From IMG/VR virus record IMGVR_UViG_3300047353_000337, positions 1 to 64,000 of that record: DNA of 64,000 bases. One strand, 5' to 3'. Positions 1 through 64,000 of the stretch are shown one piece after another. Numbering within the stretch: position 1 is the stretch's first letter; each line of letters opens with the position of its first letter. Both the position numbers and the translations under genes were made by a program. The notes beneath the pieces are model-generated. The model was not told the DNA's origin. It saw only the letters and a list, made by a program, of their open reading frames with translations, and did no database searches. Source of the stretch: a virus.

Positions 1-90
1 TACGCTCAAACTACTTACACTTCGTTTTGATTAAAGTAATAGATATGAATTAAAGCAATATTACGTAGTAATATTGTAATTGCTTCATGT

Positions 91-410
91 AGATTGTTTC
101 AGTCAGACGGAACCTACTACGGTTCCATCTAATCTCAAAGTTTGCACTTCATGTGAGTTCGTCACAGCCGAGATTCGGAAGTAGGTGTTTTCACTGTTCA
201 ATGGGCTCTGACCTTTCCCAACCTACGTCGACATCGCTTACGCTACCTCTCGCTTCGTTCCTGTTGCTAAAGAGTTTTTATGAACATTGTGGTTCTTGAC
301 TAACAGCAACTAGCCTATATTGATCGTTATGGTTCGTATGAATCAATATGTTTCGTGTGTGGTTCTCACGCCACCCTTTACACAGCGGAATTATCTATCT
401 GGCCCGCTAT
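91..410 (-). ncRNA. Candidate structured RNA of unknown family
   Basis: This 433-base stretch without a protein gene holds several inverted repeats. The clearest are 105-114 with 121-130 (loop of 6) enclosed by 91-95 with 131-135; 153-156 with 162-165; 181-186 with 221-226, which encloses further short helices; 317-324 with 342-349; and 382-388 with 404-410. Within the first helix (108/127), near the 181-226 helix (194/201) and in the last helix (383/409), the odd pair is C-A read as plus-strand RNA but G.U read as minus-strand RNA. This suggests minus-strand transcription, which is also the direction of the upstream genes. I did not recognise a tRNA, tmRNA, RNase P RNA or group I intron core. 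Helices were found by eye, without covariation. Confidence 0.35.
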
Positions 411-433
411 CCTTATGTGCTGTATTGATTTGC

Positions 434-856
434 CTATATATTTTGTAAGTGTTCTTTTAGAATTTTTGATCCACCAACTCTAACATTAATAATACCATTA
501 TAGTATTCATCTGTTTCGAGTACTCTGCGTTCAAACTGTTCTCGTGCCTCTAAGTAACTTGCAATGCCTCTGCTTGGACAATAATGTAATATTTCTCTAG
601 TAAAGTTATCTTCGCCTAGTTGTTCAACGTCTGCGTTAAGTCTATCACTAGATCCCCAATAAGTTTGCCAGTCACTTTCTTTTGTTCCACGTCTTTTGTT
701 TTTTTTGCCTTTTAGCGGGGGCTTTGTTGTCTTGAATTTTGCTAGTTTTTTGCCTACGTACTTCATGCCATTGACTTTATTTGTTATCAAGTAGACAAAT
801 GCTTCAACGCCTTCAGGCATTTCTTTCACTTTTTTACCTTGATAAGTCCATTGCAT
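434..856 (-). CDS. GIY-YIG nuclease-like protein
   Basis: A 140-residue protein resembling GIY-YIG endonucleases. The N-terminal half carries the VYL...YVG pair (residues 21-23 and 33-35), replacing the canonical GIY and YIG tripeptides. A basic stretch follows at about 43-58, and a Glu/Arg-rich helix near 103-112 (EAREQFERR) could supply the catalytic Glu. Such proteins in T4-like phages are often free-standing homing endonucleases, but some are merely nuclease-like. It is the last protein gene of the minus-strand early unit, just downstream of a small gene and upstream of the candidate structured RNA. No DNA-binding C-terminal module is visible, so target and activity are unknown. Confidence 0.6.
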   Translation of the reverse strand: MQWTYQGKKVKEMPEGVEAFVYLITNKVNGMKYVGKKLAKFKTTKPPLKGKKNKRRGTKESDWQTYWGSSDRLNADVEQLGEDNFTREILHYCPSRGIASYLEAREQFERRVLETDEYYNGIINVRVGGSKILKEHLQNI

Positions 857-874
857 ATTGGTACTTACCGTTGC

Positions 875-1075
875 CTATGATTCTGGGGCCTCGTTCTTGG
901 AATTATGCTTGTGATGTATCTCGTCCATACGTTCTTTTGCTAGTGATCGTATCTCACGTAACCACTTTCTGCTCTCACGATGCGTTCGTACAGAGTTACG
1001 AGCCTCAAACTTTTCGTTTGCCTTAAAGTATGCCATATATGCCTTAGTCAATTTATCGTGTGTATCGTCATTCAT
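875..1075 (-). CDS. Small conserved-type phage protein, function unknown
   Basis: A 66-residue, highly charged, probably all-helical protein with many Lys, Arg and Glu residues and no membrane segment or cysteine. Its start overlaps the end of gp46 by 8 bases, as expected for translational coupling in the same transcript. Small proteins of this look are common beside gp46 in marine T4-like phages, but I know no function. The close overlap and normal codon use make it a likely real gene. Confidence 0.6.
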   Translation of the reverse strand: MNDDTHDKLTKAYMAYFKANEKFEARNSVRTHRESRKWLREIRSLAKERMDEIHHKHNSKNEAPES

Positions 1076-2843
1076 TGTGTATTTCTACATCGTTCTCATA
1101 TGATGTAAAGCCATTTTCCTTTATAACCTTAAGAACGTGTGTTACTCTTCCTACTAATTCATCTTTATGGGATATAAGATAAACATTCTTCTGTCTTTCT
1201 CTACCCATCTTCTTCAAAATACCTAAAGAGTTTTCAACTCCGCTAGTATCCATTCCGCTATCAATCAACTCATCAATAAACAATAAGTTGATATTCTGAT
1301 ATAAACTTTCCCAAACATCTCTAAATGCAAAACTCATACCAAGTATAAGTCTATTACGCTCGCCCCTACTTAAATTATCAAAGTCTAGGTCTTGTCCTAG
1401 TTGTGTAATCTCAACTGACAAGTCATTTTGGAATACAACACTATGTGGTAATCCAAGTTTGTCAAGATAATTTGTAAGTCTGTTGTTTAGGTATGCTAAG
1501 TTTTGATCAATAATTTTCTTACGAATAAAACTATCTTTGTTTGTTAATAGTTTTAACATAAAGTCTTGATGTTCTTTTAGACTTGTCAAATTGTTTACAG
1601 TGTCCCAGTTAATTTCTTGGATAGCACTATTGTTTAATTCATCAATTTGTTCTTGATACGGATCAATTTCAGTTTTAGAACGATCAAGTGCTTCTTGTAA
1701 TTGTGCTACGTTTTGTTTATGATCATATACTTCTTTAATAGTTTCATAGAACGCTGTAGGCTTACCATTAATATCACCAATGTCAGTAAGAGACTTTGTT
1801 ACATCTATAACTTTATCACTTACTTCTGTTTGATATGCTATTGCATCTTCAAGTTCTTTATTCTTTTTAACTGCTAGTTCTTCTTTTTTCTCATCATGTA
1901 GCTCTTGACCACATGTATGACATGTACCTTGATCTAAGTTTTCTGCATCTTTTTGTGCTTTTTCAACACTTCTATCTGCACGTACTAATGCTGGCTCTAA
2001 TGTGCTTAACTCTTTTTTAAGAGCCAAAATAGCATTATTTTTTTCTTCCCAAGTAGATAGTTTTTCGTGTTTATCTAGTTCATCTTCTACATCTAAATGT
2101 TCTAATTCGTCAATTGAGCGTTCTAGTTTAGCAATGTCTTCTTTTTGTTTTGTATTCCAAGCACTTTGTTTTGTTTGCAAACTACGTACAGTTTCACCAA
2201 TACGTGTATTACTAGTTTCAATAGCATTAATACGAGCCGTTTCGTCTGTAATTGCTTCTTTAGTTTGTCTTACTTTTTCTTTAAGTACTTCTGCCTTTTC
2301 AGACAATATTGTAATACCAAGTAATTGTTCAATAATATCTTTTTGATCATTAACTCGCATACTTAAGAACGGTTCTGTGTATGTGTTTAGTGCAACAATA
2401 TGCTTAAACATATTATGCGACATACCTAATAGATGTATAATGTCTTCTTGCGTTTTACGTGAATCGCCTTGCGACTCATCTAGCATTTCTTGCTCTTGAC
2501 CGTCTACATAAAACTTTAATAAGTTAGGACCACGTCCTCTTTCAATCTTATAATCACGCCCATCTTTTTCAAAAGACAGCGTAACTAACATACCTTTGTT
2601 GTTAGTTTTATTAATTAAATTATTGCGTTTAATATTTGTTAAAGCAAGCCCGTATAAGGCATAACTTAATGCATTAATAATAGTAGTCTTACCTGTACCG
2701 TTACGTGATCCGCTATCATCGCCACCTTGGTCAAGGTTTTCTCCTAGCACAAGTGTTAGTTGTTGTTTATCAAAATCAACTGCTTGGGTCTGATTGCCCA
2801 CACTCATGAAGTTCTTTACGGTTAAACTTTTTATTTTAATCAT
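1068..2843 (-). CDS. gp46: Recombination endonuclease subunit gp46 (Rad50-like ATPase)
   Basis: A 591-residue SMC/Rad50-type ATPase, partner of gp47. With gp47 it resects DNA ends for recombination-dependent replication and helps degrade host DNA in T4. Visible features are a Walker A motif (GSRNGTGKTT, about residues 45-54), two long coiled-coil arms, a zinc-hook CxxC (CHTC, about residue 308) at the hairpin tip, the ABC signature LSRGERNR near 490 and Walker B LLFIDEL near 517. Length is close to T4 gp46 (560). The start overlaps the gp47 stop (ATGA), so the two are coupled. Nothing is missing from the active site. The identification is firm. Confidence 0.96.
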   Translation of the reverse strand: MIKIKSLTVKNFMSVGNQTQAVDFDKQQLTLVLGENLDQGGDDSGSRNGTGKTTIINALSYALYGLALTNIKRNNLINKTNNKGMLVTLSFEKDGRDYKIERGRGPNLLKFYVDGQEQEMLDESQGDSRKTQEDIIHLLGMSHNMFKHIVALNTYTEPFLSMRVNDQKDIIEQLLGITILSEKAEVLKEKVRQTKEAITDETARINAIETSNTRIGETVRSLQTKQSAWNTKQKEDIAKLERSIDELEHLDVEDELDKHEKLSTWEEKNNAILALKKELSTLEPALVRADRSVEKAQKDAENLDQGTCHTCGQELHDEKKEELAVKKNKELEDAIAYQTEVSDKVIDVTKSLTDIGDINGKPTAFYETIKEVYDHKQNVAQLQEALDRSKTEIDPYQEQIDELNNSAIQEINWDTVNNLTSLKEHQDFMLKLLTNKDSFIRKKIIDQNLAYLNNRLTNYLDKLGLPHSVVFQNDLSVEITQLGQDLDFDNLSRGERNRLILGMSFAFRDVWESLYQNINLLFIDELIDSGMDTSGVENSLGILKKMGRERQKNVYLISHKDELVGRVTHVLKVIKENGFTSYENDVEIHNE

Positions 2844-3850
2844 AGTTCGTCATAAATTCCCAATAATAACTTCTTGTCGTAGTTTTCTGTATCCAATGCA
2901 GTAATTTCTTTAGTAACAATTTCATCTACACTTTCAAATGTACTAATGTCAATGTCTGTATGTATTTCTTCGTCTTGCTGACTAGGAATTAATGTAATTT
3001 CTCTGCAATCGTATTCATTAATAAATGTTTCTTTGATAAAACTTGCTTCCTCGTAACTAATTGGAAGATCAAGTGTTACTCTAAGATACATTTTGTTTTT
3101 AAGTAGTGTGTCTTTTTCGTCTAGTAGTTGACTAAGTTTAACTGTACGATACTTAGGACAGTCAAGCCAATCAATATAATGAGGTTCTTTGTTATTTTCT
3201 TTATCAAGTATCATCATTCCACGTTTATCATCCCATGCATCTGCATAGTTGTGTGGAAAAGCATTACCCATGTAATGTACTGCACCTTGTACTTGACGTT
3301 TGTGGAAGTGTCCACTAAACACATAATCTTGATGTTTGAAATGTTCAGCTTTTAATTCACCGTGATCAGGCATCTGTACCATTGCGTTCATATAGAAACT
3401 AGGCAGTTCAAAGTGACCAAACATATATTTTGTTTTTATGCTACTAATCTTCTTCCATTCTTCGCCAACAAGCCAAGGAACTAATGCAACATCATCTTCA
3501 ACTAGTATTTCATCAACATATGTAATACCAGGAATATGTTTACCAAACTCTACACTGTAAACATCACGTTTGTCTTTGTAGTACAAGTCGTGATTACCTG
3601 CAAAAAAGTAAAACTTTTCAAATGCCGCACCTAATTTTTCTAGGCAACGTGTAGTTGCATCTAGTGTTTGTACATTAATGGTATTTCTATTGTGATGCCA
3701 ATCACCACAAAAAATACCGGTTTCACAACCGTTAGCTTTTGCTTGTTCAATAAACCAATCTACAAAGTCTTCACAATCTTGTAGGTGTAGTCTACTGTTA
3801 GACTTCAATCCAAGATGAATATCTGTAAATACTGCCGCTTTTTTAAACAT
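2840..3850 (-). CDS. gp47: Recombination endonuclease subunit gp47 (Mre11-like nuclease)
   Basis: A 336-residue calcineurin-like metallophosphoesterase, the nuclease partner of gp46. All metal-binding motifs are present in order: DIHLG (from about residue 10), GDWHHN (about 49), GNHD (about 94) and GHFHKR (about 180). T4 gp47 is 339 residues. A strong ribosome site (AGGAG) precedes the ATG, and a consensus sigma70 promoter lies at 3870-3898. It reads directly into gp46. The identification is firm. Confidence 0.96.
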   Translation of the reverse strand: MFKKAAVFTDIHLGLKSNSRLHLQDCEDFVDWFIEQAKANGCETGIFCGDWHHNRNTINVQTLDATTRCLEKLGAAFEKFYFFAGNHDLYYKDKRDVYSVEFGKHIPGITYVDEILVEDDVALVPWLVGEEWKKISSIKTKYMFGHFELPSFYMNAMVQMPDHGELKAEHFKHQDYVFSGHFHKRQVQGAVHYMGNAFPHNYADAWDDKRGMMILDKENNKEPHYIDWLDCPKYRTVKLSQLLDEKDTLLKNKMYLRVTLDLPISYEEASFIKETFINEYDCREITLIPSQQDEEIHTDIDISTFESVDEIVTKEITALDTENYDKKLLLGIYDEL

Positions 3851-3869
3851 CCGTACTCCTCTTTTGTAT

Positions 3870-3898
3870 ATTATACGTTATATTTTAATATAAGTCAA
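3870..3898 (-). promoter_or_regulatory. Sigma70-type promoter for gp47-gp46 unit
   Basis: On the minus strand, TTGACT (3898-3893) and TATAAT (3875-3870) are separated by exactly 17 bases, the ideal spacing for the bacterial housekeeping sigma factor. The -35 box overlaps the stop codon of the upstream gp55 gene. It should give early or middle expression of gp47, gp46 and the small genes after them, independent of phage late factors. Confidence 0.8.
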
Positions 3899-4740
3899 GC
3901 GTTTTTGGATGGATTTGGAACAGGTTTAGCTTCTTGTGTTTTAACACGATCCCATTCGCCTTGTGCTTGCCTAGTATAACTAGGATTCATATTGTTCATT
4001 TCTAATATATCATCTCTAATATTCTGATTGCGTTTTTCAATATTAATAACTCTTACAAATGAGTTAGTAACTGCCGCAGTATAATAAGCAAACGGATTGT
4101 TAGACTTTGATTCGTCAAACTGTAAACCAATTTGTGCTAACTGTAGAATTGCTTGTCCACGCATTTCATCATTGTAAGTATATCCACGTACATTGCCTCT
4201 TGTTGCGTATCTATCACATAACTTCATCCACATCATAGCAAGTTTGTTAGTTGCTTTACCGTGTGCTTTGTTAAAGTATCCGTTATCCATACCACCTTCC
4301 CAGTGGCTTTTTCCAACACACACTAAACTATCACCGTCGTCAAATTTATAATGTTGAAAAGGAGGAAAGTTTAACTTAACTCTATAGTCTGCTGGTGTTT
4401 TAGGATTCTTTTTCCGTCCCGGTTCTTCTGGAATATGTTCAAATGACATAATCCTAAAAATTAACTCGTCTTTTTGTATCTTTCTATAGTCAATTTCAAA
4501 CTCAGCAAGTTTTACTCTTTTACCTGCTAATTTTGCGGCTTCAAAGGCTTGTTGCTGTAAGCGTTTTGCTTTATTGCGTTTTGCTTCAGCTATTGTTCTA
4601 ATATTAATTTTACCAATTTCTGGTAAGATTATATCAAATTGGCCATATTCAGGATCAACATAACTACAGAATGTAGTCTTTGATTTGTGTATTTCCTTTA
4701 ATATGTCCTTGTTGTTTAGATAATTTACACGTTTATTCAT
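3895..4740 (-). CDS. gp55: Late-transcription sigma factor gp55 with large insertion
   Basis: A 281-residue homologue of T4 gp55, the sigma factor that directs host RNA polymerase to TATAAATA late promoters. Residues 6-21 (YLNNKDILKEIHKS) match the T4 N-terminus. The core from about 165 to 245, with RGYTYNDEMRGQAI, FDESKSNNPFAYYT and the following FVRVINIEKR, matches the T4 segment ending FVQRIKKERK. Between them sits an extra block of roughly 135 residues (about 25-160) with a basic helix and an aromatic region; T4 gp55 is only 185 residues. The C-terminus is Pro/Lys/Asn-rich and lacks the hydrophobic SLDFLYE-like tail with which T4 gp55 binds the sliding clamp. It has its own sigma70 promoter. 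Confidence 0.85.
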   Translation of the reverse strand: MNKRVNYLNNKDILKEIHKSKTTFCSYVDPEYGQFDIILPEIGKINIRTIAEAKRNKAKRLQQQAFEAAKLAGKRVKLAEFEIDYRKIQKDELIFRIMSFEHIPEEPGRKKNPKTPADYRVKLNFPPFQHYKFDDGDSLVCVGKSHWEGGMDNGYFNKAHGKATNKLAMMWMKLCDRYATRGNVRGYTYNDEMRGQAILQLAQIGLQFDESKSNNPFAYYTAAVTNSFVRVINIEKRNQNIRDDILEMNNMNPSYTRQAQGEWDRVKTQEAKPVPNPSKNA

Positions 4741-4762
4741 ATTTTCTCCAATTGTTTGTTAT

Positions 4763-4791
4763 ATTATAAACTACTCTGTTAATAAAGTCAA
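4763..4791 (-). promoter_or_regulatory. Sigma70-type promoter for gp55
   Basis: Minus-strand TTGACT (4791-4786), a 17-base spacer and TATAAT (4768-4763) form a consensus bacterial promoter 23 bases before the gp55 ATG. The -35 box directly abuts the divergent late-promoter motif at 4792-4798. The late sigma factor is therefore probably made early from a host-type promoter. Confidence 0.8.
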
Positions 4792-4798
4792 CTAAATA
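4792..4798 (+). promoter_or_regulatory. Late-type promoter for baseplate genes (CTAAATA)
   Basis: CTAAATA differs at one base from the ATAAATA core of T4-type late promoters. It lies about 24 bases before the first structural gene (ATG 4822), which also has a good AGGAG site. It is divergent from the gp55 promoter. Its position at the head of the late operon supports it; the one-base deviation lowers confidence. Confidence 0.55.
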
Positions 4799-4821
4799 AT
4801 GTATATAGGAGACAATTAATT

Positions 4822-5739
4822 ATGGCAAGAGAAGACGGACCAGGTACACGACAAGGAACCCCGCCAAAAGGTAAAACAGGCACTAAATCGGCAGGACAAA
4901 ATCCATTAACTAACATTCCTGAATTTGTTTCAGGCGGTATCGAAAAAATGAAAGATATCGGCCAAGACATGTTTTCAGACGTAGCAGGAGATTTAGGCTC
5001 TAAGATGCGAGGCAAAAATCTTCCTGGAAAAGGTTCTAATAATTTTGAAGCTAAAGAAAAAGCATATTTTAGTACTGAACTTGAAAATAAAGATTGGCGA
5101 GTCAAATTATCTGTTCCTCCGTCAATTGCCGCAGATGGGTTGCTGTCTCCCTTACAAGAATCTACTACAGGTGGACACATGGTTTTTCCTTATACACCTA
5201 CAATTATTATTAGTCATTCAGCCGCATATAATACTGTAAGCCCTATACATAATAATTATCCGTTCTTTGCGTATCAGAACTCACAAGTGGAAGCAATGAC
5301 TATTGTAGGACAATTTTATTGTCAAAATAGTGTGGAAGCACGATATTGGATGGCATGTTTGCATTATTTAAGAACAATGACTAAAATGGATTATGGTTTG
5401 AACAGCACAGGATCTCCACCACCAATTGCAAAATTAAATGGATATGGAGATTATGTTTTTAATAATGTTCCAGTTATACTACAAAACTTTACAGTTGATA
5501 TGCCTAATGAAGTTGACTATATTAGCACAGCATTTACCACTGGACCAAAGTTGACAGGAGCAGACGCTCGCCAGGCTATGATGAATCCAGAAGGTGGAAC
5601 AAAACTTAATTATGGTTGGGCACCAGCAGAATCACAATTTTCAATTACTGTACAACCTATATACAGTAGAGCTAAACAGTCTCAATTTAACTATACAGAC
5701 TTTACTAACGGATCTAATCTTGGACAAGGATATATTTAA
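4822..5739 (+). CDS. gp48: Baseplate tail-tube cap protein (gp48/gp54 family)
   Basis: A 305-residue baseplate protein of the type annotated in marine T4-like phages as the tail-tube cap gp48. The first 75 residues are Gly/Lys/Pro-rich and probably disordered. The rest is a compact beta-rich domain with the recognisable segments MVFPYTPTIIISHSA, GSPPPIAKLNGYGDYVFNNV and a C-terminal PIYSRAKQSQFN. In T4, gp48 and gp54 form the platform on which tube polymerisation starts, and both are related to the tube fold. I cannot exclude that this is the gp54 equivalent. The ATG has an AGGAG site, and the stop overlaps gp53 (TAATG). Confidence 0.65.
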   Translation: MAREDGPGTRQGTPPKGKTGTKSAGQNPLTNIPEFVSGGIEKMKDIGQDMFSDVAGDLGSKMRGKNLPGKGSNNFEAKEKAYFSTELENKDWRVKLSVPPSIAADGLLSPLQESTTGGHMVFPYTPTIIISHSAAYNTVSPIHNNYPFFAYQNSQVEAMTIVGQFYCQNSVEARYWMACLHYLRTMTKMDYGLNSTGSPPPIAKLNGYGDYVFNNVPVILQNFTVDMPNEVDYISTAFTTGPKLTGADARQAMMNPEGGTKLNYGWAPAESQFSITVQPIYSRAKQSQFNYTDFTNGSNLGQGYI

Positions 5740-6026
5740 TGAGTAGCCCATACAAAAATACACAATCGCAACTAAACGGTGCTCTTGATATTTTAACAAT
5801 CAGACCTGTGCCAGCATATGCTGATGATCCGTTATATACTATTGAGCCACAGTATACACATAGACCAGATTTACTAGCTCATGATATGTACGGGTCAAAC
5901 AGACTATGGTGGATATTTGCACAACGAAACTTAGACGTTATCGAGGATCCTATTTACGATATGGTTCCAGGTGTACAAATTTTTTTGCCGGACCCTAAAC
6001 GTGTTAAAGAACTAATAGGAGAATAA
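5739..6026 (+). CDS. gp53: Baseplate wedge protein gp53
   Basis: A 95-residue protein matching the core of T4 gp53, which links wedges to each other around the hub. The typical segment runs DPLYTIEPQYTHRPDLLAHDMYG, followed by LWWIFAQRNLDVIEDPIYDM and a short beta segment. Marine phage versions are about half the length of T4 gp53 (196), as here. The start overlaps the preceding stop (TAATG). Confidence 0.85.
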   Translation: MSSPYKNTQSQLNGALDILTIRPVPAYADDPLYTIEPQYTHRPDLLAHDMYGSNRLWWIFAQRNLDVIEDPIYDMVPGVQIFLPDPKRVKELIGE

Positions 6027-6028
6027 AT

Positions 6029-9000
6029 TTGTCTACATACCGAAAGGATCCTAAAACTGGACAAACACTAATCACTCCAGGTAATAAAGTAGATCCATTA
6101 AATAAAAACGGTAAAACATATAACGAGTTGGGTACAAAGCCTCCCAAACAACCTCCTCCGGCTGAAGGAGATCCAGAAGAAGCTAAAAAGTTTATGCGAG
6201 CCCTTGGCATGCATGGTCTTGCCGACATGTATGAAACAAACGGAGATGCGGCAGTAAAAAATCCTGGCCAGTTGCCACCTATGTTTCAGAACCATCCATT
6301 TGCTGGAGTTATTGAACAGCCAAATGTAACATCAAGTCCTACAGTTAAAATTTTAAATCCAGAGGAAATGTATCCTCAAGCACAAAATTATGGGTCACGA
6401 AGTGGCGGCGGAACAGCAACAGTTGGTGATGTTGCAAGAGTTAAGACACCACCTAAAAAAGTAGTATCTCAAATAGCACTAGAACCAGGATCATTACCTT
6501 TACCAAACGAATTAGAATCGTTTGCATCTTATAATAATATATTTTCTTTTGGCTGTCTAAGCCCGGAAGAACTAAATTTTCCAGATGACACTTATAGAAA
6601 AACTGGACTTAGAAATGGACACATGGTTCTTAAATCAGGCGGAGCATTTGATGGTACTCAAAAGCCAAGAACACATGCAGAGAAACACTACAACATAGAC
6701 ACACAATATTTTATAGATAATGTAGATATAGAAACTGTAATTGCACCAAACAAAAAAAGTAGAATGACTAACTTTCACAATTTAAGTTTTGAAGTTAGAG
6801 AACCATATAGTATGGGCCAACTTCTACAAACAATGCAATTAGCATCAACTAACGCAGGATATTCTAATTATTTAGAAGCACCTTGGTTACTAACAATTAA
6901 TTTTGTAGGCTGGCAGGATATAGGTGAAGGCGAAGTTAACCCTCAACTATCGGCGGCCAAACGATTGTTACCTTTAAAAATTGTAAGTGTTGATTTTAAT
7001 GTTGATACAGAAGGTTCAATTTATAGATTTTCTTGTAGTGCATTTAACGATGAAGCATTTATGGACGGAACACAAAACTTGCCATGTAATGTTACTATAC
7101 ACGGAACAGACCTTCAAGAAATTTGTCAATCAGGATTAGGAAGTTTAGCAACACAAATTAACACACACTTATTACAAAAACAAAAGTTTCAAAAAAACAA
7201 AATTGAAACGGATGAATTTGTATTTACTTTTCCATTAGATACTTCAAGTGCTTCAGCTTCAAATTTGTTAAAAAATGCTACAAATTCTGGAACAGCATAC
7301 GGCACGAATAAAGCAACTGAAGGAGATGAATACCTAGTTAAAGAAGGAATTGATTATGAAGCGGCCTTTACAACGATTGATTCTCGAAAAGATAGTGCAG
7401 GATATGTAGAAGACAACAACGATTGGGCCGCTGGTAAGACTCAGCAGAAAAAAGACTATGTTAATTCATTGTTAGGTTATAGTATTAAAAGAGGTAATCT
7501 AAGCGAAACAATTAAAAAAACGTTAGCAAACAGAGATGCAGGTATTAATGCTATTGGCAGAAATAAAATTACAACTGAAATACCAACAGCATATGGAGAT
7601 ACTCCATTTGGCAAATCAGGATTTGCTTTAAATCCTAAAACAATGACATATTCAAAAAATGGTACACAAATTAATCCAAAACAACGCACTATACAGTTTA
7701 GAGCCGGAACACCAATACAAAGGGTCCTTGAAGAACTTGTGTTGTTAAGTGCCTTTGGTGAAACTATAATGAGAAAAGAACTTCAAGCCAAAGACGGTAC
7801 TATACCTTGGTTTAGAGTTGAAGCTGATGTATATATTGTTGAAGATCAAGAAGCTGAAAAAGCACAAGGAAGAATGCCAAGAATCTATGTGTATAGAATT
7901 GTACCATATAGAGCAAATACAAGTATATTTAAACTACCTAATGATCCTCCAGCAGGATACAATAAACTAGTTGAAGATGCGGCCAAAGCATATAATTATA
8001 TGTATACAGGACTTAATAAAGATATTTTAGAATTCAATATTGAATTTAATAATGCATTTTATAAATCTATAGCAACTGATTACAATAATAAAAGCGGTAA
8101 CAATGATGCTTCAAATCAGTCTACAACAGAAAAAGGTACGCAACTTGAGTTAGACAACGATACTACAAATAGAACTGGTGCTAACGTAACAAACATACAA
8201 AACGATACATCACAGTCTAAATCAAACGAACTTGCTGGTGCAATGACCGAAACAGCAGAAAGAAGAATGGCTAGACAGTTTAACGAAGCTCTTGTAAATA
8301 GTGATGTTGACTTAATTACAATGACTATTAAAATTTTAGGAGATCCTTATTATATTGCAGATAGCGGAATGGGAAATTATAACTCAAGTGTAACTGAATG
8401 GACTAATGTTACTTCAGATGGAAGTATTAATCACCAGAACGGACAAGTTGATGTACTACTAAATTTTCTAACTCCTATAGATATTGACGATCAAATTGGA
8501 AATTATAAAATGGACGGTCCAGCAGTTGGAGTTTCAAACTTTAGTGGATTGTATACTGTTATTGGAGTCAATAATAACTTTTCAGGTAACTTGTTTACAC
8601 AAGAACTTGAACTAGTAAAACGTCCTAATTTTGATTTAAAAGATCTAGAAGAAGCGGCGGCAAAGAAAATACTAGATGAAGAAAAAGCATATATAAAAAG
8701 ACAAAATGAAGCTAGAAAATTTGGCGAAGATAGTCCTCAGTATAATTTTGCTGTAGCTGATAAAGACGGTGATGGCGTAATAAATGTTAGTGAACAACTA
8801 CAAGCCAATTTAACTGCTGAAGAAGCGGCTAAGTTAGCAAATAATAAAGATAAACCAAAACCATCACAACCAAAAGTAGCTAAAAATGCACAAGTTGAAT
8901 CAGATGCTAACTATCAAAGAGAAGCATTTGGAACAACAAGTAACCCAAATGCTGGTATAGATGGTGGCTATGGTCCAGATAACACAGCTAACTCTAACTC

Positions 9001-9043
9001 AGCTGAATTACCAGGCGATGACGGCGACTATGGAGTACAATAG
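6029..9043 (+). CDS. Large baseplate hub-region protein with EF-hand motif
   Basis: A 1004-residue structural protein between gp53 and gp5. That position, its length and beta-rich segments such as YSMGQLLQTMQLAS and ITMTIKILGDPYYIAD fit the large hub protein (often called VrlC in marine phages) that may take the place of gp27. The start is TTG, supported by AGGAGA six bases upstream. The first 140 residues are Pro/Lys-rich. Near the C-terminus, residues 911-922 (DKDGDGVINVSE) match the canonical EF-hand calcium loop, with acidic ligands at positions 1, 3, 5 and 12. An acidic Asn/Gly-rich tail follows. The hub role is inferred from position. Confidence 0.6.
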   Translation: MSTYRKDPKTGQTLITPGNKVDPLNKNGKTYNELGTKPPKQPPPAEGDPEEAKKFMRALGMHGLADMYETNGDAAVKNPGQLPPMFQNHPFAGVIEQPNVTSSPTVKILNPEEMYPQAQNYGSRSGGGTATVGDVARVKTPPKKVVSQIALEPGSLPLPNELESFASYNNIFSFGCLSPEELNFPDDTYRKTGLRNGHMVLKSGGAFDGTQKPRTHAEKHYNIDTQYFIDNVDIETVIAPNKKSRMTNFHNLSFEVREPYSMGQLLQTMQLASTNAGYSNYLEAPWLLTINFVGWQDIGEGEVNPQLSAAKRLLPLKIVSVDFNVDTEGSIYRFSCSAFNDEAFMDGTQNLPCNVTIHGTDLQEICQSGLGSLATQINTHLLQKQKFQKNKIETDEFVFTFPLDTSSASASNLLKNATNSGTAYGTNKATEGDEYLVKEGIDYEAAFTTIDSRKDSAGYVEDNNDWAAGKTQQKKDYVNSLLGYSIKRGNLSETIKKTLANRDAGINAIGRNKITTEIPTAYGDTPFGKSGFALNPKTMTYSKNGTQINPKQRTIQFRAGTPIQRVLEELVLLSAFGETIMRKELQAKDGTIPWFRVEADVYIVEDQEAEKAQGRMPRIYVYRIVPYRANTSIFKLPNDPPAGYNKLVEDAAKAYNYMYTGLNKDILEFNIEFNNAFYKSIATDYNNKSGNNDASNQSTTEKGTQLELDNDTTNRTGANVTNIQNDTSQSKSNELAGAMTETAERRMARQFNEALVNSDVDLITMTIKILGDPYYIADSGMGNYNSSVTEWTNVTSDGSINHQNGQVDVLLNFLTPIDIDDQIGNYKMDGPAVGVSNFSGLYTVIGVNNNFSGNLFTQELELVKRPNFDLKDLEEAAAKKILDEEKAYIKRQNEARKFGEDSPQYNFAVADKDGDGVINVSEQLQANLTAEEAAKLANNKDKPKPSQPKVAKNAQVESDANYQREAFGTTSNPNAGIDGGYGPDNTANSNSAELPGDDGDYGVQ

Positions 9044-9049
9044 AACATA

Positions 9050-11815
9050 ATGGATCAATTAGAATCAAATAATATCAATAAACGCTCTTCGGGTGTAGGC
9101 TTTGCAAAAATGCCTCCAGGTCCTTTTCTAGCAAAAGTAGTCAATCATTTAGATCCTAAACGTCAAGGAGCATTGCGGGTACAATTATTACCTAACACAG
9201 TTAGCGGCTCAGACGATTTAGATGACGGACAATTATTTACAGCTAGATATTGCTCACCGTTTTACGGAACTACAGATGTTCGTAGTAACGGAAAAAATAA
9301 CGACTATTATAATACGCAACAGAGTTATGGATTTTGGGCAGTACCGCCTGATCCAGGAACTAAAGTTCTTGTTATATTTGCAGAAGGATCACCAAACCAG
9401 TGTTATTGGATAGGATGTGTTCAAGACGAATATATGAACATGATGGTTCCGGGTGGCTATCCAGCAGACAAGTCAACTAATATTGTACAAGACGGGATAC
9501 TAGATGACTTCAAAGGTAAAAGTTTACCTGTAGGAGAATTTAATAAAAGTATTGGAGCTAACGCAACAGGACCTCTAGATATACGTAAAGGAAATAATCC
9601 AGATAAATTTCCAAGACCTATTAATCCTATGATGTCTTTGACACTTGCAAAGCAAGGTCTTGAACAAGATGTTATTAGAGGAACAACAACTACAAGTTCA
9701 AGACGTGACATTCCTAATACTGTTTATGGTTGGAATACTCCAGGACCTTTAGATAAACGTGACGGCAAGCCAAAAGGAAAATATGGAGATGTACGAAGTT
9801 CAGCTTATATGTTTAGAAGCAGACTAGGCGGATCTGCATTTACAATGGATGACGGAGATCCTACTATTCTTAGAAATGGAATAGCAAAAGAAAATCCCGC
9901 ACTATATTATGATATTGAGAATACTCCTGATAATATTAGTAAGTCAGATGTTACATTACCGTTTAATGAACATATTAGATTACGTTCAAGAACAGGCCAT
10001 CAAATTTTATTACACAACACAGAAGACTTAATTTACATTGGTAATGCAAATGGTACAGCATGGATTGAATTAACATCAAATGGTAAAATTGATGTGTATG
10101 CACAAGATAGTATTAACCTAAGAACTGAAACAGATCTTAACATAAAAGCTGATAGAGATATAAACATTGAGTCTGGTAAAGATATTAACTTTACAGCAGG
10201 ACGTAATTATAAGTTAATGGTTAATAATGATAGAGATGTTAAAACAAATAAAAACGAAACTACATTTGTTGGAATGGATAAAAACGAATGGACAGGTAAT
10301 AATCATACAGTTGCAGTAGGTAGCGACCAAGATATTCAAATTAAAGGAACACAGCGTTCTACTATTAGTGGAGATTATAATTTACAAGTTAGTCAAGATG
10401 GACATATTGCTATAAACGCAAACTTGCATAGTAAAGTAGTTGGCGATTATAGACAAACTGTAAATGGTGCATTCAATTTAAAAACCGCTGGTGATAACAA
10501 ATTTACTAGTGGAGCAAGTACACAAATTAAAAGTACTCTTGCAAATAAATTAGATGCAGGAACATTAACTTCTATTTTAAGTGTAGGAACACATTCAGAA
10601 ACTGCATCACAAATACACATGAATAGTACAGTGCCTGCAACAACAGCAGATGTTGCCGATACAGTTGGCGATGCATTTAGTTTTCCGGTAACTAATTCAG
10701 TAATAGATAATACTAGCCGAGTGCTTGATAAAGATAATGTAGTTATGAATGATGCAAGCGGAAATCCATTAAGAGTAACAGCAGATGCACTTAGAGCAAG
10801 TGTTGCAGTTGAAGCAAACAGACCAAGACGTATTCCAAGACACGAACCATGGGACGGACACGAAAACATTAATCCAGCAGGACATACTCCTAGTGCTACA
10901 GCAAGTATATTATCACCGTCACCAGAAGTTAGATTACAACAACCTCAGATTGATAAAGATAGTGATATACCTGATTACTCAGAAACATCGGGTATCTATA
11001 ATGCACAAGATGCATATATCCGAGATCCAGTAACAGGTGAGCGTGTAAAAGAAACGTTTGATGCTGACAAAATTCCAACTAAAAACACAGATAATGCATC
11101 AGGTAACCAGCCAGCAGATCCTGTGCCTGTTGACGATATGCAACGGTATTTCTTAAGCGAACTTATAAAAGGTTTAGGATTAGATCCATTAACTTGGAAA
11201 TCAACAAATGCTCATGCACTAGCAATGGCTTGTGCCCAAGTACAAAAAGAATGTAACTTTGAACCAAGGTCAGAAAATATGAACTATAGAGTATCAACTC
11301 TACAGCGTGTATGGCCAAATAGATTTGGCGGATCAGCAGGCAAGCGTAAAGCTGAAACACTTGTTGCAGGTGGACCACCTGCTATTGCAAACTCAGTATA
11401 CGGAAATAGAATGGGCAACGGCTCTGCAGAAACAGGCGACGGATTTAGATATAGAGGTAGAGGACTTATACAAATTACAGGAACAAGTAACTATAAAAAA
11501 TATGGCGGACTAGCAGGTGTTGATATTTACAACAATGCTGACATGGCAAACGATCCTACAGTTGCTACAAAAGTTGCAGTAGCATACTTAAAAAGTAAAA
11601 GTGTAGATTGGACAAGTGCAGATTTTAATGCTTTAGGTACACAGTTTAAAAAAGCAGTAGGATACGCAGATGCTGGTGGATCAAACACAGCAAGCAGAAT
11701 TGGATTAGGAAAAGGATTCTATCAAAAAATCATTAATAATGAACTTACACCATTAGCAAGTTTAATCTTATCAACACCTATCGATAAAGGTGCAGGAACA
11801 TCACAGGTACAGTAA
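9050..11815 (+). CDS. gp5: Baseplate central spike gp5 with C-terminal GH19-type lysozyme
   Basis: A 921-residue central spike. Residues about 20-140 form the gp5 OB-fold domain (GPFLAKVVNHLDPKRQG ... GTKVLVIFAEGSPNQCYW). Residues about 320-490 hold short beta repeats (DINIESGKDINF, VAVGSDQDIQI) typical of the trimeric spike helix. From about 700 to 890 comes a glycoside hydrolase family 19 domain with candidate catalytic Glu734 and Glu742 (QVQKECNFEPRSENMNY) and the signature FRYRGRGLIQITGTSNYKKY. T4 gp5 instead carries a T4-lysozyme domain between OB-fold and spike. The enzyme should cut peptidoglycan during DNA injection. Confidence 0.9.
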   Translation: MDQLESNNINKRSSGVGFAKMPPGPFLAKVVNHLDPKRQGALRVQLLPNTVSGSDDLDDGQLFTARYCSPFYGTTDVRSNGKNNDYYNTQQSYGFWAVPPDPGTKVLVIFAEGSPNQCYWIGCVQDEYMNMMVPGGYPADKSTNIVQDGILDDFKGKSLPVGEFNKSIGANATGPLDIRKGNNPDKFPRPINPMMSLTLAKQGLEQDVIRGTTTTSSRRDIPNTVYGWNTPGPLDKRDGKPKGKYGDVRSSAYMFRSRLGGSAFTMDDGDPTILRNGIAKENPALYYDIENTPDNISKSDVTLPFNEHIRLRSRTGHQILLHNTEDLIYIGNANGTAWIELTSNGKIDVYAQDSINLRTETDLNIKADRDINIESGKDINFTAGRNYKLMVNNDRDVKTNKNETTFVGMDKNEWTGNNHTVAVGSDQDIQIKGTQRSTISGDYNLQVSQDGHIAINANLHSKVVGDYRQTVNGAFNLKTAGDNKFTSGASTQIKSTLANKLDAGTLTSILSVGTHSETASQIHMNSTVPATTADVADTVGDAFSFPVTNSVIDNTSRVLDKDNVVMNDASGNPLRVTADALRASVAVEANRPRRIPRHEPWDGHENINPAGHTPSATASILSPSPEVRLQQPQIDKDSDIPDYSETSGIYNAQDAYIRDPVTGERVKETFDADKIPTKNTDNASGNQPADPVPVDDMQRYFLSELIKGLGLDPLTWKSTNAHALAMACAQVQKECNFEPRSENMNYRVSTLQRVWPNRFGGSAGKRKAETLVAGGPPAIANSVYGNRMGNGSAETGDGFRYRGRGLIQITGTSNYKKYGGLAGVDIYNNADMANDPTVATKVAVAYLKSKSVDWTSADFNALGTQFKKAVGYADAGGSNTASRIGLGKGFYQKIINNELTPLASLILSTPIDKGAGTSQVQ

Positions 11816-12018
11816 TGCATAAATTTGTAATAATGAAAAACAATGAACTTTTTACGTACACAAATTTTGAGGATATTCCTCTAGACTTTGATCACATAAT
11901 TGAATTCAATCCTTCAGTACCCCCTGAGCCACATACTGAAGAACAACACCAAGAAATTGCACAATGGCCAGATAGATTAGAAACATTAATGGAGATAGAA
12001 CGTGCCCGCAGTAACTAG
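11815..12018 (+). CDS. Small conserved-type baseplate-region protein
   Basis: A 67-residue acidic protein that begins FVIMKNNELFTYTNFEDIP and ends in a charged helix. It starts inside the gp5 stop (TAATG) and its end overlaps the PAAR gene by 17 bases, so it is embedded in the baseplate operon and almost certainly translated. No signal peptide or membrane segment is visible. Function unknown; a chaperone or linker for the spike tip is only a guess from position. Confidence 0.6.
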   Translation: MHKFVIMKNNELFTYTNFEDIPLDFDHIIEFNPSVPPEPHTEEQHQEIAQWPDRLETLMEIERARSN

Positions 12019-12292
12019 AATTGGAGATGCAGATGTAGCTCACTGTTCGGGTATGACTAGAGCAGAAGGATCAGGTGATGTATTTGCAAATGGAATATCT
12101 GTAAGTAGACAGGGTGATAATAATACTTCACATTTACTACCTCCTGTACCATGTCCAAGTCATGCCGCACCAATAGCAGTAGGATCAACAACAGTTTTTA
12201 CAAATGGCAAAGGAACAGGCAGAATAGGAGATGCGATATCAGGTTGTACAAGCGTAGCGGCTGGCAGTCCTAATGTTTTCGCCGGCGGATAA
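12002..12292 (+). CDS. PAAR-repeat spike tip protein (gp5.4-like)
   Basis: A 96-residue PAAR-type protein. It shows the pattern of short beta strands and turns with repeated GDADVAH, VFANGISVSRQGD, HAAPIAVGSTTVFTNGKG and VFAGG segments, and His and Cys residues able to bind a metal at the apex. PAAR proteins sharpen the tip of gp5/VgrG spikes. The start is GTG, in the end of the preceding gene. Its position just after gp5 fits the T4 gp5.4 role. Confidence 0.9.
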   Translation: MPAVTRIGDADVAHCSGMTRAEGSGDVFANGISVSRQGDNNTSHLLPPVPCPSHAAPIAVGSTTVFTNGKGTGRIGDAISGCTSVAAGSPNVFAGG

Positions 12293-12310
12293 AATAAGGT
12301 AAATATTAAT

Positions 12311-12745
12311 ATGGCAACAGATTTATACAAAACAATTAAAATTACTCCTAAAAGGCAGTCAAAACCTCCTGTATCACAGAAGGCATACAGAGGATTCAGC
12401 ACAGTTAATCCTGACAACAATTCTTTCCAACAATTTGATGTTTCATTAATTAAACAAAATTTATTAAATCATCTTAATATACGCCAAGGAGAAAAGTTAT
12501 CTGATCCTAGATTTGGTTGTATTATTTGGGATGCCTTATACGAGCCATTAACATCACAACTAAAAGACGCAATTACAGAAAATGTTACAAATATTGTAAA
12601 TTACGATCCAAGAACTAGAGCTACAGGAGTTCAAGTTTCGGAATACGAAAGCGGATTACAAATAGAATGTACGTTGATGTACTTAGACTACAATATTAGT
12701 GAACAACTAAGATTACAGTTTGATAAAAGCGTTGGATTGTCGTGA
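12311..12745 (+). CDS. gp25: Baseplate wedge protein gp25
   Basis: A 144-residue member of the gp25/IraD-like wedge family. Recognisable are the segment IRQGEKLSDPRFGCIIWD, in which many gp25 proteins have an E-R-P-F/G pattern, and the C-terminal strand region. In T4, gp25 joins gp6 and gp53 to form the wedge core and the sheath-initiating handshake. Length is close to T4 gp25 (132). It lies directly before gp6. Confidence 0.9.
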   Translation: MATDLYKTIKITPKRQSKPPVSQKAYRGFSTVNPDNNSFQQFDVSLIKQNLLNHLNIRQGEKLSDPRFGCIIWDALYEPLTSQLKDAITENVTNIVNYDPRTRATGVQVSEYESGLQIECTLMYLDYNISEQLRLQFDKSVGLS

Positions 12746-12775
12746 CACAATTAACTACTAGTATTATTGTTTTCA

Positions 12776-12782
12776 ATAAATA
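12776..12782 (+). promoter_or_regulatory. Late promoter before gp6 (ATAAATA)
   Basis: ATAAATA followed by CAGTA lies 26 bases before the gp6 ATG in a 63-base gap. The same ATAAATACAGTA string occurs at 31410, before another structural gene. It matches the -10 element recognised by T4-type gp55. Confidence 0.7.
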
Positions 12783-12808
12783 CAGTAGAGTTTAAAGAAG
12801 GATAATCA

Positions 12809-15800
12809 ATGTCATCAACCGACAGACAAAATAGATTGCTACTTGCAGAAGATTGGCAAAAAGTATATCAAAGTTACCGTAATGCGGAATTCCGTAGCTA
12901 CGACTTTGACACACTTAGACGGGCAATGATCACCTATCTAAGACAAAATTACCCAGAAGATTTTAACGATTATGTAGATACATCAGAGTACCTTGCACTA
13001 ATTGATATGATTGCATTCTTAGGTCAGAACATTAGTTATAGAGTTGACCTAAACGCAAGAGAAAACTTCTTAGAACTAGCAGAACGTAGAGAATCAGTTC
13101 TCCGTTTAGCTCGTATGCTTTCATATAATCCTAGACGTAATCAGTGTGCAAACGGACTACTTAAATTTGAGACAGTAAGCACTACAGAAAATTTAATTGA
13201 CAGTAATGGCACTAACTTATCAGACCAAACTATTATCTGGAATGACCCTAGTAATGCTAACTGGTCAGAACAATTTAGGCGTGTGTTGAATTCAGCACTT
13301 CCACAAAACGGAACAGTTGGTAAGCCATCAATAACCAAAGCAATTAATGGAGTACTTACACAACAGTATAGATTTACATCTACAGGTAACGATGTTCCTA
13401 TATATACTTTTAGTAAATCAGTTAACGGTTCTTCAACACAATTTGAAATTGTATCAACAGGTATTGATACTGACTTTAATGTAATAACAGAAGAAAATCC
13501 TGTACCAGGAAATAGTCTAGCATTTTTATATAGAGAAGATGGAAGAGGTTCAGGAAGTTCAAACTCAGGATATTTTTTACATTTTAGACAAGGAAGTTTG
13601 AAATCTAACGCATTTGACGTTTCAGCTCCGTCAGCTAATCAAAGGATTTCAATTGAAGCAGAAAATATTAATGATACTGATGTTTGGCTTTATGGTTTAA
13701 CCAGTAATGGTATTCCTAGTAAAATTTGGACAAAGGTAAGTTCAACTGAAGGGAACAATGCAATCTATAATAGTTTAAACAAAAAACTTAAAGATTTTTA
13801 TGTTGTACAAACTAGAGCAGATGACGAGATTAGTTTAGTATTTGCAGACGGCACATTTGGTAACTTGCCGCAAGGCGGATTTAGAGTTTATTATAGAACT
13901 AGTGCTAATAGATCGTTAAGTATTGCTCCAAGTGAATTAACAGATATTACTATTAGTTTTCCTTATCTTTCTAAGGCAGGAACAACAGAAACAATGACTG
14001 TTGGCTTAGAACTTAAAACACCAGTAACTAATGCTACTATTAGTGAAACAACTTCAAGTATTAGAACTAACGCTCCGCAAACTTACTATACACAAAATAG
14101 AATGGTTACTGGCGAAGATTATAATATTGTTCCTTTAACAACTAATCAAGAAATTATTAAAGTAAAATCAACAAATAGAATTGCTAGTGGTATTAGTAGA
14201 TATTTTGATCTTAAAGATGCTACTGGAAAATATTCTAGTACAAATTTATATGGCAGTGATGGAATACTTTATAGAGAGCCATATGAAAACAAAACGTCTT
14301 TTACGTTTGGCACTCAAACAGATATTGAAGGCGCTATTGAAAATACAATATTGCCTATTATACAAAATAGAGCAATTAGTAACTTTTACTTTGCAAACTA
14401 TGCTAAGATTATTGTTAGTGATCTTAATGCTACATGGAAGCAGTCAACTAAGACAACTAACAGTTCAACAGGACTATTAAATAATATTAATGATGTTGCA
14501 TATCAACTTGGAACATTTACAGGCGGTTCTTTAAAATATGTAGAAGCTGGAGCATTGCTTAAATTTAAACCACCAGTAGGATTTTATTTTATTGGTAATG
14601 GAGAGCTTACAAGTAACGCATCAGCAAAAGGCGCAAGTACATATAAATGGGTAAAAGTTATAAGCGTAGATGGTGCAGGCACAAGTGTTAACAGTGCAAC
14701 AGGTTTTGGACCAGTTGTGTTTAATGAAATATTACCTGCAAACAGTATACTAGAAGAAGTTAAACCAAAACTAGTAAAAGACATTTCAACAGATGTTAGA
14801 TCACAAATTATTGATCAAGTATTTTCATATAAAACTTTTGCATTAAGATATGATCAAGTTACAAGAAACTGGCGTATTATTATTAACGAAAATTTAAACA
14901 CAGTAGATGTGTTTAGTAATGGTAAAACAGGTGATGTAACAAATAATCAACTTGACTCAAGTTGGCTAATATTATTCGAAACAAACGGAGAAAAATATAC
15001 AGTTACAAATAGAGGACTTAGATATATTTTTGAAAGCGATAAAGAACTTTCTTTTTACTTTGATGGACAAAATAAAATTTACGATTCACAAACAGGACAG
15101 TTAGTAAAAGACAAAGTTGCAATTATGAACTTTAATACTAAGCCTGACGAACTTACACCATTTAATAATGATGTTAATTGGGAAATTGTTAATGCTTTTC
15201 GAAACACAGACGGATATATTAACAGCAAAAAAGTAGAAGTTAGTTTCTTTGATTTAAATGATGATGGCAGTATCGACGATCCAGACATATTTGATGCTGT
15301 AGTTGCACCTTTAACAAATACATCTACAAAATATATTTTCTTAAAGAAAGAATCATCGGATCAAGGATTTAACAAATATAATTATTATAATGCAGGTAGT
15401 ACAATCCAAACAGTTACAACAGAAACTGAAATTGGAGCATACAGTCAGTATTCAACAGGCCAAGTTTTTTATATTATTGATAACGATAACTTTAAAGTAT
15501 TAACTAATAATGTTCTTGTAGTAACAGCAGATTATAGAGCACACGTTGGCAGACCAGATCTTAAATTCCAGTACGTACATAGTGCAGATGATGGTAATAG
15601 AATTGATCCGAGTGTAAGTAATATTATTGATGTTTACATGCTTACACAAACATATGATCAAAACTATAGGAAGTATATTAGTGGAGCGATTGCTACTGAA
15701 CCTTTACCACCAAGTACAGATGAATTATTCCAAAACTACGGTGCAGAAATTGGCCAGTATAAATCAATTAGTGATGAAGTAATTTATCATTCCGTACAAT

Positions 15801-16372
15801 ATAAGCCTTTATTTGGTGTGCATGCACAAGAGAATTTACAAGCAACATTTAAAATTGTAAAGAATAGCGGTGAAGTAGTTAATAACAATGAAGTAAAAAC
15901 ACAAGTGATTAGTGCAATTAATTCGTTCTTTAGTTTGCAAAACTGGGATTTTGGAAATACATTCCATTTTACTGAACTTGCAACACATATAATGAATAGA
16001 ACAGCACCAGATGTTGTTAATATTTTATTAGTACCCAAACAAGCAAATCAAGGGTTTGGAAGTTTATATGAAGTTAAAGCAGAAAATAACGAGATCTTTA
16101 TTAACGATGCTACAGTTGAAGATATTGAAATTATTGATTCTGTAACAGCATCTAGAATCCAATCGGCAGGAAATGTAGTTACATCTACAGGAACTATTAA
16201 TACAGGAATTAAGAGTCAAGCATTATCAACAACTACAACTACTACAGCAACTACTACTAGTACAACAAGTTCGAGTAGTTCAAGCAGTTCGGGTAGTTCA
16301 GGTAGTTCAGGTAGTTCAGGATCAAGCGGTGGAAGCGGAAGCTCCGGCGGCGGCGGAGGTTATGGATACTAA
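12809..16372 (+). CDS. gp6: Baseplate wedge protein gp6 with Ser/Gly-rich tail
   Basis: A 1187-residue wedge protein; T4 gp6 is 660. The N-terminus (about 40-115) has the typical gp6 segment with LRQNYPEDFNDYVDTSEYLALIDMIAFLG and RENFLELAERRESVLRLARMLSY. The J-like core includes RMVTGEDYNIVP near 430. gp6 dimers link neighbouring wedges into the iris that opens on infection. The middle and C-terminal regions are expanded with beta-rich repeats. The last 45 residues are a Thr/Ser run, GSS repeats and then poly-Gly ending YGY, encoded partly by three exact copies of a 9-base unit at 16292-16318. The stop overlaps the next start (TAATG). Confidence 0.9.
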   Translation: MSSTDRQNRLLLAEDWQKVYQSYRNAEFRSYDFDTLRRAMITYLRQNYPEDFNDYVDTSEYLALIDMIAFLGQNISYRVDLNARENFLELAERRESVLRLARMLSYNPRRNQCANGLLKFETVSTTENLIDSNGTNLSDQTIIWNDPSNANWSEQFRRVLNSALPQNGTVGKPSITKAINGVLTQQYRFTSTGNDVPIYTFSKSVNGSSTQFEIVSTGIDTDFNVITEENPVPGNSLAFLYREDGRGSGSSNSGYFLHFRQGSLKSNAFDVSAPSANQRISIEAENINDTDVWLYGLTSNGIPSKIWTKVSSTEGNNAIYNSLNKKLKDFYVVQTRADDEISLVFADGTFGNLPQGGFRVYYRTSANRSLSIAPSELTDITISFPYLSKAGTTETMTVGLELKTPVTNATISETTSSIRTNAPQTYYTQNRMVTGEDYNIVPLTTNQEIIKVKSTNRIASGISRYFDLKDATGKYSSTNLYGSDGILYREPYENKTSFTFGTQTDIEGAIENTILPIIQNRAISNFYFANYAKIIVSDLNATWKQSTKTTNSSTGLLNNINDVAYQLGTFTGGSLKYVEAGALLKFKPPVGFYFIGNGELTSNASAKGASTYKWVKVISVDGAGTSVNSATGFGPVVFNEILPANSILEEVKPKLVKDISTDVRSQIIDQVFSYKTFALRYDQVTRNWRIIINENLNTVDVFSNGKTGDVTNNQLDSSWLILFETNGEKYTVTNRGLRYIFESDKELSFYFDGQNKIYDSQTGQLVKDKVAIMNFNTKPDELTPFNNDVNWEIVNAFRNTDGYINSKKVEVSFFDLNDDGSIDDPDIFDAVVAPLTNTSTKYIFLKKESSDQGFNKYNYYNAGSTIQTVTTETEIGAYSQYSTGQVFYIIDNDNFKVLTNNVLVVTADYRAHVGRPDLKFQYVHSADDGNRIDPSVSNIIDVYMLTQTYDQNYRKYISGAIATEPLPPSTDELFQNYGAEIGQYKSISDEVIYHSVQYKPLFGVHAQENLQATFKIVKNSGEVVNNNEVKTQVISAINSFFSLQNWDFGNTFHFTELATHIMNRTAPDVVNILLVPKQANQGFGSLYEVKAENNEIFINDATVEDIEIIDSVTASRIQSAGNVVTSTGTINTGIKSQALSTTTTTTATTTSTTSSSSSSSSGSSGSSGSSGSSGGSGSSGGGGGYGY
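16292..16318 (+). repeat. Three tandem 9-bp repeats in the gp6 tail
   Basis: GGTAGTTCA occurs three times without interruption and is flanked by degenerate copies. It encodes Gly-Ser-Ser units in the low-complexity C-terminus of gp6. Repeats of this kind change copy number by polymerase slippage without breaking the frame. Confidence 0.9.
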
Positions 16373-19300
16373 TGGCACAAGATGAAAGCCCAATCCCAAC
16401 AAGCGGGGATGCAAAAAGAAGAACAGCTGATTTACTACCAAGATATTTTAGAACAACAGCAAACAAAAAGTTTCTAAGTAGCACAATTGATCAGCTAACG
16501 CAACCCGGGTCAATTGAAAAGATTGATGGCTATATTGGTCGTAGAGATGCAAAGGCATTTAAGTCCACTGACAATTACGTTTCTGATGTTTCAGCAGAGA
16601 GAGAAGACTATCAACTTGAACCTATTGCAACAGTTACAGATAACTTAGGTAATACAACGTACTACGGTGATTATCGAGATTATATAAACAGTAGCAAAAT
16701 TAGAAATACAGACAATATTGATCACAGCCTATACAGTTCACAAGAATATTATGCTTGGGATCCTCATATTAATTGGGACAAGTTTGTAAACTTTAGAGAA
16801 TACTATTGGTTACCTTCAGGACCTAACGAAGTTCCAGTTTACGGAACAGCTCGAAATATTATTAGTACTTTTGCAGTAGCTAGACAAGATAATGTAGATA
16901 ATAATTCTTATATTTTTAGCAAAGAAAATAAAGTAAGTAATCCAACACTTACTTTGTATAGAGGCCAAACGTATAACTTTGATATAGATGCTATTGATAT
17001 GCCTTTAAGTATTAGAACTAGTAATAGTATTAACGATGATACAAACCTATATAACATTGGTGTTAGCCAACAAAAAGTAGAGCAAGGTAGTATTACTTGG
17101 ACAGTTGATTTAGAGTCACCTAATGCGTTATATTATACAAACGGAAACGATCCTGAAGCATCAGGTCTTATTATTATTAAGGATATTAGAGATAATACAC
17201 AACTTAATGTAGGCGAAGAAATTATTGGTAAGAAAACTTATACTATGCAAAATGGTTACGAATTAACTAATGGCATGAAAGTAAAGTTTTACGGAACAAT
17301 TACACCAGCCAAATACGGAGAAGGTAATTGGTATGTTGAAGGTGTTGGAGAATCTATTACATTAATAGCAGAAGAAGATTTAGTTATTACTGCCGATTAT
17401 TTAACCGACGTTTCAACAGAATTTGATGCACAAGGATTTAGTGCATTACCTTTTGACGATGCAACTTCATACGCTATCCTAAAAGATTATATTGTTGTTA
17501 ACAAAGCATCAAAAGATGGAAACCAATGGTCACGTTATAATAAATGGACACACAAAAGTGTCATCGAAACTATTGCGGCAGTTAATAACGTTCCTGTAGT
17601 ACTAGATCAAACTTATAGAGCTACAAGACCAATTATTGAATTTGACGCAGGACTAAAACTTTATAATTTTGGTACACAATCAAAAACATCAGTTGACGTA
17701 GTTGATACAGTTACTAAAGATGTGTTTTCAAATATTGAAGGACAAGCAGGTTACTTTGTTGACGGTGTTGAATTAGTTACAGGTATGCGAGTATTGTTTA
17801 CAGCAGATCCGGATAGTTTTGTTGCTGGTAAAATTTATGAAGTAGGTTTTATTAGTCAGAATGGCCAAGCTCAAATTGCACTAAAGGAAACTACAGATAC
17901 TACTCCTTTAACAAATGAAACAGTTCTTGTAAAAGCAGGCACAAACTATAAAGGTAAGATTTTTTATTATAACGGTACTACGTGGAAACAAACACAAGAT
18001 AAAATAAAAGTTAATCAACAACCGTTATTTGATTTGTATAATGATGCAGGAGCACAACTTTCTACACTAGAGTCAAGTACATTTGCTGGTAACAAAGTGT
18101 TTAGTTATAAAGTTGGAACAGGCACTAACGATTCTCAATTAGGATTTCCGTTAAGTTATAGAACCATTGAAAATAGCGGTGATATTGTTTTTGACTTTAA
18201 CTTATTAGCAGACACGTATCAATATGACGAAGTTGCTGATGTATTTACAGTTAGTACTGACACTGCACTATTAAGACAATATACTGGCAGAACTTCATAC
18301 ACAAATGTATCAGGATGGACTAAAGCACCAACTAAATCTACACAACCAGTTGTTGAACAATTTACAGTTGCAGAAAGAACAAATAATTTTATTATTGATG
18401 TTTATTTAAACAGTGGTAACTTAAATGATTTAGACATTAAAGTTTATGTAAACAGTACTCGTAAAAGAGATGGCGTCGATTACACAATCAATCGAGTTAA
18501 CGGATATGCATATGTTGCATTTTATACAGACTTAGTAGAAAGTGATAAGTTAGTTTTAAAAACAACATCAAGTGCTAAAAAAATACAAGGATTAGGACAT
18601 TACGAATTTCCAATCAACTTTGAAAAAAATCCGCAGAACGAAAACGTTACAACTTTTACACTAGGCGAAGTATTAGATCATGTTGATAGTATTGTTGATA
18701 ATGTAAGCGGGTTCAAAGGCTTATATCCAGGTGTTAGTAATTTACGTGATTTAGGCACTCCATCAAAGTACGGTTTAAAATTTGTACAACATAGTGGACC
18801 AGTTAATCTTGCATTATATAATTTAACAGATAAAGACTATGATGCTATTGAAGCTATGAAATGGTCAGGGTTTGAATACATTAAATTTAAGAGAGAATTT
18901 TTAAGAACAGCAAATGATCTTGGATTTGAAGGATACGATAAAGTACATGTTGACAAAGTACTTACTGAACTTAATTTAAACAAAACTAATAAAGATGCAT
19001 TTTACTTTAGTGATATGTTAGCACACGGTGGCGAAACAACAGTAAGACATGCAATTGAAGATGAGTCACAAACAATATTTTCACTAGCGAATGGTATTGA
19101 CTTTACAACGTTATCAGAAAAAGCAGTATTAGCATACTTAAATGAAAAACAACTAGTACTTAACAAAGACTATACAGTTAGTACAGATGGATTTTTAACA
19201 TTATTAAATGCTCCAAGTGCTGGAGATGTATTAGACGTTTATGAATATGTTTCAACTGATGGTTGTTGGGTTCCGCCAACTCCTACTAAGTTAGGATTGT

Positions 19301-22300
19301 ATCCTAAGTTTACTCCAGAAATATTTTTAGACGACACTTATATTAAAACACCAACAGACGTAACAGGTCCTTATAAAATATATGGCAGAGATGAAACAAC
19401 AACACTGTCTTATAAAGGAAAAGTTGGTTGGTTCTATCCGTTATACACTGATGAAGTATCAGCACAACAAGCAGATATTGCCGCAAGCGGAAACGGCACA
19501 GCCCATGTTCATATATTTGCAGGAAGTAATAAATTATTTTACATGCCAAACGGCACAATGAATCATGCTACTAATGACAGTCAACTATATTCTGAATATG
19601 AAGGTGCAAGAGCAATGCTACAAGGACATGACGGATCTTTGTGGAGATGCTTTGGAGACTTTAGAGACAATTTGTTATTAGATCTTGAAAAAAGAATTTA
19701 TAATAATTTAAAACTTCCTTATAACGAAAATATTTTTAATATTGCAGACTATGTCTCTAGTAAAAATAGAAATACTGGATTTACTAGAAGACAAGTTTCT
19801 AAAACAATGATTTCAGAATTTAACAGTTGGTTAGAAACTGTTGGTAGCCCAGACTATGTATCTAATACAGTTTATAGAGCTGGTGACGGATTTACATATA
19901 ACTATGCATCAGCAGGAGATCCTAACAACAACCCTCTAACAGGTTTTTGGAGATCAATTTACAAAGACTTTTATAACACAGATAGACCACACAGTCATCC
20001 GTGGGAAATACTTGGCTTCAAAGAAAAGCCAATTTGGTTTGATTCTGAGTATGGTTCAGCACCTTATACTAGTAGTAACTTATTACTTTGGGAAGATTTA
20101 TCCAAAGGTATTGTAAGAGGTGTAGAAGGTTCAAAAGTAACATATAGAAACAAGTTTAAAAACGAAGATATTTACAAGTATATTCCGGTTGATGCTAACG
20201 GAAACTTATTAGCACCAAGTGCAACAGGTTATGCTGTAGGGAATGTTCCTACTACTAATGGTAACGAATTTGCATTTGGCGATGAAGGTCCTGTAGAAAC
20301 AGCATGGCGTAGAAGTTCACACTACCCATTTAGTTTAATGATATCGTGGGCATTAAATCAACCAGCACAGTTTTTTGGATTAGCGTTTGATCGCAGTAGA
20401 ATTGTACGTAATGGAGCTGACCAATTAGTTTATAAAGATACAAGTAAGCGTATCGAATTAAACAAATTAGTATTTCCAAATAGTGCAACAGATTCAGCAA
20501 GAGTATTTACAGCAGGTATTGTAAATTACATGCAAGGATATTTAATTGACAACGATACGCTCAAATTTAATGAATATACAAAGAGTTTAAAAGTAGTTGA
20601 AAACAAACTAGGATCTAAAATTGGCGGGTTTACACAAAAGTCAAAATTTAAATTAATATTAGACTCAAGAACACCAACAAATGAAGGCAATGTTTTTGTA
20701 CCAGAAGAAAATTATAAAATACATTTAACTAAAAGTATTCCTTTAAATGTATATTCCTATAGTGGAGTTATAATTGAAATAGCTCCTGGAGGATATATTC
20801 TAAAAGGGTATGATAAAGATAATCCAGTATTTAAATATTATCCTGTTAGAAGAAAAAACAGTGATGTAGTAATTAATGTTGGAGGAGTTAGTGAAAATTT
20901 CCTAACCTGGACAACAGGAAAAACATATCAAGTAGGACAGATTGTTGAAATATCTGATTCTTATTATAGAGTTAAAATTTCGCATACAGCAGGTAATGCA
21001 TTTAATCAAGATAATTTTCAAAAATTAGCTGAACTACCAGAAGAAGGTGGAGCAACAGCATATGTATCAACTAACTTTGAACCAGAACTACAAGAAATGC
21101 AATACGGAACATTGGTCAGAGAAAAACAAGATGTAGTTGATCTATTACTTGGGTATCAACGATATTTAACTAGTGTAGGTTTCAAATTTGATAATTTTAA
21201 TCAAGAGATTGAAGAAATTGAAAATTGGGTACTAAGTGCAAAAGAATTCTTATTCTGGACTACGCAGGCTTGGGATAGCGGAACTATTCTTACACTAAGT
21301 CCAAGTGCAAGACAAATTGAATTTGCAAAAGAATATACTGTTGTTGACGACATATACGATAATTTTTATGATTACAGTTTATTAAAAGCAGACGGTAAAC
21401 GATTGCTTGCAGATTTTGCAACAACTGAGCGTGATAATACAAATGATTTTGGAATCTTTGTAAGAAATACAAATGATGGAATATATCATCTTAAGATTCC
21501 TGTAGTACAGCACGAACATGCAATTATTATTGATAATAATACTATCTTTGGCGATGTAATTTATAATAGAGCTCAAGGTTACAGACAAGAAAGAATAAAA
21601 GTAAAAGGATATCGTTCAGATGAATGGAATGGCTCATATAATATTCCAGGATTTATTTTTGATGATGCAACACCAACTGAATGGACTTCTTGGCAAGATT
21701 ACTCAATTGGAGCATTAGTAAAGTACAAACAATTTTATTATGTTGCTCCAAAAAATATAACTGGAACAGAAAAGTTTGTAGATTCAAACTGGGTAAGATT
21801 AAACGAAAAACCAGAACAGCAGTTATTACCTAACTTTGATTATAAAGCAAGACAGTTTGCAGATTTTTACGATCTTGATTCTGATAATTTTGATATAGAA
21901 CAGCAAAAGTTAGCACAACATCTAACAGGATATCAAAAACGTAAGTATCTTGAAAATATTATTAACGATGATATAAGTCAGTATAAATTTTATCAAGGTG
22001 CTATACAAGATAAAGGAACAAGAAATGTCCTTACAAAACTTTTTGATAAATTAGGAAGTGCTAATAAAGATAGTTTAGAATTTTATGAAGAATGGGCTGT
22101 ACGTGTAGGACGTTATGGAGCAACAACTGGTGACGAACAGTTTGATCTTATTCTCGATGAAGAAAAATATAGACAAGAACCACAACTAATTGAACTAGTT
22201 GATGCAATTAATCCACAAGATACAAGTTTAATTTATAGATTAGATAGAAATGGAGTATATGTTACACCAGATAACTATGATCATAAACCTTTACCAACAA

Positions 22301-25300
22301 AATATTTCAATGATGACAACAGTTATACTAAGTCAGCAGGTTACGTAAATCCTTTAGATGTTACAGCGTCATTAGTATCCTATGATGCTATTTTAGATCA
22401 GACTTTGTATGCTTCAGGTAGTTATATTTGGACTGCCACAGATAAAAGCCAACAAACATGGGGAGTGTATAAAACCCAATCAACAGATTATCGAATTACA
22501 GCAGTAACTGAAAGCCAACAAAATATATTTACAGTTACTTTAGATAAACAGGCTAATTTTACAAAAGGTGATATTATTGGTATCCATGATATATCAGATG
22601 CAACTAACGGATATTATAAAGTTGACAGTACTGAGCTTAATGTTGTTAAACTAGCATCAGTTGAAGGCGAAGATGTTGAAGCAACAGAAGCTGATGCAGA
22701 AGTAAACGGCTTTATTACTGAACTTAAAAAAGCAAGACTATCTACACTATCACTTGCTAACGATAGTATTAAAAAAGATCCAAACAATTTGTTTAGTTTA
22801 ACCGGAAATAATAATGCAACTAATACAATTTGGGTTGACGATGACGACACTGGTAAATGGATTGTACTTAAGAATAGACAAGTTTTTGAATTAAAACCTA
22901 ATATTATTAATACTGCGGCAGGATTGCTAGACTCAACTGAAAAAGATTTTGGTAGTGCATTTAGTGTATCAAAGAATAATAACCGTATTGCAATTACTGC
23001 GCCTAAAGATTTAAATGGTAGTGTTTACGTTTATCAAAGACCTAGCGACAATACTGAATTTGGATTCTTACAACAAATTGACGAACAACTATTTTTGTTT
23101 GATTCAAATGGCGGATTTGGTCAAAGTGTTGCAATGAGTCCAGATGGCAAGTATCTTGCAATTGGTTCACCGCATGCTTCAAATGTTAAAAGTAAATTAA
23201 AGGGTGACTTTGAAAATAATATTTCTTACTTACAAAATGATATTGTACTATATTCAAGTCAGTTATGGAAAGCGGCAAGAAATATTGAAGCTGATGCATT
23301 ACAGTTATACCAAAATCATTCATCCAATGCTCAAGCTAAAGGGAATGATTATATAAGCGATACTCAAAGCTATCCAGAAATTGAATATATTGTACGAGGT
23401 GATTATACATTAGGCGCTAATTCAGATACAGATCATATTTTAGTTAGAGCAGAAAAAGAACAGTTTGAAGGAACTAAGATAGGTGATATATTAACCCTTA
23501 AATGGAATCAGTATACAGCAACAAATCTTGCAGGTAACTTACCATTTAACAACGATAGTACACTTACTCAAACATTATTAAATGGACAACACACTATTGC
23601 TAATAAAGTACAACACATTGTACATATTCAAAGTGCATTAAGTGTTCCCGACGCTGGCACAGAAATTACTACAGATACTTGTAGAGCAACATTAGCCTAT
23701 AGAAGAACTAATGATGAAAACGAGATGCAAGTTTATATTAAAAATGTAAACGGAGCATTTACAGGATCAGGTTCAATATATGCAAATGGCATTCTAGTTG
23801 GAGAATATGAAGAAGTACTTCAAATTACTGATGATTATCATACAGGTTGGTGGTATATTGATGTTGGTTCATCATTTAATTCAACAGAGCTTACAGAGAA
23901 AAATGCAAATCTAGTAATACAAAATATTACACTAGAAGGTAATGTAGTTAACGATCCTTACTTTAGTAATATTTTAGATACTAAACAACTACAAAATATT
24001 CTTAATCCAACTAAAGTTTCGGAGTTAGGAATACTATCTCATACACAAGGACAAAGTAATGTACAAGTGCTTGATAGTAAGTGGTGGATTAGAACACCGT
24101 TAGTTCACGGAAACAGTATTAGTGTAGGTGATAAAACAAGAGTTTGGTTAAATGACATTCGTGTTAACGGAGTAGTACAAGATCCAACTGCTATTGGATT
24201 AACATCAACTTATATTAATGATACAGAGCATACTGTAATTGATGTATGGAATGGTTATGTAGAAGTTAGATTAACAAACTTTGATTTGAACGGTGATCCG
24301 TTTATTCCAAATGTTGGAGATACTCTAACAGATACTGCAACAGGATCAACAGCTGAAATTGCATATATTGAAAGATCGTTTGCTACAGCAAAAATTTATG
24401 TTAAAAATAGAAACGGCACTTGGGCAGTAGGATCAGACTTTGGTACAAATTCAAATGCAACATTTATTGAAAATGATTCAACTGTAAGAACTATTGGTCC
24501 TATTAATTCAGCACACATGGAAAATAGTATTTCAGGACCATTATTAATATTAGATACAGCAACAAATATTCCTGTAGTAATTGGAGGCGCAAATTATTTA
24601 AGAGACTTAGAGTACTGGATTTATTCTTCCAACAGTATTGCAGGTATTACAGATACTGCTAATCCGCCATCAAATCTTAACTTAGATTGGACAAGAGTAT
24701 ATAACCTTCCTGTTGTTGCAGAAGGTTATGAAACAGGGTTAAATGAGCAAGGTACATTTGCAATTTACGAAATAAAAGGTGTTACGTATAGTCTTATTAA
24801 TTACTTTACGGTTCCTAACAGTGCTAACAATAGAAAATTAGGAACAAAATTAAGATTTGTACAACCAAATTCAGATAGTTATAAACTTTATATTCATGCA
24901 GAAGGTGATGCAACAGAAGAAAATCAAGGTAGAATATATTTTGTAAATAAAAATTCTACAGAAGATTGGGCATTATCTGTACAGAAAAATTATAGAGGAA
25001 CCTTTAGGACTTCAGCAACTTATTTTGAAAACGAATATGTTAGATTTGGAGAAACAGTATATAAAGCAAATACTAATTTAATCCCAGGAACATTTAATGT
25101 TAGTCAATGGACTGCACAAACTACTGGACTAGATTTATTAGGATATGTGCCTAACGATACAAACTTCTCGTTAGTTGAAAGTACACTTGATCAAAACAAT
25201 CTTGAAGCATTTGGTACAGACTTTGATGTTAATGCTAATGGTCAAGTATTAGTTGCTAATTCAATGTATACAAGTGTATATGAAATTGAATCAGGCGATG

Positions 25301-28300
25301 CAGTAATAGGATTAGATAGTAGTATTGCAAATAGAAAAGTTGTAGTATACAGACTTAATGATTCAAGTTATGAATATTCGCAAATACTAGAACCTTTTAA
25401 TCAAACAGAAGACTTTGGTACTAGTATTGCAGTTTCAGAAGATGGTACTAAAATTGCTGTTGGCGCTCCGTTAAACAGTGAGATAGAATCTAACGCTGGA
25501 GCAGTATACATTTACACACAAAATGGAACAACATTTAGTTACAGTCAAACTATTCGTCCTGTAACAATTCAACCTAACTCACAGTTTGGGTTTAAGTTAG
25601 ATTTTGACGGCAATACACTTGCAGTCACATCAAGAGGCGGCGATATTGTTACAGCAACAACGTTTGATGCTAATTCTACTTCATTAGATAATGCTTCAAC
25701 AGCATTTAAAGTTACTGATAGAGGAAGCGGAGTTGTAGGTTTATACGAAACAGTTAACAACACGTTATTATACAGCCAAGACTTTGCATACAATTTAGAC
25801 ACACAAGACTTTGGTAATAGAATGCTTGTAAATAATAATCATGTTTATATTGGATTACCTAAACAGCAAATACCAAATAGTAGTGTAATTGATAAAGGCT
25901 TAGTTGCCGAATATAGAAAACCATTAAACACAGAATCTTGGGCAATTACAAGACAACCAGTATTACCAGTAGATACTAGTAAGTTTAAAGGCGTGTACTT
26001 GTATAATGTAACTGATAATAGTTTAATTACTTACTTAGATTATATTGATCCTATTCAAGGAAAGATTGCAGGTCCAGCAGAACAAGAGTTAACTTTCAAA
26101 ACAAGTTATGACCCGGCAAGGTATTCAAATACTACTACAGATTCTGGTATAACTGCACATCCTTTAGATTACACAAGTGATAAATGGATTGGTAAGTTAT
26201 GGTGGGATATCGATAGTGCTAAATTTATTAATCATCATCAAGGTGATATTACAGAATCGACTGCTACGTTTAATAAACTATTTGCAGGAACAACAGTAGA
26301 TGTTTATGAATGGGTAGAATCTACTTTATTACCAAGTGCATGGGACGCTCAGACAGATGACGAAACTGCACTTGATCAAGGTATTAGTGGAACTACATTA
26401 TATGGCGACGGAGCATATAGCGTTAGAAGAAAATTTGATACAGTATCACAAACATTTACAACTTATTATTATTATTGGGTATTGAACAAAGCAACACTAC
26501 CAAATGTAGAAAATAGATTGCTAAGTGCATCTAATGTAACAAGATTAATTTCAGATCCTGCAGGATTAGGTTATAAATTTGTTGCTATGTTAGGATCTAA
26601 TAGATATGCACTACATAACTGTGAATCTTTTATTAATAATAGAGATACTGCAATCAGTTTTAATTGGTGGACAATTGAAAACCAACAACAGCAAACACAC
26701 CTTCAATATCAATTAATTACCGACGGATTAGATACAAGTGTACCTAATAGCGAAATTGAACAAAAATGGTTTGATAGTTTAGTTGGATTTGATAAAAATG
26801 ATAGACCAGTACCGGATATTAATTTACCAGTCAAAGAGAAATACGGTTCATTAAACGAGCCAAGACAAAGTTGGTTTGTTAATAGAACAGAAGCACGTAA
26901 ACAGTTTGTTGAAAGAACAAATAATTCACTAAGCAAAAATTTAATTGTTGATGATTTTGACTTAACTAAATTAACAGGGTTTGATCCTCAACCTACAGTG
27001 GCAACAGGATTATATGATACAACTTCAGACAGTTATGCTGAAATTAGATTTGTTAGTGTTGCTAGAGTTAAACCTGCTAGTTTAACACTAGAAGTTGAAA
27101 ACGGTGTAATTATTAATGTGTTAATTAATGATGCAGGCGCAGGATATATTAATGTTCCTACATACAAAATTACAGATACCGGCGGTAGTGGTTGTGTATT
27201 AGAATTTACACTTGATGCTAATGGCGCAATATCAGATGTTACTATTGTTAATGGCGGTAGAGATTATACAAGTAGTGTAGCAGTTACCATTAGAAAATTT
27301 GCAGTACTTGTTAAGAGTGACGAAACTATTGGCGGCAAATGGAGTGTGTATCAATGGGACGGCACAGAATATTTAAGAACACTAACGCAAAGTTATGATA
27401 TTAATTTATATTGGAATTATGTTGATTGGTACTCACCAGGATATAATCAGTTTACATTTATAAATCATACTATTGATTCTAGTTTCCAAATTTATGCACT
27501 TGATGATCAAATTGATGATATTATTAAAATTAATAATGTTGGTACAGGTGGTTGGTTATTACTAAGAAAAATTAGTAATGCAGATACACAAGATTACACA
27601 TTAAGTTATCAAACTATTGGTAGAGAAAATGGAACTATTGCATTTAAAAATAGTCTTTATGATGTTAATGCAAGTAATACAGCATTTGACGGCGCAAGTT
27701 TTGATAAAATCTTTTATGACACAGAGCCAAACACAGAATTTAGAAAAATACTTGAAATTCTAAAATCAGATATTTTTGTAGATAATCTTTCAATTTACTG
27801 GAATGAATTATTTTTTGCAGGGATACGTTATGTATTCTCAGAGCAACCAAATGTTGATTGGGTATTTAAAACAAGTTTTGTAAAAGCCAAACATAATATT
27901 GGCGAGCTACAACAAAAAGTTACCTTCCAAAACGACAGTTTACCTAGTTACCAAAAATATGTTGAAGAAATGAAACCTTACAAAACTAAGATTAGAGAAT
28001 ATTTAAGTTCTTATGAAAAGGTTGATCCAGCAAGTAATGTTATAACAGATTTTGATCTTTCACCGTTCTATAGCGACTCAGAAGGAAAGATTATACCGCA
28101 AGATGTTAAAATTATTAACGGAGAAATTTCTGTAGGCGATGCAAACGTTTTGACATACCCAGGAAAGCACTGGATAGATACTGTTGGATTTGAAGTTATA
28201 TCTTTTAATATTGCTGACGCAGGACAAGGATATACAGTTGCACCTAAGATTATTATTACCGGCGGCGGCGGCACAGGCGCAACAGCAGAAGCATTTATTG

Positions 28301-31300
28301 GTACTAATGGTAAAGTAACAAGTGTGAAAGTTACAAATACAGGTAGTGGTTATTTAACAAGTCCTACTGTACAAATTATAGGATCATTTGGCGACACTGG
28401 TACAGTTGCTAGATTAAGTCCTGTACTTGGCAAAGGTAAAGCAAGATCTGCACACATTAGATGTAAATTTGATAGAGTTACAGGAAATTACTTATTCCAA
28501 ACACTTATTGAAACTGAAACATTTACTTCAACTATTGATCAACAGATATTTAATTTAAAATGGCCAGTACAACTAAAAGCAACTGAAATTAAAGTTACAG
28601 TTGATGGACTAGAAGCATTGCGTAGTGAGTATGCATTTAGTAATGTTGAAGATACTACTAAAGGTTATACACGAACTTCAGGACGTATTACATTTACTAA
28701 TGCACTTGCAGTAGGTAAAACAGTCGTTATTACATACAATAAAGCACCTGAACTACTACAAGCACAAGATAGAATTAATTTGTACTACAATCCAACTACT
28801 GGAATGTACGGAAACGATCTTGGACAGTTAATAGAAGGCATTGATTACGGCGGAGTAGAAGTAAGTAGCTTTAACTTTGGTACAGGTAGTGGTTGGGATT
28901 CAGATGAATGGTTTACAACAACTTACGATACATTTGATACTACATTTGAAGATGAAATTTTCCAGATTGGTGATGATAGTACACGAGTATTAAATTTTGC
29001 TAGTCCATTAGTTTCAGGAACTATTTACAATGTTTATAAAAACGGTGTAAGAATTGATGATCCTAATTACGGAACAGCAAGTCAAAAAAATGTTAATGCT
29101 AAAATAACAAGTATTACAGGCGCCGGACAAACAGGTGTTGCATTATATGACGATGCTGGTGATTTAGCAAGTAGTATAATTGTACTTAATGAAGAAGATA
29201 TTCCAACAGGGTCTGGAGATATACTTGTATTTAGAAAAACTACTTCAGACGGAGCGTTTTTACCAGATCCAAGATCATATGATACTGTATTAACAGGCGG
29301 CGACTTAGCATTTAGCACAGCAAGAGGTATCAACCCAGAAGAGATTATTATCGATGGTGATGACTTTATAAGTCCAACAACATCAAAAGGTCCTGAGGAA
29401 CAAGTTCCAGGTCAAGTTTTAGACACAGTAAACATCAGAGTATTCCATAGACCAAAAGATGGCGGCAGTATATTATCAAGTAATTCTTATAGAACAGATG
29501 GTATAATAGGATCTTATAACTTTGGTATCCAACCACAGAATAAAGACGGTTTAATTGTTAAAATTGGTGATGTAATACAATCTCAATCGTTGTACACTGT
29601 AGACTATAGAACTAAAACGGTTAAGTTTAATACAGTGCCTAACATAAACCAAGATGTAAATATTTTATCAATTAGCGGTAACGGTAAAAACTCTTTAGAG
29701 CAAAATGAGTTTAGAGGTGATGGTAGTACACTTGCTTATGTAACTAAAATACATTATGATAAAAAGTTAGATTTTTATGCTACAGTTAACGGTGAACTAG
29801 TTGAATCAGTATTAGCGTCAAGTGGTGATAGTACTGAAAAAGATCCAAAAGCAATGATTGTATTTGGTAGCCCACCACCAGATAATAGTATAATCAATTT
29901 TGCAATTTATACAGCAGTAGACTCGTTTAGTAAAATAGAAACATCAGAATTTGTAGGTGACGGAAGTACTAAGGTATTTACACTAGCAAAAACTCCGTAT
30001 AGTGCAAAACCAAATAGTCATAATGTGATTGTTAAACAAGGAAATAAAATTTTAAATCCTGGATACAATCAACAGTTTCCAATAACAGCATTACAAAGAG
30101 AATATTACTTAGAAATATGGCAAACGCCAATTGGTAGTTTTGATAACTCGGACTTATTAGTATTGCTTAACGGTGTAGAACTTACTATTGCAGTTGAGTA
30201 TAATATACGTCCTGCAAACAGTAGTGTTATACTTGAGCCAGGAATTGGAGCTGAAGGTGATATTTTGGAAGTTTACTTACGCACTGACGGTGAGTATGCG
30301 TTTGGTGATATACAAGTTATTAACAATCAAAATACTTGGGTAGACAGCGGAGCAAACTTACAATTAATTACAGCACCAGCTGAAGGCGAAAAACTTACTG
30401 TTTATACATTTAACAAACATGATAGTATGGACTTTGAAAGACAGAACTTTGATGTTGTTGCAAGAAGTGTAATTTCTGTAGGTACAGAAGACCACATACA
30501 GTTTAATCATATCAAAGCAGGGCTAGTTAAATTAAGATATCCTGCAATCGATGCACAATATGTTTGGTTAACTATTAATGGTATACTACAAACACCAAGT
30601 GTTGATTACAAACTAACAGATGATAGAAACTTTGTAAAATATAACGGATCATTTGCAGATAATGATGTAGTTGAAGTTATACAATTTAGCTCTCAAGGAG
30701 AAATTACTCCTAAGTTTGGATTTAGTCAGTTTAAAGATATTTTAAATAGAAACATTTATAAACGACTTGGAGATGTTGCACCACTTAAACTTGCAAAAGA
30801 TTTAGCAACATTTGACAAAGAAATATTCTTAGATGATGCAAGTAATCTAAGCCAGCCTGATAAGAATAGTAGTATTCCGGGTATTTTGTTTATTAATGGA
30901 GAACGCATTGAATACTTGATTAAACAAGGCAATGTGTTGCGTCAAATACAAAGAGGAACATTAGGAACTGGTGTTGCAAGTATACACGAAGCAGGTAGTG
31001 ATGTATACAATCAAGGCCCAATACAAACAGCACCATATATGGATCAAACTATTGTAGATGAACAAATAGGTGACGGATCAACAACAGTATTTCCATTAGC
31101 ATTTACTCCTAAAAGCGTAAATGAGTTTGAAGTATTTGTTGCAGGCAAAAGATTACGTAAAAACGCAGTACAAGTGTTTAATCCAGCATTAGATCAAGAT
31201 TCACCCGAAGCTGATGAAACAGCACTAGCTGAGTTTTCAGTAGATGGTACAACAGCAAGTGTAACTCTGTTAAATACACCAGTAGTGAATGCTAACATAA

Positions 31301-31413
31301 AAATTGTCAGAAGACAAGGAAAACGCTGGACAGACCCAGGAATTTCACTTAATGATGCGGAAAGTTTGGTAGCACGTTTCTTTAAGGCGGAAAAGGTGGA
31401 GCTACCCAAATAA
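16372..31413 (+). CDS. gp7: Giant baseplate wedge protein, gp7-like
   Basis: A single uninterrupted 15-kb gene for a 5013-residue protein, directly after gp6 where gp7 lies in T4 (1032 residues). The N-terminus (PRYFRTTANKKFLSSTIDQL, then YYAWDPHINWDKFVNFREYY) is of the kind found on marine-phage gp7-like proteins. A segment near 1810-1880 (YQKRKYLENIINDDISQYKFYQGAI) recalls the T4 gp7 region that ends KGIEASYKFLFK. Added modules include sugar-binding-like segments near 1165, 1513, 1772, 2284 and 2880, FG-GAP propeller blades near 2193-2250 and 2946-3150, Gly-rich GxGY repeats near 3583 and 3946, and DGST-type beta repeats from about 4330 to the end. It probably forms the wedge periphery and may reach the cell surface. 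Gene identity rests mainly on position. Confidence 0.75.
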   Translation: MAQDESPIPTSGDAKRRTADLLPRYFRTTANKKFLSSTIDQLTQPGSIEKIDGYIGRRDAKAFKSTDNYVSDVSAEREDYQLEPIATVTDNLGNTTYYGDYRDYINSSKIRNTDNIDHSLYSSQEYYAWDPHINWDKFVNFREYYWLPSGPNEVPVYGTARNIISTFAVARQDNVDNNSYIFSKENKVSNPTLTLYRGQTYNFDIDAIDMPLSIRTSNSINDDTNLYNIGVSQQKVEQGSITWTVDLESPNALYYTNGNDPEASGLIIIKDIRDNTQLNVGEEIIGKKTYTMQNGYELTNGMKVKFYGTITPAKYGEGNWYVEGVGESITLIAEEDLVITADYLTDVSTEFDAQGFSALPFDDATSYAILKDYIVVNKASKDGNQWSRYNKWTHKSVIETIAAVNNVPVVLDQTYRATRPIIEFDAGLKLYNFGTQSKTSVDVVDTVTKDVFSNIEGQAGYFVDGVELVTGMRVLFTADPDSFVAGKIYEVGFISQNGQAQIALKETTDTTPLTNETVLVKAGTNYKGKIFYYNGTTWKQTQDKIKVNQQPLFDLYNDAGAQLSTLESSTFAGNKVFSYKVGTGTNDSQLGFPLSYRTIENSGDIVFDFNLLADTYQYDEVADVFTVSTDTALLRQYTGRTSYTNVSGWTKAPTKSTQPVVEQFTVAERTNNFIIDVYLNSGNLNDLDIKVYVNSTRKRDGVDYTINRVNGYAYVAFYTDLVESDKLVLKTTSSAKKIQGLGHYEFPINFEKNPQNENVTTFTLGEVLDHVDSIVDNVSGFKGLYPGVSNLRDLGTPSKYGLKFVQHSGPVNLALYNLTDKDYDAIEAMKWSGFEYIKFKREFLRTANDLGFEGYDKVHVDKVLTELNLNKTNKDAFYFSDMLAHGGETTVRHAIEDESQTIFSLANGIDFTTLSEKAVLAYLNEKQLVLNKDYTVSTDGFLTLLNAPSAGDVLDVYEYVSTDGCWVPPTPTKLGLYPKFTPEIFLDDTYIKTPTDVTGPYKIYGRDETTTLSYKGKVGWFYPLYTDEVSAQQADIAASGNGTAHVHIFAGSNKLFYMPNGTMNHATNDSQLYSEYEGARAMLQGHDGSLWRCFGDFRDNLLLDLEKRIYNNLKLPYNENIFNIADYVSSKNRNTGFTRRQVSKTMISEFNSWLETVGSPDYVSNTVYRAGDGFTYNYASAGDPNNNPLTGFWRSIYKDFYNTDRPHSHPWEILGFKEKPIWFDSEYGSAPYTSSNLLLWEDLSKGIVRGVEGSKVTYRNKFKNEDIYKYIPVDANGNLLAPSATGYAVGNVPTTNGNEFAFGDEGPVETAWRRSSHYPFSLMISWALNQPAQFFGLAFDRSRIVRNGADQLVYKDTSKRIELNKLVFPNSATDSARVFTAGIVNYMQGYLIDNDTLKFNEYTKSLKVVENKLGSKIGGFTQKSKFKLILDSRTPTNEGNVFVPEENYKIHLTKSIPLNVYSYSGVIIEIAPGGYILKGYDKDNPVFKYYPVRRKNSDVVINVGGVSENFLTWTTGKTYQVGQIVEISDSYYRVKISHTAGNAFNQDNFQKLAELPEEGGATAYVSTNFEPELQEMQYGTLVREKQDVVDLLLGYQRYLTSVGFKFDNFNQEIEEIENWVLSAKEFLFWTTQAWDSGTILTLSPSARQIEFAKEYTVVDDIYDNFYDYSLLKADGKRLLADFATTERDNTNDFGIFVRNTNDGIYHLKIPVVQHEHAIIIDNNTIFGDVIYNRAQGYRQERIKVKGYRSDEWNGSYNIPGFIFDDATPTEWTSWQDYSIGALVKYKQFYYVAPKNITGTEKFVDSNWVRLNEKPEQQLLPNFDYKARQFADFYDLDSDNFDIEQQKLAQHLTGYQKRKYLENIINDDISQYKFYQGAIQDKGTRNVLTKLFDKLGSANKDSLEFYEEWAVRVGRYGATTGDEQFDLILDEEKYRQEPQLIELVDAINPQDTSLIYRLDRNGVYVTPDNYDHKPLPTKYFNDDNSYTKSAGYVNPLDVTASLVSYDAILDQTLYASGSYIWTATDKSQQTWGVYKTQSTDYRITAVTESQQNIFTVTLDKQANFTKGDIIGIHDISDATNGYYKVDSTELNVVKLASVEGEDVEATEADAEVNGFITELKKARLSTLSLANDSIKKDPNNLFSLTGNNNATNTIWVDDDDTGKWIVLKNRQVFELKPNIINTAAGLLDSTEKDFGSAFSVSKNNNRIAITAPKDLNGSVYVYQRPSDNTEFGFLQQIDEQLFLFDSNGGFGQSVAMSPDGKYLAIGSPHASNVKSKLKGDFENNISYLQNDIVLYSSQLWKAARNIEADALQLYQNHSSNAQAKGNDYISDTQSYPEIEYIVRGDYTLGANSDTDHILVRAEKEQFEGTKIGDILTLKWNQYTATNLAGNLPFNNDSTLTQTLLNGQHTIANKVQHIVHIQSALSVPDAGTEITTDTCRATLAYRRTNDENEMQVYIKNVNGAFTGSGSIYANGILVGEYEEVLQITDDYHTGWWYIDVGSSFNSTELTEKNANLVIQNITLEGNVVNDPYFSNILDTKQLQNILNPTKVSELGILSHTQGQSNVQVLDSKWWIRTPLVHGNSISVGDKTRVWLNDIRVNGVVQDPTAIGLTSTYINDTEHTVIDVWNGYVEVRLTNFDLNGDPFIPNVGDTLTDTATGSTAEIAYIERSFATAKIYVKNRNGTWAVGSDFGTNSNATFIENDSTVRTIGPINSAHMENSISGPLLILDTATNIPVVIGGANYLRDLEYWIYSSNSIAGITDTANPPSNLNLDWTRVYNLPVVAEGYETGLNEQGTFAIYEIKGVTYSLINYFTVPNSANNRKLGTKLRFVQPNSDSYKLYIHAEGDATEENQGRIYFVNKNSTEDWALSVQKNYRGTFRTSATYFENEYVRFGETVYKANTNLIPGTFNVSQWTAQTTGLDLLGYVPNDTNFSLVESTLDQNNLEAFGTDFDVNANGQVLVANSMYTSVYEIESGDAVIGLDSSIANRKVVVYRLNDSSYEYSQILEPFNQTEDFGTSIAVSEDGTKIAVGAPLNSEIESNAGAVYIYTQNGTTFSYSQTIRPVTIQPNSQFGFKLDFDGNTLAVTSRGGDIVTATTFDANSTSLDNASTAFKVTDRGSGVVGLYETVNNTLLYSQDFAYNLDTQDFGNRMLVNNNHVYIGLPKQQIPNSSVIDKGLVAEYRKPLNTESWAITRQPVLPVDTSKFKGVYLYNVTDNSLITYLDYIDPIQGKIAGPAEQELTFKTSYDPARYSNTTTDSGITAHPLDYTSDKWIGKLWWDIDSAKFINHHQGDITESTATFNKLFAGTTVDVYEWVESTLLPSAWDAQTDDETALDQGISGTTLYGDGAYSVRRKFDTVSQTFTTYYYYWVLNKATLPNVENRLLSASNVTRLISDPAGLGYKFVAMLGSNRYALHNCESFINNRDTAISFNWWTIENQQQQTHLQYQLITDGLDTSVPNSEIEQKWFDSLVGFDKNDRPVPDINLPVKEKYGSLNEPRQSWFVNRTEARKQFVERTNNSLSKNLIVDDFDLTKLTGFDPQPTVATGLYDTTSDSYAEIRFVSVARVKPASLTLEVENGVIINVLINDAGAGYINVPTYKITDTGGSGCVLEFTLDANGAISDVTIVNGGRDYTSSVAVTIRKFAVLVKSDETIGGKWSVYQWDGTEYLRTLTQSYDINLYWNYVDWYSPGYNQFTFINHTIDSSFQIYALDDQIDDIIKINNVGTGGWLLLRKISNADTQDYTLSYQTIGRENGTIAFKNSLYDVNASNTAFDGASFDKIFYDTEPNTEFRKILEILKSDIFVDNLSIYWNELFFAGIRYVFSEQPNVDWVFKTSFVKAKHNIGELQQKVTFQNDSLPSYQKYVEEMKPYKTKIREYLSSYEKVDPASNVITDFDLSPFYSDSEGKIIPQDVKIINGEISVGDANVLTYPGKHWIDTVGFEVISFNIADAGQGYTVAPKIIITGGGGTGATAEAFIGTNGKVTSVKVTNTGSGYLTSPTVQIIGSFGDTGTVARLSPVLGKGKARSAHIRCKFDRVTGNYLFQTLIETETFTSTIDQQIFNLKWPVQLKATEIKVTVDGLEALRSEYAFSNVEDTTKGYTRTSGRITFTNALAVGKTVVITYNKAPELLQAQDRINLYYNPTTGMYGNDLGQLIEGIDYGGVEVSSFNFGTGSGWDSDEWFTTTYDTFDTTFEDEIFQIGDDSTRVLNFASPLVSGTIYNVYKNGVRIDDPNYGTASQKNVNAKITSITGAGQTGVALYDDAGDLASSIIVLNEEDIPTGSGDILVFRKTTSDGAFLPDPRSYDTVLTGGDLAFSTARGINPEEIIIDGDDFISPTTSKGPEEQVPGQVLDTVNIRVFHRPKDGGSILSSNSYRTDGIIGSYNFGIQPQNKDGLIVKIGDVIQSQSLYTVDYRTKTVKFNTVPNINQDVNILSISGNGKNSLEQNEFRGDGSTLAYVTKIHYDKKLDFYATVNGELVESVLASSGDSTEKDPKAMIVFGSPPPDNSIINFAIYTAVDSFSKIETSEFVGDGSTKVFTLAKTPYSAKPNSHNVIVKQGNKILNPGYNQQFPITALQREYYLEIWQTPIGSFDNSDLLVLLNGVELTIAVEYNIRPANSSVILEPGIGAEGDILEVYLRTDGEYAFGDIQVINNQNTWVDSGANLQLITAPAEGEKLTVYTFNKHDSMDFERQNFDVVARSVISVGTEDHIQFNHIKAGLVKLRYPAIDAQYVWLTINGILQTPSVDYKLTDDRNFVKYNGSFADNDVVEVIQFSSQGEITPKFGFSQFKDILNRNIYKRLGDVAPLKLAKDLATFDKEIFLDDASNLSQPDKNSSIPGILFINGERIEYLIKQGNVLRQIQRGTLGTGVASIHEAGSDVYNQGPIQTAPYMDQTIVDEQIGDGSTTVFPLAFTPKSVNEFEVFVAGKRLRKNAVQVFNPALDQDSPEADETALAEFSVDGTTASVTLLNTPVVNANIKIVRRQGKRWTDPGISLNDAESLVARFFKAEKVELPK

Positions 31414-31416
31414 ATA
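31410..31416 (+). promoter_or_regulatory. Late promoter ATAAATA after the giant gene
   Basis: ATAAATACAGTA spans the stop of the giant wedge gene and lies about 18 bases before the next ATG (31434). It repeats the string found before gp6. It would restart late transcription after the 15-kb gene and so keep fibre gene expression from depending on one very long transcript. Confidence 0.65.
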
Positions 31417-31433
31417 CAGTATAGGACAAAGGT

Positions 31434-32045
31434 ATGATTGATAACATAAAAGAAGAAAACGGAGTAATGCTCCAAGGACATATTAAAATTTCGAACCCTG
31501 AAACGGGCGAAGTTATAGTCGATAAACGTAATGCTATCCACTATGAGAACATGAGTATATCTCTTGCAGAAAGTTTAGCTAATGCAGGGCAAGGTACCAT
31601 TTATCAAATGGCATTTGGCAACGGAGGAACTAGTATTGACCCAACTGGAATTATTACATACCTAACACCTAACAGTACAGGTACTAATGCTAGCCTTTAT
31701 AACCAAACGTTTATTAAAGTTGTTGATGATAGAAGTGTTAATAACACAGATCCTGCAAGAAACAAAATTGAATCAAGGCATGTAAGTGGCACTAACTATA
31801 CAGATATCGTTGTTAGTTGTTTGCTTGATTACGGTGAACCATCAGGACAAGATGCTATTGACAATGCAACTAATGCTGATAGTTTATATGTATTTGATGA
31901 ATTAGGATTAGTAAGTTATCTACCATCAGGACAAGGTAGACTGTTAACACATGTAATTTTCCACCCAGTACAAAAGAGTTTGAATAGACTTATCCAAATT
32001 GATTATACTGTGCGTGTACAAAGTTTATCGGGGTTTAACGAATAA
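31434..32045 (+). CDS. Conserved-type virion structural protein, baseplate/fibre junction
   Basis: A 203-residue beta-rich protein. Noticeable segments are NAIHYENMSISLAESLAN, IYQMAFGNGGTSID, GEPSGQDAIDNATN and the C-terminal THVIFHPVQKSLNRLIQIDY. I do not recognise a T4 counterpart by sequence; its place between gp7 and the fibres is where gp8 would be expected, but no similarity to T4 gp8 was seen. It has its own late promoter, and its stop overlaps the next start (TAATG). It is probably a connector or small wedge component. Confidence 0.6.
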   Translation: MIDNIKEENGVMLQGHIKISNPETGEVIVDKRNAIHYENMSISLAESLANAGQGTIYQMAFGNGGTSIDPTGIITYLTPNSTGTNASLYNQTFIKVVDDRSVNNTDPARNKIESRHVSGTNYTDIVVSCLLDYGEPSGQDAIDNATNADSLYVFDELGLVSYLPSGQGRLLTHVIFHPVQKSLNRLIQIDYTVRVQSLSGFNE

Positions 32046-34126
32046 TGGCATATACAATTAACTACTCAGACACGAATAAGGGAACTATCTCAATTGAAGA
32101 TAGTACAATTAATCAGCAAACAAGTCTAGATATTCCTGGACGTAACACTACTAGTTATGGGTCAGTTATTGCCGAAAACTTTTTAAAGCAATTAGAAAAC
32201 TTTGCTAATACATCAGCACCAAGAAATCCGATACAAGGACAGTTATGGTACGACAGTTCAACAGGAATTGATACACTTAAACTATACGATGGTACAGGTT
32301 GGGTTAACGCTAGTGGACTTAAAAAAGGAAACACAGCACCAGACGTATCAAATGCACTACAAGGCGACCTTTGGTCAGACACAGACAACAATCAGTTATA
32401 TATTTTTACAGGTAGTGGTTGGACACTAGTTGGACCAGAATACAGTGATGGTTTATTAACAGGCGCAAAGCCTGTTGTAGTAACAGGTAAAGACGAAGTA
32501 CTTTATACTATACTACAACTTGAAGTAGGCGGCAATCCTATTGCAATTTATTCTACTAGAACATTCCAACCGAAAAGTACTATTCCGGGATTTACAATTA
32601 TTCAGCCTGGACTAAACTTATCTACAGCAAACATTGGCGGCGATGGCATAGCTAAGTATTTAGGTACAAGTGAAAAAGCAGAAAATTTAGTTATTGCTGG
32701 TGCAAGCGTTGCGGCAAGTAACTTTTTAAGATCAGACGTAGCAAGTACATCATCACAAAAATTAACAATTAGTAATAACTCAGGAATACAAGTAGGACAG
32801 GATGCTATTGTTACATTTGATGTGCAAGGTACATCAGGTGTTGTTACTAATTTAACATCAGGTGCACCAATTGACTTTAAAGTTAATAACTTAGGTGTAC
32901 AGAAAAATGTTATTAGAATTGACTCAACTGAAAAGGTCGGTATTAACACACTATCACCTGCAGAAGCACTAGACGTAGCAGGTTCTATACAAGCAAGTAC
33001 AAACTTAATTGTACAAGGCACAACAGATAGTGCAAGTATTGGAACTGGAGCAGTTAAAATTAGCGGTGGTGTTGGTATTGCTAAAAAGTTATTTGTTGGT
33101 ACAGACTTAAATGTTGCAGGATCAAGCATAGTAGGTGCAGTAACACCAATTGCAACACAACAATATTCCTTAGGTACAAGCGACAAACGTTGGTCAGCAG
33201 TACATGCAGTTGAATTTAGAGGTAACTTAATTGGTAATATTACAGGTACAGTTACAGGTGGAGCGGCAAATGCTAATAAACTTACAAGTGCATCAACATT
33301 CCAACTATCCGGAGATGTAAGTTCTAATCAAATTACATTTGATGGACAAATTGGCGGAACTACAAAAACATTTAACACAGCAATTAGTAATACGTTTATT
33401 GCTAACAAGACACTTGCTACAACACCTAACACAGATGATGAAATTATTATTAACAGAATCTCAGGTGATGACACAGGTGTGTTTAAGATTTCACAAGCGG
33501 CACTAGTTAGTAGTGTTCCTGTTATACCAGTTGGAACTATTGTACCGTTTGGCGGAGTTAACACTCCAGCAGGTTGGGTATTGTGCGACGGTACAGAAGT
33601 TAGAATTTCTGATTATTTAAATTTATACAATGCTATACAATATCAATTTAAAGACCAAAGTCAAGTTGCATCAGGCTTTTTTGGACTACCAGACTTTAGA
33701 GGTAGATTTCCATTAGGTGCTGATAACATGGGCGGGTCGAGTGCTAATAGAGTATCAGATGTTAACGCTGATACAGTTGGACTAGCATCAGGAGTTGAAA
33801 GTAGAGCAATTGACGTTAAAAACTTACCAGAACACGAACACGATTTAAGATCACCAAAAGGTGCTCAGTTCTATGTTATACTAGATGATAGTGGTGCACA
33901 ACAAGATGCTGATACTATTCCATATGATGCACCAACAGGATCAGGCGCAGGCCAAGCAAGAACTTCAAGTGGTGGATTACTTAACAGAAGAAACATTGTT
34001 TATAATAGTAATACAGGACTAGAAGAATTTGAAACGTTTGATATTACAGAACTTGGAACTCCGTATAATGTTATGAATCCGTTCTTAACAGTCAAATATA
34101 TTATCTATACAGGAGTAGGGGGCTAA
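32045..34126 (+). CDS. Tail fibre with collar domain (gp12-like), first of three paralogues
   Basis: A 693-residue fibre. Residues 1-135 are the N-terminal module shared with the next two genes: a GTISIEDSTINQQTSLD-type start, ENFLKQLENFA, then GQLWYD, GDLWSDTDNNQLYIF and a closing LVGPEY. A repetitive beta shaft follows, with VGINTLSPAEALDVAGSIQ near 300, a segment common in phage fibres. From about 495 lies a phage tail collar domain (GTIVPFGGVNTPAGWVLCDG, then FGLPDFRGRFPLGAD and PEHEHDL). This domain is typical of short tail fibres such as T4 gp12. The C-terminus probably contacts the host. Confidence 0.8.
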   Translation: MAYTINYSDTNKGTISIEDSTINQQTSLDIPGRNTTSYGSVIAENFLKQLENFANTSAPRNPIQGQLWYDSSTGIDTLKLYDGTGWVNASGLKKGNTAPDVSNALQGDLWSDTDNNQLYIFTGSGWTLVGPEYSDGLLTGAKPVVVTGKDEVLYTILQLEVGGNPIAIYSTRTFQPKSTIPGFTIIQPGLNLSTANIGGDGIAKYLGTSEKAENLVIAGASVAASNFLRSDVASTSSQKLTISNNSGIQVGQDAIVTFDVQGTSGVVTNLTSGAPIDFKVNNLGVQKNVIRIDSTEKVGINTLSPAEALDVAGSIQASTNLIVQGTTDSASIGTGAVKISGGVGIAKKLFVGTDLNVAGSSIVGAVTPIATQQYSLGTSDKRWSAVHAVEFRGNLIGNITGTVTGGAANANKLTSASTFQLSGDVSSNQITFDGQIGGTTKTFNTAISNTFIANKTLATTPNTDDEIIINRISGDDTGVFKISQAALVSSVPVIPVGTIVPFGGVNTPAGWVLCDGTEVRISDYLNLYNAIQYQFKDQSQVASGFFGLPDFRGRFPLGADNMGGSSANRVSDVNADTVGLASGVESRAIDVKNLPEHEHDLRSPKGAQFYVILDDSGAQQDADTIPYDAPTGSGAGQARTSSGGLLNRRNIVYNSNTGLEEFETFDITELGTPYNVMNPFLTVKYIIYTGVGG

Positions 34127-34127
34127 T

Positions 34128-35969
34128 ATGGCATATCAAATTAATAAGACTAGTGGTGCATTACTTGTTAACCTAGCAGATGGACAGATTGACGTATCAA
34201 CTACTGATATCACACTAATTGGTAAAAACTACACAGGATTTGGCGAAAGTATAAACGAAAACTTTGTTAAAATGTTAGAAAATTTTGCAAACGTTTCTTC
34301 TCCGGCTAATCCACTTGCAGGACAAATTTGGTGGGATACATCAAACAGTAGGATAAAAGTTTACACAGGCACTGACTGGACTACAGGCGGTGGACCAATT
34401 GTACAACCTACACAGCCAACAATGGTTGCTGGCGACATGTGGATTAATAATGATGCAAATCAGCTTTATTTCTTTGACGGAACAGACTTAGAACTAGCAG
34501 GACCAATTTACAATGCATTCCAAGGTAAGTCTGGACCTGAAGTAATTACAGTACTTGACCAAACAGGTACAAGTAGAACTATTGTAAAATATTGGATTGG
34601 CGGATCATTTGTAGGTTTATGGAGTAAAGTTGCATTTATACCACAAAACGTAGATACTATTCCCGGATTTACAGGTAACGTTGTTAAAGGATTTAACGTT
34701 GTTGACGCAGACTTTATTTTTGCTGGCACAGCATCAAAAACATCAGCACTAGTTGATAGTAATAATGTATCAAGAACAGCGGCACAATTCCTTGCAAGTG
34801 ACTCAGATGATGCAACATCTGGTGCGTTAACAGTTAGAAACAACAATGGACTTACAGTAGGACTTACAGATAACAATGTTGTAAAAGTAACATCAGAAGG
34901 TGTTGTAAACGAAAATAATGTTAGTAATCAAAACTACACATTTAGAATGACCACAAGTAGTGGTAAAACTGATGCAATGACAATTGATTCTACTAACAAT
35001 AGAATTGGTATCTATAATACAAGCCCAACACAAACATTAGATGTTGGCGGCAACTTACGTGTAGCAGGAAGTTTAATTGTTGACGGTGATACTACTAGTA
35101 TCGATGTACAAACATTATTAGTAAGAGATAAAAGTATTGAACTTGCCAAAGGCGACGACAGTACATTATTAGATGACACAGGAGTTGATCAAGCTGGATT
35201 TACAATAGCATCGTCAAACGGTACTAAAGAATTTTTATGGCGTAACTCAACAAATGCATTTACGTCAAATGTTAGTCTTAACTTAACAGGCGGAAGTTCA
35301 CTTAAATTTAATGGTGTTGATATTATTACAGGATCAGCAGGTGTTGGTATTACAAGTATTGGTGCGTTAACATCAGCTAACATTGGTAGTTTTAGTTTTA
35401 CAGGCGGTAACAACCTAACTACAACAACAGTTGATGGTAGTGGTAATGGTATAAACTTAACTGCGGCAGGCAATATTAACCTTGTTACAGCAAGGCAGAT
35501 TAGAAATGTTAGTGACCCAACAGCAGATCAAGACGTTGCAACTAAAGCATATGTTGATAGTAGTATTAATTTAGAAGTAATAGCACTAGCATTAGATGTT
35601 ACAGGACTAGGTACAGCAGGTACTAGCCAACAGCATACGAATATTGCTACTATTTTAAATGATATTTCACCTGCAAATACAAAGCAAGACGGTACAGAAG
35701 CTAGAATTCACTGTACAACTACTACAGGTGCTACAGCAACACTAACTGGATCAGCTTTGAACACAGCATTTAACGAAAGTACAACACTTGTACAGCAAAA
35801 AGACAACAGCGGCAATGATGATGGGTCTGTAAGTGTTATTCAAAGTGCTACATTTAATGATGCTACTGGTAACATTACATCTACAGTAACAAGAACACTA
35901 AAATTATTTAGAGTAAGTTCAGGAGCATGGGGATATGTGCAAGACTTAACTCCAGGCGCTTTGGTATAA
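34128..35969 (+). CDS. Tail fibre, second of three paralogues
   Basis: A 613-residue fibre sharing the N-terminal 135-residue module (ITLIGKNYTGFGE, ENFVKMLENFANV, GQIWWDTSN, GDMWINNDANQLYFF). The shaft has the fibre signatures NRIGIYNTSPTQTLDVGG and VRDKSIELAKGDDST. The C-terminus (about 520-613) is a small unassigned domain ending in RVSSGAWGYVQDL. No collar or peptidase-like domain is seen. It starts 2 bases after the previous stop, with GGAG upstream. Confidence 0.75.
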   Translation: MAYQINKTSGALLVNLADGQIDVSTTDITLIGKNYTGFGESINENFVKMLENFANVSSPANPLAGQIWWDTSNSRIKVYTGTDWTTGGGPIVQPTQPTMVAGDMWINNDANQLYFFDGTDLELAGPIYNAFQGKSGPEVITVLDQTGTSRTIVKYWIGGSFVGLWSKVAFIPQNVDTIPGFTGNVVKGFNVVDADFIFAGTASKTSALVDSNNVSRTAAQFLASDSDDATSGALTVRNNNGLTVGLTDNNVVKVTSEGVVNENNVSNQNYTFRMTTSSGKTDAMTIDSTNNRIGIYNTSPTQTLDVGGNLRVAGSLIVDGDTTSIDVQTLLVRDKSIELAKGDDSTLLDDTGVDQAGFTIASSNGTKEFLWRNSTNAFTSNVSLNLTGGSSLKFNGVDIITGSAGVGITSIGALTSANIGSFSFTGGNNLTTTTVDGSGNGINLTAAGNINLVTARQIRNVSDPTADQDVATKAYVDSSINLEVIALALDVTGLGTAGTSQQHTNIATILNDISPANTKQDGTEARIHCTTTTGATATLTGSALNTAFNESTTLVQQKDNSGNDDGSVSVIQSATFNDATGNITSTVTRTLKLFRVSSGAWGYVQDLTPGALV

Positions 35970-35972
35970 ATA
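35965..35972 (+). promoter_or_regulatory. Late promoter TATAAATA before third fibre
   Basis: A perfect T4 late-promoter octamer overlaps the stop codon of the previous fibre gene and lies 27 bases before the ATG at 35999, which has an AGGGG site. It gives the third fibre and later genes a separate late start. Confidence 0.8.
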
Positions 35973-35998
35973 CATATAACACAATTAGGGGTTTATAA

Positions 35999-37483
35999 AT
36001 GGCATACGTAATAAATTTAACAAATGGAGGGTCGTTAGTAACGGTTGAAGACGGCACCATTGACCAGAGTACTTCACTTAAATTAGTAGGTAAGAACTAT
36101 GCTGGATATGGTGAGATTCAAAACGAAAACTTTATCCATTTACTAGAAAACTTTTCTAGTGCAAATCAACCAGCAGGTCCACTATCTGGACAGATTTGGT
36201 TTGATAATTCATTAAAAAAATTAAAGTTCTATGACGGAACTAAGTTTAGAACAACAGGTGGAGCTGAAATTTCCACAACACAGCCAGTTGGTTTAACAAC
36301 AGGTGATTTTTGGTGGGATACTAGCAATAATCAACTATATGCACAGAACTCCGATGGTGGATTTGTCCTAATTGGTCCACAATCTATTGGTGAAACAGTT
36401 AGTGCTATGGTTACTGCACAGGTACGTGATAGCAACCAAGTAAACAGAACTATTATTAAAGGTACTGTTGATGATGGTGTTGTGTTTATTGTTAGCAACT
36501 CAGAATTTACTATTGATACTACTGATCCAGCAAACGTTATATCTGGTTTTGATGTAGTACGTCAAGGACTTACCCTAAGAAATACAACTAGTTCAGCAAA
36601 TGGTGTTACTAGCTCGGCACATAGATTCCATGGTACAGCAACTAATGCTGAAGCATTAGGCGGTGTTATAGCGGCAAACTTTGTACAAAATACGCCAGGA
36701 CAAGAAAGTTCATTTGGTGAAATTGTAAGGTTTGCAGACGCAGGATTTACAGTTGGTGCGGCAAACGATTTAAAAGTTCATATTGATACAGCAGGTGCAG
36801 GTAATGAAGGTATTATTGATAACACAGTTGGGCAGAAAATTAGATTTAAAGTTAAGTCAACTGGCGGAGTAACAACAGAAACATTCCATATTCAAGCAAC
36901 TGGACTTATTCCAACAACTACAGCAACTTTTGACATAGGTGATGCAAACTATAAATGGAGAAACATGTATGCAACTTCATTTAACGGATTAGCAACGCAG
37001 GCGATTGCACTACAAGTTGGATCAAATTATAGAACGGGTGATGTAAATGCAACAAACAATACAGTTGCAGTGCGTGACTCAAGTGGTAACATATCAGCAA
37101 ACGTATTTAACGGTGTATCAACAAGTGCAAGATATGCTGACTTAGCAGAAAAATATACAACAGACCAAGAATATCCAGTAGGCACAGCAATGTGTGTAGG
37201 AGGAGAAGCTGAAACTACAGCGGCAAAGACAAGTAGTCATTGCATTGGTGTTATATCTACAGAACCTGCATATTTAATGAACAGTGAAGCAGAAGGTCAA
37301 GCAATTGGTCTTAAAGGGCGTGTTCCAGTAAGAGTAAAAGGTATTGTAGCAAAAGGTGATCCAATTTACGCTTGGGAAGATGGAGTATGTTCAACTGTTG
37401 CGGCAACAAGTTTAGTTGGTATTGCACTAGAAGCTAGTGACGATGAGTCAGAAAAGCTAATAGAGTGTGTACTTAAAGTATAA
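35999..37483 (+). CDS. Tail fibre with self-processing-like C-terminal domain, third paralogue
   Basis: A 494-residue fibre with the shared N-terminal module (LKLVGKNYAGYGE, ENFIHLLENFSS, GQIWFD, GDFWWDTSNNQLYA). The last 120 residues, from ARYADLAEKYTTDQEYPVGT onward through CIGVISTEPAYLMN, resemble the intramolecular chaperone/peptidase G2-like endings of phage fibres, which help trimer folding and may be cut off. The candidate catalytic residues were not verified. A shaft of repetitive beta structure lies between. Confidence 0.75.
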   Translation: MAYVINLTNGGSLVTVEDGTIDQSTSLKLVGKNYAGYGEIQNENFIHLLENFSSANQPAGPLSGQIWFDNSLKKLKFYDGTKFRTTGGAEISTTQPVGLTTGDFWWDTSNNQLYAQNSDGGFVLIGPQSIGETVSAMVTAQVRDSNQVNRTIIKGTVDDGVVFIVSNSEFTIDTTDPANVISGFDVVRQGLTLRNTTSSANGVTSSAHRFHGTATNAEALGGVIAANFVQNTPGQESSFGEIVRFADAGFTVGAANDLKVHIDTAGAGNEGIIDNTVGQKIRFKVKSTGGVTTETFHIQATGLIPTTTATFDIGDANYKWRNMYATSFNGLATQAIALQVGSNYRTGDVNATNNTVAVRDSSGNISANVFNGVSTSARYADLAEKYTTDQEYPVGTAMCVGGEAETTAAKTSSHCIGVISTEPAYLMNSEAEGQAIGLKGRVPVRVKGIVAKGDPIYAWEDGVCSTVAATSLVGIALEASDDESEKLIECVLKV

Positions 37484-37502
37484 GTATTAAAAAGGAAGCA
37501 TT

Positions 37503-38417
37503 ATGGCAGTAGGCGATACAATTACCGCGGCGCGGTATAACATTATTCAAGCAAGAATAGCGGCAGTTATTGGATTAGGTTCTGGTGACGAAGGCTATGG
37601 ACAAGCCCGTACAAGTAGTACAGCGGCAGTAGGTGCTACAATTACAGCACAAGACATGGCAAATTTGTTTACTGACATGAACAAGATTAGATTACATCAA
37701 TCAGGATCAGTTCCTACAGAAATTATAGCACCAAGTGTAGGTGATACAGTTGAAGATTCAAACTCAACTTCAAAAGAAGGTTATGTACAGTACGAAACAT
37801 TAAGTACAACATGCCAAGCATCAAGATTAACTGCGGCATCAGGCCAACTAGGATTGCAAGCAGGTACAAGTAGTCAAAGAACAGCAAGCTGGTCAACAGA
37901 TATTAATCATATTTTTACTGTTACTTTTGGTGGATATGCAGTTACTAATGGAGACGGAAGTACTACAACAGTTAGTGGTGCAGATCATATGCGTGTGTTT
38001 TTCAATGCAGGCGGCACAATAAATTTAAGTGGTACAATTGGTAGTGGTAGTACAACTATTAACAATGACTGGCGTAACTTAATGACGAGTGTTGGTACAG
38101 TTGTATTTGGAAGATCAACTACTTCAAATGGTTCAGTAGGTACTAACTATGGGTATTCAAACTTACCTACAGGTTACACAACACTTTTTAATAAAACTGC
38201 AAGTGCGTATAGTGCAAACGATTACTTAATTGAAGGTCAAAAGAACGGTGCAGTTTTAACATTCCGTGTTACATTTAACGAAGATAAAGGTCCAAATCCA
38301 AACTATGACGAAGCAGTTACAGCAACTACAACTAGTACTGTACAGTTAAATAGACCTAACAATGCCAGCAGTGTAAATATTGCCGCGCCAACTTTCGCCA
38401 ATACAAACAACCTATAA
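37503..38417 (+). CDS. Fibre-region structural protein
   Basis: A 304-residue protein, rich in Thr, Ser, Gly and Asn, of a type common beside fibre genes in marine T4-like phages. The N-terminal part (about 1-70, TITAARYNIIQARIAAVIG) is helical. The rest is beta-rich with HMRVFFNAGGTINLSG and a C-terminal TTTSTVQLNRPNN segment. It could be a distal fibre subunit or tip. AAGGA lies before the ATG. Its stop is followed by the change from structural to accessory genes. Confidence 0.65.
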   Translation: MAVGDTITAARYNIIQARIAAVIGLGSGDEGYGQARTSSTAAVGATITAQDMANLFTDMNKIRLHQSGSVPTEIIAPSVGDTVEDSNSTSKEGYVQYETLSTTCQASRLTAASGQLGLQAGTSSQRTASWSTDINHIFTVTFGGYAVTNGDGSTTTVSGADHMRVFFNAGGTINLSGTIGSGSTTINNDWRNLMTSVGTVVFGRSTTSNGSVGTNYGYSNLPTGYTTLFNKTASAYSANDYLIEGQKNGAVLTFRVTFNEDKGPNPNYDEAVTATTTSTVQLNRPNNASSVNIAAPTFANTNNL

Positions 38418-38419
38418 GA

Positions 38420-38426
38420 GTAAATA
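38420..38426 (+). promoter_or_regulatory. Weak late-promoter-like motif at head of accessory cluster
   Basis: GTAAATA lies 28 bases before the first accessory ATG (38454), in a 36-base gap. It differs at one position from ATAAATA. Its place at the boundary is suggestive, but the motif alone is common in such AT-rich DNA. Confidence 0.3.
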
Positions 38427-38453
38427 GTTATACTATAAAGTAGGAGTATAATT

Positions 38454-38801
38454 ATGGACGAAGCACTAGAAAAAGCATTAGATTTTTCTAATTTTACCTC
38501 CACTCTAAATGCACAAAAACGTATACTACATGAAAAGTATCTAGGTACTCTTGTAATGTATTCGAATAACGGCAAATTCACAATTACAAAAGAGATATTA
38601 AATTTTTGTTTTATGTTAGTATCAACAAATATAAACAAAACTATTTTAATTGACGATAATCGCACTCCTATACAAATTGATGATGTTGAGGCTTTTATGT
38701 TACAAGCTACACAACATTTTACTGATGCAAATAACATGTACTTAGATGAGTACAAAACACTTAGTACTAAACGTAGTGTAGAAGGTTTAGTTGATGAATA
38801 A
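38454..38801 (+). CDS. Small conserved-type marine phage protein
   Basis: A 115-residue soluble helical protein (DEALEKALDFSNFTSTLNAQ ... ITKEILNFCFMLV ... LIDDNRTPIQIDDVEAFM). Proteins of this design are common near fibre genes in marine myoviruses, but I know no function; a fibre assembly chaperone is possible. GGAG lies before the ATG, and the end overlaps the next gene. Confidence 0.65.
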   Translation: MDEALEKALDFSNFTSTLNAQKRILHEKYLGTLVMYSNNGKFTITKEILNFCFMLVSTNINKTILIDDNRTPIQIDDVEAFMLQATQHFTDANNMYLDEYKTLSTKRSVEGLVDE

Positions 38802-39618
38802 TGGTGTATTATGTTTTGCACACAATAACGGAAAAGTAGATTATTTAAAGCAAGCAGATTTTCTTGCAAAACGTGTAAAGCAACATTTAAATTTACCAAC
38901 TACTTTGGTCACGTCAACACCTCAAGATATTATTGAAAATAAAGTATTTGACAATGTAATCAAAATACAGGACGACAATAGTAACGTAAAGCGTTATTAT
39001 AACGGATCCTTTCATCATCAACAATTATCATTTAAGAATCATGACAGAATAAAAAGTTATGAATTATCTCCATATGACACTACATTAGTACTTGATACAG
39101 ATTATGTTATTTGTAATGATTCTTTTAAACATGCATTTGATAGTACACACAATTTTCAAATATATAAAGATGGTATTGATTTGTGCAACTGGCGTAATTA
39201 CAAAGAGTTTGATTATATTAATGATGCCGGAATTCCTTTCTATTGGGCAACTTGTTTTTGTTTTACAAAAACATCAGAAACAAAAATATTTTTTGATTTA
39301 TTACAACACCTAGTAAATAATTGGAAGCACTACGAACAAGTATACAATTTAGGTAGCAGAAACTTTAGAAATGATCATGTGTTTAGCATTGCTATACATA
39401 TGATGAACGGATTTACAGATGGTAATTGGGCAAAAACTCTACCAGGTCAAATGTTTTATACACTAGATAAAGATATTGTAAAAACAATTAAAGATAATTC
39501 TCTTACGTTTTTGTTAGAAAAAGAAAATTGTACAGGCGAGTATATACTAGCATCTACTAAAGATTGCAATGTGCATGTTATGAATAAGTTTAGTTTAGGA
39601 GAACTTATAAATGACTAA
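38794..39618 (+). CDS. Glycosyltransferase-like protein (GT-A fold, DTD motif)
   Basis: A 274-residue protein with a nucleotide-sugar transferase look. The N-terminal strand (GVLCFAHNNGKVDYLKQA) is followed by a metal-binding DxD, here Asp101-Thr-Asp103 in TTLVLDTDYVI, and by a conserved-looking Trp/Asn/Asp region (GSRNFRNDHVFSIAIHMM). This layout suits retaining GT8-like enzymes. I chose ATG 38794 over the in-frame TTG three bases earlier. It overlaps its neighbours at both ends. Donor and acceptor are unknown. Confidence 0.6.
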   Translation: MNNGVLCFAHNNGKVDYLKQADFLAKRVKQHLNLPTTLVTSTPQDIIENKVFDNVIKIQDDNSNVKRYYNGSFHHQQLSFKNHDRIKSYELSPYDTTLVLDTDYVICNDSFKHAFDSTHNFQIYKDGIDLCNWRNYKEFDYINDAGIPFYWATCFCFTKTSETKIFFDLLQHLVNNWKHYEQVYNLGSRNFRNDHVFSIAIHMMNGFTDGNWAKTLPGQMFYTLDKDIVKTIKDNSLTFLLEKENCTGEYILASTKDCNVHVMNKFSLGELIND

Positions 39619-40408
39619 AGGATATATTATGGTAGCTATGGGCGACGACTATGTACGCCAAGCATATTTGTGTGCTGTGAGTATTAAGAAAACACAGACA
39701 ATTAACAACGTGTCAATAGTAACAAGTGATACAGTTCCAGAAGAATATAAAAGTGTGTTTGATAAAATCATTGAAGTACCGTGGCACGACAAAGAGTCAA
39801 AGAGTTTTTATAAAACAGAACACCGTTGGAAAGTATTTCATTTAACTCCTTACGAAGAAACAGTTGTATTAGATACTGATATGTTATTTTTAACAGATGT
39901 ATCGCATTGGTGGAAACATTTTGCACAAAAAAGTATAGGGTTTGTTAACAATGTAATAGATTATCGAGGAAACACTATTACAAATGATTATTATAGAAAA
40001 TCATTTACAGCAAATAATTTGCCTAACATTTATTGTGCATTTCATTATTTTAAGAAAGATGATACAGCATTAGAATATTACAAAATTCTAAATAGAGTAT
40101 GTGGAAATTTTGAAAAATATTATGAAATATATACACCTAAGCAAACACCTAAACTAAGTAGTATGGATGTAAATCATGCTATTGCATTACTTGATAGTAA
40201 TATGAACAATTATACTACAAACTTTGGATCGTTTGTACATATGAAAAGCAAAGTGCAAGGCTGGGCAAATCCAACAGATACTTGGACAGATACTGTTCCT
40301 TATTATATAAGCAATGAATTAAAAGTTGGAAACTATACACAGCACGGAGTTTTTCATTATACTGAGAATAGTTTTTGTGAGGAGATGCTATGCAACATGT
40401 TAAAGTAG
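39611..40408 (+). CDS. Glycosyltransferase-like protein (GT8-like, DTD motif)
   Basis: A 265-residue GT-A-type protein. It opens GYIMVAMGDDYVRQAYLCAV, a typical nucleotide-sugar-binding start, and has Asp88-Thr-Asp90 in TVVLDTDMLFLTD. A later PKLSSMDVNHAIALLD segment fits the acceptor side. It is a distant paralogue of the preceding gene and overlaps it by 8 bases. The substrate cannot be told. Confidence 0.65.
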   Translation: MTKGYIMVAMGDDYVRQAYLCAVSIKKTQTINNVSIVTSDTVPEEYKSVFDKIIEVPWHDKESKSFYKTEHRWKVFHLTPYEETVVLDTDMLFLTDVSHWWKHFAQKSIGFVNNVIDYRGNTITNDYYRKSFTANNLPNIYCAFHYFKKDDTALEYYKILNRVCGNFEKYYEIYTPKQTPKLSSMDVNHAIALLDSNMNNYTTNFGSFVHMKSKVQGWANPTDTWTDTVPYYISNELKVGNYTQHGVFHYTENSFCEEMLCNMLK

Positions 40409-40929
40409 ACACTCCACAATATGTTTGTTTTAATCAAAAGTCTGGAGAAATTTTTAGTATAGGACCTAGCATTGAGCCAGGCTATCAGTATTTTAAAGTT
40501 ACTGAAGAAGAGATTGAGCCTATTAAAACTTTTAAAACAAACATGACTGATTATGTTGTAGCTTACAATCGAGCTGAAAAAGCATTTGTACTTAAAAAAA
40601 ATATCTATATCGAACATGAAGCACAGTTTACACAGATTATGCCTCTAGATGAGTCTGCAATGTATGATTTGCTTTTAACGGTTGACAATAAGGCTAAAAG
40701 ATGTTATATTAGTACAGGTATAGAACTATTAGATACAATGAAAACAACTAACGTAGATTTACAAAAAGAAATTACTTTTAGTTTTACAAAGAAAGGTGAT
40801 CCGCACATATTATACGATATAGCAACATTTAATATTGCAGATCCAAAAGAAGCAAAAATTAACATAAAAGATGTGTATAGCATCTATGCAAGTAGTGATA
40901 TGGCAACTTGTATGTATAAGGAGTTGTAA
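40390..40929 (+). CDS. Unrecognised protein in the accessory cluster
   Basis: A 179-residue protein without a family I recognise. It begins with a beta segment (PQYVCFNQKSGEIFSIGP), contains YVVAYNRAEKAFVLKK, and ends with alternating charged strands. It has no signal peptide, membrane helix or obvious catalytic motif. Overlap with both neighbours (19 bases before, TAATG after) argues for a genuine coupled gene. It may be a structural partner or scaffold for the transferases. Confidence 0.55.
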   Translation: MQHVKVDTPQYVCFNQKSGEIFSIGPSIEPGYQYFKVTEEEIEPIKTFKTNMTDYVVAYNRAEKAFVLKKNIYIEHEAQFTQIMPLDESAMYDLLLTVDNKAKRCYISTGIELLDTMKTTNVDLQKEITFSFTKKGDPHILYDIATFNIADPKEAKINIKDVYSIYASSDMATCMYKEL

Positions 40930-41822
40930 TGAAATTAAAAATTGCAGAACAAGATATTGTCTACCTAAGTTACGATGAACCTAATGCTGAAGAAAATTAT
41001 GCCGACTTATTAAGTAAAGTGCCGTGGGCAAAACGTGTACACGGAGTTCATGGTAGTGATGCCGCACATAAAGCCTGTGCCGAGTTATGCGAAACTGATA
41101 GGTTTATTACAGTTGACGGAGACAATACTATAGATCAAAAGTTTTTAAATCAAACTATTGATCTTGATGATGGACAAGATTTGACAAAGTGTGTAATTAG
41201 TTGGTGTGGCAAAAATATTATTAATGGACTTACGTATGGCAACGGCGGACTTAAATGCTGGCCAAAAGAATATGTATTAAATATGCGTACTCATGAAAAC
41301 GCAGATTTAACCAACCCACATGCACAAGTAGATTTTTGTTGGGACGCACAATACATTCAAGTAAAAGATGCGTTTAGTACTACACATAACAATGCAACAG
41401 CACAACAAGCCTGGAGAGCAGGATTTCGTGAAGGTGTAAAATTAGCACTTGACAGAGGCGAACGTATATCCAAAGAAGATTTTTTTACAAAGAATCATTA
41501 TAAGAATTTACATATGTTATATGTATGGATGATGGTTGGTAGTGATGTGCCTAACGGTAATTGGGCTATACTAGGTGCTAGAGAAGGACTTAGTATGACA
41601 ATGCTTAGTGATTGGGATTATATACAAGTACGTGACTTTGAATATCTAAATCAATTATGGGGTGGCAGAGATGAAATGCCTGCAGATGTATTACACGATG
41701 AAATTTTTAATTATGGAAGTGATTTAATTAACCAATTAGAAATACCTATTGCTATACAGCCTTTCAACGAAGAGCAAAGCGAATTTTTTAAAACAGTGTA
41801 TCAAGGACCACAAATAAGATGA
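40929..41822 (+). CDS. Glycosyltransferase-like protein (DGD motif)
   Basis: A 297-residue protein with a GT2-like start: YLSYDEPNAEENYADLL, a helix, then Asp63-Gly-Asp65 in FITVDGDNTI, the place of the metal-binding DxD. Further on it has GLTYGNGGLKCWPKEYVL and NWAILGAREG. It is a paralogue of the gene at 43162, with the same YxSYxEPNAExN and VDGD order, and the two flank a radical-SAM gene. The stop overlaps the next start (ATGA). Confidence 0.6.
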   Translation: MKLKIAEQDIVYLSYDEPNAEENYADLLSKVPWAKRVHGVHGSDAAHKACAELCETDRFITVDGDNTIDQKFLNQTIDLDDGQDLTKCVISWCGKNIINGLTYGNGGLKCWPKEYVLNMRTHENADLTNPHAQVDFCWDAQYIQVKDAFSTTHNNATAQQAWRAGFREGVKLALDRGERISKEDFFTKNHYKNLHMLYVWMMVGSDVPNGNWAILGAREGLSMTMLSDWDYIQVRDFEYLNQLWGGRDEMPADVLHDEIFNYGSDLINQLEIPIAIQPFNEEQSEFFKTVYQGPQIR

Positions 41823-43174
41823 CATCATTAGAAGATCCTATTATTGTAAAAACTAAGTTAGACAATGTAGGTTGTGGATTCTGCCTGGCTAAATGGACAC
41901 AGGTAACTATTCATTTAGGATCAGGACTTACACACAGTTGCCATCATGTTAAAGCACATCCAATTGATTTAAATGAGCTTGCAGAAAATCCAGGAGCATT
42001 ACACAACACTGGATTTAAAAAGAACGTAAGAAAGCAAATGCTTAATAACGAGCGACCAAACGAGTGTGATTACTGTTGGCGCATTGAAGATAACACCGGC
42101 ATGACAAGTGATAGGGTTTTTAAAAGTAGAGATCCTTTTAGCTGGCCCGATTTTGATGCTATATCTAAGATGACCGGTGATGAAAATTTTTATCCACGTT
42201 ATGTTGAAGTTAGTTTTAGTAATGTCTGTAATTTTAAGTGTGGGTATTGTGGTCCTGCATTTAGTAGTAAATGGACTGACGAAATTAAAGAACATGGTCC
42301 TTATAAATTTAAATATGTTAATTGGAAATATAACCAACCAGATGAATCGCAAAAACAAATACCACAACGAGAAACTAATCCGTACGTTGAAGCATTTTGG
42401 AAATGGTTTCCTGAAGCAGTAACACATATGCATACTTTCCGTATTACAGGTGGCGAACCTTTAATGAGTAAGAATACTAATAAGGTAATAGAATACTTAA
42501 TTAAAAATCCTCAGCCTAATTTAGAGTTTGCAATAAACACAAATGCATGCCCCCCAGGAGAAACACAATGGAAGGAATTTGTAGATAGAATTAAAGTTTT
42601 AGAAGACAATAATTGTATTAAACGATTTGTATTGTTTGTAAGTGCTGAAGGTAAAGGTGCTCAACAAGAATATAACAGATATGGTATGGACTGGACAATG
42701 TTTACAGATAATGTTAAGTATTATCTAAAACAAACACAAGGTAGATGTGTGTTCATGAGTGCGTTTAATGTATTAAGTATTCCTACATTTTTACCTTTTC
42801 TAAAATATGTTTTTAAACTTAAAAGCGGGTATAAAAATGATATTAAAGTAGATATACCTTATGTAAGAAGCCCTGGATTTTTAGATGCTAAAATTGCTAC
42901 AAAAGATTTAATTAAAGAATACTTACACCCATGTATTTCCTACATGGAAGAAAATAATTTTGATGACAGAGAAAAGTCTCAGATGAAACGTATTGTAAAA
43001 GACTTAGATGTAAGACATGCTGATTTAGCTAATTGGGAACAAGAGGCTATTGAAGGACGAAGAATGTTTTATGAATGGATACAACAATACGATAAACGTC
43101 GAAATGTTAATTTTTTAGAAGTATTCCCTCAGATGAAAGAGTTTTACGAGGAGTGCAAACAGTGTATGATATAG
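41819..43174 (+). CDS. Radical SAM protein with N-terminal auxiliary-cluster domain
   Basis: A 451-residue radical S-adenosylmethionine enzyme. The canonical CxxxCxxC is Cys137, Cys141 and Cys144 (CNFKCGYC), followed by a TGGEPLMS motif near 215. Ahead of it, residues about 15-95 contain Cys22, Cys41, Cys83 and Cys86 in CLAKW ... SCHH ... CDYCW, resembling a twitch/SPASM auxiliary iron-sulfur domain. That domain normally follows the SAM barrel. SPASM/twitch proteins modify peptides, proteins or small molecules by radical chemistry. It lies between two related transferases. Confidence 0.85.
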   Translation: MTSLEDPIIVKTKLDNVGCGFCLAKWTQVTIHLGSGLTHSCHHVKAHPIDLNELAENPGALHNTGFKKNVRKQMLNNERPNECDYCWRIEDNTGMTSDRVFKSRDPFSWPDFDAISKMTGDENFYPRYVEVSFSNVCNFKCGYCGPAFSSKWTDEIKEHGPYKFKYVNWKYNQPDESQKQIPQRETNPYVEAFWKWFPEAVTHMHTFRITGGEPLMSKNTNKVIEYLIKNPQPNLEFAINTNACPPGETQWKEFVDRIKVLEDNNCIKRFVLFVSAEGKGAQQEYNRYGMDWTMFTDNVKYYLKQTQGRCVFMSAFNVLSIPTFLPFLKYVFKLKSGYKNDIKVDIPYVRSPGFLDAKIATKDLIKEYLHPCISYMEENNFDDREKSQMKRIVKDLDVRHADLANWEQEAIEGRRMFYEWIQQYDKRRNVNFLEVFPQMKEFYEECKQCMI

Positions 43175-43839
43175 TGTTTATAAGCTATTACGAACCAAAT
43201 GCGGAACAAAATTTTGACGATTTGTACAGTAGATTTAATACTATTGGTGTATTTGGTGATAGAGTAAAGCGTGTTTCTAATGTCAAAGGCATACACAATG
43301 CACATATCGAAGCGGCTAAACTTGCAAAAACTAGTTACTTTTATGTAGTAGATGGTGATGCAAAGGTCGTACAAGACTTCAAATTTGCTCATACAGCAGA
43401 GGAAAGAGATACAGTACACGTTTACCATAGTAAGAATCCTGTTAACGATTTAACATATGGTTACGGCGGTATAAAACTATTGCCTACTACACTTACACAT
43501 AACATGGATACAACTACTACAGATATGACTACAAGTATTAGTGATAAATTTAAAGTAATAGACGAAGTTAGTAATATTACAGCGTTTGATACAGATGCTT
43601 TTAGTACTTGGAAAAGTGCTTTTAGAGAATGTGCAAAATTATCAAGTAAAACAATAAACAGACAAGACGAGGAGGAAACTAATGCAAGACTTAAAACTTG
43701 GACTACTTATGCTACTGGAAGTTATAAGCGAGATGCGTTACGAGGTGCTAATGCTGGTATGCAGTTTGGCCTTTCTAACAGCTCTGATCTTAACTTAATA
43801 AATGATTTTGATTGGTTGAAAGGACAATTTAATGAGTAG
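43162..43839 (+). CDS. Glycosyltransferase-like protein, paralogue of 40929
   Basis: A 225-residue shortened relative of the 40929 protein: YDIVFISYYEPNAEQNFDDL, then Asp64-Gly-Asp66 (FYVVDGDAKV) and DLTYGYGGIKLLP. GAGGAG at 43148-43153 is well spaced for the GTG at 43162. An in-frame GTG at 43153 overlaps that site and is less likely. The C-terminal third is shorter than in the paralogue. It could act on a related acceptor or as a partner subunit. Confidence 0.6.
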   Translation: MYDIVFISYYEPNAEQNFDDLYSRFNTIGVFGDRVKRVSNVKGIHNAHIEAAKLAKTSYFYVVDGDAKVVQDFKFAHTAEERDTVHVYHSKNPVNDLTYGYGGIKLLPTTLTHNMDTTTTDMTTSISDKFKVIDEVSNITAFDTDAFSTWKSAFRECAKLSSKTINRQDEEETNARLKTWTTYATGSYKRDALRGANAGMQFGLSNSSDLNLINDFDWLKGQFNE

Positions 43840-44485
43840 ATTATTTGCTTTTGGATGCAGTCATACTTACGGTGAAGGCCAAATAGACTGTCTTAATAGT
43901 CAAGGACCAAATGGCATAGTAATGGCAGATAAGCCTAGTCAGTATGCTTGGCCAACATTGCTAGGAAAAATGTTAGATAAAAAAGTTGTGAATTTAGGAC
44001 GCCCTGGGTGTGGTAACAGATACATATCTCAGCAAATATTAAACACTACTATAGAAAAAGACGACATTATAGTTATATTATGGACAGAGGTCAACAGGTC
44101 AACAGTATTTACATCCGAGAGTATAGAACTAGCAAAAGTAGCAACGAATATACACCCTACAAGAAATAACAATGTGTGTAAAAACTATTATAAATGGATT
44201 CATGATCCGTATAATAGTTTTCTTGAATCATTAGAAGCTGTAAATTTAGCAAACTATACCCTACAAGAACATCGTCATGTGTATAATTTTAAAGCTAATT
44301 TTAATTCAAAGTTAGGCGTTAACAAGACTGATATCGAATATGTATATCCTAAATGGAATAAAGTAAATCTAATTAATCAGTCTTTATATTATGTTGATTT
44401 TGCATCTGATAATGATCATCCCGGACCAGAATCGCAAAAGTTAATTGCTAGAGATATGTTAAAATATGTAAAGGAAACAAATTAG
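43832..44485 (+). CDS. SGNH-hydrolase-like protein
   Basis: A 217-residue protein with the block order of SGNH/GDSL esterases and acyltransferases: a nucleophile-type Ser10 in FAFGCSHTYG, a Gly/Asn block in PGCGNRYISQQ, and a C-terminal DNDHPG that supplies the Asp and His. In surface-sugar clusters, members remove or transfer acetyl groups. The catalytic set looks complete. It overlaps the preceding gene by 8 bases. Confidence 0.7.
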   Translation: MSRLFAFGCSHTYGEGQIDCLNSQGPNGIVMADKPSQYAWPTLLGKMLDKKVVNLGRPGCGNRYISQQILNTTIEKDDIIVILWTEVNRSTVFTSESIELAKVATNIHPTRNNNVCKNYYKWIHDPYNSFLESLEAVNLANYTLQEHRHVYNFKANFNSKLGVNKTDIEYVYPKWNKVNLINQSLYYVDFASDNDHPGPESQKLIARDMLKYVKETN

Positions 44486-44487
44486 CT

Positions 44488-45345
44488 ATGATTAACATTG
44501 TTGTAACAAGCAAACCAGTTGACGGCTTATTCTATTACAGTTATGAATACTGTGATATGCTTAACAAAGCTGGTTATTCTGCACAGGTTGTTGTTATAAC
44601 ACATCGAAACTTTACTAAAGAAGATTATCTAGATTCAATTAGCAACAAATATATACATTGTCAAAATATAATTATTGACGATTATGTTCCGGCACTAAAT
44701 GATATTACACTTATTATGGGCCGTAGTATGATGACACTTAGTTGGCAAAGTTTTAATGATTATACAGATATACAAAAACGTATATTATATCGCTTGTTTG
44801 ATGGTGATATCATTAGCGTATATTCTGAAAATCATGTAGATGGTTATCCTAAGGCTGTTAAGTTTTATAATCCTAAACAAATAGTAGACCTTTGCGATAC
44901 CGAAGTTTATCCTAATGGCGCTGGCGCTCATTTCGAAAAAACTATTAATTTTAGTATATACAAACCACACAAAGATAACATACAGTTCAAACACTTGTTT
45001 TTAGGCACAAACCCAGAATACTATACTAGTGTTGAAAAAGTTATTGATAATTATCCTGACCATGGGATCTTGACATATGATGAAAAGTATGTTAATATAA
45101 AGAATAATAATATATTTGTACCAGTAGAAAATCTTATGAGCTTGTTTGAAACATATGTATACACCAAAGAAACATTCGATCCTGCTCCAAGAATTTTTCA
45201 AGAGTGTAAATACTATGGAAAAGATGTAGTGTACCTTAGAGATAAAAATATACAAGACGGTGGTAGTGTATATTGGAGGCGTGATTGTAAAGAACCAGAT
45301 GTAACACCTATTGTAAAAGTAGTGGAGGAATTAAATGAAAATTAG
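44488..45345 (+). CDS. Possible GT-B-type glycosyltransferase
   Basis: A 285-residue protein. It begins INIVVTSKPVDGLFYYSYEY, then LNKAGYSAQVVVITH, like the first Rossmann half of GT4-type transferases. A later ENLMSLFETYVYTKETFDPAPRIFQECKYYG recalls the donor-binding segment in which phage and bacterial transferases place a Glu and a PRxxxE pattern. It is short for the family. Transferase activity is inferred. It overlaps the next gene by 11 bases. Confidence 0.5.
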   Translation: MINIVVTSKPVDGLFYYSYEYCDMLNKAGYSAQVVVITHRNFTKEDYLDSISNKYIHCQNIIIDDYVPALNDITLIMGRSMMTLSWQSFNDYTDIQKRILYRLFDGDIISVYSENHVDGYPKAVKFYNPKQIVDLCDTEVYPNGAGAHFEKTINFSIYKPHKDNIQFKHLFLGTNPEYYTSVEKVIDNYPDHGILTYDEKYVNIKNNNIFVPVENLMSLFETYVYTKETFDPAPRIFQECKYYGKDVVYLRDKNIQDGGSVYWRRDCKEPDVTPIVKVVEELNEN

Positions 45346-45694
45346 GCCAAAGTGTTTAGCATTTGGTGAAAGAGATCGAAAAGGAGCCGCTTACACTAGT
45401 GACGGCTTTATGTTACCTTGTTGCTGGATGGATGATCCTCCTGTATTAAATCATATTATTAAGGCAGGATTAAAAGACCCAGAACTTGCTTTAGCAAATA
45501 ATGAAAAATTAGAAGATATCTTTACAAGTGATCAATGGGAAAACTTTTTTCAAAAACTTTACAATGCCCCAGATGAATGTTCGTATATGTGTAAGAAAAA
45601 GTGTGGTGTTGAACTTACAGAAGATGAGCATAATATTCGTAAACTAGAAGAAAAATTAGAGAGTGTAAAACAACGTGTCGGAAAGAATTACTAA
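45335..45694 (+). CDS. Stand-alone SPASM/twitch-like iron-sulfur domain protein
   Basis: A 119-residue cysteine-rich protein that looks like an auxiliary cluster domain without a SAM barrel. It has Cys7, Cys29-Cys30 (LPCCWMDD), then KLEDIFTSDQWENFF, a segment typical of SPASM domains, and Cys82, Cys86 and Cys90 (CSYMCKKKCG). A coiled tail follows. It overlaps the next gene, a radical-SAM barrel, by 20 bases in another frame. Together they equal the domain order of the fused protein at 41819. I take it as a partner subunit of the 45675 protein. Confidence 0.7.
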   Translation: MKIRPKCLAFGERDRKGAAYTSDGFMLPCCWMDDPPVLNHIIKAGLKDPELALANNEKLEDIFTSDQWENFFQKLYNAPDECSYMCKKKCGVELTEDEHNIRKLEEKLESVKQRVGKNY

Positions 45695-46400
45695 TAATTA
45701 CGTAGAACAACAGGTATGGTCTAGGCCTAACCTAGACATTTCGCATCGATGTATTTTGAAATGCCCACAGTGTATTCGTCAAAAAATATCTAGTCAAGAT
45801 CAAATACGTAGATCTTTTGATCTAGAAGAAAAAAACTTTCAAAAAATATTAGATTATTATAAAGGTATTACATTTTGCGGACAAATTTCCGACCCTATAT
45901 ATCATCCTAATTTTTTAAAATTTTTAGAAATGTCTGATGGTAAGCAAGTACGTATTGCTACTAACGGAAGTGGACAATCTTTAGATTGGTGGAAACAAGC
46001 ATATAGTTACGGTAAGAACACAAACGCTTGGTACTTTGGTGTAGACGGTATTGATAAAAAGAGCGAACTTTATAGAATTGGATCAAACTTTGAAAATGTC
46101 TGGGAAATGATGAAACTAGGCAGAGACCTCGGGCATACTATTGTTTGGCAGTATATTATATTTGGTTACAACGAACACGAAGTTGACCGTGCTATAGAAA
46201 TTGCTAAAGAGGAAAACTTTGCTCTATTATTTGTAAACACAAATAGAGGATTTAATCCTGATAATCCATTGTTAAGAAAGAATGTAGATTTTAAACTTAC
46301 ATCTCCAGATAAAAAACATTTGCAAGATCGGGTTAAGAAAGAATGGATTGGGCATATGTCAAAAGAACTTGAAAACTGGCGTCGGGCACCATGGAGTTAA
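45675..46400 (+). CDS. Radical SAM protein, barrel only
   Basis: A 241-residue radical-SAM enzyme with Cys26, Cys30 and Cys33 (CILKCPQC), ITFCGQISDPIYHPNF in place of the GGEP motif, and IATNGSG after it. It has no C-terminal auxiliary cysteines, and the neighbouring 45335 protein probably provides these. The start is GTG within the end of that gene, so translation is coupled. The substrate is unknown. Confidence 0.8.
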   Translation: MSERITNNYVEQQVWSRPNLDISHRCILKCPQCIRQKISSQDQIRRSFDLEEKNFQKILDYYKGITFCGQISDPIYHPNFLKFLEMSDGKQVRIATNGSGQSLDWWKQAYSYGKNTNAWYFGVDGIDKKSELYRIGSNFENVWEMMKLGRDLGHTIVWQYIIFGYNEHEVDRAIEIAKEENFALLFVNTNRGFNPDNPLLRKNVDFKLTSPDKKHLQDRVKKEWIGHMSKELENWRRAPWS

Positions 46401-46404
46401 TATT

Positions 46405-47097
46405 ATGATTGAAGATTCTCTTTCACGAAGAGCCCATGTATGGAAATACTGTGAAGATGTAATACCTACAGAAGCTGAAATTTTTGAAATACTGCAAACT
46501 GCATATCCTCTTGTTACATCTAAACAAAAAGCATATGCATACAAAGCACATATACTAGGACCTAATAAGGCAAGAAGCAGAAAACTTTGGAATATGTGCG
46601 AAGGTAACAAAATTCGAACTGACGAAGAAGAATTTGGCGACAGTGACGAAGCCTATAGATCTAACCCAGGACTTTATCATATATTAAGTGCTCCTTACAC
46701 TATTATATATACTCCTAGAATAGCACCACCAAACCCTTTTCATAAAGGAAACTTTGAAAGAGAAAAATCAAAATGGCAATTAGAAGATCCAACATTTATT
46801 AATACACGTAATAGATCTTCTAACTCCATAGAAGTTGGTATGCTTGCTAAAACAGTAACCGGTGCTGTATTAGACAGAGGATGGGATTCTTCGTATACAG
46901 TTTGTCTTCCTAAAAATATGGAGGACTGGAAAGATTTCCCCTACATAGATTTTTACCCTGACCTTATACAAACTATTGGAAAAGCTGAAAAATATAAATG
47001 GCAGTTCTATCATCCAGAAAGATTAAAAACAGATACTGATGCTCCATTTGAAGATATTTTTAATTTTGTTGATAATAGTCAAAGGAACACAGCATGA
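46405..47097 (+). CDS. Nitroreductase-family flavoprotein
   Basis: A 230-residue protein with the layout of FMN-dependent nitroreductases: an Arg near the start, PTEAEIFEILQTAYPLVTSKQKAYAYKAHIL (substrate and FMN side) and an RSSNSIEVGMLAKTVTGAVLDRG helix. I chose ATG 46405, which has GGAG eight bases upstream, over an in-frame ATG 57 bases earlier inside the radical-SAM gene. It is a paralogue of the 48188 protein. Such enzymes reduce or oxidise small molecules and, in some peptide pathways, oxidise azoline rings. Confidence 0.6.
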   Translation: MIEDSLSRRAHVWKYCEDVIPTEAEIFEILQTAYPLVTSKQKAYAYKAHILGPNKARSRKLWNMCEGNKIRTDEEEFGDSDEAYRSNPGLYHILSAPYTIIYTPRIAPPNPFHKGNFEREKSKWQLEDPTFINTRNRSSNSIEVGMLAKTVTGAVLDRGWDSSYTVCLPKNMEDWKDFPYIDFYPDLIQTIGKAEKYKWQFYHPERLKTDTDAPFEDIFNFVDNSQRNTA

Positions 47098-48167
47098 CAG
47101 CATATGATGCTTGGGATAGAGAATATCAAGAAAACAAACAAGACTATTTAGAAGTGTTTGATCGTTTTATGAGTCAAACAAATTATGAAAATAATGAGGA
47201 CTTTGAAAGTGGTTTTGCTGAACGTGTTGGGCGTAAACATTGTGTTAGTGTAGCAAGTGCTACAGACGCTCTTCATTTTACACTACTAGCACACAACATT
47301 GGTCTAGGCGACGAAGTGCTAGTAACAAATTTTAGTTGGATTTCAAGTTCAGCTTGTGCTAGTATGGTAGGCGCTGTTCCTGTGTTCTGTGACATTGATT
47401 TAGATTCATATCACATTAGTTTAGATAGTGTTAAACGTATGTACAGTGATAAAGTAAAAGCAATAATTTATCCACATCTATTTGGTAACATGACTGATAC
47501 TACAGAGCTACAACAATTTTGTAAAGACAAAGATATATTGTTTATTGAAGATGCCGCACAAAGTTTGGGTAGTAGTTTACATAATATAAAAGCAGGTACT
47601 ATTGGAGATTGTTCAGTATATAGTTTTAACTCAAATAAAGTTATTGCTGGCATCAATGGTGGCGGAGTTGTATTAACAGATAACGAAGATATTGCTCGTC
47701 GCGTAAAAATGATTAGACGCCATGGCAAAGACAAAGACTTTAGTATACTAGGATATAACAGTCGTATGTATGTGTTAAATGCAGAAATTATTAATTTAAG
47801 ATTAAGACATACTGAACGTAATCAAGAACGCAGACAACAAATAGCACAAGAATACAATACAGCATTTAGTAATTTACCTGTGGTAACACAAACAATGTCA
47901 AATGGGCTTAACCATAACTACCACAAATATGTAGTCCGTTTCAAAGACAAAGACACAAGGAAACGTGTAAAAACTGCTCTAAGTGCCAGTATACACTACG
48001 AAACACCTTTAAGTGCTAATAGTATGTACGATAGTATAGAACACAGGAGAGACGATTGTATGCAATCTAAAACGGCATCTGATACTGTTTTGTCGTTGCC
48101 CATTCATGCTTGGCTTACTGAGGATGAAGTAATAAGTATTATTAACAATGTAAAAAATGCTTTATAG
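47094..48167 (+). CDS. DegT/DnrJ/EryC1-type sugar aminotransferase
   Basis: A 357-residue PLP enzyme of the family that transfers an amino group to nucleotide-linked keto-sugars. Visible are SVASATDALHFTLLAHNIG (cofactor phosphate site), FIEDAAQSLGS, and the PLP Lys182 in SFNSNKVIAGINGGGVV. The C-terminal domain contains RHGKDKDFSILGYNSRM. Length is within the family range (about 370). The start overlaps the stop of the nitroreductase gene (ATGA). Taken with the transferases it suggests an amino sugar. Confidence 0.9.
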   Translation: MTAYDAWDREYQENKQDYLEVFDRFMSQTNYENNEDFESGFAERVGRKHCVSVASATDALHFTLLAHNIGLGDEVLVTNFSWISSSACASMVGAVPVFCDIDLDSYHISLDSVKRMYSDKVKAIIYPHLFGNMTDTTELQQFCKDKDILFIEDAAQSLGSSLHNIKAGTIGDCSVYSFNSNKVIAGINGGGVVLTDNEDIARRVKMIRRHGKDKDFSILGYNSRMYVLNAEIINLRLRHTERNQERRQQIAQEYNTAFSNLPVVTQTMSNGLNHNYHKYVVRFKDKDTRKRVKTALSASIHYETPLSANSMYDSIEHRRDDCMQSKTASDTVLSLPIHAWLTEDEVISIINNVKNAL

Positions 48168-48187
48168 ATTGAAATTAAGGAATCAAC

Positions 48188-48946
48188 GTGTCAAAAATAT
48201 ACGAACTTTTTAAAAAACGCAGACAAATAAGATGGGCATGGGATCAAGAACGTATTCCTAGTAAGGAACTTATCCACAGTCTTATTGAAACAACTTTTGA
48301 TGTGGCTCCTTCTAAGCAAAATTTATTTCCATTTAAGATTCATATTATTGGTCCTAAAAATAACAAAGATAATCACATAGTAGGCAAAATTTGTGCTTTA
48401 TTTAAAAATGGATCAGTAAATCAATGGCAGATGGAAGAAGCGCCTCATCCAAATCACAAAGCACCTTGGGTGCTGATATTTGAATTGCGGAAGTGTGAAC
48501 CAAATGATTTTATAGTAAAACACGGAACGAAATACAAAGGCGGAGAAAAAAGATTTACACAAATAGATGAACGATTTCGCGGACCTACCAATAGTAAACT
48601 TGCCTGTATCGAAGTTGGCATGTTTTTAAAGATACTTGCTGGTCAGTGTTTAGAAAATGACTTACAGATCAGTTATATAAAATCATTCCCAGAATGGAGC
48701 TGGAAAGGTATAAGAAATGAATATCATAAAGACACTAACAAAGGTTCTGGTATAGATTGGAGTGCTTTACCTTATATAAAAGAAATGCCTATTATTGTAG
48801 CACAGATTGGCTATAAAGCAAACATTGCAGATATGCTTGCTACAAACATTGATAATCCAAACGTGCCTCTTCTTGAAAGAGGAGCAGAAACAAAACCTGC
48901 TTTAGAAGATATTATCAAATATCATTTAGAAGAAACTGACGAATAA
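48188..48946 (+). CDS. Nitroreductase-family flavoprotein, second copy
   Basis: A 252-residue protein. It opens with a typical nitroreductase N-terminus, KKRRQIRWAWDQERIPSKEL, then FDVAPSKQNLFPFKIHIIGP and SKLACIEVGMFLKILAGQCLEN. The GTG start has AAGGA upstream. It resembles the 46405 protein in order and length but is diverged; the two flank the aminotransferase. The dimer should bind FMN. The substrate is unknown. Confidence 0.65.
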   Translation: MSKIYELFKKRRQIRWAWDQERIPSKELIHSLIETTFDVAPSKQNLFPFKIHIIGPKNNKDNHIVGKICALFKNGSVNQWQMEEAPHPNHKAPWVLIFELRKCEPNDFIVKHGTKYKGGEKRFTQIDERFRGPTNSKLACIEVGMFLKILAGQCLENDLQISYIKSFPEWSWKGIRNEYHKDTNKGSGIDWSALPYIKEMPIIVAQIGYKANIADMLATNIDNPNVPLLERGAETKPALEDIIKYHLEETDE

Positions 48947-48947
48947 T

Positions 48948-49781
48948 ATGATAACACTTGAAGAATTAAAAGGATCAGAATATAGAACAGTAGACTTTTA
49001 CTTGTCAAAGTCTTGCAACAAGTCTTGTCATTATTGTACTGCGTGGACTTTAGAAATGCGATACCTACACACAGATATGGATCTAGTTCGTACTATTCTA
49101 AAGGGACTTGCTCCTTACAAAACACGTATCTGTTTATTAGGCGGCGAACCCGGACTTATTAAAAACTTAGATGAGATTATAGCAGAAATTAAAAAATATC
49201 CTAATCTAATTCCACAAGTATTATCTAATAGTTTAGTACGTAAGTTTTATCCACACATACTTGAAGATCCTGAAGTCATCTATATTGAACACTTAATATT
49301 AGACTTTTACGAAGATAAAATTGAAAAACTAGGAAACTATGATTGGTTTAAACCTAACGACTTAAACAACTATAATCTTATTATTGAAACACCTGGTTAT
49401 TTTGCATATAGAGACAAGCACGATATAAGTCATATTGATCATAAAAATACAGAATTTAAAGAATATAATTCACGTTCGCCTGATTTCTTTAGTGATCACG
49501 AACTTGTACAAGCACCTGAATTAGAAAGACGTATTTGTGCTAAGTTTCCTCAAGTACCTGTGTTTGATTTTGAAATACAAAAGATTAGACATTGTAGTAG
49601 AAAAGCAATTAACGGATCACGTGAGTTTGATATTACAGTAGAAAATATTACTAAAATGATGGAACATGACTTATTCCAGTTTGAAAAATATTGTACAGTG
49701 TGTATGGATATTATTCCGCCTCGACCTAAAGTACGTAGGCAGGCAATACTAGAAAAAATAGCATTAGAGGAAATAAAATGA
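48948..49781 (+). CDS. Radical SAM protein with C-terminal cysteine cluster
   Basis: A 277-residue radical-SAM enzyme with Cys23, Cys27 and Cys30 (CNKSCHYC) and a GGEPGLIKNLDEII motif near 65. The C-terminal 90 residues carry further cysteines (RRICAKF, RHCSRKA, YCTVC) that could hold an auxiliary cluster, as in SPASM proteins. It follows the nitroreductase after 1 base and overlaps the carbamoyltransferase by ATGA. Confidence 0.8.
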   Translation: MITLEELKGSEYRTVDFYLSKSCNKSCHYCTAWTLEMRYLHTDMDLVRTILKGLAPYKTRICLLGGEPGLIKNLDEIIAEIKKYPNLIPQVLSNSLVRKFYPHILEDPEVIYIEHLILDFYEDKIEKLGNYDWFKPNDLNNYNLIIETPGYFAYRDKHDISHIDHKNTEFKEYNSRSPDFFSDHELVQAPELERRICAKFPQVPVFDFEIQKIRHCSRKAINGSREFDITVENITKMMEHDLFQFEKYCTVCMDIIPPRPKVRRQAILEKIALEEIK

Positions 49782-51241
49782 AACTATTTTCTGTAGCACT
49801 TAATATGCACGACCATAATACGTATAACGGAAAGACGCATTTACAAGTTGAAAGACATACTCGTAGAAAGCATAACTTGAACACAGATCCGCATGACGGC
49901 AAACCTAGTAGAGAATTCTTTGAACAGTATGTAAAAACAGAAGATGAAACATTATGCTTTACAGTTTCTAATCTTGGACAAGAGTTTGTAATTGATCTTA
50001 TTGAAGAAAAGTTTGGTACAAAAGAATTTTTAGATTTTAAACCTACTAACTTATGGGACTACCATCAAGGGCAAGACTTTTATTATATTGACCATCATCA
50101 AAGTCATGCCGCATACGCTTTTTTAAGTTCTAAGTACGAACAGTCAGACATACTTGCTATTGACGGTAAAGGTTGGAAATTTAATTGCGTGTTTATCGAC
50201 AAGCACGGACATATACACGACTTATCAGATAAACTATCAATTGGCGGATTGTGGAACAGACTATCACAAGACTTAGGATTTGGTTACTTAGGTGCCGGTA
50301 AAGTTATGGGTCTAGCAGGTTACGGTCAGTACGATTATCAAATACATGCTTTAATTGATTATTATATGAACAATGACTTTACACTACCAGAATGGTCAAA
50401 GAAAGTTTTAGATAGACATTTAAAAGAAGATGTTGCTTATACACTACAATGGGTAACTGAAGACTTAATCAAAAAATATGTGTATCCTTTAAAAACTTGT
50501 GACAACTTATGTGTAGCAGGAGGTGTTGCATATAACGGTTATGTAAATGAAATGTTTACTAAACATTATACTAATGTACATATTCCGCCAGCAGTTGGTG
50601 ATGAAGGACAAGCACTTGGCACATATATGCATGCCGATTATGTACTAAACAAAAATATACACTTACCTAAAACAGCATCAGGTAAACATTTTGATTATGT
50701 GCTATCTGATAATTTTATTGATTTGGATATAAAGAAAGTTGCACAAGATATTGCAAACGGAAAAATTGTTGGATGGTTCCAAGGGTTATCTGAAAGCGGT
50801 AACAGAGCATTAGGAAATCGTAGTATACTTGCTGATCCTCGGAACCCTAACATAAAAAATATTATTAATACTACTATTAAAAAGCGTGAAGACTTTAGAC
50901 CGTTTGCTCCAAGTGTGTTAGAAGAATATTACCAAGAATATTTTGATACTAATCAACCAAGTCCGTACATGAGTAGGATTATGCCAGTAAAATCAGATAA
51001 GATTCCAGGTGTAACACATGTAGACAATACAGCAAGAATACAAACAGTTAATCGAACACAAAACGAAAAGTTTTATGATCTTATTAATGAGTTTTATAAA
51101 ATTACTGGAATACCAATGTTACTGAATACTAGCTTTAACTGCCAAGAACCTATTGTAGAAAACCCATACGAAGCATATGAAACTTACGAAGAAACTGCAA
51201 TTGATATACTTGTAATAGATAATAAGATGGTTAGCAAATGA
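49778..51241 (+). CDS. NodU/CmcH-type carbamoyltransferase
   Basis: A 487-residue O-carbamoyltransferase. The N-terminal Kae1-like domain carries DHHQSHAAYAF (His106, His107, His110; iron and carbamoyl-AMP site), DILAIDGKGW and GKVMGLAGYGQ, then NLCVAGGVAYNGYVNE. The C-terminal domain has the family signature GNRALGNRSILADPRN and DFRPFAPSVL. The enzyme makes carbamoyl-adenylate from carbamoyl phosphate and ATP and transfers it to a hydroxyl of a sugar or natural product. Slightly shorter than many homologues (550-600), but all motifs are there. Confidence 0.93.
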   Translation: MKLFSVALNMHDHNTYNGKTHLQVERHTRRKHNLNTDPHDGKPSREFFEQYVKTEDETLCFTVSNLGQEFVIDLIEEKFGTKEFLDFKPTNLWDYHQGQDFYYIDHHQSHAAYAFLSSKYEQSDILAIDGKGWKFNCVFIDKHGHIHDLSDKLSIGGLWNRLSQDLGFGYLGAGKVMGLAGYGQYDYQIHALIDYYMNNDFTLPEWSKKVLDRHLKEDVAYTLQWVTEDLIKKYVYPLKTCDNLCVAGGVAYNGYVNEMFTKHYTNVHIPPAVGDEGQALGTYMHADYVLNKNIHLPKTASGKHFDYVLSDNFIDLDIKKVAQDIANGKIVGWFQGLSESGNRALGNRSILADPRNPNIKNIINTTIKKREDFRPFAPSVLEEYYQEYFDTNQPSPYMSRIMPVKSDKIPGVTHVDNTARIQTVNRTQNEKFYDLINEFYKITGIPMLLNTSFNCQEPIVENPYEAYETYEETAIDILVIDNKMVSK

Positions 51242-51822
51242 TAGATTTACAACTATTTAAAAATATTATGGCTGAAGCTAGGAACAATTCAACGTTACTA
51301 GATTCTTATAGCCCAAATCAATTTAAAGCAAAAGAAAAAATAGTAGACAATGTTAATCAATTTGTAGATACTAACAGTGAAATTGTAATTTTAGGTGGAT
51401 GGTACGGCAGTATATTAGTTCCGTTTTTTAAACATGTAAAAAGAATTACAATAATTGATTTAGATGATACTGCTATAAGTATATCTAAAAACAGGTTGTT
51501 TAGTCATTATAACAATATTGATTATATAGCAAGTGATGTGTTTGACAAAAAAAGACACGGAAGAATTATGAACGCTGATCTTATAATTAATCCTTCTTGC
51601 GAACACATGCCTTCTATGAAAACGTTAGATGCATTAAAAACATCTAAAGCATATTTTGCATTCACTTCAAACAACATGTACGATATTGAAGGACATACTA
51701 ACTGTGTAAGTAGTATTCAAGAATTTAAAGATCAACTGCCAGATAATGCAACCGTGACAGTTGAAGACGAAATAAAAGATTCACGTGGCATTAGGTATTT
51801 AATAGTAGGTAAATTATGTTAG
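51238..51822 (+). CDS. SAM-dependent methyltransferase-like protein
   Basis: A 194-residue class I methyltransferase-like protein. Motif I appears as EIVILGGWYGS (glycine loop), motif II as ITIIDLDDTAISISK, then an acidic IASDVFD and DLIINPSCEHMPS at the motif IV position. It overlaps its neighbours by ATG-type junctions. The glycine loop is atypical, so a non-methylating relative is possible. Confidence 0.6.
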   Translation: MIDLQLFKNIMAEARNNSTLLDSYSPNQFKAKEKIVDNVNQFVDTNSEIVILGGWYGSILVPFFKHVKRITIIDLDDTAISISKNRLFSHYNNIDYIASDVFDKKRHGRIMNADLIINPSCEHMPSMKTLDALKTSKAYFAFTSNNMYDIEGHTNCVSSIQEFKDQLPDNATVTVEDEIKDSRGIRYLIVGKLC

Positions 51823-52445
51823 ACTTATATCAAAATCTTACAGCATACGGTACAGTGTATGAAACTAGATACACAATGTCTAATGTAGACAAGTTTGTTG
51901 ATTGGACAGAAGAAAATTTTGACTATGTAAGATATAATCCTCGTAAAGAAATTGATAGATGGGGACTAAGTATTACAAGTCTTGATGGCGGATTAAGTGG
52001 TACACCAGACTTAGATAGTCTTCCAAATTATAATAAAGAAAATAACACACAATATTACGAACAACATTTTAAAACACCTACTCCTGTTTATGATTTTCCT
52101 AGTGTTAAAGAGGTTCTTGATCCTATTAAAGATTATATATGTAGAACGCATGTATTAAAACTAAACAGCGGCGGATATTTTCCTCCTCACAGAGATTTTA
52201 CAAGAGACATTTTTAAAACATATAGACTTATTATTCCTTTACGTAATATTGAACCACCTTGTTTTAATTTTGTTATAGAAGATAAAATACAAAACTTTAA
52301 AAACGGTGTTGTATATTTTGTAGATACTGCTAAGATGCATTATCTTTTTAATGCTAGTCAAAACCCTAGCTATATGATTGTTGTAAATGTAATCATAAAC
52401 AAAGAAACAGTGGAGTTTGTTACAAACAATTTTTTATATCCATGA
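51816..52445 (+). CDS. 2OG-Fe(II) oxygenase-like protein (aspartyl hydroxylase-like)
   Basis: A 209-residue protein with a cupin-type iron site: His125 and Asp127 (PPHRDF), and His175 (DTAKMHYLFN). Segments RLIIPLRNIEPPCFNFVIE and YMIVVNVIIN fit the aspartyl/asparaginyl beta-hydroxylase-like branch, which hydroxylates side chains of peptides or small molecules. It is one of six such proteins in the cluster. It is coupled to the methyltransferase gene. Confidence 0.65.
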   Translation: MLDLYQNLTAYGTVYETRYTMSNVDKFVDWTEENFDYVRYNPRKEIDRWGLSITSLDGGLSGTPDLDSLPNYNKENNTQYYEQHFKTPTPVYDFPSVKEVLDPIKDYICRTHVLKLNSGGYFPPHRDFTRDIFKTYRLIIPLRNIEPPCFNFVIEDKIQNFKNGVVYFVDTAKMHYLFNASQNPSYMIVVNVIINKETVEFVTNNFLYP

Positions 52446-52999
52446 GAATAGAAGTAATACAAGATAAACATTTAGAAATGTTACAAGAATTTTGTAACAA
52501 CTGTAAAGAATTAGGTTATGTAAACAATTCTAGTTTTGAACAAATGAGGCTCCTTTGGTGTAAGGAGAACGGAGAGTACTGGTGTGCTATTAAACAAGGA
52601 AAAATAGTAGCAGTAGCAGGATGCCATACTTTACCTGAAGTTAGTGATTCTGCCTACAGAATTTTATTTAGAGGTTGTGAACTTCCAAAATCAGATAATT
52701 TTAAAGGACTTGGAAAAGCACAGTGGAACAGTATTACGTTTAGAGATTTTGTTCCACAGTTTATTAAATATCTTCCAAATAGCCTTTTATACATTACTAC
52801 AAATATTAATAACGACCATAGTAACGGTAGATCATCAAGGAATCATCGTACAATGACTTTAATGTCTAAGCAAGGCATATTAGACAACTGCGGAGACATG
52901 TTCTTAAACAACACTAACCAAACACTATGGCGGTTAAATACTAGTGAATACCTAAGACGTAGAGAAAGGATAGGTAATGAGTACGTGGCTAAATCCTAA
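52442..52999 (+). CDS. Possible GNAT-type acetyltransferase
   Basis: A 185-residue protein with GNAT-like order: an N-terminal strand and helix (RIEVIQDKHLEMLQEF), then EYWCAIKQGKIVAVAGCHTLP, the usual central strands, and a C-terminal region in place of the acetyl-CoA loop (SNGRSSRNHRTMTLMSKQG). The classical Q/RxxGxG/A loop is not clear. Function is therefore uncertain. It overlaps both neighbours. Confidence 0.45.
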   Translation: MRIEVIQDKHLEMLQEFCNNCKELGYVNNSSFEQMRLLWCKENGEYWCAIKQGKIVAVAGCHTLPEVSDSAYRILFRGCELPKSDNFKGLGKAQWNSITFRDFVPQFIKYLPNSLLYITTNINNDHSNGRSSRNHRTMTLMSKQGILDNCGDMFLNNTNQTLWRLNTSEYLRRRERIGNEYVAKS

Positions 53000-53240
53000 A
53001 CATTTAAATGAAGCAAAAACAAAAGCTGGCAAACCTACAGCAGGTTATTGGTGGCATTTTGGTTTGGCAATAAAAGAATTCTTTTTCCTATTACTAGTTT
53101 GTATAGGAAGTTTAATTCATGCAGTTTTTCCTTGGGTACTTGATTTTAAATTATTAGAATGGAGAATCAATAGATTAAAAAAACTTAAGAAACAACTGCC
53201 TGATGACCCCCAACTACAAAAGGTACATTTTGATGACTAA
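52977..53240 (+). CDS. Small membrane-associated protein
   Basis: An 87-residue protein with one hydrophobic segment (about 33-53, EFFFLLLVCIGSLIHAVFP) after a Trp/His-rich start (YWWHFGLAIK), and a basic C-terminus (LKKLKKQL). The YWxHF ... LIHA ... P pattern recalls small proteins of the DUF6356 type, though I cannot confirm this. It is the only probable membrane protein in the accessory block, so it could place the pathway at the inner membrane. Confidence 0.5.
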   Translation: MSTWLNPKHLNEAKTKAGKPTAGYWWHFGLAIKEFFFLLLVCIGSLIHAVFPWVLDFKLLEWRINRLKKLKKQLPDDPQLQKVHFDD

Positions 53241-54069
53241 CGTATTAGACTTAATAGCATATAAAAACGGTGAATATAAACCACTAGGAGAAATTGGACC
53301 AAGTATACTCGACTTTGGGTTTATTCATTGTGATGCTACATATGATGTAATGCCAGTTTATAACGGTAAAGCATTTTGTTACGAAAGACACTTAGAAAGA
53401 TTTAAGAATAGTGCAGAACGTTACGGGCTTACTATTCCAGACGTTGATCCTCTAGAGATTATTAAAGAACTTGCAAAGCGTAATCCAATTGATAATGCAT
53501 TTGTATGGTTTTTAATCTGGAGAGGATTCCCGCCTAGTGGTAATCCAAGAGACTTAGAAAATTGTCCTGTAAACTTTGCTATGTATATCAAACCAAGTTA
53601 TCCTATAGCAAGTACACCATTAGTAAGACTTTACTTAGATAAGAAAACTAATAGAGTTAATGATGACTATTACGGACAAGAATATAAAAATATGGCTTGG
53701 ATAGACTTAACAATGAGTCAACGCAACACACCAGCAGGCTATGATACAACTGTGCTTGTTGATATAGATGGCCATGTAACAGAAGGACCGGGATTTAATG
53801 TGGGTATTGTTAAAGATGGTGCAATCTATACAGCAGATAAAAATGTTTTAAAAGGCATTACTATGAGCGTAGTTGAAGATATTGCTAACGAAAATAATAT
53901 TTCTTTTAAACGTATGCCAATTACACAAGAAATGTTCATGTCAGCAGACGAGACTTTTATTACAAGTTCAAGCGGTGGAGTAACGCCTACTACTGTAACT
54001 GGAGACGTTACACATTTACTAGTATCAAAATATAAAGATAAAAAAGAACAGTATGCTACAGAACTGTGA
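53233..54069 (+). CDS. Fold-type IV PLP aminotransferase/lyase
   Basis: A 278-residue member of the branched-chain/D-amino-acid aminotransferase and aminodeoxychorismate lyase family. PLP Lys152 lies in EYKNMAWI, followed by AGYDTTVLVDIDGHVTEGPGFN, VLKGITM and ITSSSGGVTPTT, which bind cofactor phosphate. I chose ATG 53233 over an in-frame ATG 30 bases upstream, because it overlaps the previous stop closely and restores the usual N-terminus. Transaminase and lyase cannot be told apart by eye. Confidence 0.85.
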   Translation: MTNVLDLIAYKNGEYKPLGEIGPSILDFGFIHCDATYDVMPVYNGKAFCYERHLERFKNSAERYGLTIPDVDPLEIIKELAKRNPIDNAFVWFLIWRGFPPSGNPRDLENCPVNFAMYIKPSYPIASTPLVRLYLDKKTNRVNDDYYGQEYKNMAWIDLTMSQRNTPAGYDTTVLVDIDGHVTEGPGFNVGIVKDGAIYTADKNVLKGITMSVVEDIANENNISFKRMPITQEMFMSADETFITSSSGGVTPTTVTGDVTHLLVSKYKDKKEQYATEL

Positions 54070-54574
54070 TCCTTATTATAGAACCATTCCTTATGCAATA
54101 GGCAATTCTACAAAGCAAGAGCTTTTAGATATAGCTCTTACTCCTGATGCATTTATAGATATAAGTTATAAAATAAGTTTCTTTAAATTACCTAGTACTA
54201 TACAAAAATTTAACACAACTGGTTTAGACTGTGTATGTCAAATATTAAAAGTATCAGAGTCAGGTAGTAAAATACACAAGGATAAAAATCGTTATAACGA
54301 ATACGAAAATATATACATGCCACGTCAAACTGTAATTAGTTTTCCATTAACAGAAAATTGTGGAGAAACATGGTTTTATAATGACAAAGAAGAAAATGTT
54401 GCAAAGATAAATTATGACGGCTATGGTGCAGTGTTAAATACTGGTGAACACTTTCATAATGTTTACTTCACAGAAGACGATAATACTAGAATTGTTTTCC
54501 AGTTATGCTTTGAAGAAACATATAATGAAGTATGTACTTTGTACGAAGAGCATTTGAAAGGATTTGTGCTATGA
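54053..54574 (+). CDS. 2OG oxygenase/cupin-like protein
   Basis: A 173-residue protein with His75 and Asp77 (SKIHKDKNR) and a distal His133/His135 (NTGEHFHNVYF), the spacing of a facial triad in a cupin fold. Strand segments QTVISFPLTENCGETWFYN and TRIVFQLCF agree. The family is not recognised beyond that. It overlaps both neighbours. Confidence 0.55.
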   Translation: MLQNCDPYYRTIPYAIGNSTKQELLDIALTPDAFIDISYKISFFKLPSTIQKFNTTGLDCVCQILKVSESGSKIHKDKNRYNEYENIYMPRQTVISFPLTENCGETWFYNDKEENVAKINYDGYGAVLNTGEHFHNVYFTEDDNTRIVFQLCFEETYNEVCTLYEEHLKGFVL

Positions 54575-55146
54575 ACAACGATTATATTTTAACATTACCT
54601 AGTCTTTTAGATGAAGATTATATGAAAAAAATAGGTAAAGAAACTTTAACAGAAGAATGGTTAAGCATAGGTGATGTACAAGCACTCCGTAAATTTACAG
54701 ATACAGTTACTATAGATGTTGAATCAGATCCGTATTTAAAAAGTATAAGAGACACATATCCTAAATTAGAATCTTATATAAAGTTATTAAAAATGGATAA
54801 AGGACAATGGCCTACTCATGTTGATACACAACGTAGTTGTGCAATAAATATTCCTATTCAAAATTGTGATGAAACTAAAGTCACACAAATGGGTAAAAAA
54901 GGAAAACTAGTAAAGAGTATTGTAACAACTTTTGGTGATGTAGAAGCTGAATGGCATTCACATCAGTATGTACAATATGTAGCTGACGCTGTAGTAGATT
55001 TTGAATTTGCATTACAAGGGCCAACTTTATTTAACACTAAGATTCCGCATGGCGTTATTAATTACACAGATACTCAAAGAGTTATAGCTACATGGTCATA
55101 TGATGACGATTTTGATAATGCAAAAAAGGATTTCCTTAATGGATAA
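54571..55146 (+). CDS. 2OG oxygenase-like protein
   Basis: A 191-residue protein with His83 and Asp85 (PTHVDTQRS) and distal His160 (KIPHGVIN), then RVIATWSYDDDF in place of the 2OG-binding strand. I chose ATG 54571, which overlaps the preceding stop, over a start 39 bases earlier. It is of the cupin oxygenase type that hydroxylates amino acids or sugars. Substrate unknown. Confidence 0.6.
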   Translation: MNNDYILTLPSLLDEDYMKKIGKETLTEEWLSIGDVQALRKFTDTVTIDVESDPYLKSIRDTYPKLESYIKLLKMDKGQWPTHVDTQRSCAINIPIQNCDETKVTQMGKKGKLVKSIVTTFGDVEAEWHSHQYVQYVADAVVDFEFALQGPTLFNTKIPHGVINYTDTQRVIATWSYDDDFDNAKKDFLNG

Positions 55147-55714
55147 TAAAAAGTGGGACGAAGTCTACACAAGTAAAAACATTGCTTGGGGTAAGTCTAC
55201 TAGTACCTTCTTAAAAGAAGTAATACATATGTTTCCGGAAAAAGGCAAAGTTCTTGACTTAGGTTGTGGTGAAGGCAGAAATCTACAGTATCTTATTAAT
55301 AAAGGATATAATGCTGTAGGGTATGAATTTTCAAATGTAGCAATTTCTCAAGCAGTAACTAAAAATATAAAACATAAAGATCTTATACAAGAAGAATGGA
55401 ATATAGGTAAATTTGATGTAGTTATAGATTTTGGCTTTTATCATTTTTATCCAACAGATAAACAAAACGAATATTTTAAAAAGTTAGATAGTGTATTAAA
55501 CACTGGCGGAATTTATATAAATGAATCTGCTAGACTAGTGGGAGATCCTTGGACAGGCGAAGATAATCCTTTAGGTTATAAACCCCCTCAGCTTCAGCGA
55601 TCTGACTTTGATATTTTTGATAATTATAATAGAGTAGTTCTTAATAAAGGAGAATTGCCTGCTCACGGAGATTGGAAAACATATCTTTGTTGGCAAGCCG
55701 TATATAAAAAATGA
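55139..55714 (+). CDS. Class I SAM-dependent methyltransferase
   Basis: A 191-residue methyltransferase with motif I KVLDLGCGEGRNLQYL, motif II NAVGYEFSNVAISQA, KFDVVIDFGFYHFYP at motif IV and LNTGGIYINES at motif VI. It resembles the TehB/UbiE-like small-molecule group. I chose ATG 55139, within the end of the previous gene, over an in-frame ATG 39 bases upstream. All SAM-binding motifs are intact. Confidence 0.88.
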   Translation: MDNKKWDEVYTSKNIAWGKSTSTFLKEVIHMFPEKGKVLDLGCGEGRNLQYLINKGYNAVGYEFSNVAISQAVTKNIKHKDLIQEEWNIGKFDVVIDFGFYHFYPTDKQNEYFKKLDSVLNTGGIYINESARLVGDPWTGEDNPLGYKPPQLQRSDFDIFDNYNRVVLNKGELPAHGDWKTYLCWQAVYKK

Positions 55715-57222
55715 AAAATGCAATAATTTTTAACGATAGTGGACAGGATCTTACCCGTAGAACTATGGGAGCATATAAAGTAGCTGATATGATGAGAAAG
55801 GTTGGCTGGACAGTTGAGATAATAGATTGGGTTGAGCATTGGTCAGATAAAGAGGTACAACAGTTTGTTGATCAGTTACCTTATAAAGTTACTTTGTTTG
55901 CCTTTGGTAATCTATGGATGACAGATACAACTGTCGTAAATAAAATAAGTTTTTTGAAAAAAACATATCCAGGTTCAAAGTTTTTATTAGGAGGACCTAA
56001 GCCATACCAAACAGACTTTGGTGCTGACTGTATGGTGTTTGGTTATAGCGAAAAAGCTCTTTTGCCTGTATTAGACTGGATGTTTGACGGTGGCGAACAA
56101 CCTAAAGGAAGGTATCCTGAATGGGCACCTAATAGTTTGCTAGTAGATGCTAATCATATGTATGCGGGACTAGACATAGATAAATTTGATTGCGAATATC
56201 ACTCTCATGATTTTATTGAGAATCATGAAGCACTAACATTAGAAACTAGTAGAGGATGTAGATTTAAATGTAAATATTGTAATTATGCATTTTTAGGAGT
56301 CAAAGAAGATTATGGTAGATCTGAAGATGATATGTATAATGAACTAATGCGTAATTACGAAAAATGGGGTACAACAAATTATATTATAAGTGATGATACT
56401 TTTAATGATAGAGATAACAAGATTGAAAAATTAGCGTTAGCTGTTGAAAGACTTCCTTTTGAACCTAACTTTACTTGTTTCATAAGATTAGATCTAGTTA
56501 TATCAAAACCACATCAAGTAGACTTATTGATAAGAGCAAGGTGTTGGGGACATTTTTATGGAATAGAAACATTTCATCCACAAGCGGCAAAAGCAATTGG
56601 AAAGGGTATGCACCCTGATAAAATTAAAAAAGGGCTGTTATGGATTAGGGACGAATTTAATAATCGATTAGGTCTATATAGAGGCACTTGTGGAATGATA
56701 GCTGGACTACCATATGAACCTGTACAATCTTGGTATGATAGTTTAGACTGGTTAGATAAAAACTGGGAAAGTTTCTTCTATTGGGGATTACATATAAGTG
56801 ATGATCCTGATACACAAACACAAAGTGACTTTAGTGTTGACGCACAGAAGTTTGGTTACTTTGAAACAAAAAATCAAGAAGTACTTGACTGGTCTATTGA
56901 AAAAGGATATAACGTTCCTTTTAAAGCTGATCCTATGGGAAGACTTAATAACAAGTTAGATAATAGAGCGTTAGTATGGGAAAATGATATTACTAATTTT
57001 AAAGAGGCATCATTGTTTGGAGAAATGTATCACAACAAATACTTTTTTAAACAACGACTTTCAAATTTTGATATGACTGAATATATAGGAAAGTTTCCAG
57101 AAGATAAAAAAGAACTGTTAAGTTTGACTTTAGATGAAATGTACTTAAAAAGAAAATATTCTTCTGTTAACAAAAAAAGAATAGAACAGTATAAACAACA
57201 TAAACTATCTCTTTTTAAATAA
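55711..57222 (+). CDS. B12-binding-type radical SAM protein
   Basis: A 503-residue radical-SAM protein of the B12-binding class. Residues about 1-130 form a Rossmann-like domain (MGAYKVADMMRKVGWTVEII ... FLLGGPKPYQTDFGADCMVF) without a clear DxHxxG cobalamin motif. The radical-SAM site follows at Cys183, Cys187 and Cys190 (CRFKCKYC), then YIISDDTFNDR and HFYGIETFHPQAAKAIGKG. Members often methylate unreactive carbon or phosphorus or insert sulfur. It converges with the minus-strand gene after it, overlapping by 8 bases. Confidence 0.85.
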   Translation: MKNAIIFNDSGQDLTRRTMGAYKVADMMRKVGWTVEIIDWVEHWSDKEVQQFVDQLPYKVTLFAFGNLWMTDTTVVNKISFLKKTYPGSKFLLGGPKPYQTDFGADCMVFGYSEKALLPVLDWMFDGGEQPKGRYPEWAPNSLLVDANHMYAGLDIDKFDCEYHSHDFIENHEALTLETSRGCRFKCKYCNYAFLGVKEDYGRSEDDMYNELMRNYEKWGTTNYIISDDTFNDRDNKIEKLALAVERLPFEPNFTCFIRLDLVISKPHQVDLLIRARCWGHFYGIETFHPQAAKAIGKGMHPDKIKKGLLWIRDEFNNRLGLYRGTCGMIAGLPYEPVQSWYDSLDWLDKNWESFFYWGLHISDDPDTQTQSDFSVDAQKFGYFETKNQEVLDWSIEKGYNVPFKADPMGRLNNKLDNRALVWENDITNFKEASLFGEMYHNKYFFKQRLSNFDMTEYIGKFPEDKKELLSLTLDEMYLKRKYSSVNKKRIEQYKQHKLSLFK

Positions 57223-57907
57223 TTTGATTTTCTATTTGGTAATCGATATGATTATCTAAATGCGGTATTAGGTTAAAGTTAAGAACATATCTATCGTTAT
57301 TGTTGTGAGAATTTACAGCACCGTGTGGCTTACCAGTATCAAGATAAAACATTTTATTTGACCTTGTAAAAGAATAATCTTTACCTAAAACTCTCCAAGT
57401 ATAATCAGCACCTGGAGTAATACAAATGTGCATCCTAATTCCTCTATACCAAGGATAATCAATATGTGCAGTTTTTTCTTGACTTAGTAAATCGTGTCCA
57501 GCTTCTAGTTTTATTAATCTTATTTGTGTTACTTGTCCTTTAAATTTACTAACAACTTCATCTAAATAAGGAAACCAAGCAGGACTCTTTTCTGTATATT
57601 CAATATCTATTGGACTATCAATTGTTTTATGAGAATGTACATTACTTGATAATCCTTGCCCTAATGGGTCTTTAGAATTTAATGTTGATTTAAAACAAAG
57701 TCCGTAGTAGCCCGGAACCACATGTTTCCCTACAGGACTGTCAACAGTATATGGAATCATTTTAAAATTATTTAAAACATCTTTTATTCCTCTATCAATT
57801 TCATCTAAATTTACATCGTATCTATTGGGTAACCCAACTACATTATGTTTGCTTGGCTGGTAGTTGGTATATAGCTCTTGCCATTTATTCACATCGTACA
57901 TGTACAT
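57215..57907 (-). CDS. 2OG oxygenase-like protein, reverse oriented
   Basis: A protein of about 230 residues and the only minus-strand gene inside the accessory block. It has His148 and Asp150 (TAHIDYPW) and distal His195 (GKPHGAVN), numbered from ATG 57907, and a NDRYVLNFNLI strand with Arg for 2OG. Its fold looks like aspartyl hydroxylase-type cupins. A TTG at 57919 and an ATG at 57901 are other possible starts; none has a good ribosome site. A TATAAATA octamer overlaps the start region. Confidence 0.65.
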   Translation of the reverse strand: MYMYDVNKWQELYTNYQPSKHNVVGLPNRYDVNLDEIDRGIKDVLNNFKMIPYTVDSPVGKHVVPGYYGLCFKSTLNSKDPLGQGLSSNVHSHKTIDSPIDIEYTEKSPAWFPYLDEVVSKFKGQVTQIRLIKLEAGHDLLSQEKTAHIDYPWYRGIRMHICITPGADYTWRVLGKDYSFTRSNKMFYLDTGKPHGAVNSHNNNDRYVLNFNLIPHLDNHIDYQIENQII

Positions 57908-57914
57908 ATTTATA
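57907..57914 (-). promoter_or_regulatory. TATAAATA on minus strand, possible late promoter
   Basis: A perfect T4 late octamer in reverse orientation at the beginning of the minus-strand oxygenase gene. It overlaps the candidate start codons, so it would give an almost leaderless transcript. The match is exact but the place is awkward. Confidence 0.4.
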
Positions 57915-57918
57915 GGCA

Positions 57919-57925
57919 ATAAATA
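57919..57925 (+). promoter_or_regulatory. Late promoter ATAAATA before second half of accessory block
   Basis: ATAAATAC lies 28 bases before the ATG at 57953, the same distance seen at other late genes here. It is needed because the minus-strand gene interrupts read-through from the left half of the cluster. Confidence 0.65.
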
Positions 57926-57952
57926 CTAACAGTTAAAAAAGAGAACCCTAAT

Positions 57953-58885
57953 ATGACCAAAGACATAGATCTTAACAATATGAATTATTACGAGCTCGAG
58001 CCAGAGAATAATTCGTTTTATGATATAGTAGTTGATATTACTCACCGTTGTAATATGGAGTGTAAGAACTGTTATGTTCCAAATAGATTTATACCAGATA
58101 TGCGACTAGCTGAATATACTAAATTTGTAGCAAAATTACCAAAGCCAGTTATGTTACGCATTGTAGGAGCGGAGCCAACTCTTCATCCAGAACTTACAGA
58201 GTTTATAAGAATTGGATTTGAACACGGGCATAATTGTATCTTAATTACTAACGGACTTCGATTAGCTAGTCAACCCTTTGTAGATAAAGTAGAGGCAACT
58301 GGACTAAAACATGTATACATGAGTTTGAACGGTATAGATAACGATGATTGGTACGAACAGATAGATGAAATGAGATGTGCTACTAAAAAAATAAAAGCAT
58401 TTATAAATTGTAAAGATAAGTTTAATATGAATGCAGGAATAATTTTAGTAAAAGGTATTAACGAAGAAGCTCCAAGAGCCGCCTTTGATTTAATTACTAG
58501 AGAAAAAGTTCCTGATATAACCTTGCGTTTTAAGAATGTAGGGCAACTTGGAAGATATCAAAAAGATGCTGACGAAAATTTAAAAATGGCAGATATGGTA
58601 AAACTATGTGCAGATCAATTAGGTTTTACAGAAGATTATATTTGGAGTCATTATGGTAAGCCTCATCGATATAGTAATGTTGTAGAACCAGGCACTATTG
58701 AGTTTCCATTAGATCCTAATAATAAAGAAAGATACAAAGGGCAATGGGTAAAGATAACCGATTGGGATACAGATAACGAAGTAGGTATTCCTGATCCTGG
58801 TAGTGTACGTAGAGGGAGAGTAACTAAAGATTGGAAAGTAGCACCTTTCTATGAGCATGTTAAGATGAACGAAGGCGAGTACTAA
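57953..58885 (+). CDS. Radical SAM protein
   Basis: A 310-residue radical-SAM enzyme with Cys33, Cys37 and Cys40 (CNMECKNC) in VVDITHRCNMECKNCYV, then LRIVGAEPTLHPEL (GGEP-type motif) and ILITNGLRLAS. The barrel continues to about 220. The C-terminal part (KPHRYSNVVEPGTIEFPLD) has no cysteine cluster. Overall look is that of MoaA/PqqE-like enzymes. It is the first gene after an internal late promoter and overlaps the next gene (TAATG). Confidence 0.85.
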   Translation: MTKDIDLNNMNYYELEPENNSFYDIVVDITHRCNMECKNCYVPNRFIPDMRLAEYTKFVAKLPKPVMLRIVGAEPTLHPELTEFIRIGFEHGHNCILITNGLRLASQPFVDKVEATGLKHVYMSLNGIDNDDWYEQIDEMRCATKKIKAFINCKDKFNMNAGIILVKGINEEAPRAAFDLITREKVPDITLRFKNVGQLGRYQKDADENLKMADMVKLCADQLGFTEDYIWSHYGKPHRYSNVVEPGTIEFPLDPNNKERYKGQWVKITDWDTDNEVGIPDPGSVRRGRVTKDWKVAPFYEHVKMNEGEY

Positions 58886-59913
58886 TGAAAGTAAAGGATC
58901 TAAAGTTAGATTTTAGTGATGTACTTATTGAGCCTTGTGAGAGTGAGATTACTCTTACACGTAAAAGTGTTGACATTGAAATAGAGTGGTTAGATACTAC
59001 AGCAACTCCTGTAATAGTATCTAATATGCTTAGTACTGGTACTTATAAGATTGCAAATATACTTACTCCAGAACGCATCTTTACATTCATACACAAAGAA
59101 TATACTGTTGAACAGCATATTAATGAATTAGAAAAAATGAAAGATAGAAGGTTCATAGCTATTACTAGTGGTGTACGCTTACAAGATAGAGAAAAAACAA
59201 TCGAAGTAATTAGTAAGTTTCCTGATATCGGAATAATCAATGTTGACATTGCAAATGTATATGCTAATATACAAGGTATGATTGATACAATAAAATTATA
59301 TAGAGAAAAATTTCCTAACATACAAATATGTGCTGGCAATGTAGCAACAGCAAGTCCTATACAAAAATTTGTTAAAGCAGGAGCAACATTAATTAAAGTA
59401 GGTGTTGGTAGTGGCGCCGCCTGTAGAACACGTTCAGAAGTAGGTACAGGTGTACCGCAACTAAGTGCTATTATGGATTGTTATACAGAAGCACAAAAGT
59501 ATGGTGTAGGAATTATATCTGATGGCGGATGTGTTACTGCTGGCGATATTTGTAAAGCAATTGGCGCTGGTGCTAAAATGGTAATGATAGCAGGTATGGT
59601 GTCTAAGTCAGAAGAGTGTGATAATATTGTAGAAATAGATGGTAAAAAATATATAAACTTTTACGGTTTAGGTAGTACAACTATGTACAATCGTACAAAT
59701 CCAACAGAACAAGAGTATAGGCCTAACGAAGGTAGAGACTTGTTAATACCGTGTAAAGGGTCGATTAAAAGCATTTTAAAGCAGATACAAGGCGGTTTAC
59801 GTAGTGTATGCACTTATGTAGGTGCAGAGAACATAACACAGCTATATAAGTGTACTACGTTTGTTCGTGTAAACAACCAAATTAACAACAGTTTGGCGAA
59901 GTATGAACAATGA
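58885..59913 (+). CDS. GMP reductase/IMP dehydrogenase-family enzyme
   Basis: A 342-residue TIM-barrel enzyme close in length to bacterial GMP reductase (347) and lacking the CBS domains of IMP dehydrogenase. It has LDFSDVLIEP at the start, ICAGNVATA, and the catalytic loop GVGSGAACRTR with Cys180, then VPQLSAIMDC and IISDGGCVTAGDI for phosphate binding, and a flap with YRPNEGRD. GMP reductase turns GMP to IMP with NADPH. A role in recycling guanine nucleotides, or on a modified purine in the cluster, is inferred. It overlaps the next gene by ATGA. Confidence 0.82.
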   Translation: MKVKDLKLDFSDVLIEPCESEITLTRKSVDIEIEWLDTTATPVIVSNMLSTGTYKIANILTPERIFTFIHKEYTVEQHINELEKMKDRRFIAITSGVRLQDREKTIEVISKFPDIGIINVDIANVYANIQGMIDTIKLYREKFPNIQICAGNVATASPIQKFVKAGATLIKVGVGSGAACRTRSEVGTGVPQLSAIMDCYTEAQKYGVGIISDGGCVTAGDICKAIGAGAKMVMIAGMVSKSEECDNIVEIDGKKYINFYGLGSTTMYNRTNPTEQEYRPNEGRDLLIPCKGSIKSILKQIQGGLRSVCTYVGAENITQLYKCTTFVRVNNQINNSLAKYEQ

Positions 59914-60617
59914 TAGATTATGCTAATATATTAAACAATGGTGTAGAAATAAGCAGTAGTGGTACTACAGGACCTGCTAAAAAGGTCTTTAGAACGCCAG
60001 ATAACTTAAAGGCTTGTATTGATGTTGCTATTGAGGCTCAACAGCTTGTACGAAGCTCTAAGGTGCTTACAGTAACTCGTATGACACATGCAGGCGGCTT
60101 ATTAACACAAACATTACCTGCTTATAGTATAGGTGCAGATTTTAAAGTACAACAATTTAATGCTTTTACATTTTTAAAAGATTTTAAAGATTACACACAT
60201 ACATTCCTCGCTCCGGCACAAATGACCGCACTTATGAATACAAAAGGATTTGAAGATTGTGATCTTACAGGCAAACGTATACTAGGAGGAAGTGATCCTG
60301 TTAGTTGGGAAATGGTTGAAGCATTTGTAAGTAAAGGTGCTGTTGTACAGCCTAACTGGGGAATGAGCGAAATAGGACCAATTACTATTAATATAGAATT
60401 TGATAGCATTGATAAAGTACAACACGTAAAATCAAAAACACCAGAAGGTTATACTATATTAGGAGATAAATTTTATTGTGATTGGAAAATAGTCAAACAC
60501 GAATTATATGTAAAAGGACCGACTAGTATATATAATGATTGGTATGCTACTGGAGATTTAGTATCTCTTGATATGGGTAGACGGATGTACTATCTTGGAC
60601 GAAAGGAAAACATATGA
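59910..60617 (+). CDS. Minimal AMP-forming ligase-like (ANL) protein
   Basis: A 235-residue protein containing only the nucleotide-binding core of acyl-CoA synthetase/adenylation enzymes. The phosphate loop is residues 15-25 (SSSGTTGPAKK), then WGMSEIGP (about 150), YATGDLVSLD (212-221) and YYLGRKENI at the very end. Full-length relatives such as MenE have around 450-500 residues. The N-terminal subdomain of some 140 residues and the mobile C-terminal domain with its catalytic Lys are both missing. It may adenylate an acid and hand it on, or need a partner. No frameshift debris is visible on either side. Confidence 0.8.
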   Translation: MIDYANILNNGVEISSSGTTGPAKKVFRTPDNLKACIDVAIEAQQLVRSSKVLTVTRMTHAGGLLTQTLPAYSIGADFKVQQFNAFTFLKDFKDYTHTFLAPAQMTALMNTKGFEDCDLTGKRILGGSDPVSWEMVEAFVSKGAVVQPNWGMSEIGPITINIEFDSIDKVQHVKSKTPEGYTILGDKFYCDWKIVKHELYVKGPTSIYNDWYATGDLVSLDMGRRMYYLGRKENI

Positions 60618-61183
60618 AAAAGTGTATGTTCAAATTTGATTTTGATTATGATAAAGAAAAACTTTTAAAAGAATCACAGTTACTAAATTATACACCTGTT
60701 AATTATAATAATTTTTTAACACGATCATCTAATGAAACTAACAATGATAATCTTTCTTTTGTTGAAAAAGACAAACAATGGTGGGATAAACAAACATCTT
60801 GGAATGCATCAAGAGAGCCTAAAAGCAAAAATGCTAATCTTTCTGAAAGTAAACGTATTATAGAATTATTCAAAAAAGTTTGTAATACTGATAAAATTAG
60901 ACCTAGTTTCTTAACTCAAAAAAAAGATACAGAAGTTTTATTACATATTGATCCAGGTACATTATGTAAAATCAATCTTGTTTTGCAAGGAGGTCAAACT
61001 CCTATAAATTTTCAAGGATACGGAGACGAACTTTACGAAGTAGCATTATTAAATATAACGTTGAACCATAGTGTACCAATTCAAACAGACCAAGATAGAA
61101 TATTATTTACACTACGTTTTACACATCATAGTTATAACTATGTACGTCGAAATCTACAAAATTATTTTAGGAGCAGTAAATGA
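60614..61183 (+). CDS. 2OG oxygenase-like protein
   Basis: A 189-residue protein with His111 and Asp113 (VLLHIDPGT) and a distal His152 (LNHSVPI), and strands KINLVLQGGQ and RILFTLRFTHH that follow the cupin oxygenase order. Most of the N-terminus is polar and specific to this protein. It overlaps the adenylating gene by ATGA and the next oxygenase-like gene as well. Confidence 0.55.
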   Translation: MKKCMFKFDFDYDKEKLLKESQLLNYTPVNYNNFLTRSSNETNNDNLSFVEKDKQWWDKQTSWNASREPKSKNANLSESKRIIELFKKVCNTDKIRPSFLTQKKDTEVLLHIDPGTLCKINLVLQGGQTPINFQGYGDELYEVALLNITLNHSVPIQTDQDRILFTLRFTHHSYNYVRRNLQNYFRSSK

Positions 61184-61770
61184 GACCATACTTTGAATAT
61201 GTAGAAGGTATAAACTTTTCAGAAGAAACACGCAAAGCACTAGCAGAAAATATTCTATCTAATGCTGAAGATTATATTCGCAGTTCAAACGATCATGCTA
61301 ACAAGTACGGAAAGTATGATTGGAATTGGTTTTGTCCAAGGGATTTAATTCCTACACAACTTATGGACGAAGTAGGAAAACTTTTTAAAATAGATGTAGC
61401 ATATGAAATACTAGGACAAACACCTTACACTGACGGTAAGATACATATTGATCGTAAAGTAGAAGGACTACCTCCTAGAGTAACACTTATTAATTTTCCT
61501 ATATATCCATTTGATATGAATACATACGGACCAACAAACTTTTTTAAACTTACGTCAGGAAAATATTCTGATTACGATAACGCTGTATTTGAAAAACAAT
61601 GTAGTGTTGACTACAAACATAATAAGCCTGTAATTTTTAACTTACAAGAATATCATAATGCTGTTAATGATACAAATGATTATAGATTTAATTGCCAGTT
61701 TACAACTGGTTTAGAATTTAATGAAATTATTGAATTGTATGATAATAAAGAATTATTTAAACTAAGTTAA
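61180..61770 (+). CDS. 2OG oxygenase-like protein, end of accessory block
   Basis: A 196-residue protein with His89 and Asp91 (GKIHIDRKV) and distal His159 (LQEYHNAVN), and a RVTLINFPIYPF strand between. It is similar in plan to the preceding gene, possibly an old duplication. Its 3' end overlaps by 14 bases with the reverse-oriented fibre gene, marking the right border of the cluster. Confidence 0.55.
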   Translation: MRPYFEYVEGINFSEETRKALAENILSNAEDYIRSSNDHANKYGKYDWNWFCPRDLIPTQLMDEVGKLFKIDVAYEILGQTPYTDGKIHIDRKVEGLPPRVTLINFPIYPFDMNTYGPTNFFKLTSGKYSDYDNAVFEKQCSVDYKHNKPVIFNLQEYHNAVNDTNDYRFNCQFTTGLEFNEIIELYDNKELFKLS

Positions 61771-62872
61771 CCCAAGCACTGTTTTCATAGCCTTGGAATT
61801 TATTATCAGTAGTATTGTAAATAACCATTCCGTTTGCGGCTGTAAGTGCATTACGTTCTGTAGTTGTCATTGATCCAAACTGTACAAATCCACCTGAAGT
61901 TACATTACCTGCTGAAACAAGATCGTTGTTACCTTTAATACGTAATGCTTCACCGTACGTGCTAACTGCCCCGTTTCTAGTTCTAATAATAATATCAGCA
62001 TCAATATTTACTGTGCTTGCTGAATTGATAACAGTAGTCATATTTGCTGTAATCATATTATTGCCCGAATCATCTAATGCTGACCAAGCAAAGCCGCCAA
62101 TACTATCTCCTGCTAGAGCAGTTGTTTTGTTGGCAATAGTACCTCTTGCTTTATAAAAACCAAATTCGTGTGATATAGCACTATCTTGTACGTTTCTCAA
62201 TTGAAACGTTGATAATGGAAATGATCCGGGTACAGTTGTGTTATAATAAAACACATTTGGGTTAACACTTTTTGTACCAATATCAATATTGTTGTCAAAT
62301 GTAGACGCCTGCATAGCATTAATTTTACCAAGCAACTCACCTTTAACAGCATCTACTAAACTTGTACTGTCATCACTAAATAATGAACCAACTACATCAC
62401 CGTTAACATTACCAACTACGTTTCCAAAGTGTGTACCTGTTGTAGTACCAACTACGTTACCTGTAACTGATCCTGTAACATCACCTGTTAAGTTACCAAC
62501 TACATTAGTTGCTGTAACTGAACTAGTTACTACTGGTCCTACAATTCTTCCGTTTATAGCGTCAACTAGGAGCGTTGAGTCATCACCATAAATGTTACCA
62601 CGTATGTCAATTGCTGGATTATCTGTTGCCGCCCAATTTGAACCGTTGTATACAAGGATCTGATCGTTCTGTGCGGCTAACGCTTGTACGTTACCTAAAT
62701 CTTCTAAATTCTGTGTTGATACAGATACTGGAGTACCACCTGTTGTGGCTCCGTCTCCAACAAATACTTCTTTGCTGTCTGTTGTGTAAACAAGTTCACC
62801 TTCAGCTGGTACATAACCTGGACTGGTTTGTAGTGCTGTTTTGGTGCCTCGTTTGATTCGTAAAGTACCCAT
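61757..62872 (-). CDS. Fibre-like virion protein with internal duplication
   Basis: A 371-residue Gly/Thr/Val-rich protein. The N-terminus (GTLRIKRGTKTALQ, then GELVYTTDSKEVFVGDGA) is typical of phage fibre and appendage proteins. Two related units begin YGDDSTLLVDAINGRIVG and FSDDSTSLVDAVKGELLG, with a GNxxGDVxG repeat shaft between. The C-terminus (TTTERNALTAANGMVIYNTT, then NKFQGYENSAW) is a common tip motif. It is read opposite to the other fibres from its own late promoter. Confidence 0.7.
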   Translation of the reverse strand: MGTLRIKRGTKTALQTSPGYVPAEGELVYTTDSKEVFVGDGATTGGTPVSVSTQNLEDLGNVQALAAQNDQILVYNGSNWAATDNPAIDIRGNIYGDDSTLLVDAINGRIVGPVVTSSVTATNVVGNLTGDVTGSVTGNVVGTTTGTHFGNVVGNVNGDVVGSLFSDDSTSLVDAVKGELLGKINAMQASTFDNNIDIGTKSVNPNVFYYNTTVPGSFPLSTFQLRNVQDSAISHEFGFYKARGTIANKTTALAGDSIGGFAWSALDDSGNNMITANMTTVINSASTVNIDADIIIRTRNGAVSTYGEALRIKGNNDLVSAGNVTSGGFVQFGSMTTTERNALTAANGMVIYNTTDNKFQGYENSAWVNLV

Positions 62873-62899
62873 GTAATGCTCCTAATTCATTGTTACATG

Positions 62900-62907
62900 T
62901 ATTTATA
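62900..62907 (-). promoter_or_regulatory. Late promoter TATAAATA for reverse fibre gene
   Basis: A perfect T4 late octamer on the minus strand, 28 bases before the ATG at 62872, with AGGAG between them. It lies in the 52-base gap after the small gene at 62925. Confidence 0.8.
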
Positions 62908-62924
62908 TCAAAACTACGATATCT

Positions 62925-63239
62925 CTACTTTTTCTTTTTAGTAGGATTCTTTAAAAATGCTCTAGTTTGCTTTTGAACATCACGTTTTACCTTTGTTGTA
63001 TTTAATCTAAAGTCTACATGCACAATATCATCGCCGTATTCGTTAAACAAATCGGCGATAGTGTCGTCTAAATTTGCGCCTGTACTACGTTTAGCATTAC
63101 AATCTATCTCCCATATTTTACCTTTTTTAAACTCGATACGTATCGAATGAAGATAATTTATGGGTATAGTCTGTATATCTATATCTCTAAAAACTTCAGG
63201 CCAGTGTTTAATTACATCATCAGGTAGTGGCTTTGGCAC
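62925..63239 (-). CDS. Small conserved-type phage protein
   Basis: A protein of about 104 residues from GTG 63239, which overlaps the previous gene by 20 bases. An in-frame start at 63323 would overlap by 104 bases and add a basic extension. The core is LPDDVIKHWPEVFRDIDI, SIRIEFKKGKIWEIDCNAKR and IVHVDFRLNTTKVKRD, ending in a Lys run. Such proteins occur in marine T4-like genomes next to structural genes, with no known role. Confidence 0.6.
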   Translation of the reverse strand: MPKPLPDDVIKHWPEVFRDIDIQTIPINYLHSIRIEFKKGKIWEIDCNAKRSTGANLDDTIADLFNEYGDDIVHVDFRLNTTKVKRDVQKQTRAFLKNPTKKKK

Positions 63240-63879
63240 TAGTTTTCTTCTTTGTAGTAGGAACAAGCTCTTCTGCTTGTGCTCTAAGCGCCTTTGCTTC
63301 TTTGTATAGTCTGTCAGCATCACTGCGATATTTTGCGGCTAAATCAGCATCAGTTAATACACCGTCATTAGGTGCTTGTAAATTAGCGGCTTTTGCTTCA
63401 GCTACCACTGCCGGATTTGTTGGCTTTGGCATTTCACTAACACTACCAGCTTCAGTAATACTTTCACCTGGTTTTAGTTCATTGGGATCTTTAAGAGCCA
63501 AGTCACTAATAGTAACACCTCTTTGATCTGCAATAATTTTGTTAAGTTCATCTAGACCAATTACGGTTGCAGTGTTTGGTGTCATTTCAATTTCACTCAT
63601 AGGTAACGGTTGTAATTTACCTGTGCTATGAAACCTTGCTAACATGTTAGCACCATCACTAAGTTGAGTTCTTGACATTACTTCAGCAAATTCAAATGCT
63701 GTTTGTGCCGAATTACTTTCAACTGTTTTAATTAAGACATCGTGATCTTCATCTCTAAGTGTAGCAGTATCAATTACTAAAGAATTCACAGGTGGATTTT
63801 CACCTGGAATAACTCTGTATGCTACTACAACTTTACGATTATTTTTCTTAAGTCTGCCTACGTGTTTAATTTCGGCCAT
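63220..63879 (-). CDS. Conserved-type phage protein, function unknown
   Basis: A 219-residue protein. Residues 1-110 look folded (HVGRLKKNNRKVVVAYRVIP, TAFEFAEVMSRTQLSDGANM); the rest is Ala/Glu/Lys/Pro-rich, ending in a helix and a Thr/Lys tail. No catalytic motif. A strong AGGAG lies before the ATG, which overlaps the preceding stop (TAATG). It may be a virion or scaffold-type component, from its neighbours only. Confidence 0.6.
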   Translation of the reverse strand: MAEIKHVGRLKKNNRKVVVAYRVIPGENPPVNSLVIDTATLRDEDHDVLIKTVESNSAQTAFEFAEVMSRTQLSDGANMLARFHSTGKLQPLPMSEIEMTPNTATVIGLDELNKIIADQRGVTISDLALKDPNELKPGESITEAGSVSEMPKPTNPAVVAEAKAANLQAPNDGVLTDADLAAKYRSDADRLYKEAKALRAQAEELVPTTKKKTSAKATT

Positions 63880-64000
63880 TATGCATCTCCTTTAGGTGCT
63901 TCCGCTGGAGCAGTTCCTTCAGTCTTTGCTTTTGCTTCTTCTTCAGCTTTCTGGACTGTTTGTAGGAATGCATCTAATTTATTAAATGTTTTTCCAACTG
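63879..64000 (-). CDS. Partial gene, 3' end only
   Basis: The last 39 codons of a gene whose start lies beyond the window. The visible part reads VGKTFNKLDAFLQTVQKAE and continues as an Ala/Glu/Lys-rich helix with a Pro-rich end, much like the tail of the gene that follows it. The stop shares a base with the next start (TAATG), so the two are coupled. Function cannot be judged. Confidence 0.6.
   Translation of the reverse strand, partial: VGKTFNKLDAFLQTVQKAEEEAKAKTEGTAPAEAPKGDA

Follow-up and report, generated by a model that had tools for sequence, protein, structure and literature searches.

A conserved back-to-back contact between a sigma70-type promoter and a late promoter box at the late sigma gene of uncultured phages, and its possible role as an early/late switch

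In the virus sequence studied here, a promoter of the host sigma70 type ahead of a late sigma factor gene touches, back to back, a late promoter box facing virion structural genes, which raises the question of whether this contact arose by chance, follows from close packing of divergent genes or acts as a switch between early and late transcription. The window analysed comprised positions 1–64,000 of a 72,813-base virus record. Direct reading of its plus strand gave ATTATA at 4763–4768 and AGTCAA at 4786–4791, which on the minus strand are TATAAT (4768–4763) and TTGACT (4791–4786), separated by a 17-bp spacer. A TTGACA-like and a TATAAT-like hexamer at 17 ± 1 bp are the marks of a sigma70-type promoter, and this one (4763–4791, minus strand; spacer 17) scored 11/12; its transcript, serving gp55, gp47 and gp46, is predicted to start near 4756. 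The T4-type late promoter box CTAAATA, identified by direct reading and motif count, occupies 4792–4798 on the plus strand, and the late transcript is predicted to start near 4804, provided that the box follows the T4 register (−12 to −6). The contact at 4791/4792, proposed in an initial annotation of this DNA, was found exactly as described, and the joint itself reads GTCAACTAAATA (4787–4798, plus strand). Adjoining the −35 element is a triplet at 4784–4786 (plus strand), AAA in the window and an AAA or TTT block in relatives. There are 22 bases between TATAAT and the gp55 ORF, which starts at 4740, and 23 between CTAAATA and the structural ORF, which starts at 4822.

The gene to the left encodes a gp55-type late sigma factor of 281 aa (3895–4740, minus strand; PHROG 12791, E 5.5e-80). 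Late boxes require gp55, and the phage carries a sigma of this type as well as a T4-type box. A further match, to PHROG 234, was confined to residues 159–260. The protein has about 150 additional N-terminal residues, the listed cyanophage gp55 proteins aligning from about residue 157 only, and its structure model (pLDDT 57.8) was too poor for use. Further to the left on the same strand are the SbcD-like gp47 (2840–3850), with its own sigma70-type promoter at 3898–3870, and the SbcC-like gp46 (1068–2843), assigned by family search. The first rightward gene encodes a virion structural protein (4822–5739, plus strand; PHROG 12050, E 4.4e-51), with AGGAG ahead of it at 4807–4811, and is followed by a gp53-like baseplate wedge subunit (5739–6026, plus strand; PHROG 7145, E 1.3e-23). 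The rightward genes also include a single ORF of 5013 aa at 16372–31413. A megablast search with window positions 2001–14000 gave no named-phage match. The direct reading and the PHROG 12791 match confirm the earlier proposal of a TTGACT-17-TATAAT promoter pointing left before a late sigma gene, and the division into an early and a late promoter is supported as well.

The score of the early promoter is weak proof taken alone, because a scan of positions 1–12000 returned 46 promoter-like matches where shuffled sequences gave 46.6. The gp55 promoter was the joint best of these matches, 11/12 being reached at two sites only, ahead of gp55 and gp47. CTAAATA was rarer in the window than in shuffles (10 observed, 24.9 expected), and on the ORF map the copy at 4792 was the only one of the ten directly ahead of a gene start. 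The combination of exact TTGAC and TATAAT elements with an opposed TAAATA 0–3 bp away occurred once in the window and in none of 60 first-order Markov copies. The joint is not a product of chance, and its conservation across relatives is stronger proof of this than the window statistics.

Conservation was assessed in the best 80 of at least 600 loci matching the window gp55 protein; 78 were readable at the gp55 start (L027 and L050 were not) and addition of the window gave 79 sequences. The joint was GTCAACTAAATA in 72, GTCAATAAATA in six and neither in one; GTCAATAAATA is GTCAACTAAATA minus one C, giving the canonical ATAAATA. The early promoter pattern was kept in 78 of the 79, the exception being L059, and among the 78 joint-bearing sequences an exact ATTATA lay at the 17-bp distance in 75. 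Among 66 distinct junctions the distance from the −10 element to TAAATA was 24 bp in 61 and 23 bp in five, L059 being unmatched. Leader lengths varied on both sides, with a standard deviation of 4.1 for gp55 (66 junctions, including one leader of 0 with a wrongly assigned start codon) and 3.6 for the structural gene (65 measured). In L059 the early promoter has a 16-bp spacer, and 57 bases separate GTCAA from the nearest TAAATA beyond it; that relative therefore does without the abutment.

The gene context was similarly stable, with a structural gene divergent from gp55 in 75 of the 80 loci and a gp55 start no more than 210 bases from the locus edge in the other five. Gene gp47 was present in all 80, gp46 in 70 and gp53 in 72, many loci being cut. 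The neighbouring structural protein was 35–89% identical over the aligned part, and the joint was nevertheless kept. An open scan for GTCAACTAAATA with AGGAG gave at least 120 matches, of which 118 were examined: 106 had a divergent gp55 and a −10 element (at most one mismatch) at 16–18 bp, six were at a contig end and six were elsewhere. The joint was also present in all 11 related records chosen via gp55 loci, once in ten and twice in one (12 copies). A spacing this constant across many phages speaks for a functional promoter pair.

Beyond these close relatives, the nearest named gp55 proteins were those of jumbo phages, at no more than 47% identity. In 12 chosen jumbo records (gp55 33–47% identical to that of the window) gp55 was always divergent from its neighbour, and a baseplate wedge gene was annotated within three genes on the divergent side in eight. 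In Atu_ph07 and Phosso a nucleotidyltransferase adjoins gp55; SCTP-2 has an oppositely oriented gene after gp55, and gp47 and gp46 are not annotated beside gp55 there. Seven of the 12 (RaK2, Munch, CBB, 121Q, GAP32, XaC1 and Hallingskeid; gp55 37–39% identical) had a gap of 27–29 bp between the −10 element and TAAATA, with a poor −35 that at best departs from TTGACA at two to three positions and, in some, a second −10 candidate. This geometry was not seen in the other five: the gap was 38 in Vibrio phage 2.275, ambiguous in SCTP-2, and no such arrangement was found in MIJ3, Phosso or Atu_ph07. When ten jumbo records were scanned for GTCAACTAAATA with one mismatch allowed, exact copies were found in MIJ3, Atu_ph07 and 121Q, and only that of Atu_ph07 lay at the gp55 junction, without a good −10 element at 16–18 bp. 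The copies in MIJ3 and 121Q lie away from gp55, so the 12-mer alone occurs at other places. A scan with the Atu_ph07 gp55 recovered Atu_ph07 itself and no other phage. In cyanophage P-SSM7, gp55 sits inside a co-directional gene run and is not divergent from its neighbours.

Opposed early and late elements were also found at other divergent gene pairs. In four related records (G000–G003), 22 early promoters passed the filter. All six with a divergent neighbour, four of them the gp55 site, had an opposed TAAATA 1–8 bp from the −35 element, compared to one of the remaining 16, at 33 bp. A scan for GTCAACTAAATA-type joints with a gene start 6 bases past the −10 element gave 56 stretches, which were grouped by reading the flanking ORFs and by family search on one member per class. 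A GDSx-motif protein was on the late side in 14, and in nine of these the early-side gene could be read as UvdE; a further 14 shared one common junction sequence between a glycosyltransferase (early) and a tail fibre-like gene (late); two paired a DNA polymerase (early) with a Nudix gene (late); four were gp55; and 22 were others, some within genes. The GDSx-motif protein, for which the family search on one member gave no match, is probably a hydrolase. The UvdE/GDSx joints of L266, L241, L285 and others read TATAAT-N6-ATG and TAAATA-N5-ATG, so spaced that leaderless mRNAs are possible on both sides; L266 had no megablast match among named phages. At the second GTCAACTAAATA joint of G002 (88909–88948; loci L106 and L290) the two flanking genes begin so near the joint that either transcript would have almost no leader. 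In G001 (86371/87312) and G003 (59429/60327), divergent genes have TAAATA boxes inside each other's leaders, and their late transcripts would therefore overlap.

Allowing gaps of 2–22 bp gave at least 120 stretches. Among the matches listed, tblastn with six gp55 proteins placed gp55 beside two, which can also be read as GTCAATAAATA, and found no adjacent gp55 at 118; the commonest gap was 5 (38 cases). Fifteen of these stretches were inspected: ten had a phrog_11591-like protein on the late side (two of the ten confirmed by search), with a gene of 83–95 aa on the early side in nine of the ten. A family of small proteins (83–95 aa) with the pattern CRRR...T.KYTELE (L301, L317, L319, L299, L309, L346, L342 and L304) is encoded divergently to a structural gene, with overlapping sigma70-type and late promoters between the two, and one member gave a three-helix model (pLDDT 88.9), a fold search with which gave no match at E ≤0.001. 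An identification of this protein as gp33 was dropped, being unsupported by PHROGs, Pfam, PDB sequence search and phage tblastn. Overlapping pairs of predicted sigma70-type and late promoters are common, and the arrangement is not special to the sigma gene. Since other divergent pairs have gaps of 2–22 bp, exact spacing is not generally required, and the variety of their gaps makes the fixed gap a feature of the gp55 clade.

The reading that we favour for the gp55 site, with rather better than even confidence, is that of a conserved divergent early/late promoter pair whose main effect is steric exclusion. From the elements and the genes they face, we infer that host sigma70 polymerase would read the minus-strand promoter early, giving gp55 and then gp47 and gp46, after which polymerase carrying gp55 would read the plus-strand late box and structural gene transcription would start. 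The distance from the −10 hexamer to TAAATA in the window is 24 bp, on opposite strands, the geometry of overlapping divergent promoters, and polymerase covers far more than this. Because only 24 bp separate the two outward-facing −10 elements, and given the known size of polymerase, the footprints would overlap; a polymerase at one promoter would exclude the other, leaving the site either early or late. The geometry thus supports the earlier suggestion that simultaneous occupancy would be difficult, and retention of the arrangement across many related marine bacterial viruses suggests that both switches are probably unusable at once. Polymerase bound at the late box through gp55 would also damp gp55 synthesis once late transcription was under way. 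Feedback as the purpose of the pair, raised in the initial annotation, is rated lower than exclusion, and early promoters may also be shut off by additional means, as T4 biology indicates. Exclusion alone needs no base-exact spacing, which makes simple feedback an incomplete account.

Something more than the promoter hexamers is conserved at this site. Within the spacer of the gp55 promoter, the columns TAC, T and A were nearly invariant. As a control, the best match to the gp47 promoter in 110 bp upstream in the same 80 loci had TTGAC and, at a 17-bp spacing, a TATAAT-like box (at most two mismatches), with no fixed upstream or spacer sequence and no comparable invariant spacer columns by eye. 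Among 77 distinct composites, the triplet beside the −35 element was TTT in 50, AAA in 25 and otherwise in two. A quick tree was built from 69 gp55 proteins, 68 of which carried AAA or TTT; along it the triplet changed at least 12 times, with at least three changes forced by well-supported branches. Shuffled labels gave 22.4 changes on average compared to the 12 on the tree, a clustering that makes the AAA/TTT pattern partly one of descent. The block hints at an additional constraint or a bound protein, and to a protein recognising A-tracts, AAA and TTT would look the same.

One extension, which we put forward tentatively, is that the joint may serve as a two-way promoter module that can be reused: an early −35 element and a late box fused to the exact base at the late sigma gene, and copied or re-evolved at the UvdE/GDSx, DNA polymerase/Nudix and glycosyltransferase/tail fibre-like pairs; its exact spacing and interchangeable A-tract would be recognised either by a regulator or by both sigmas, giving a self-limiting switch without a classical repressor. 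Of the alternatives to exclusion as the main effect, the one that survives best, doubtful as we hold it, is a further putative DNA-binding regulator of phage or host that would cover the −35 element and the joint, repress early and aid late transcription in the manner of phi29 p4, and have the spacer bases and the AAA/TTT block as its site. The near-invariant spacer columns, not seen by eye at the gp47 promoter, the presence of AAA or TTT in 75 of 77 composites despite repeated change between them and the likeness of A-tracts in either orientation to minor-groove readout are all consistent with such a protein, as is the reported use by phi29 p4 of A-tract minor-groove properties, with two of its sites overlapping an early −35 element (PMC3100819). 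However, the UvdE and glycosyltransferase joints lack those spacer blocks, the clustering of the triplet on the tree is partly due to descent, and spacer conservation could in part serve sigma70 directly.

Compactness would be a simpler explanation, in which divergent genes about 80 bp apart acquire overlapping promoters that have no regulatory meaning. The overlapping sigma70/late pairs with varied gaps at many divergent gene pairs, the position of late boxes close ahead of genes and the lack of abutment in L059 are all as this would predict, but at the gp55 junction leader length is variable on both sides of a joint that stays nearly constant, and the joint survives strong divergence of the adjacent structural protein. 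We therefore consider compactness alone unlikely, and steric exclusion between the paired promoters is retained as the preferred reading.

A T4-type late promoter is marked by a TATAAATA-like box ahead of late genes, and CTAAATA is a variant form, which has been reported as the late motif of phage Aeh1 (PMC1524935). The initial annotation was right as to the kind of promoter, which precedes a virion structural gene, but the commonest box between genes in the four related records is ATAAATAC (17 compared to 1.5 expected). In the same records ATAAATAC is strongly depleted within genes, its coding frequency predicting 0.1 copies between genes where 17 were counted. A search for a late-promoter upstream element among 56 TAAATA boxes lying 8–50 bases ahead of genes in these records was unproductive, 52 of them having no common motif. 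Nor did a k-mer test of 80 intergenic stretches (8,164 bases) give a general motif besides −35, −10, late box and Shine-Dalgarno, the extras being weak (AACTAC, 15 compared to 7.0). It is very improbable that GTCAA belongs to late promoters as an upstream element and is not a −35 element: Atu_ph07 keeps GTCAACTAAATA without a good −10 element at the right distance, but GTCAAC precedes only four of the 56 boxes, all at the gp55 site, the further case at G002 88933, excluded by the 8-base filter, has a −10 element of its own, and a −35 element is lacking from the late promoters of T4 (PMC2988020). Equally improbable is a coupling by supercoiling, in which early firing would leave negative supercoils that open the late box so that the pair helps rather than excludes, since divergent, close promoters and an AT-rich late box would suit it but a fixed gap is not required.

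Divergent promoters that overlap are a known kind, and so are early/late switch regions. In phi29, A3 points away from A2b. The A2c/A2b–A3 region of that phage resembles the window in its packed early and late promoters, with regulator sites that overlap the early −35 element and decide the switch, and differs in relying on p4 and p6 (PMC3100819); the late promoter of the window presumably needs the phage sigma encoded on the early side, and here the boxes abut. The pLS20 conjugation genes likewise have a switch built of overlapping divergent promoters, but in a plasmid system with DNA looping and no late phage sigma (PMC4207663). The TAAATA box and gp55-type sigma are shared with T4. In cyanophage P-SSM7, by contrast, no structural gene diverges from gp55. 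For jumbo phage CBB, a gp55-like CBB_244 with a predicted promoter and an ATAAATA late motif have been described (PMC5259590). The present analysis found in CBB the divergent gene order of the window, with −10 and TAAATA 28 bp apart, but a −35 element that is not TTGAC, and the pair is not presented as overlapping or as a switch in the passages of that paper on which we draw. In the parts of the literature searched we found no account of a phage clade in which the early promoter of a late sigma gene abuts a late box at a constant distance. Set beside these systems, the joint, which occurs in many uncultured phage contigs, ties a late sigma gene to a late promoter and so provides a defined 36-bp element for testing late-sigma timing.
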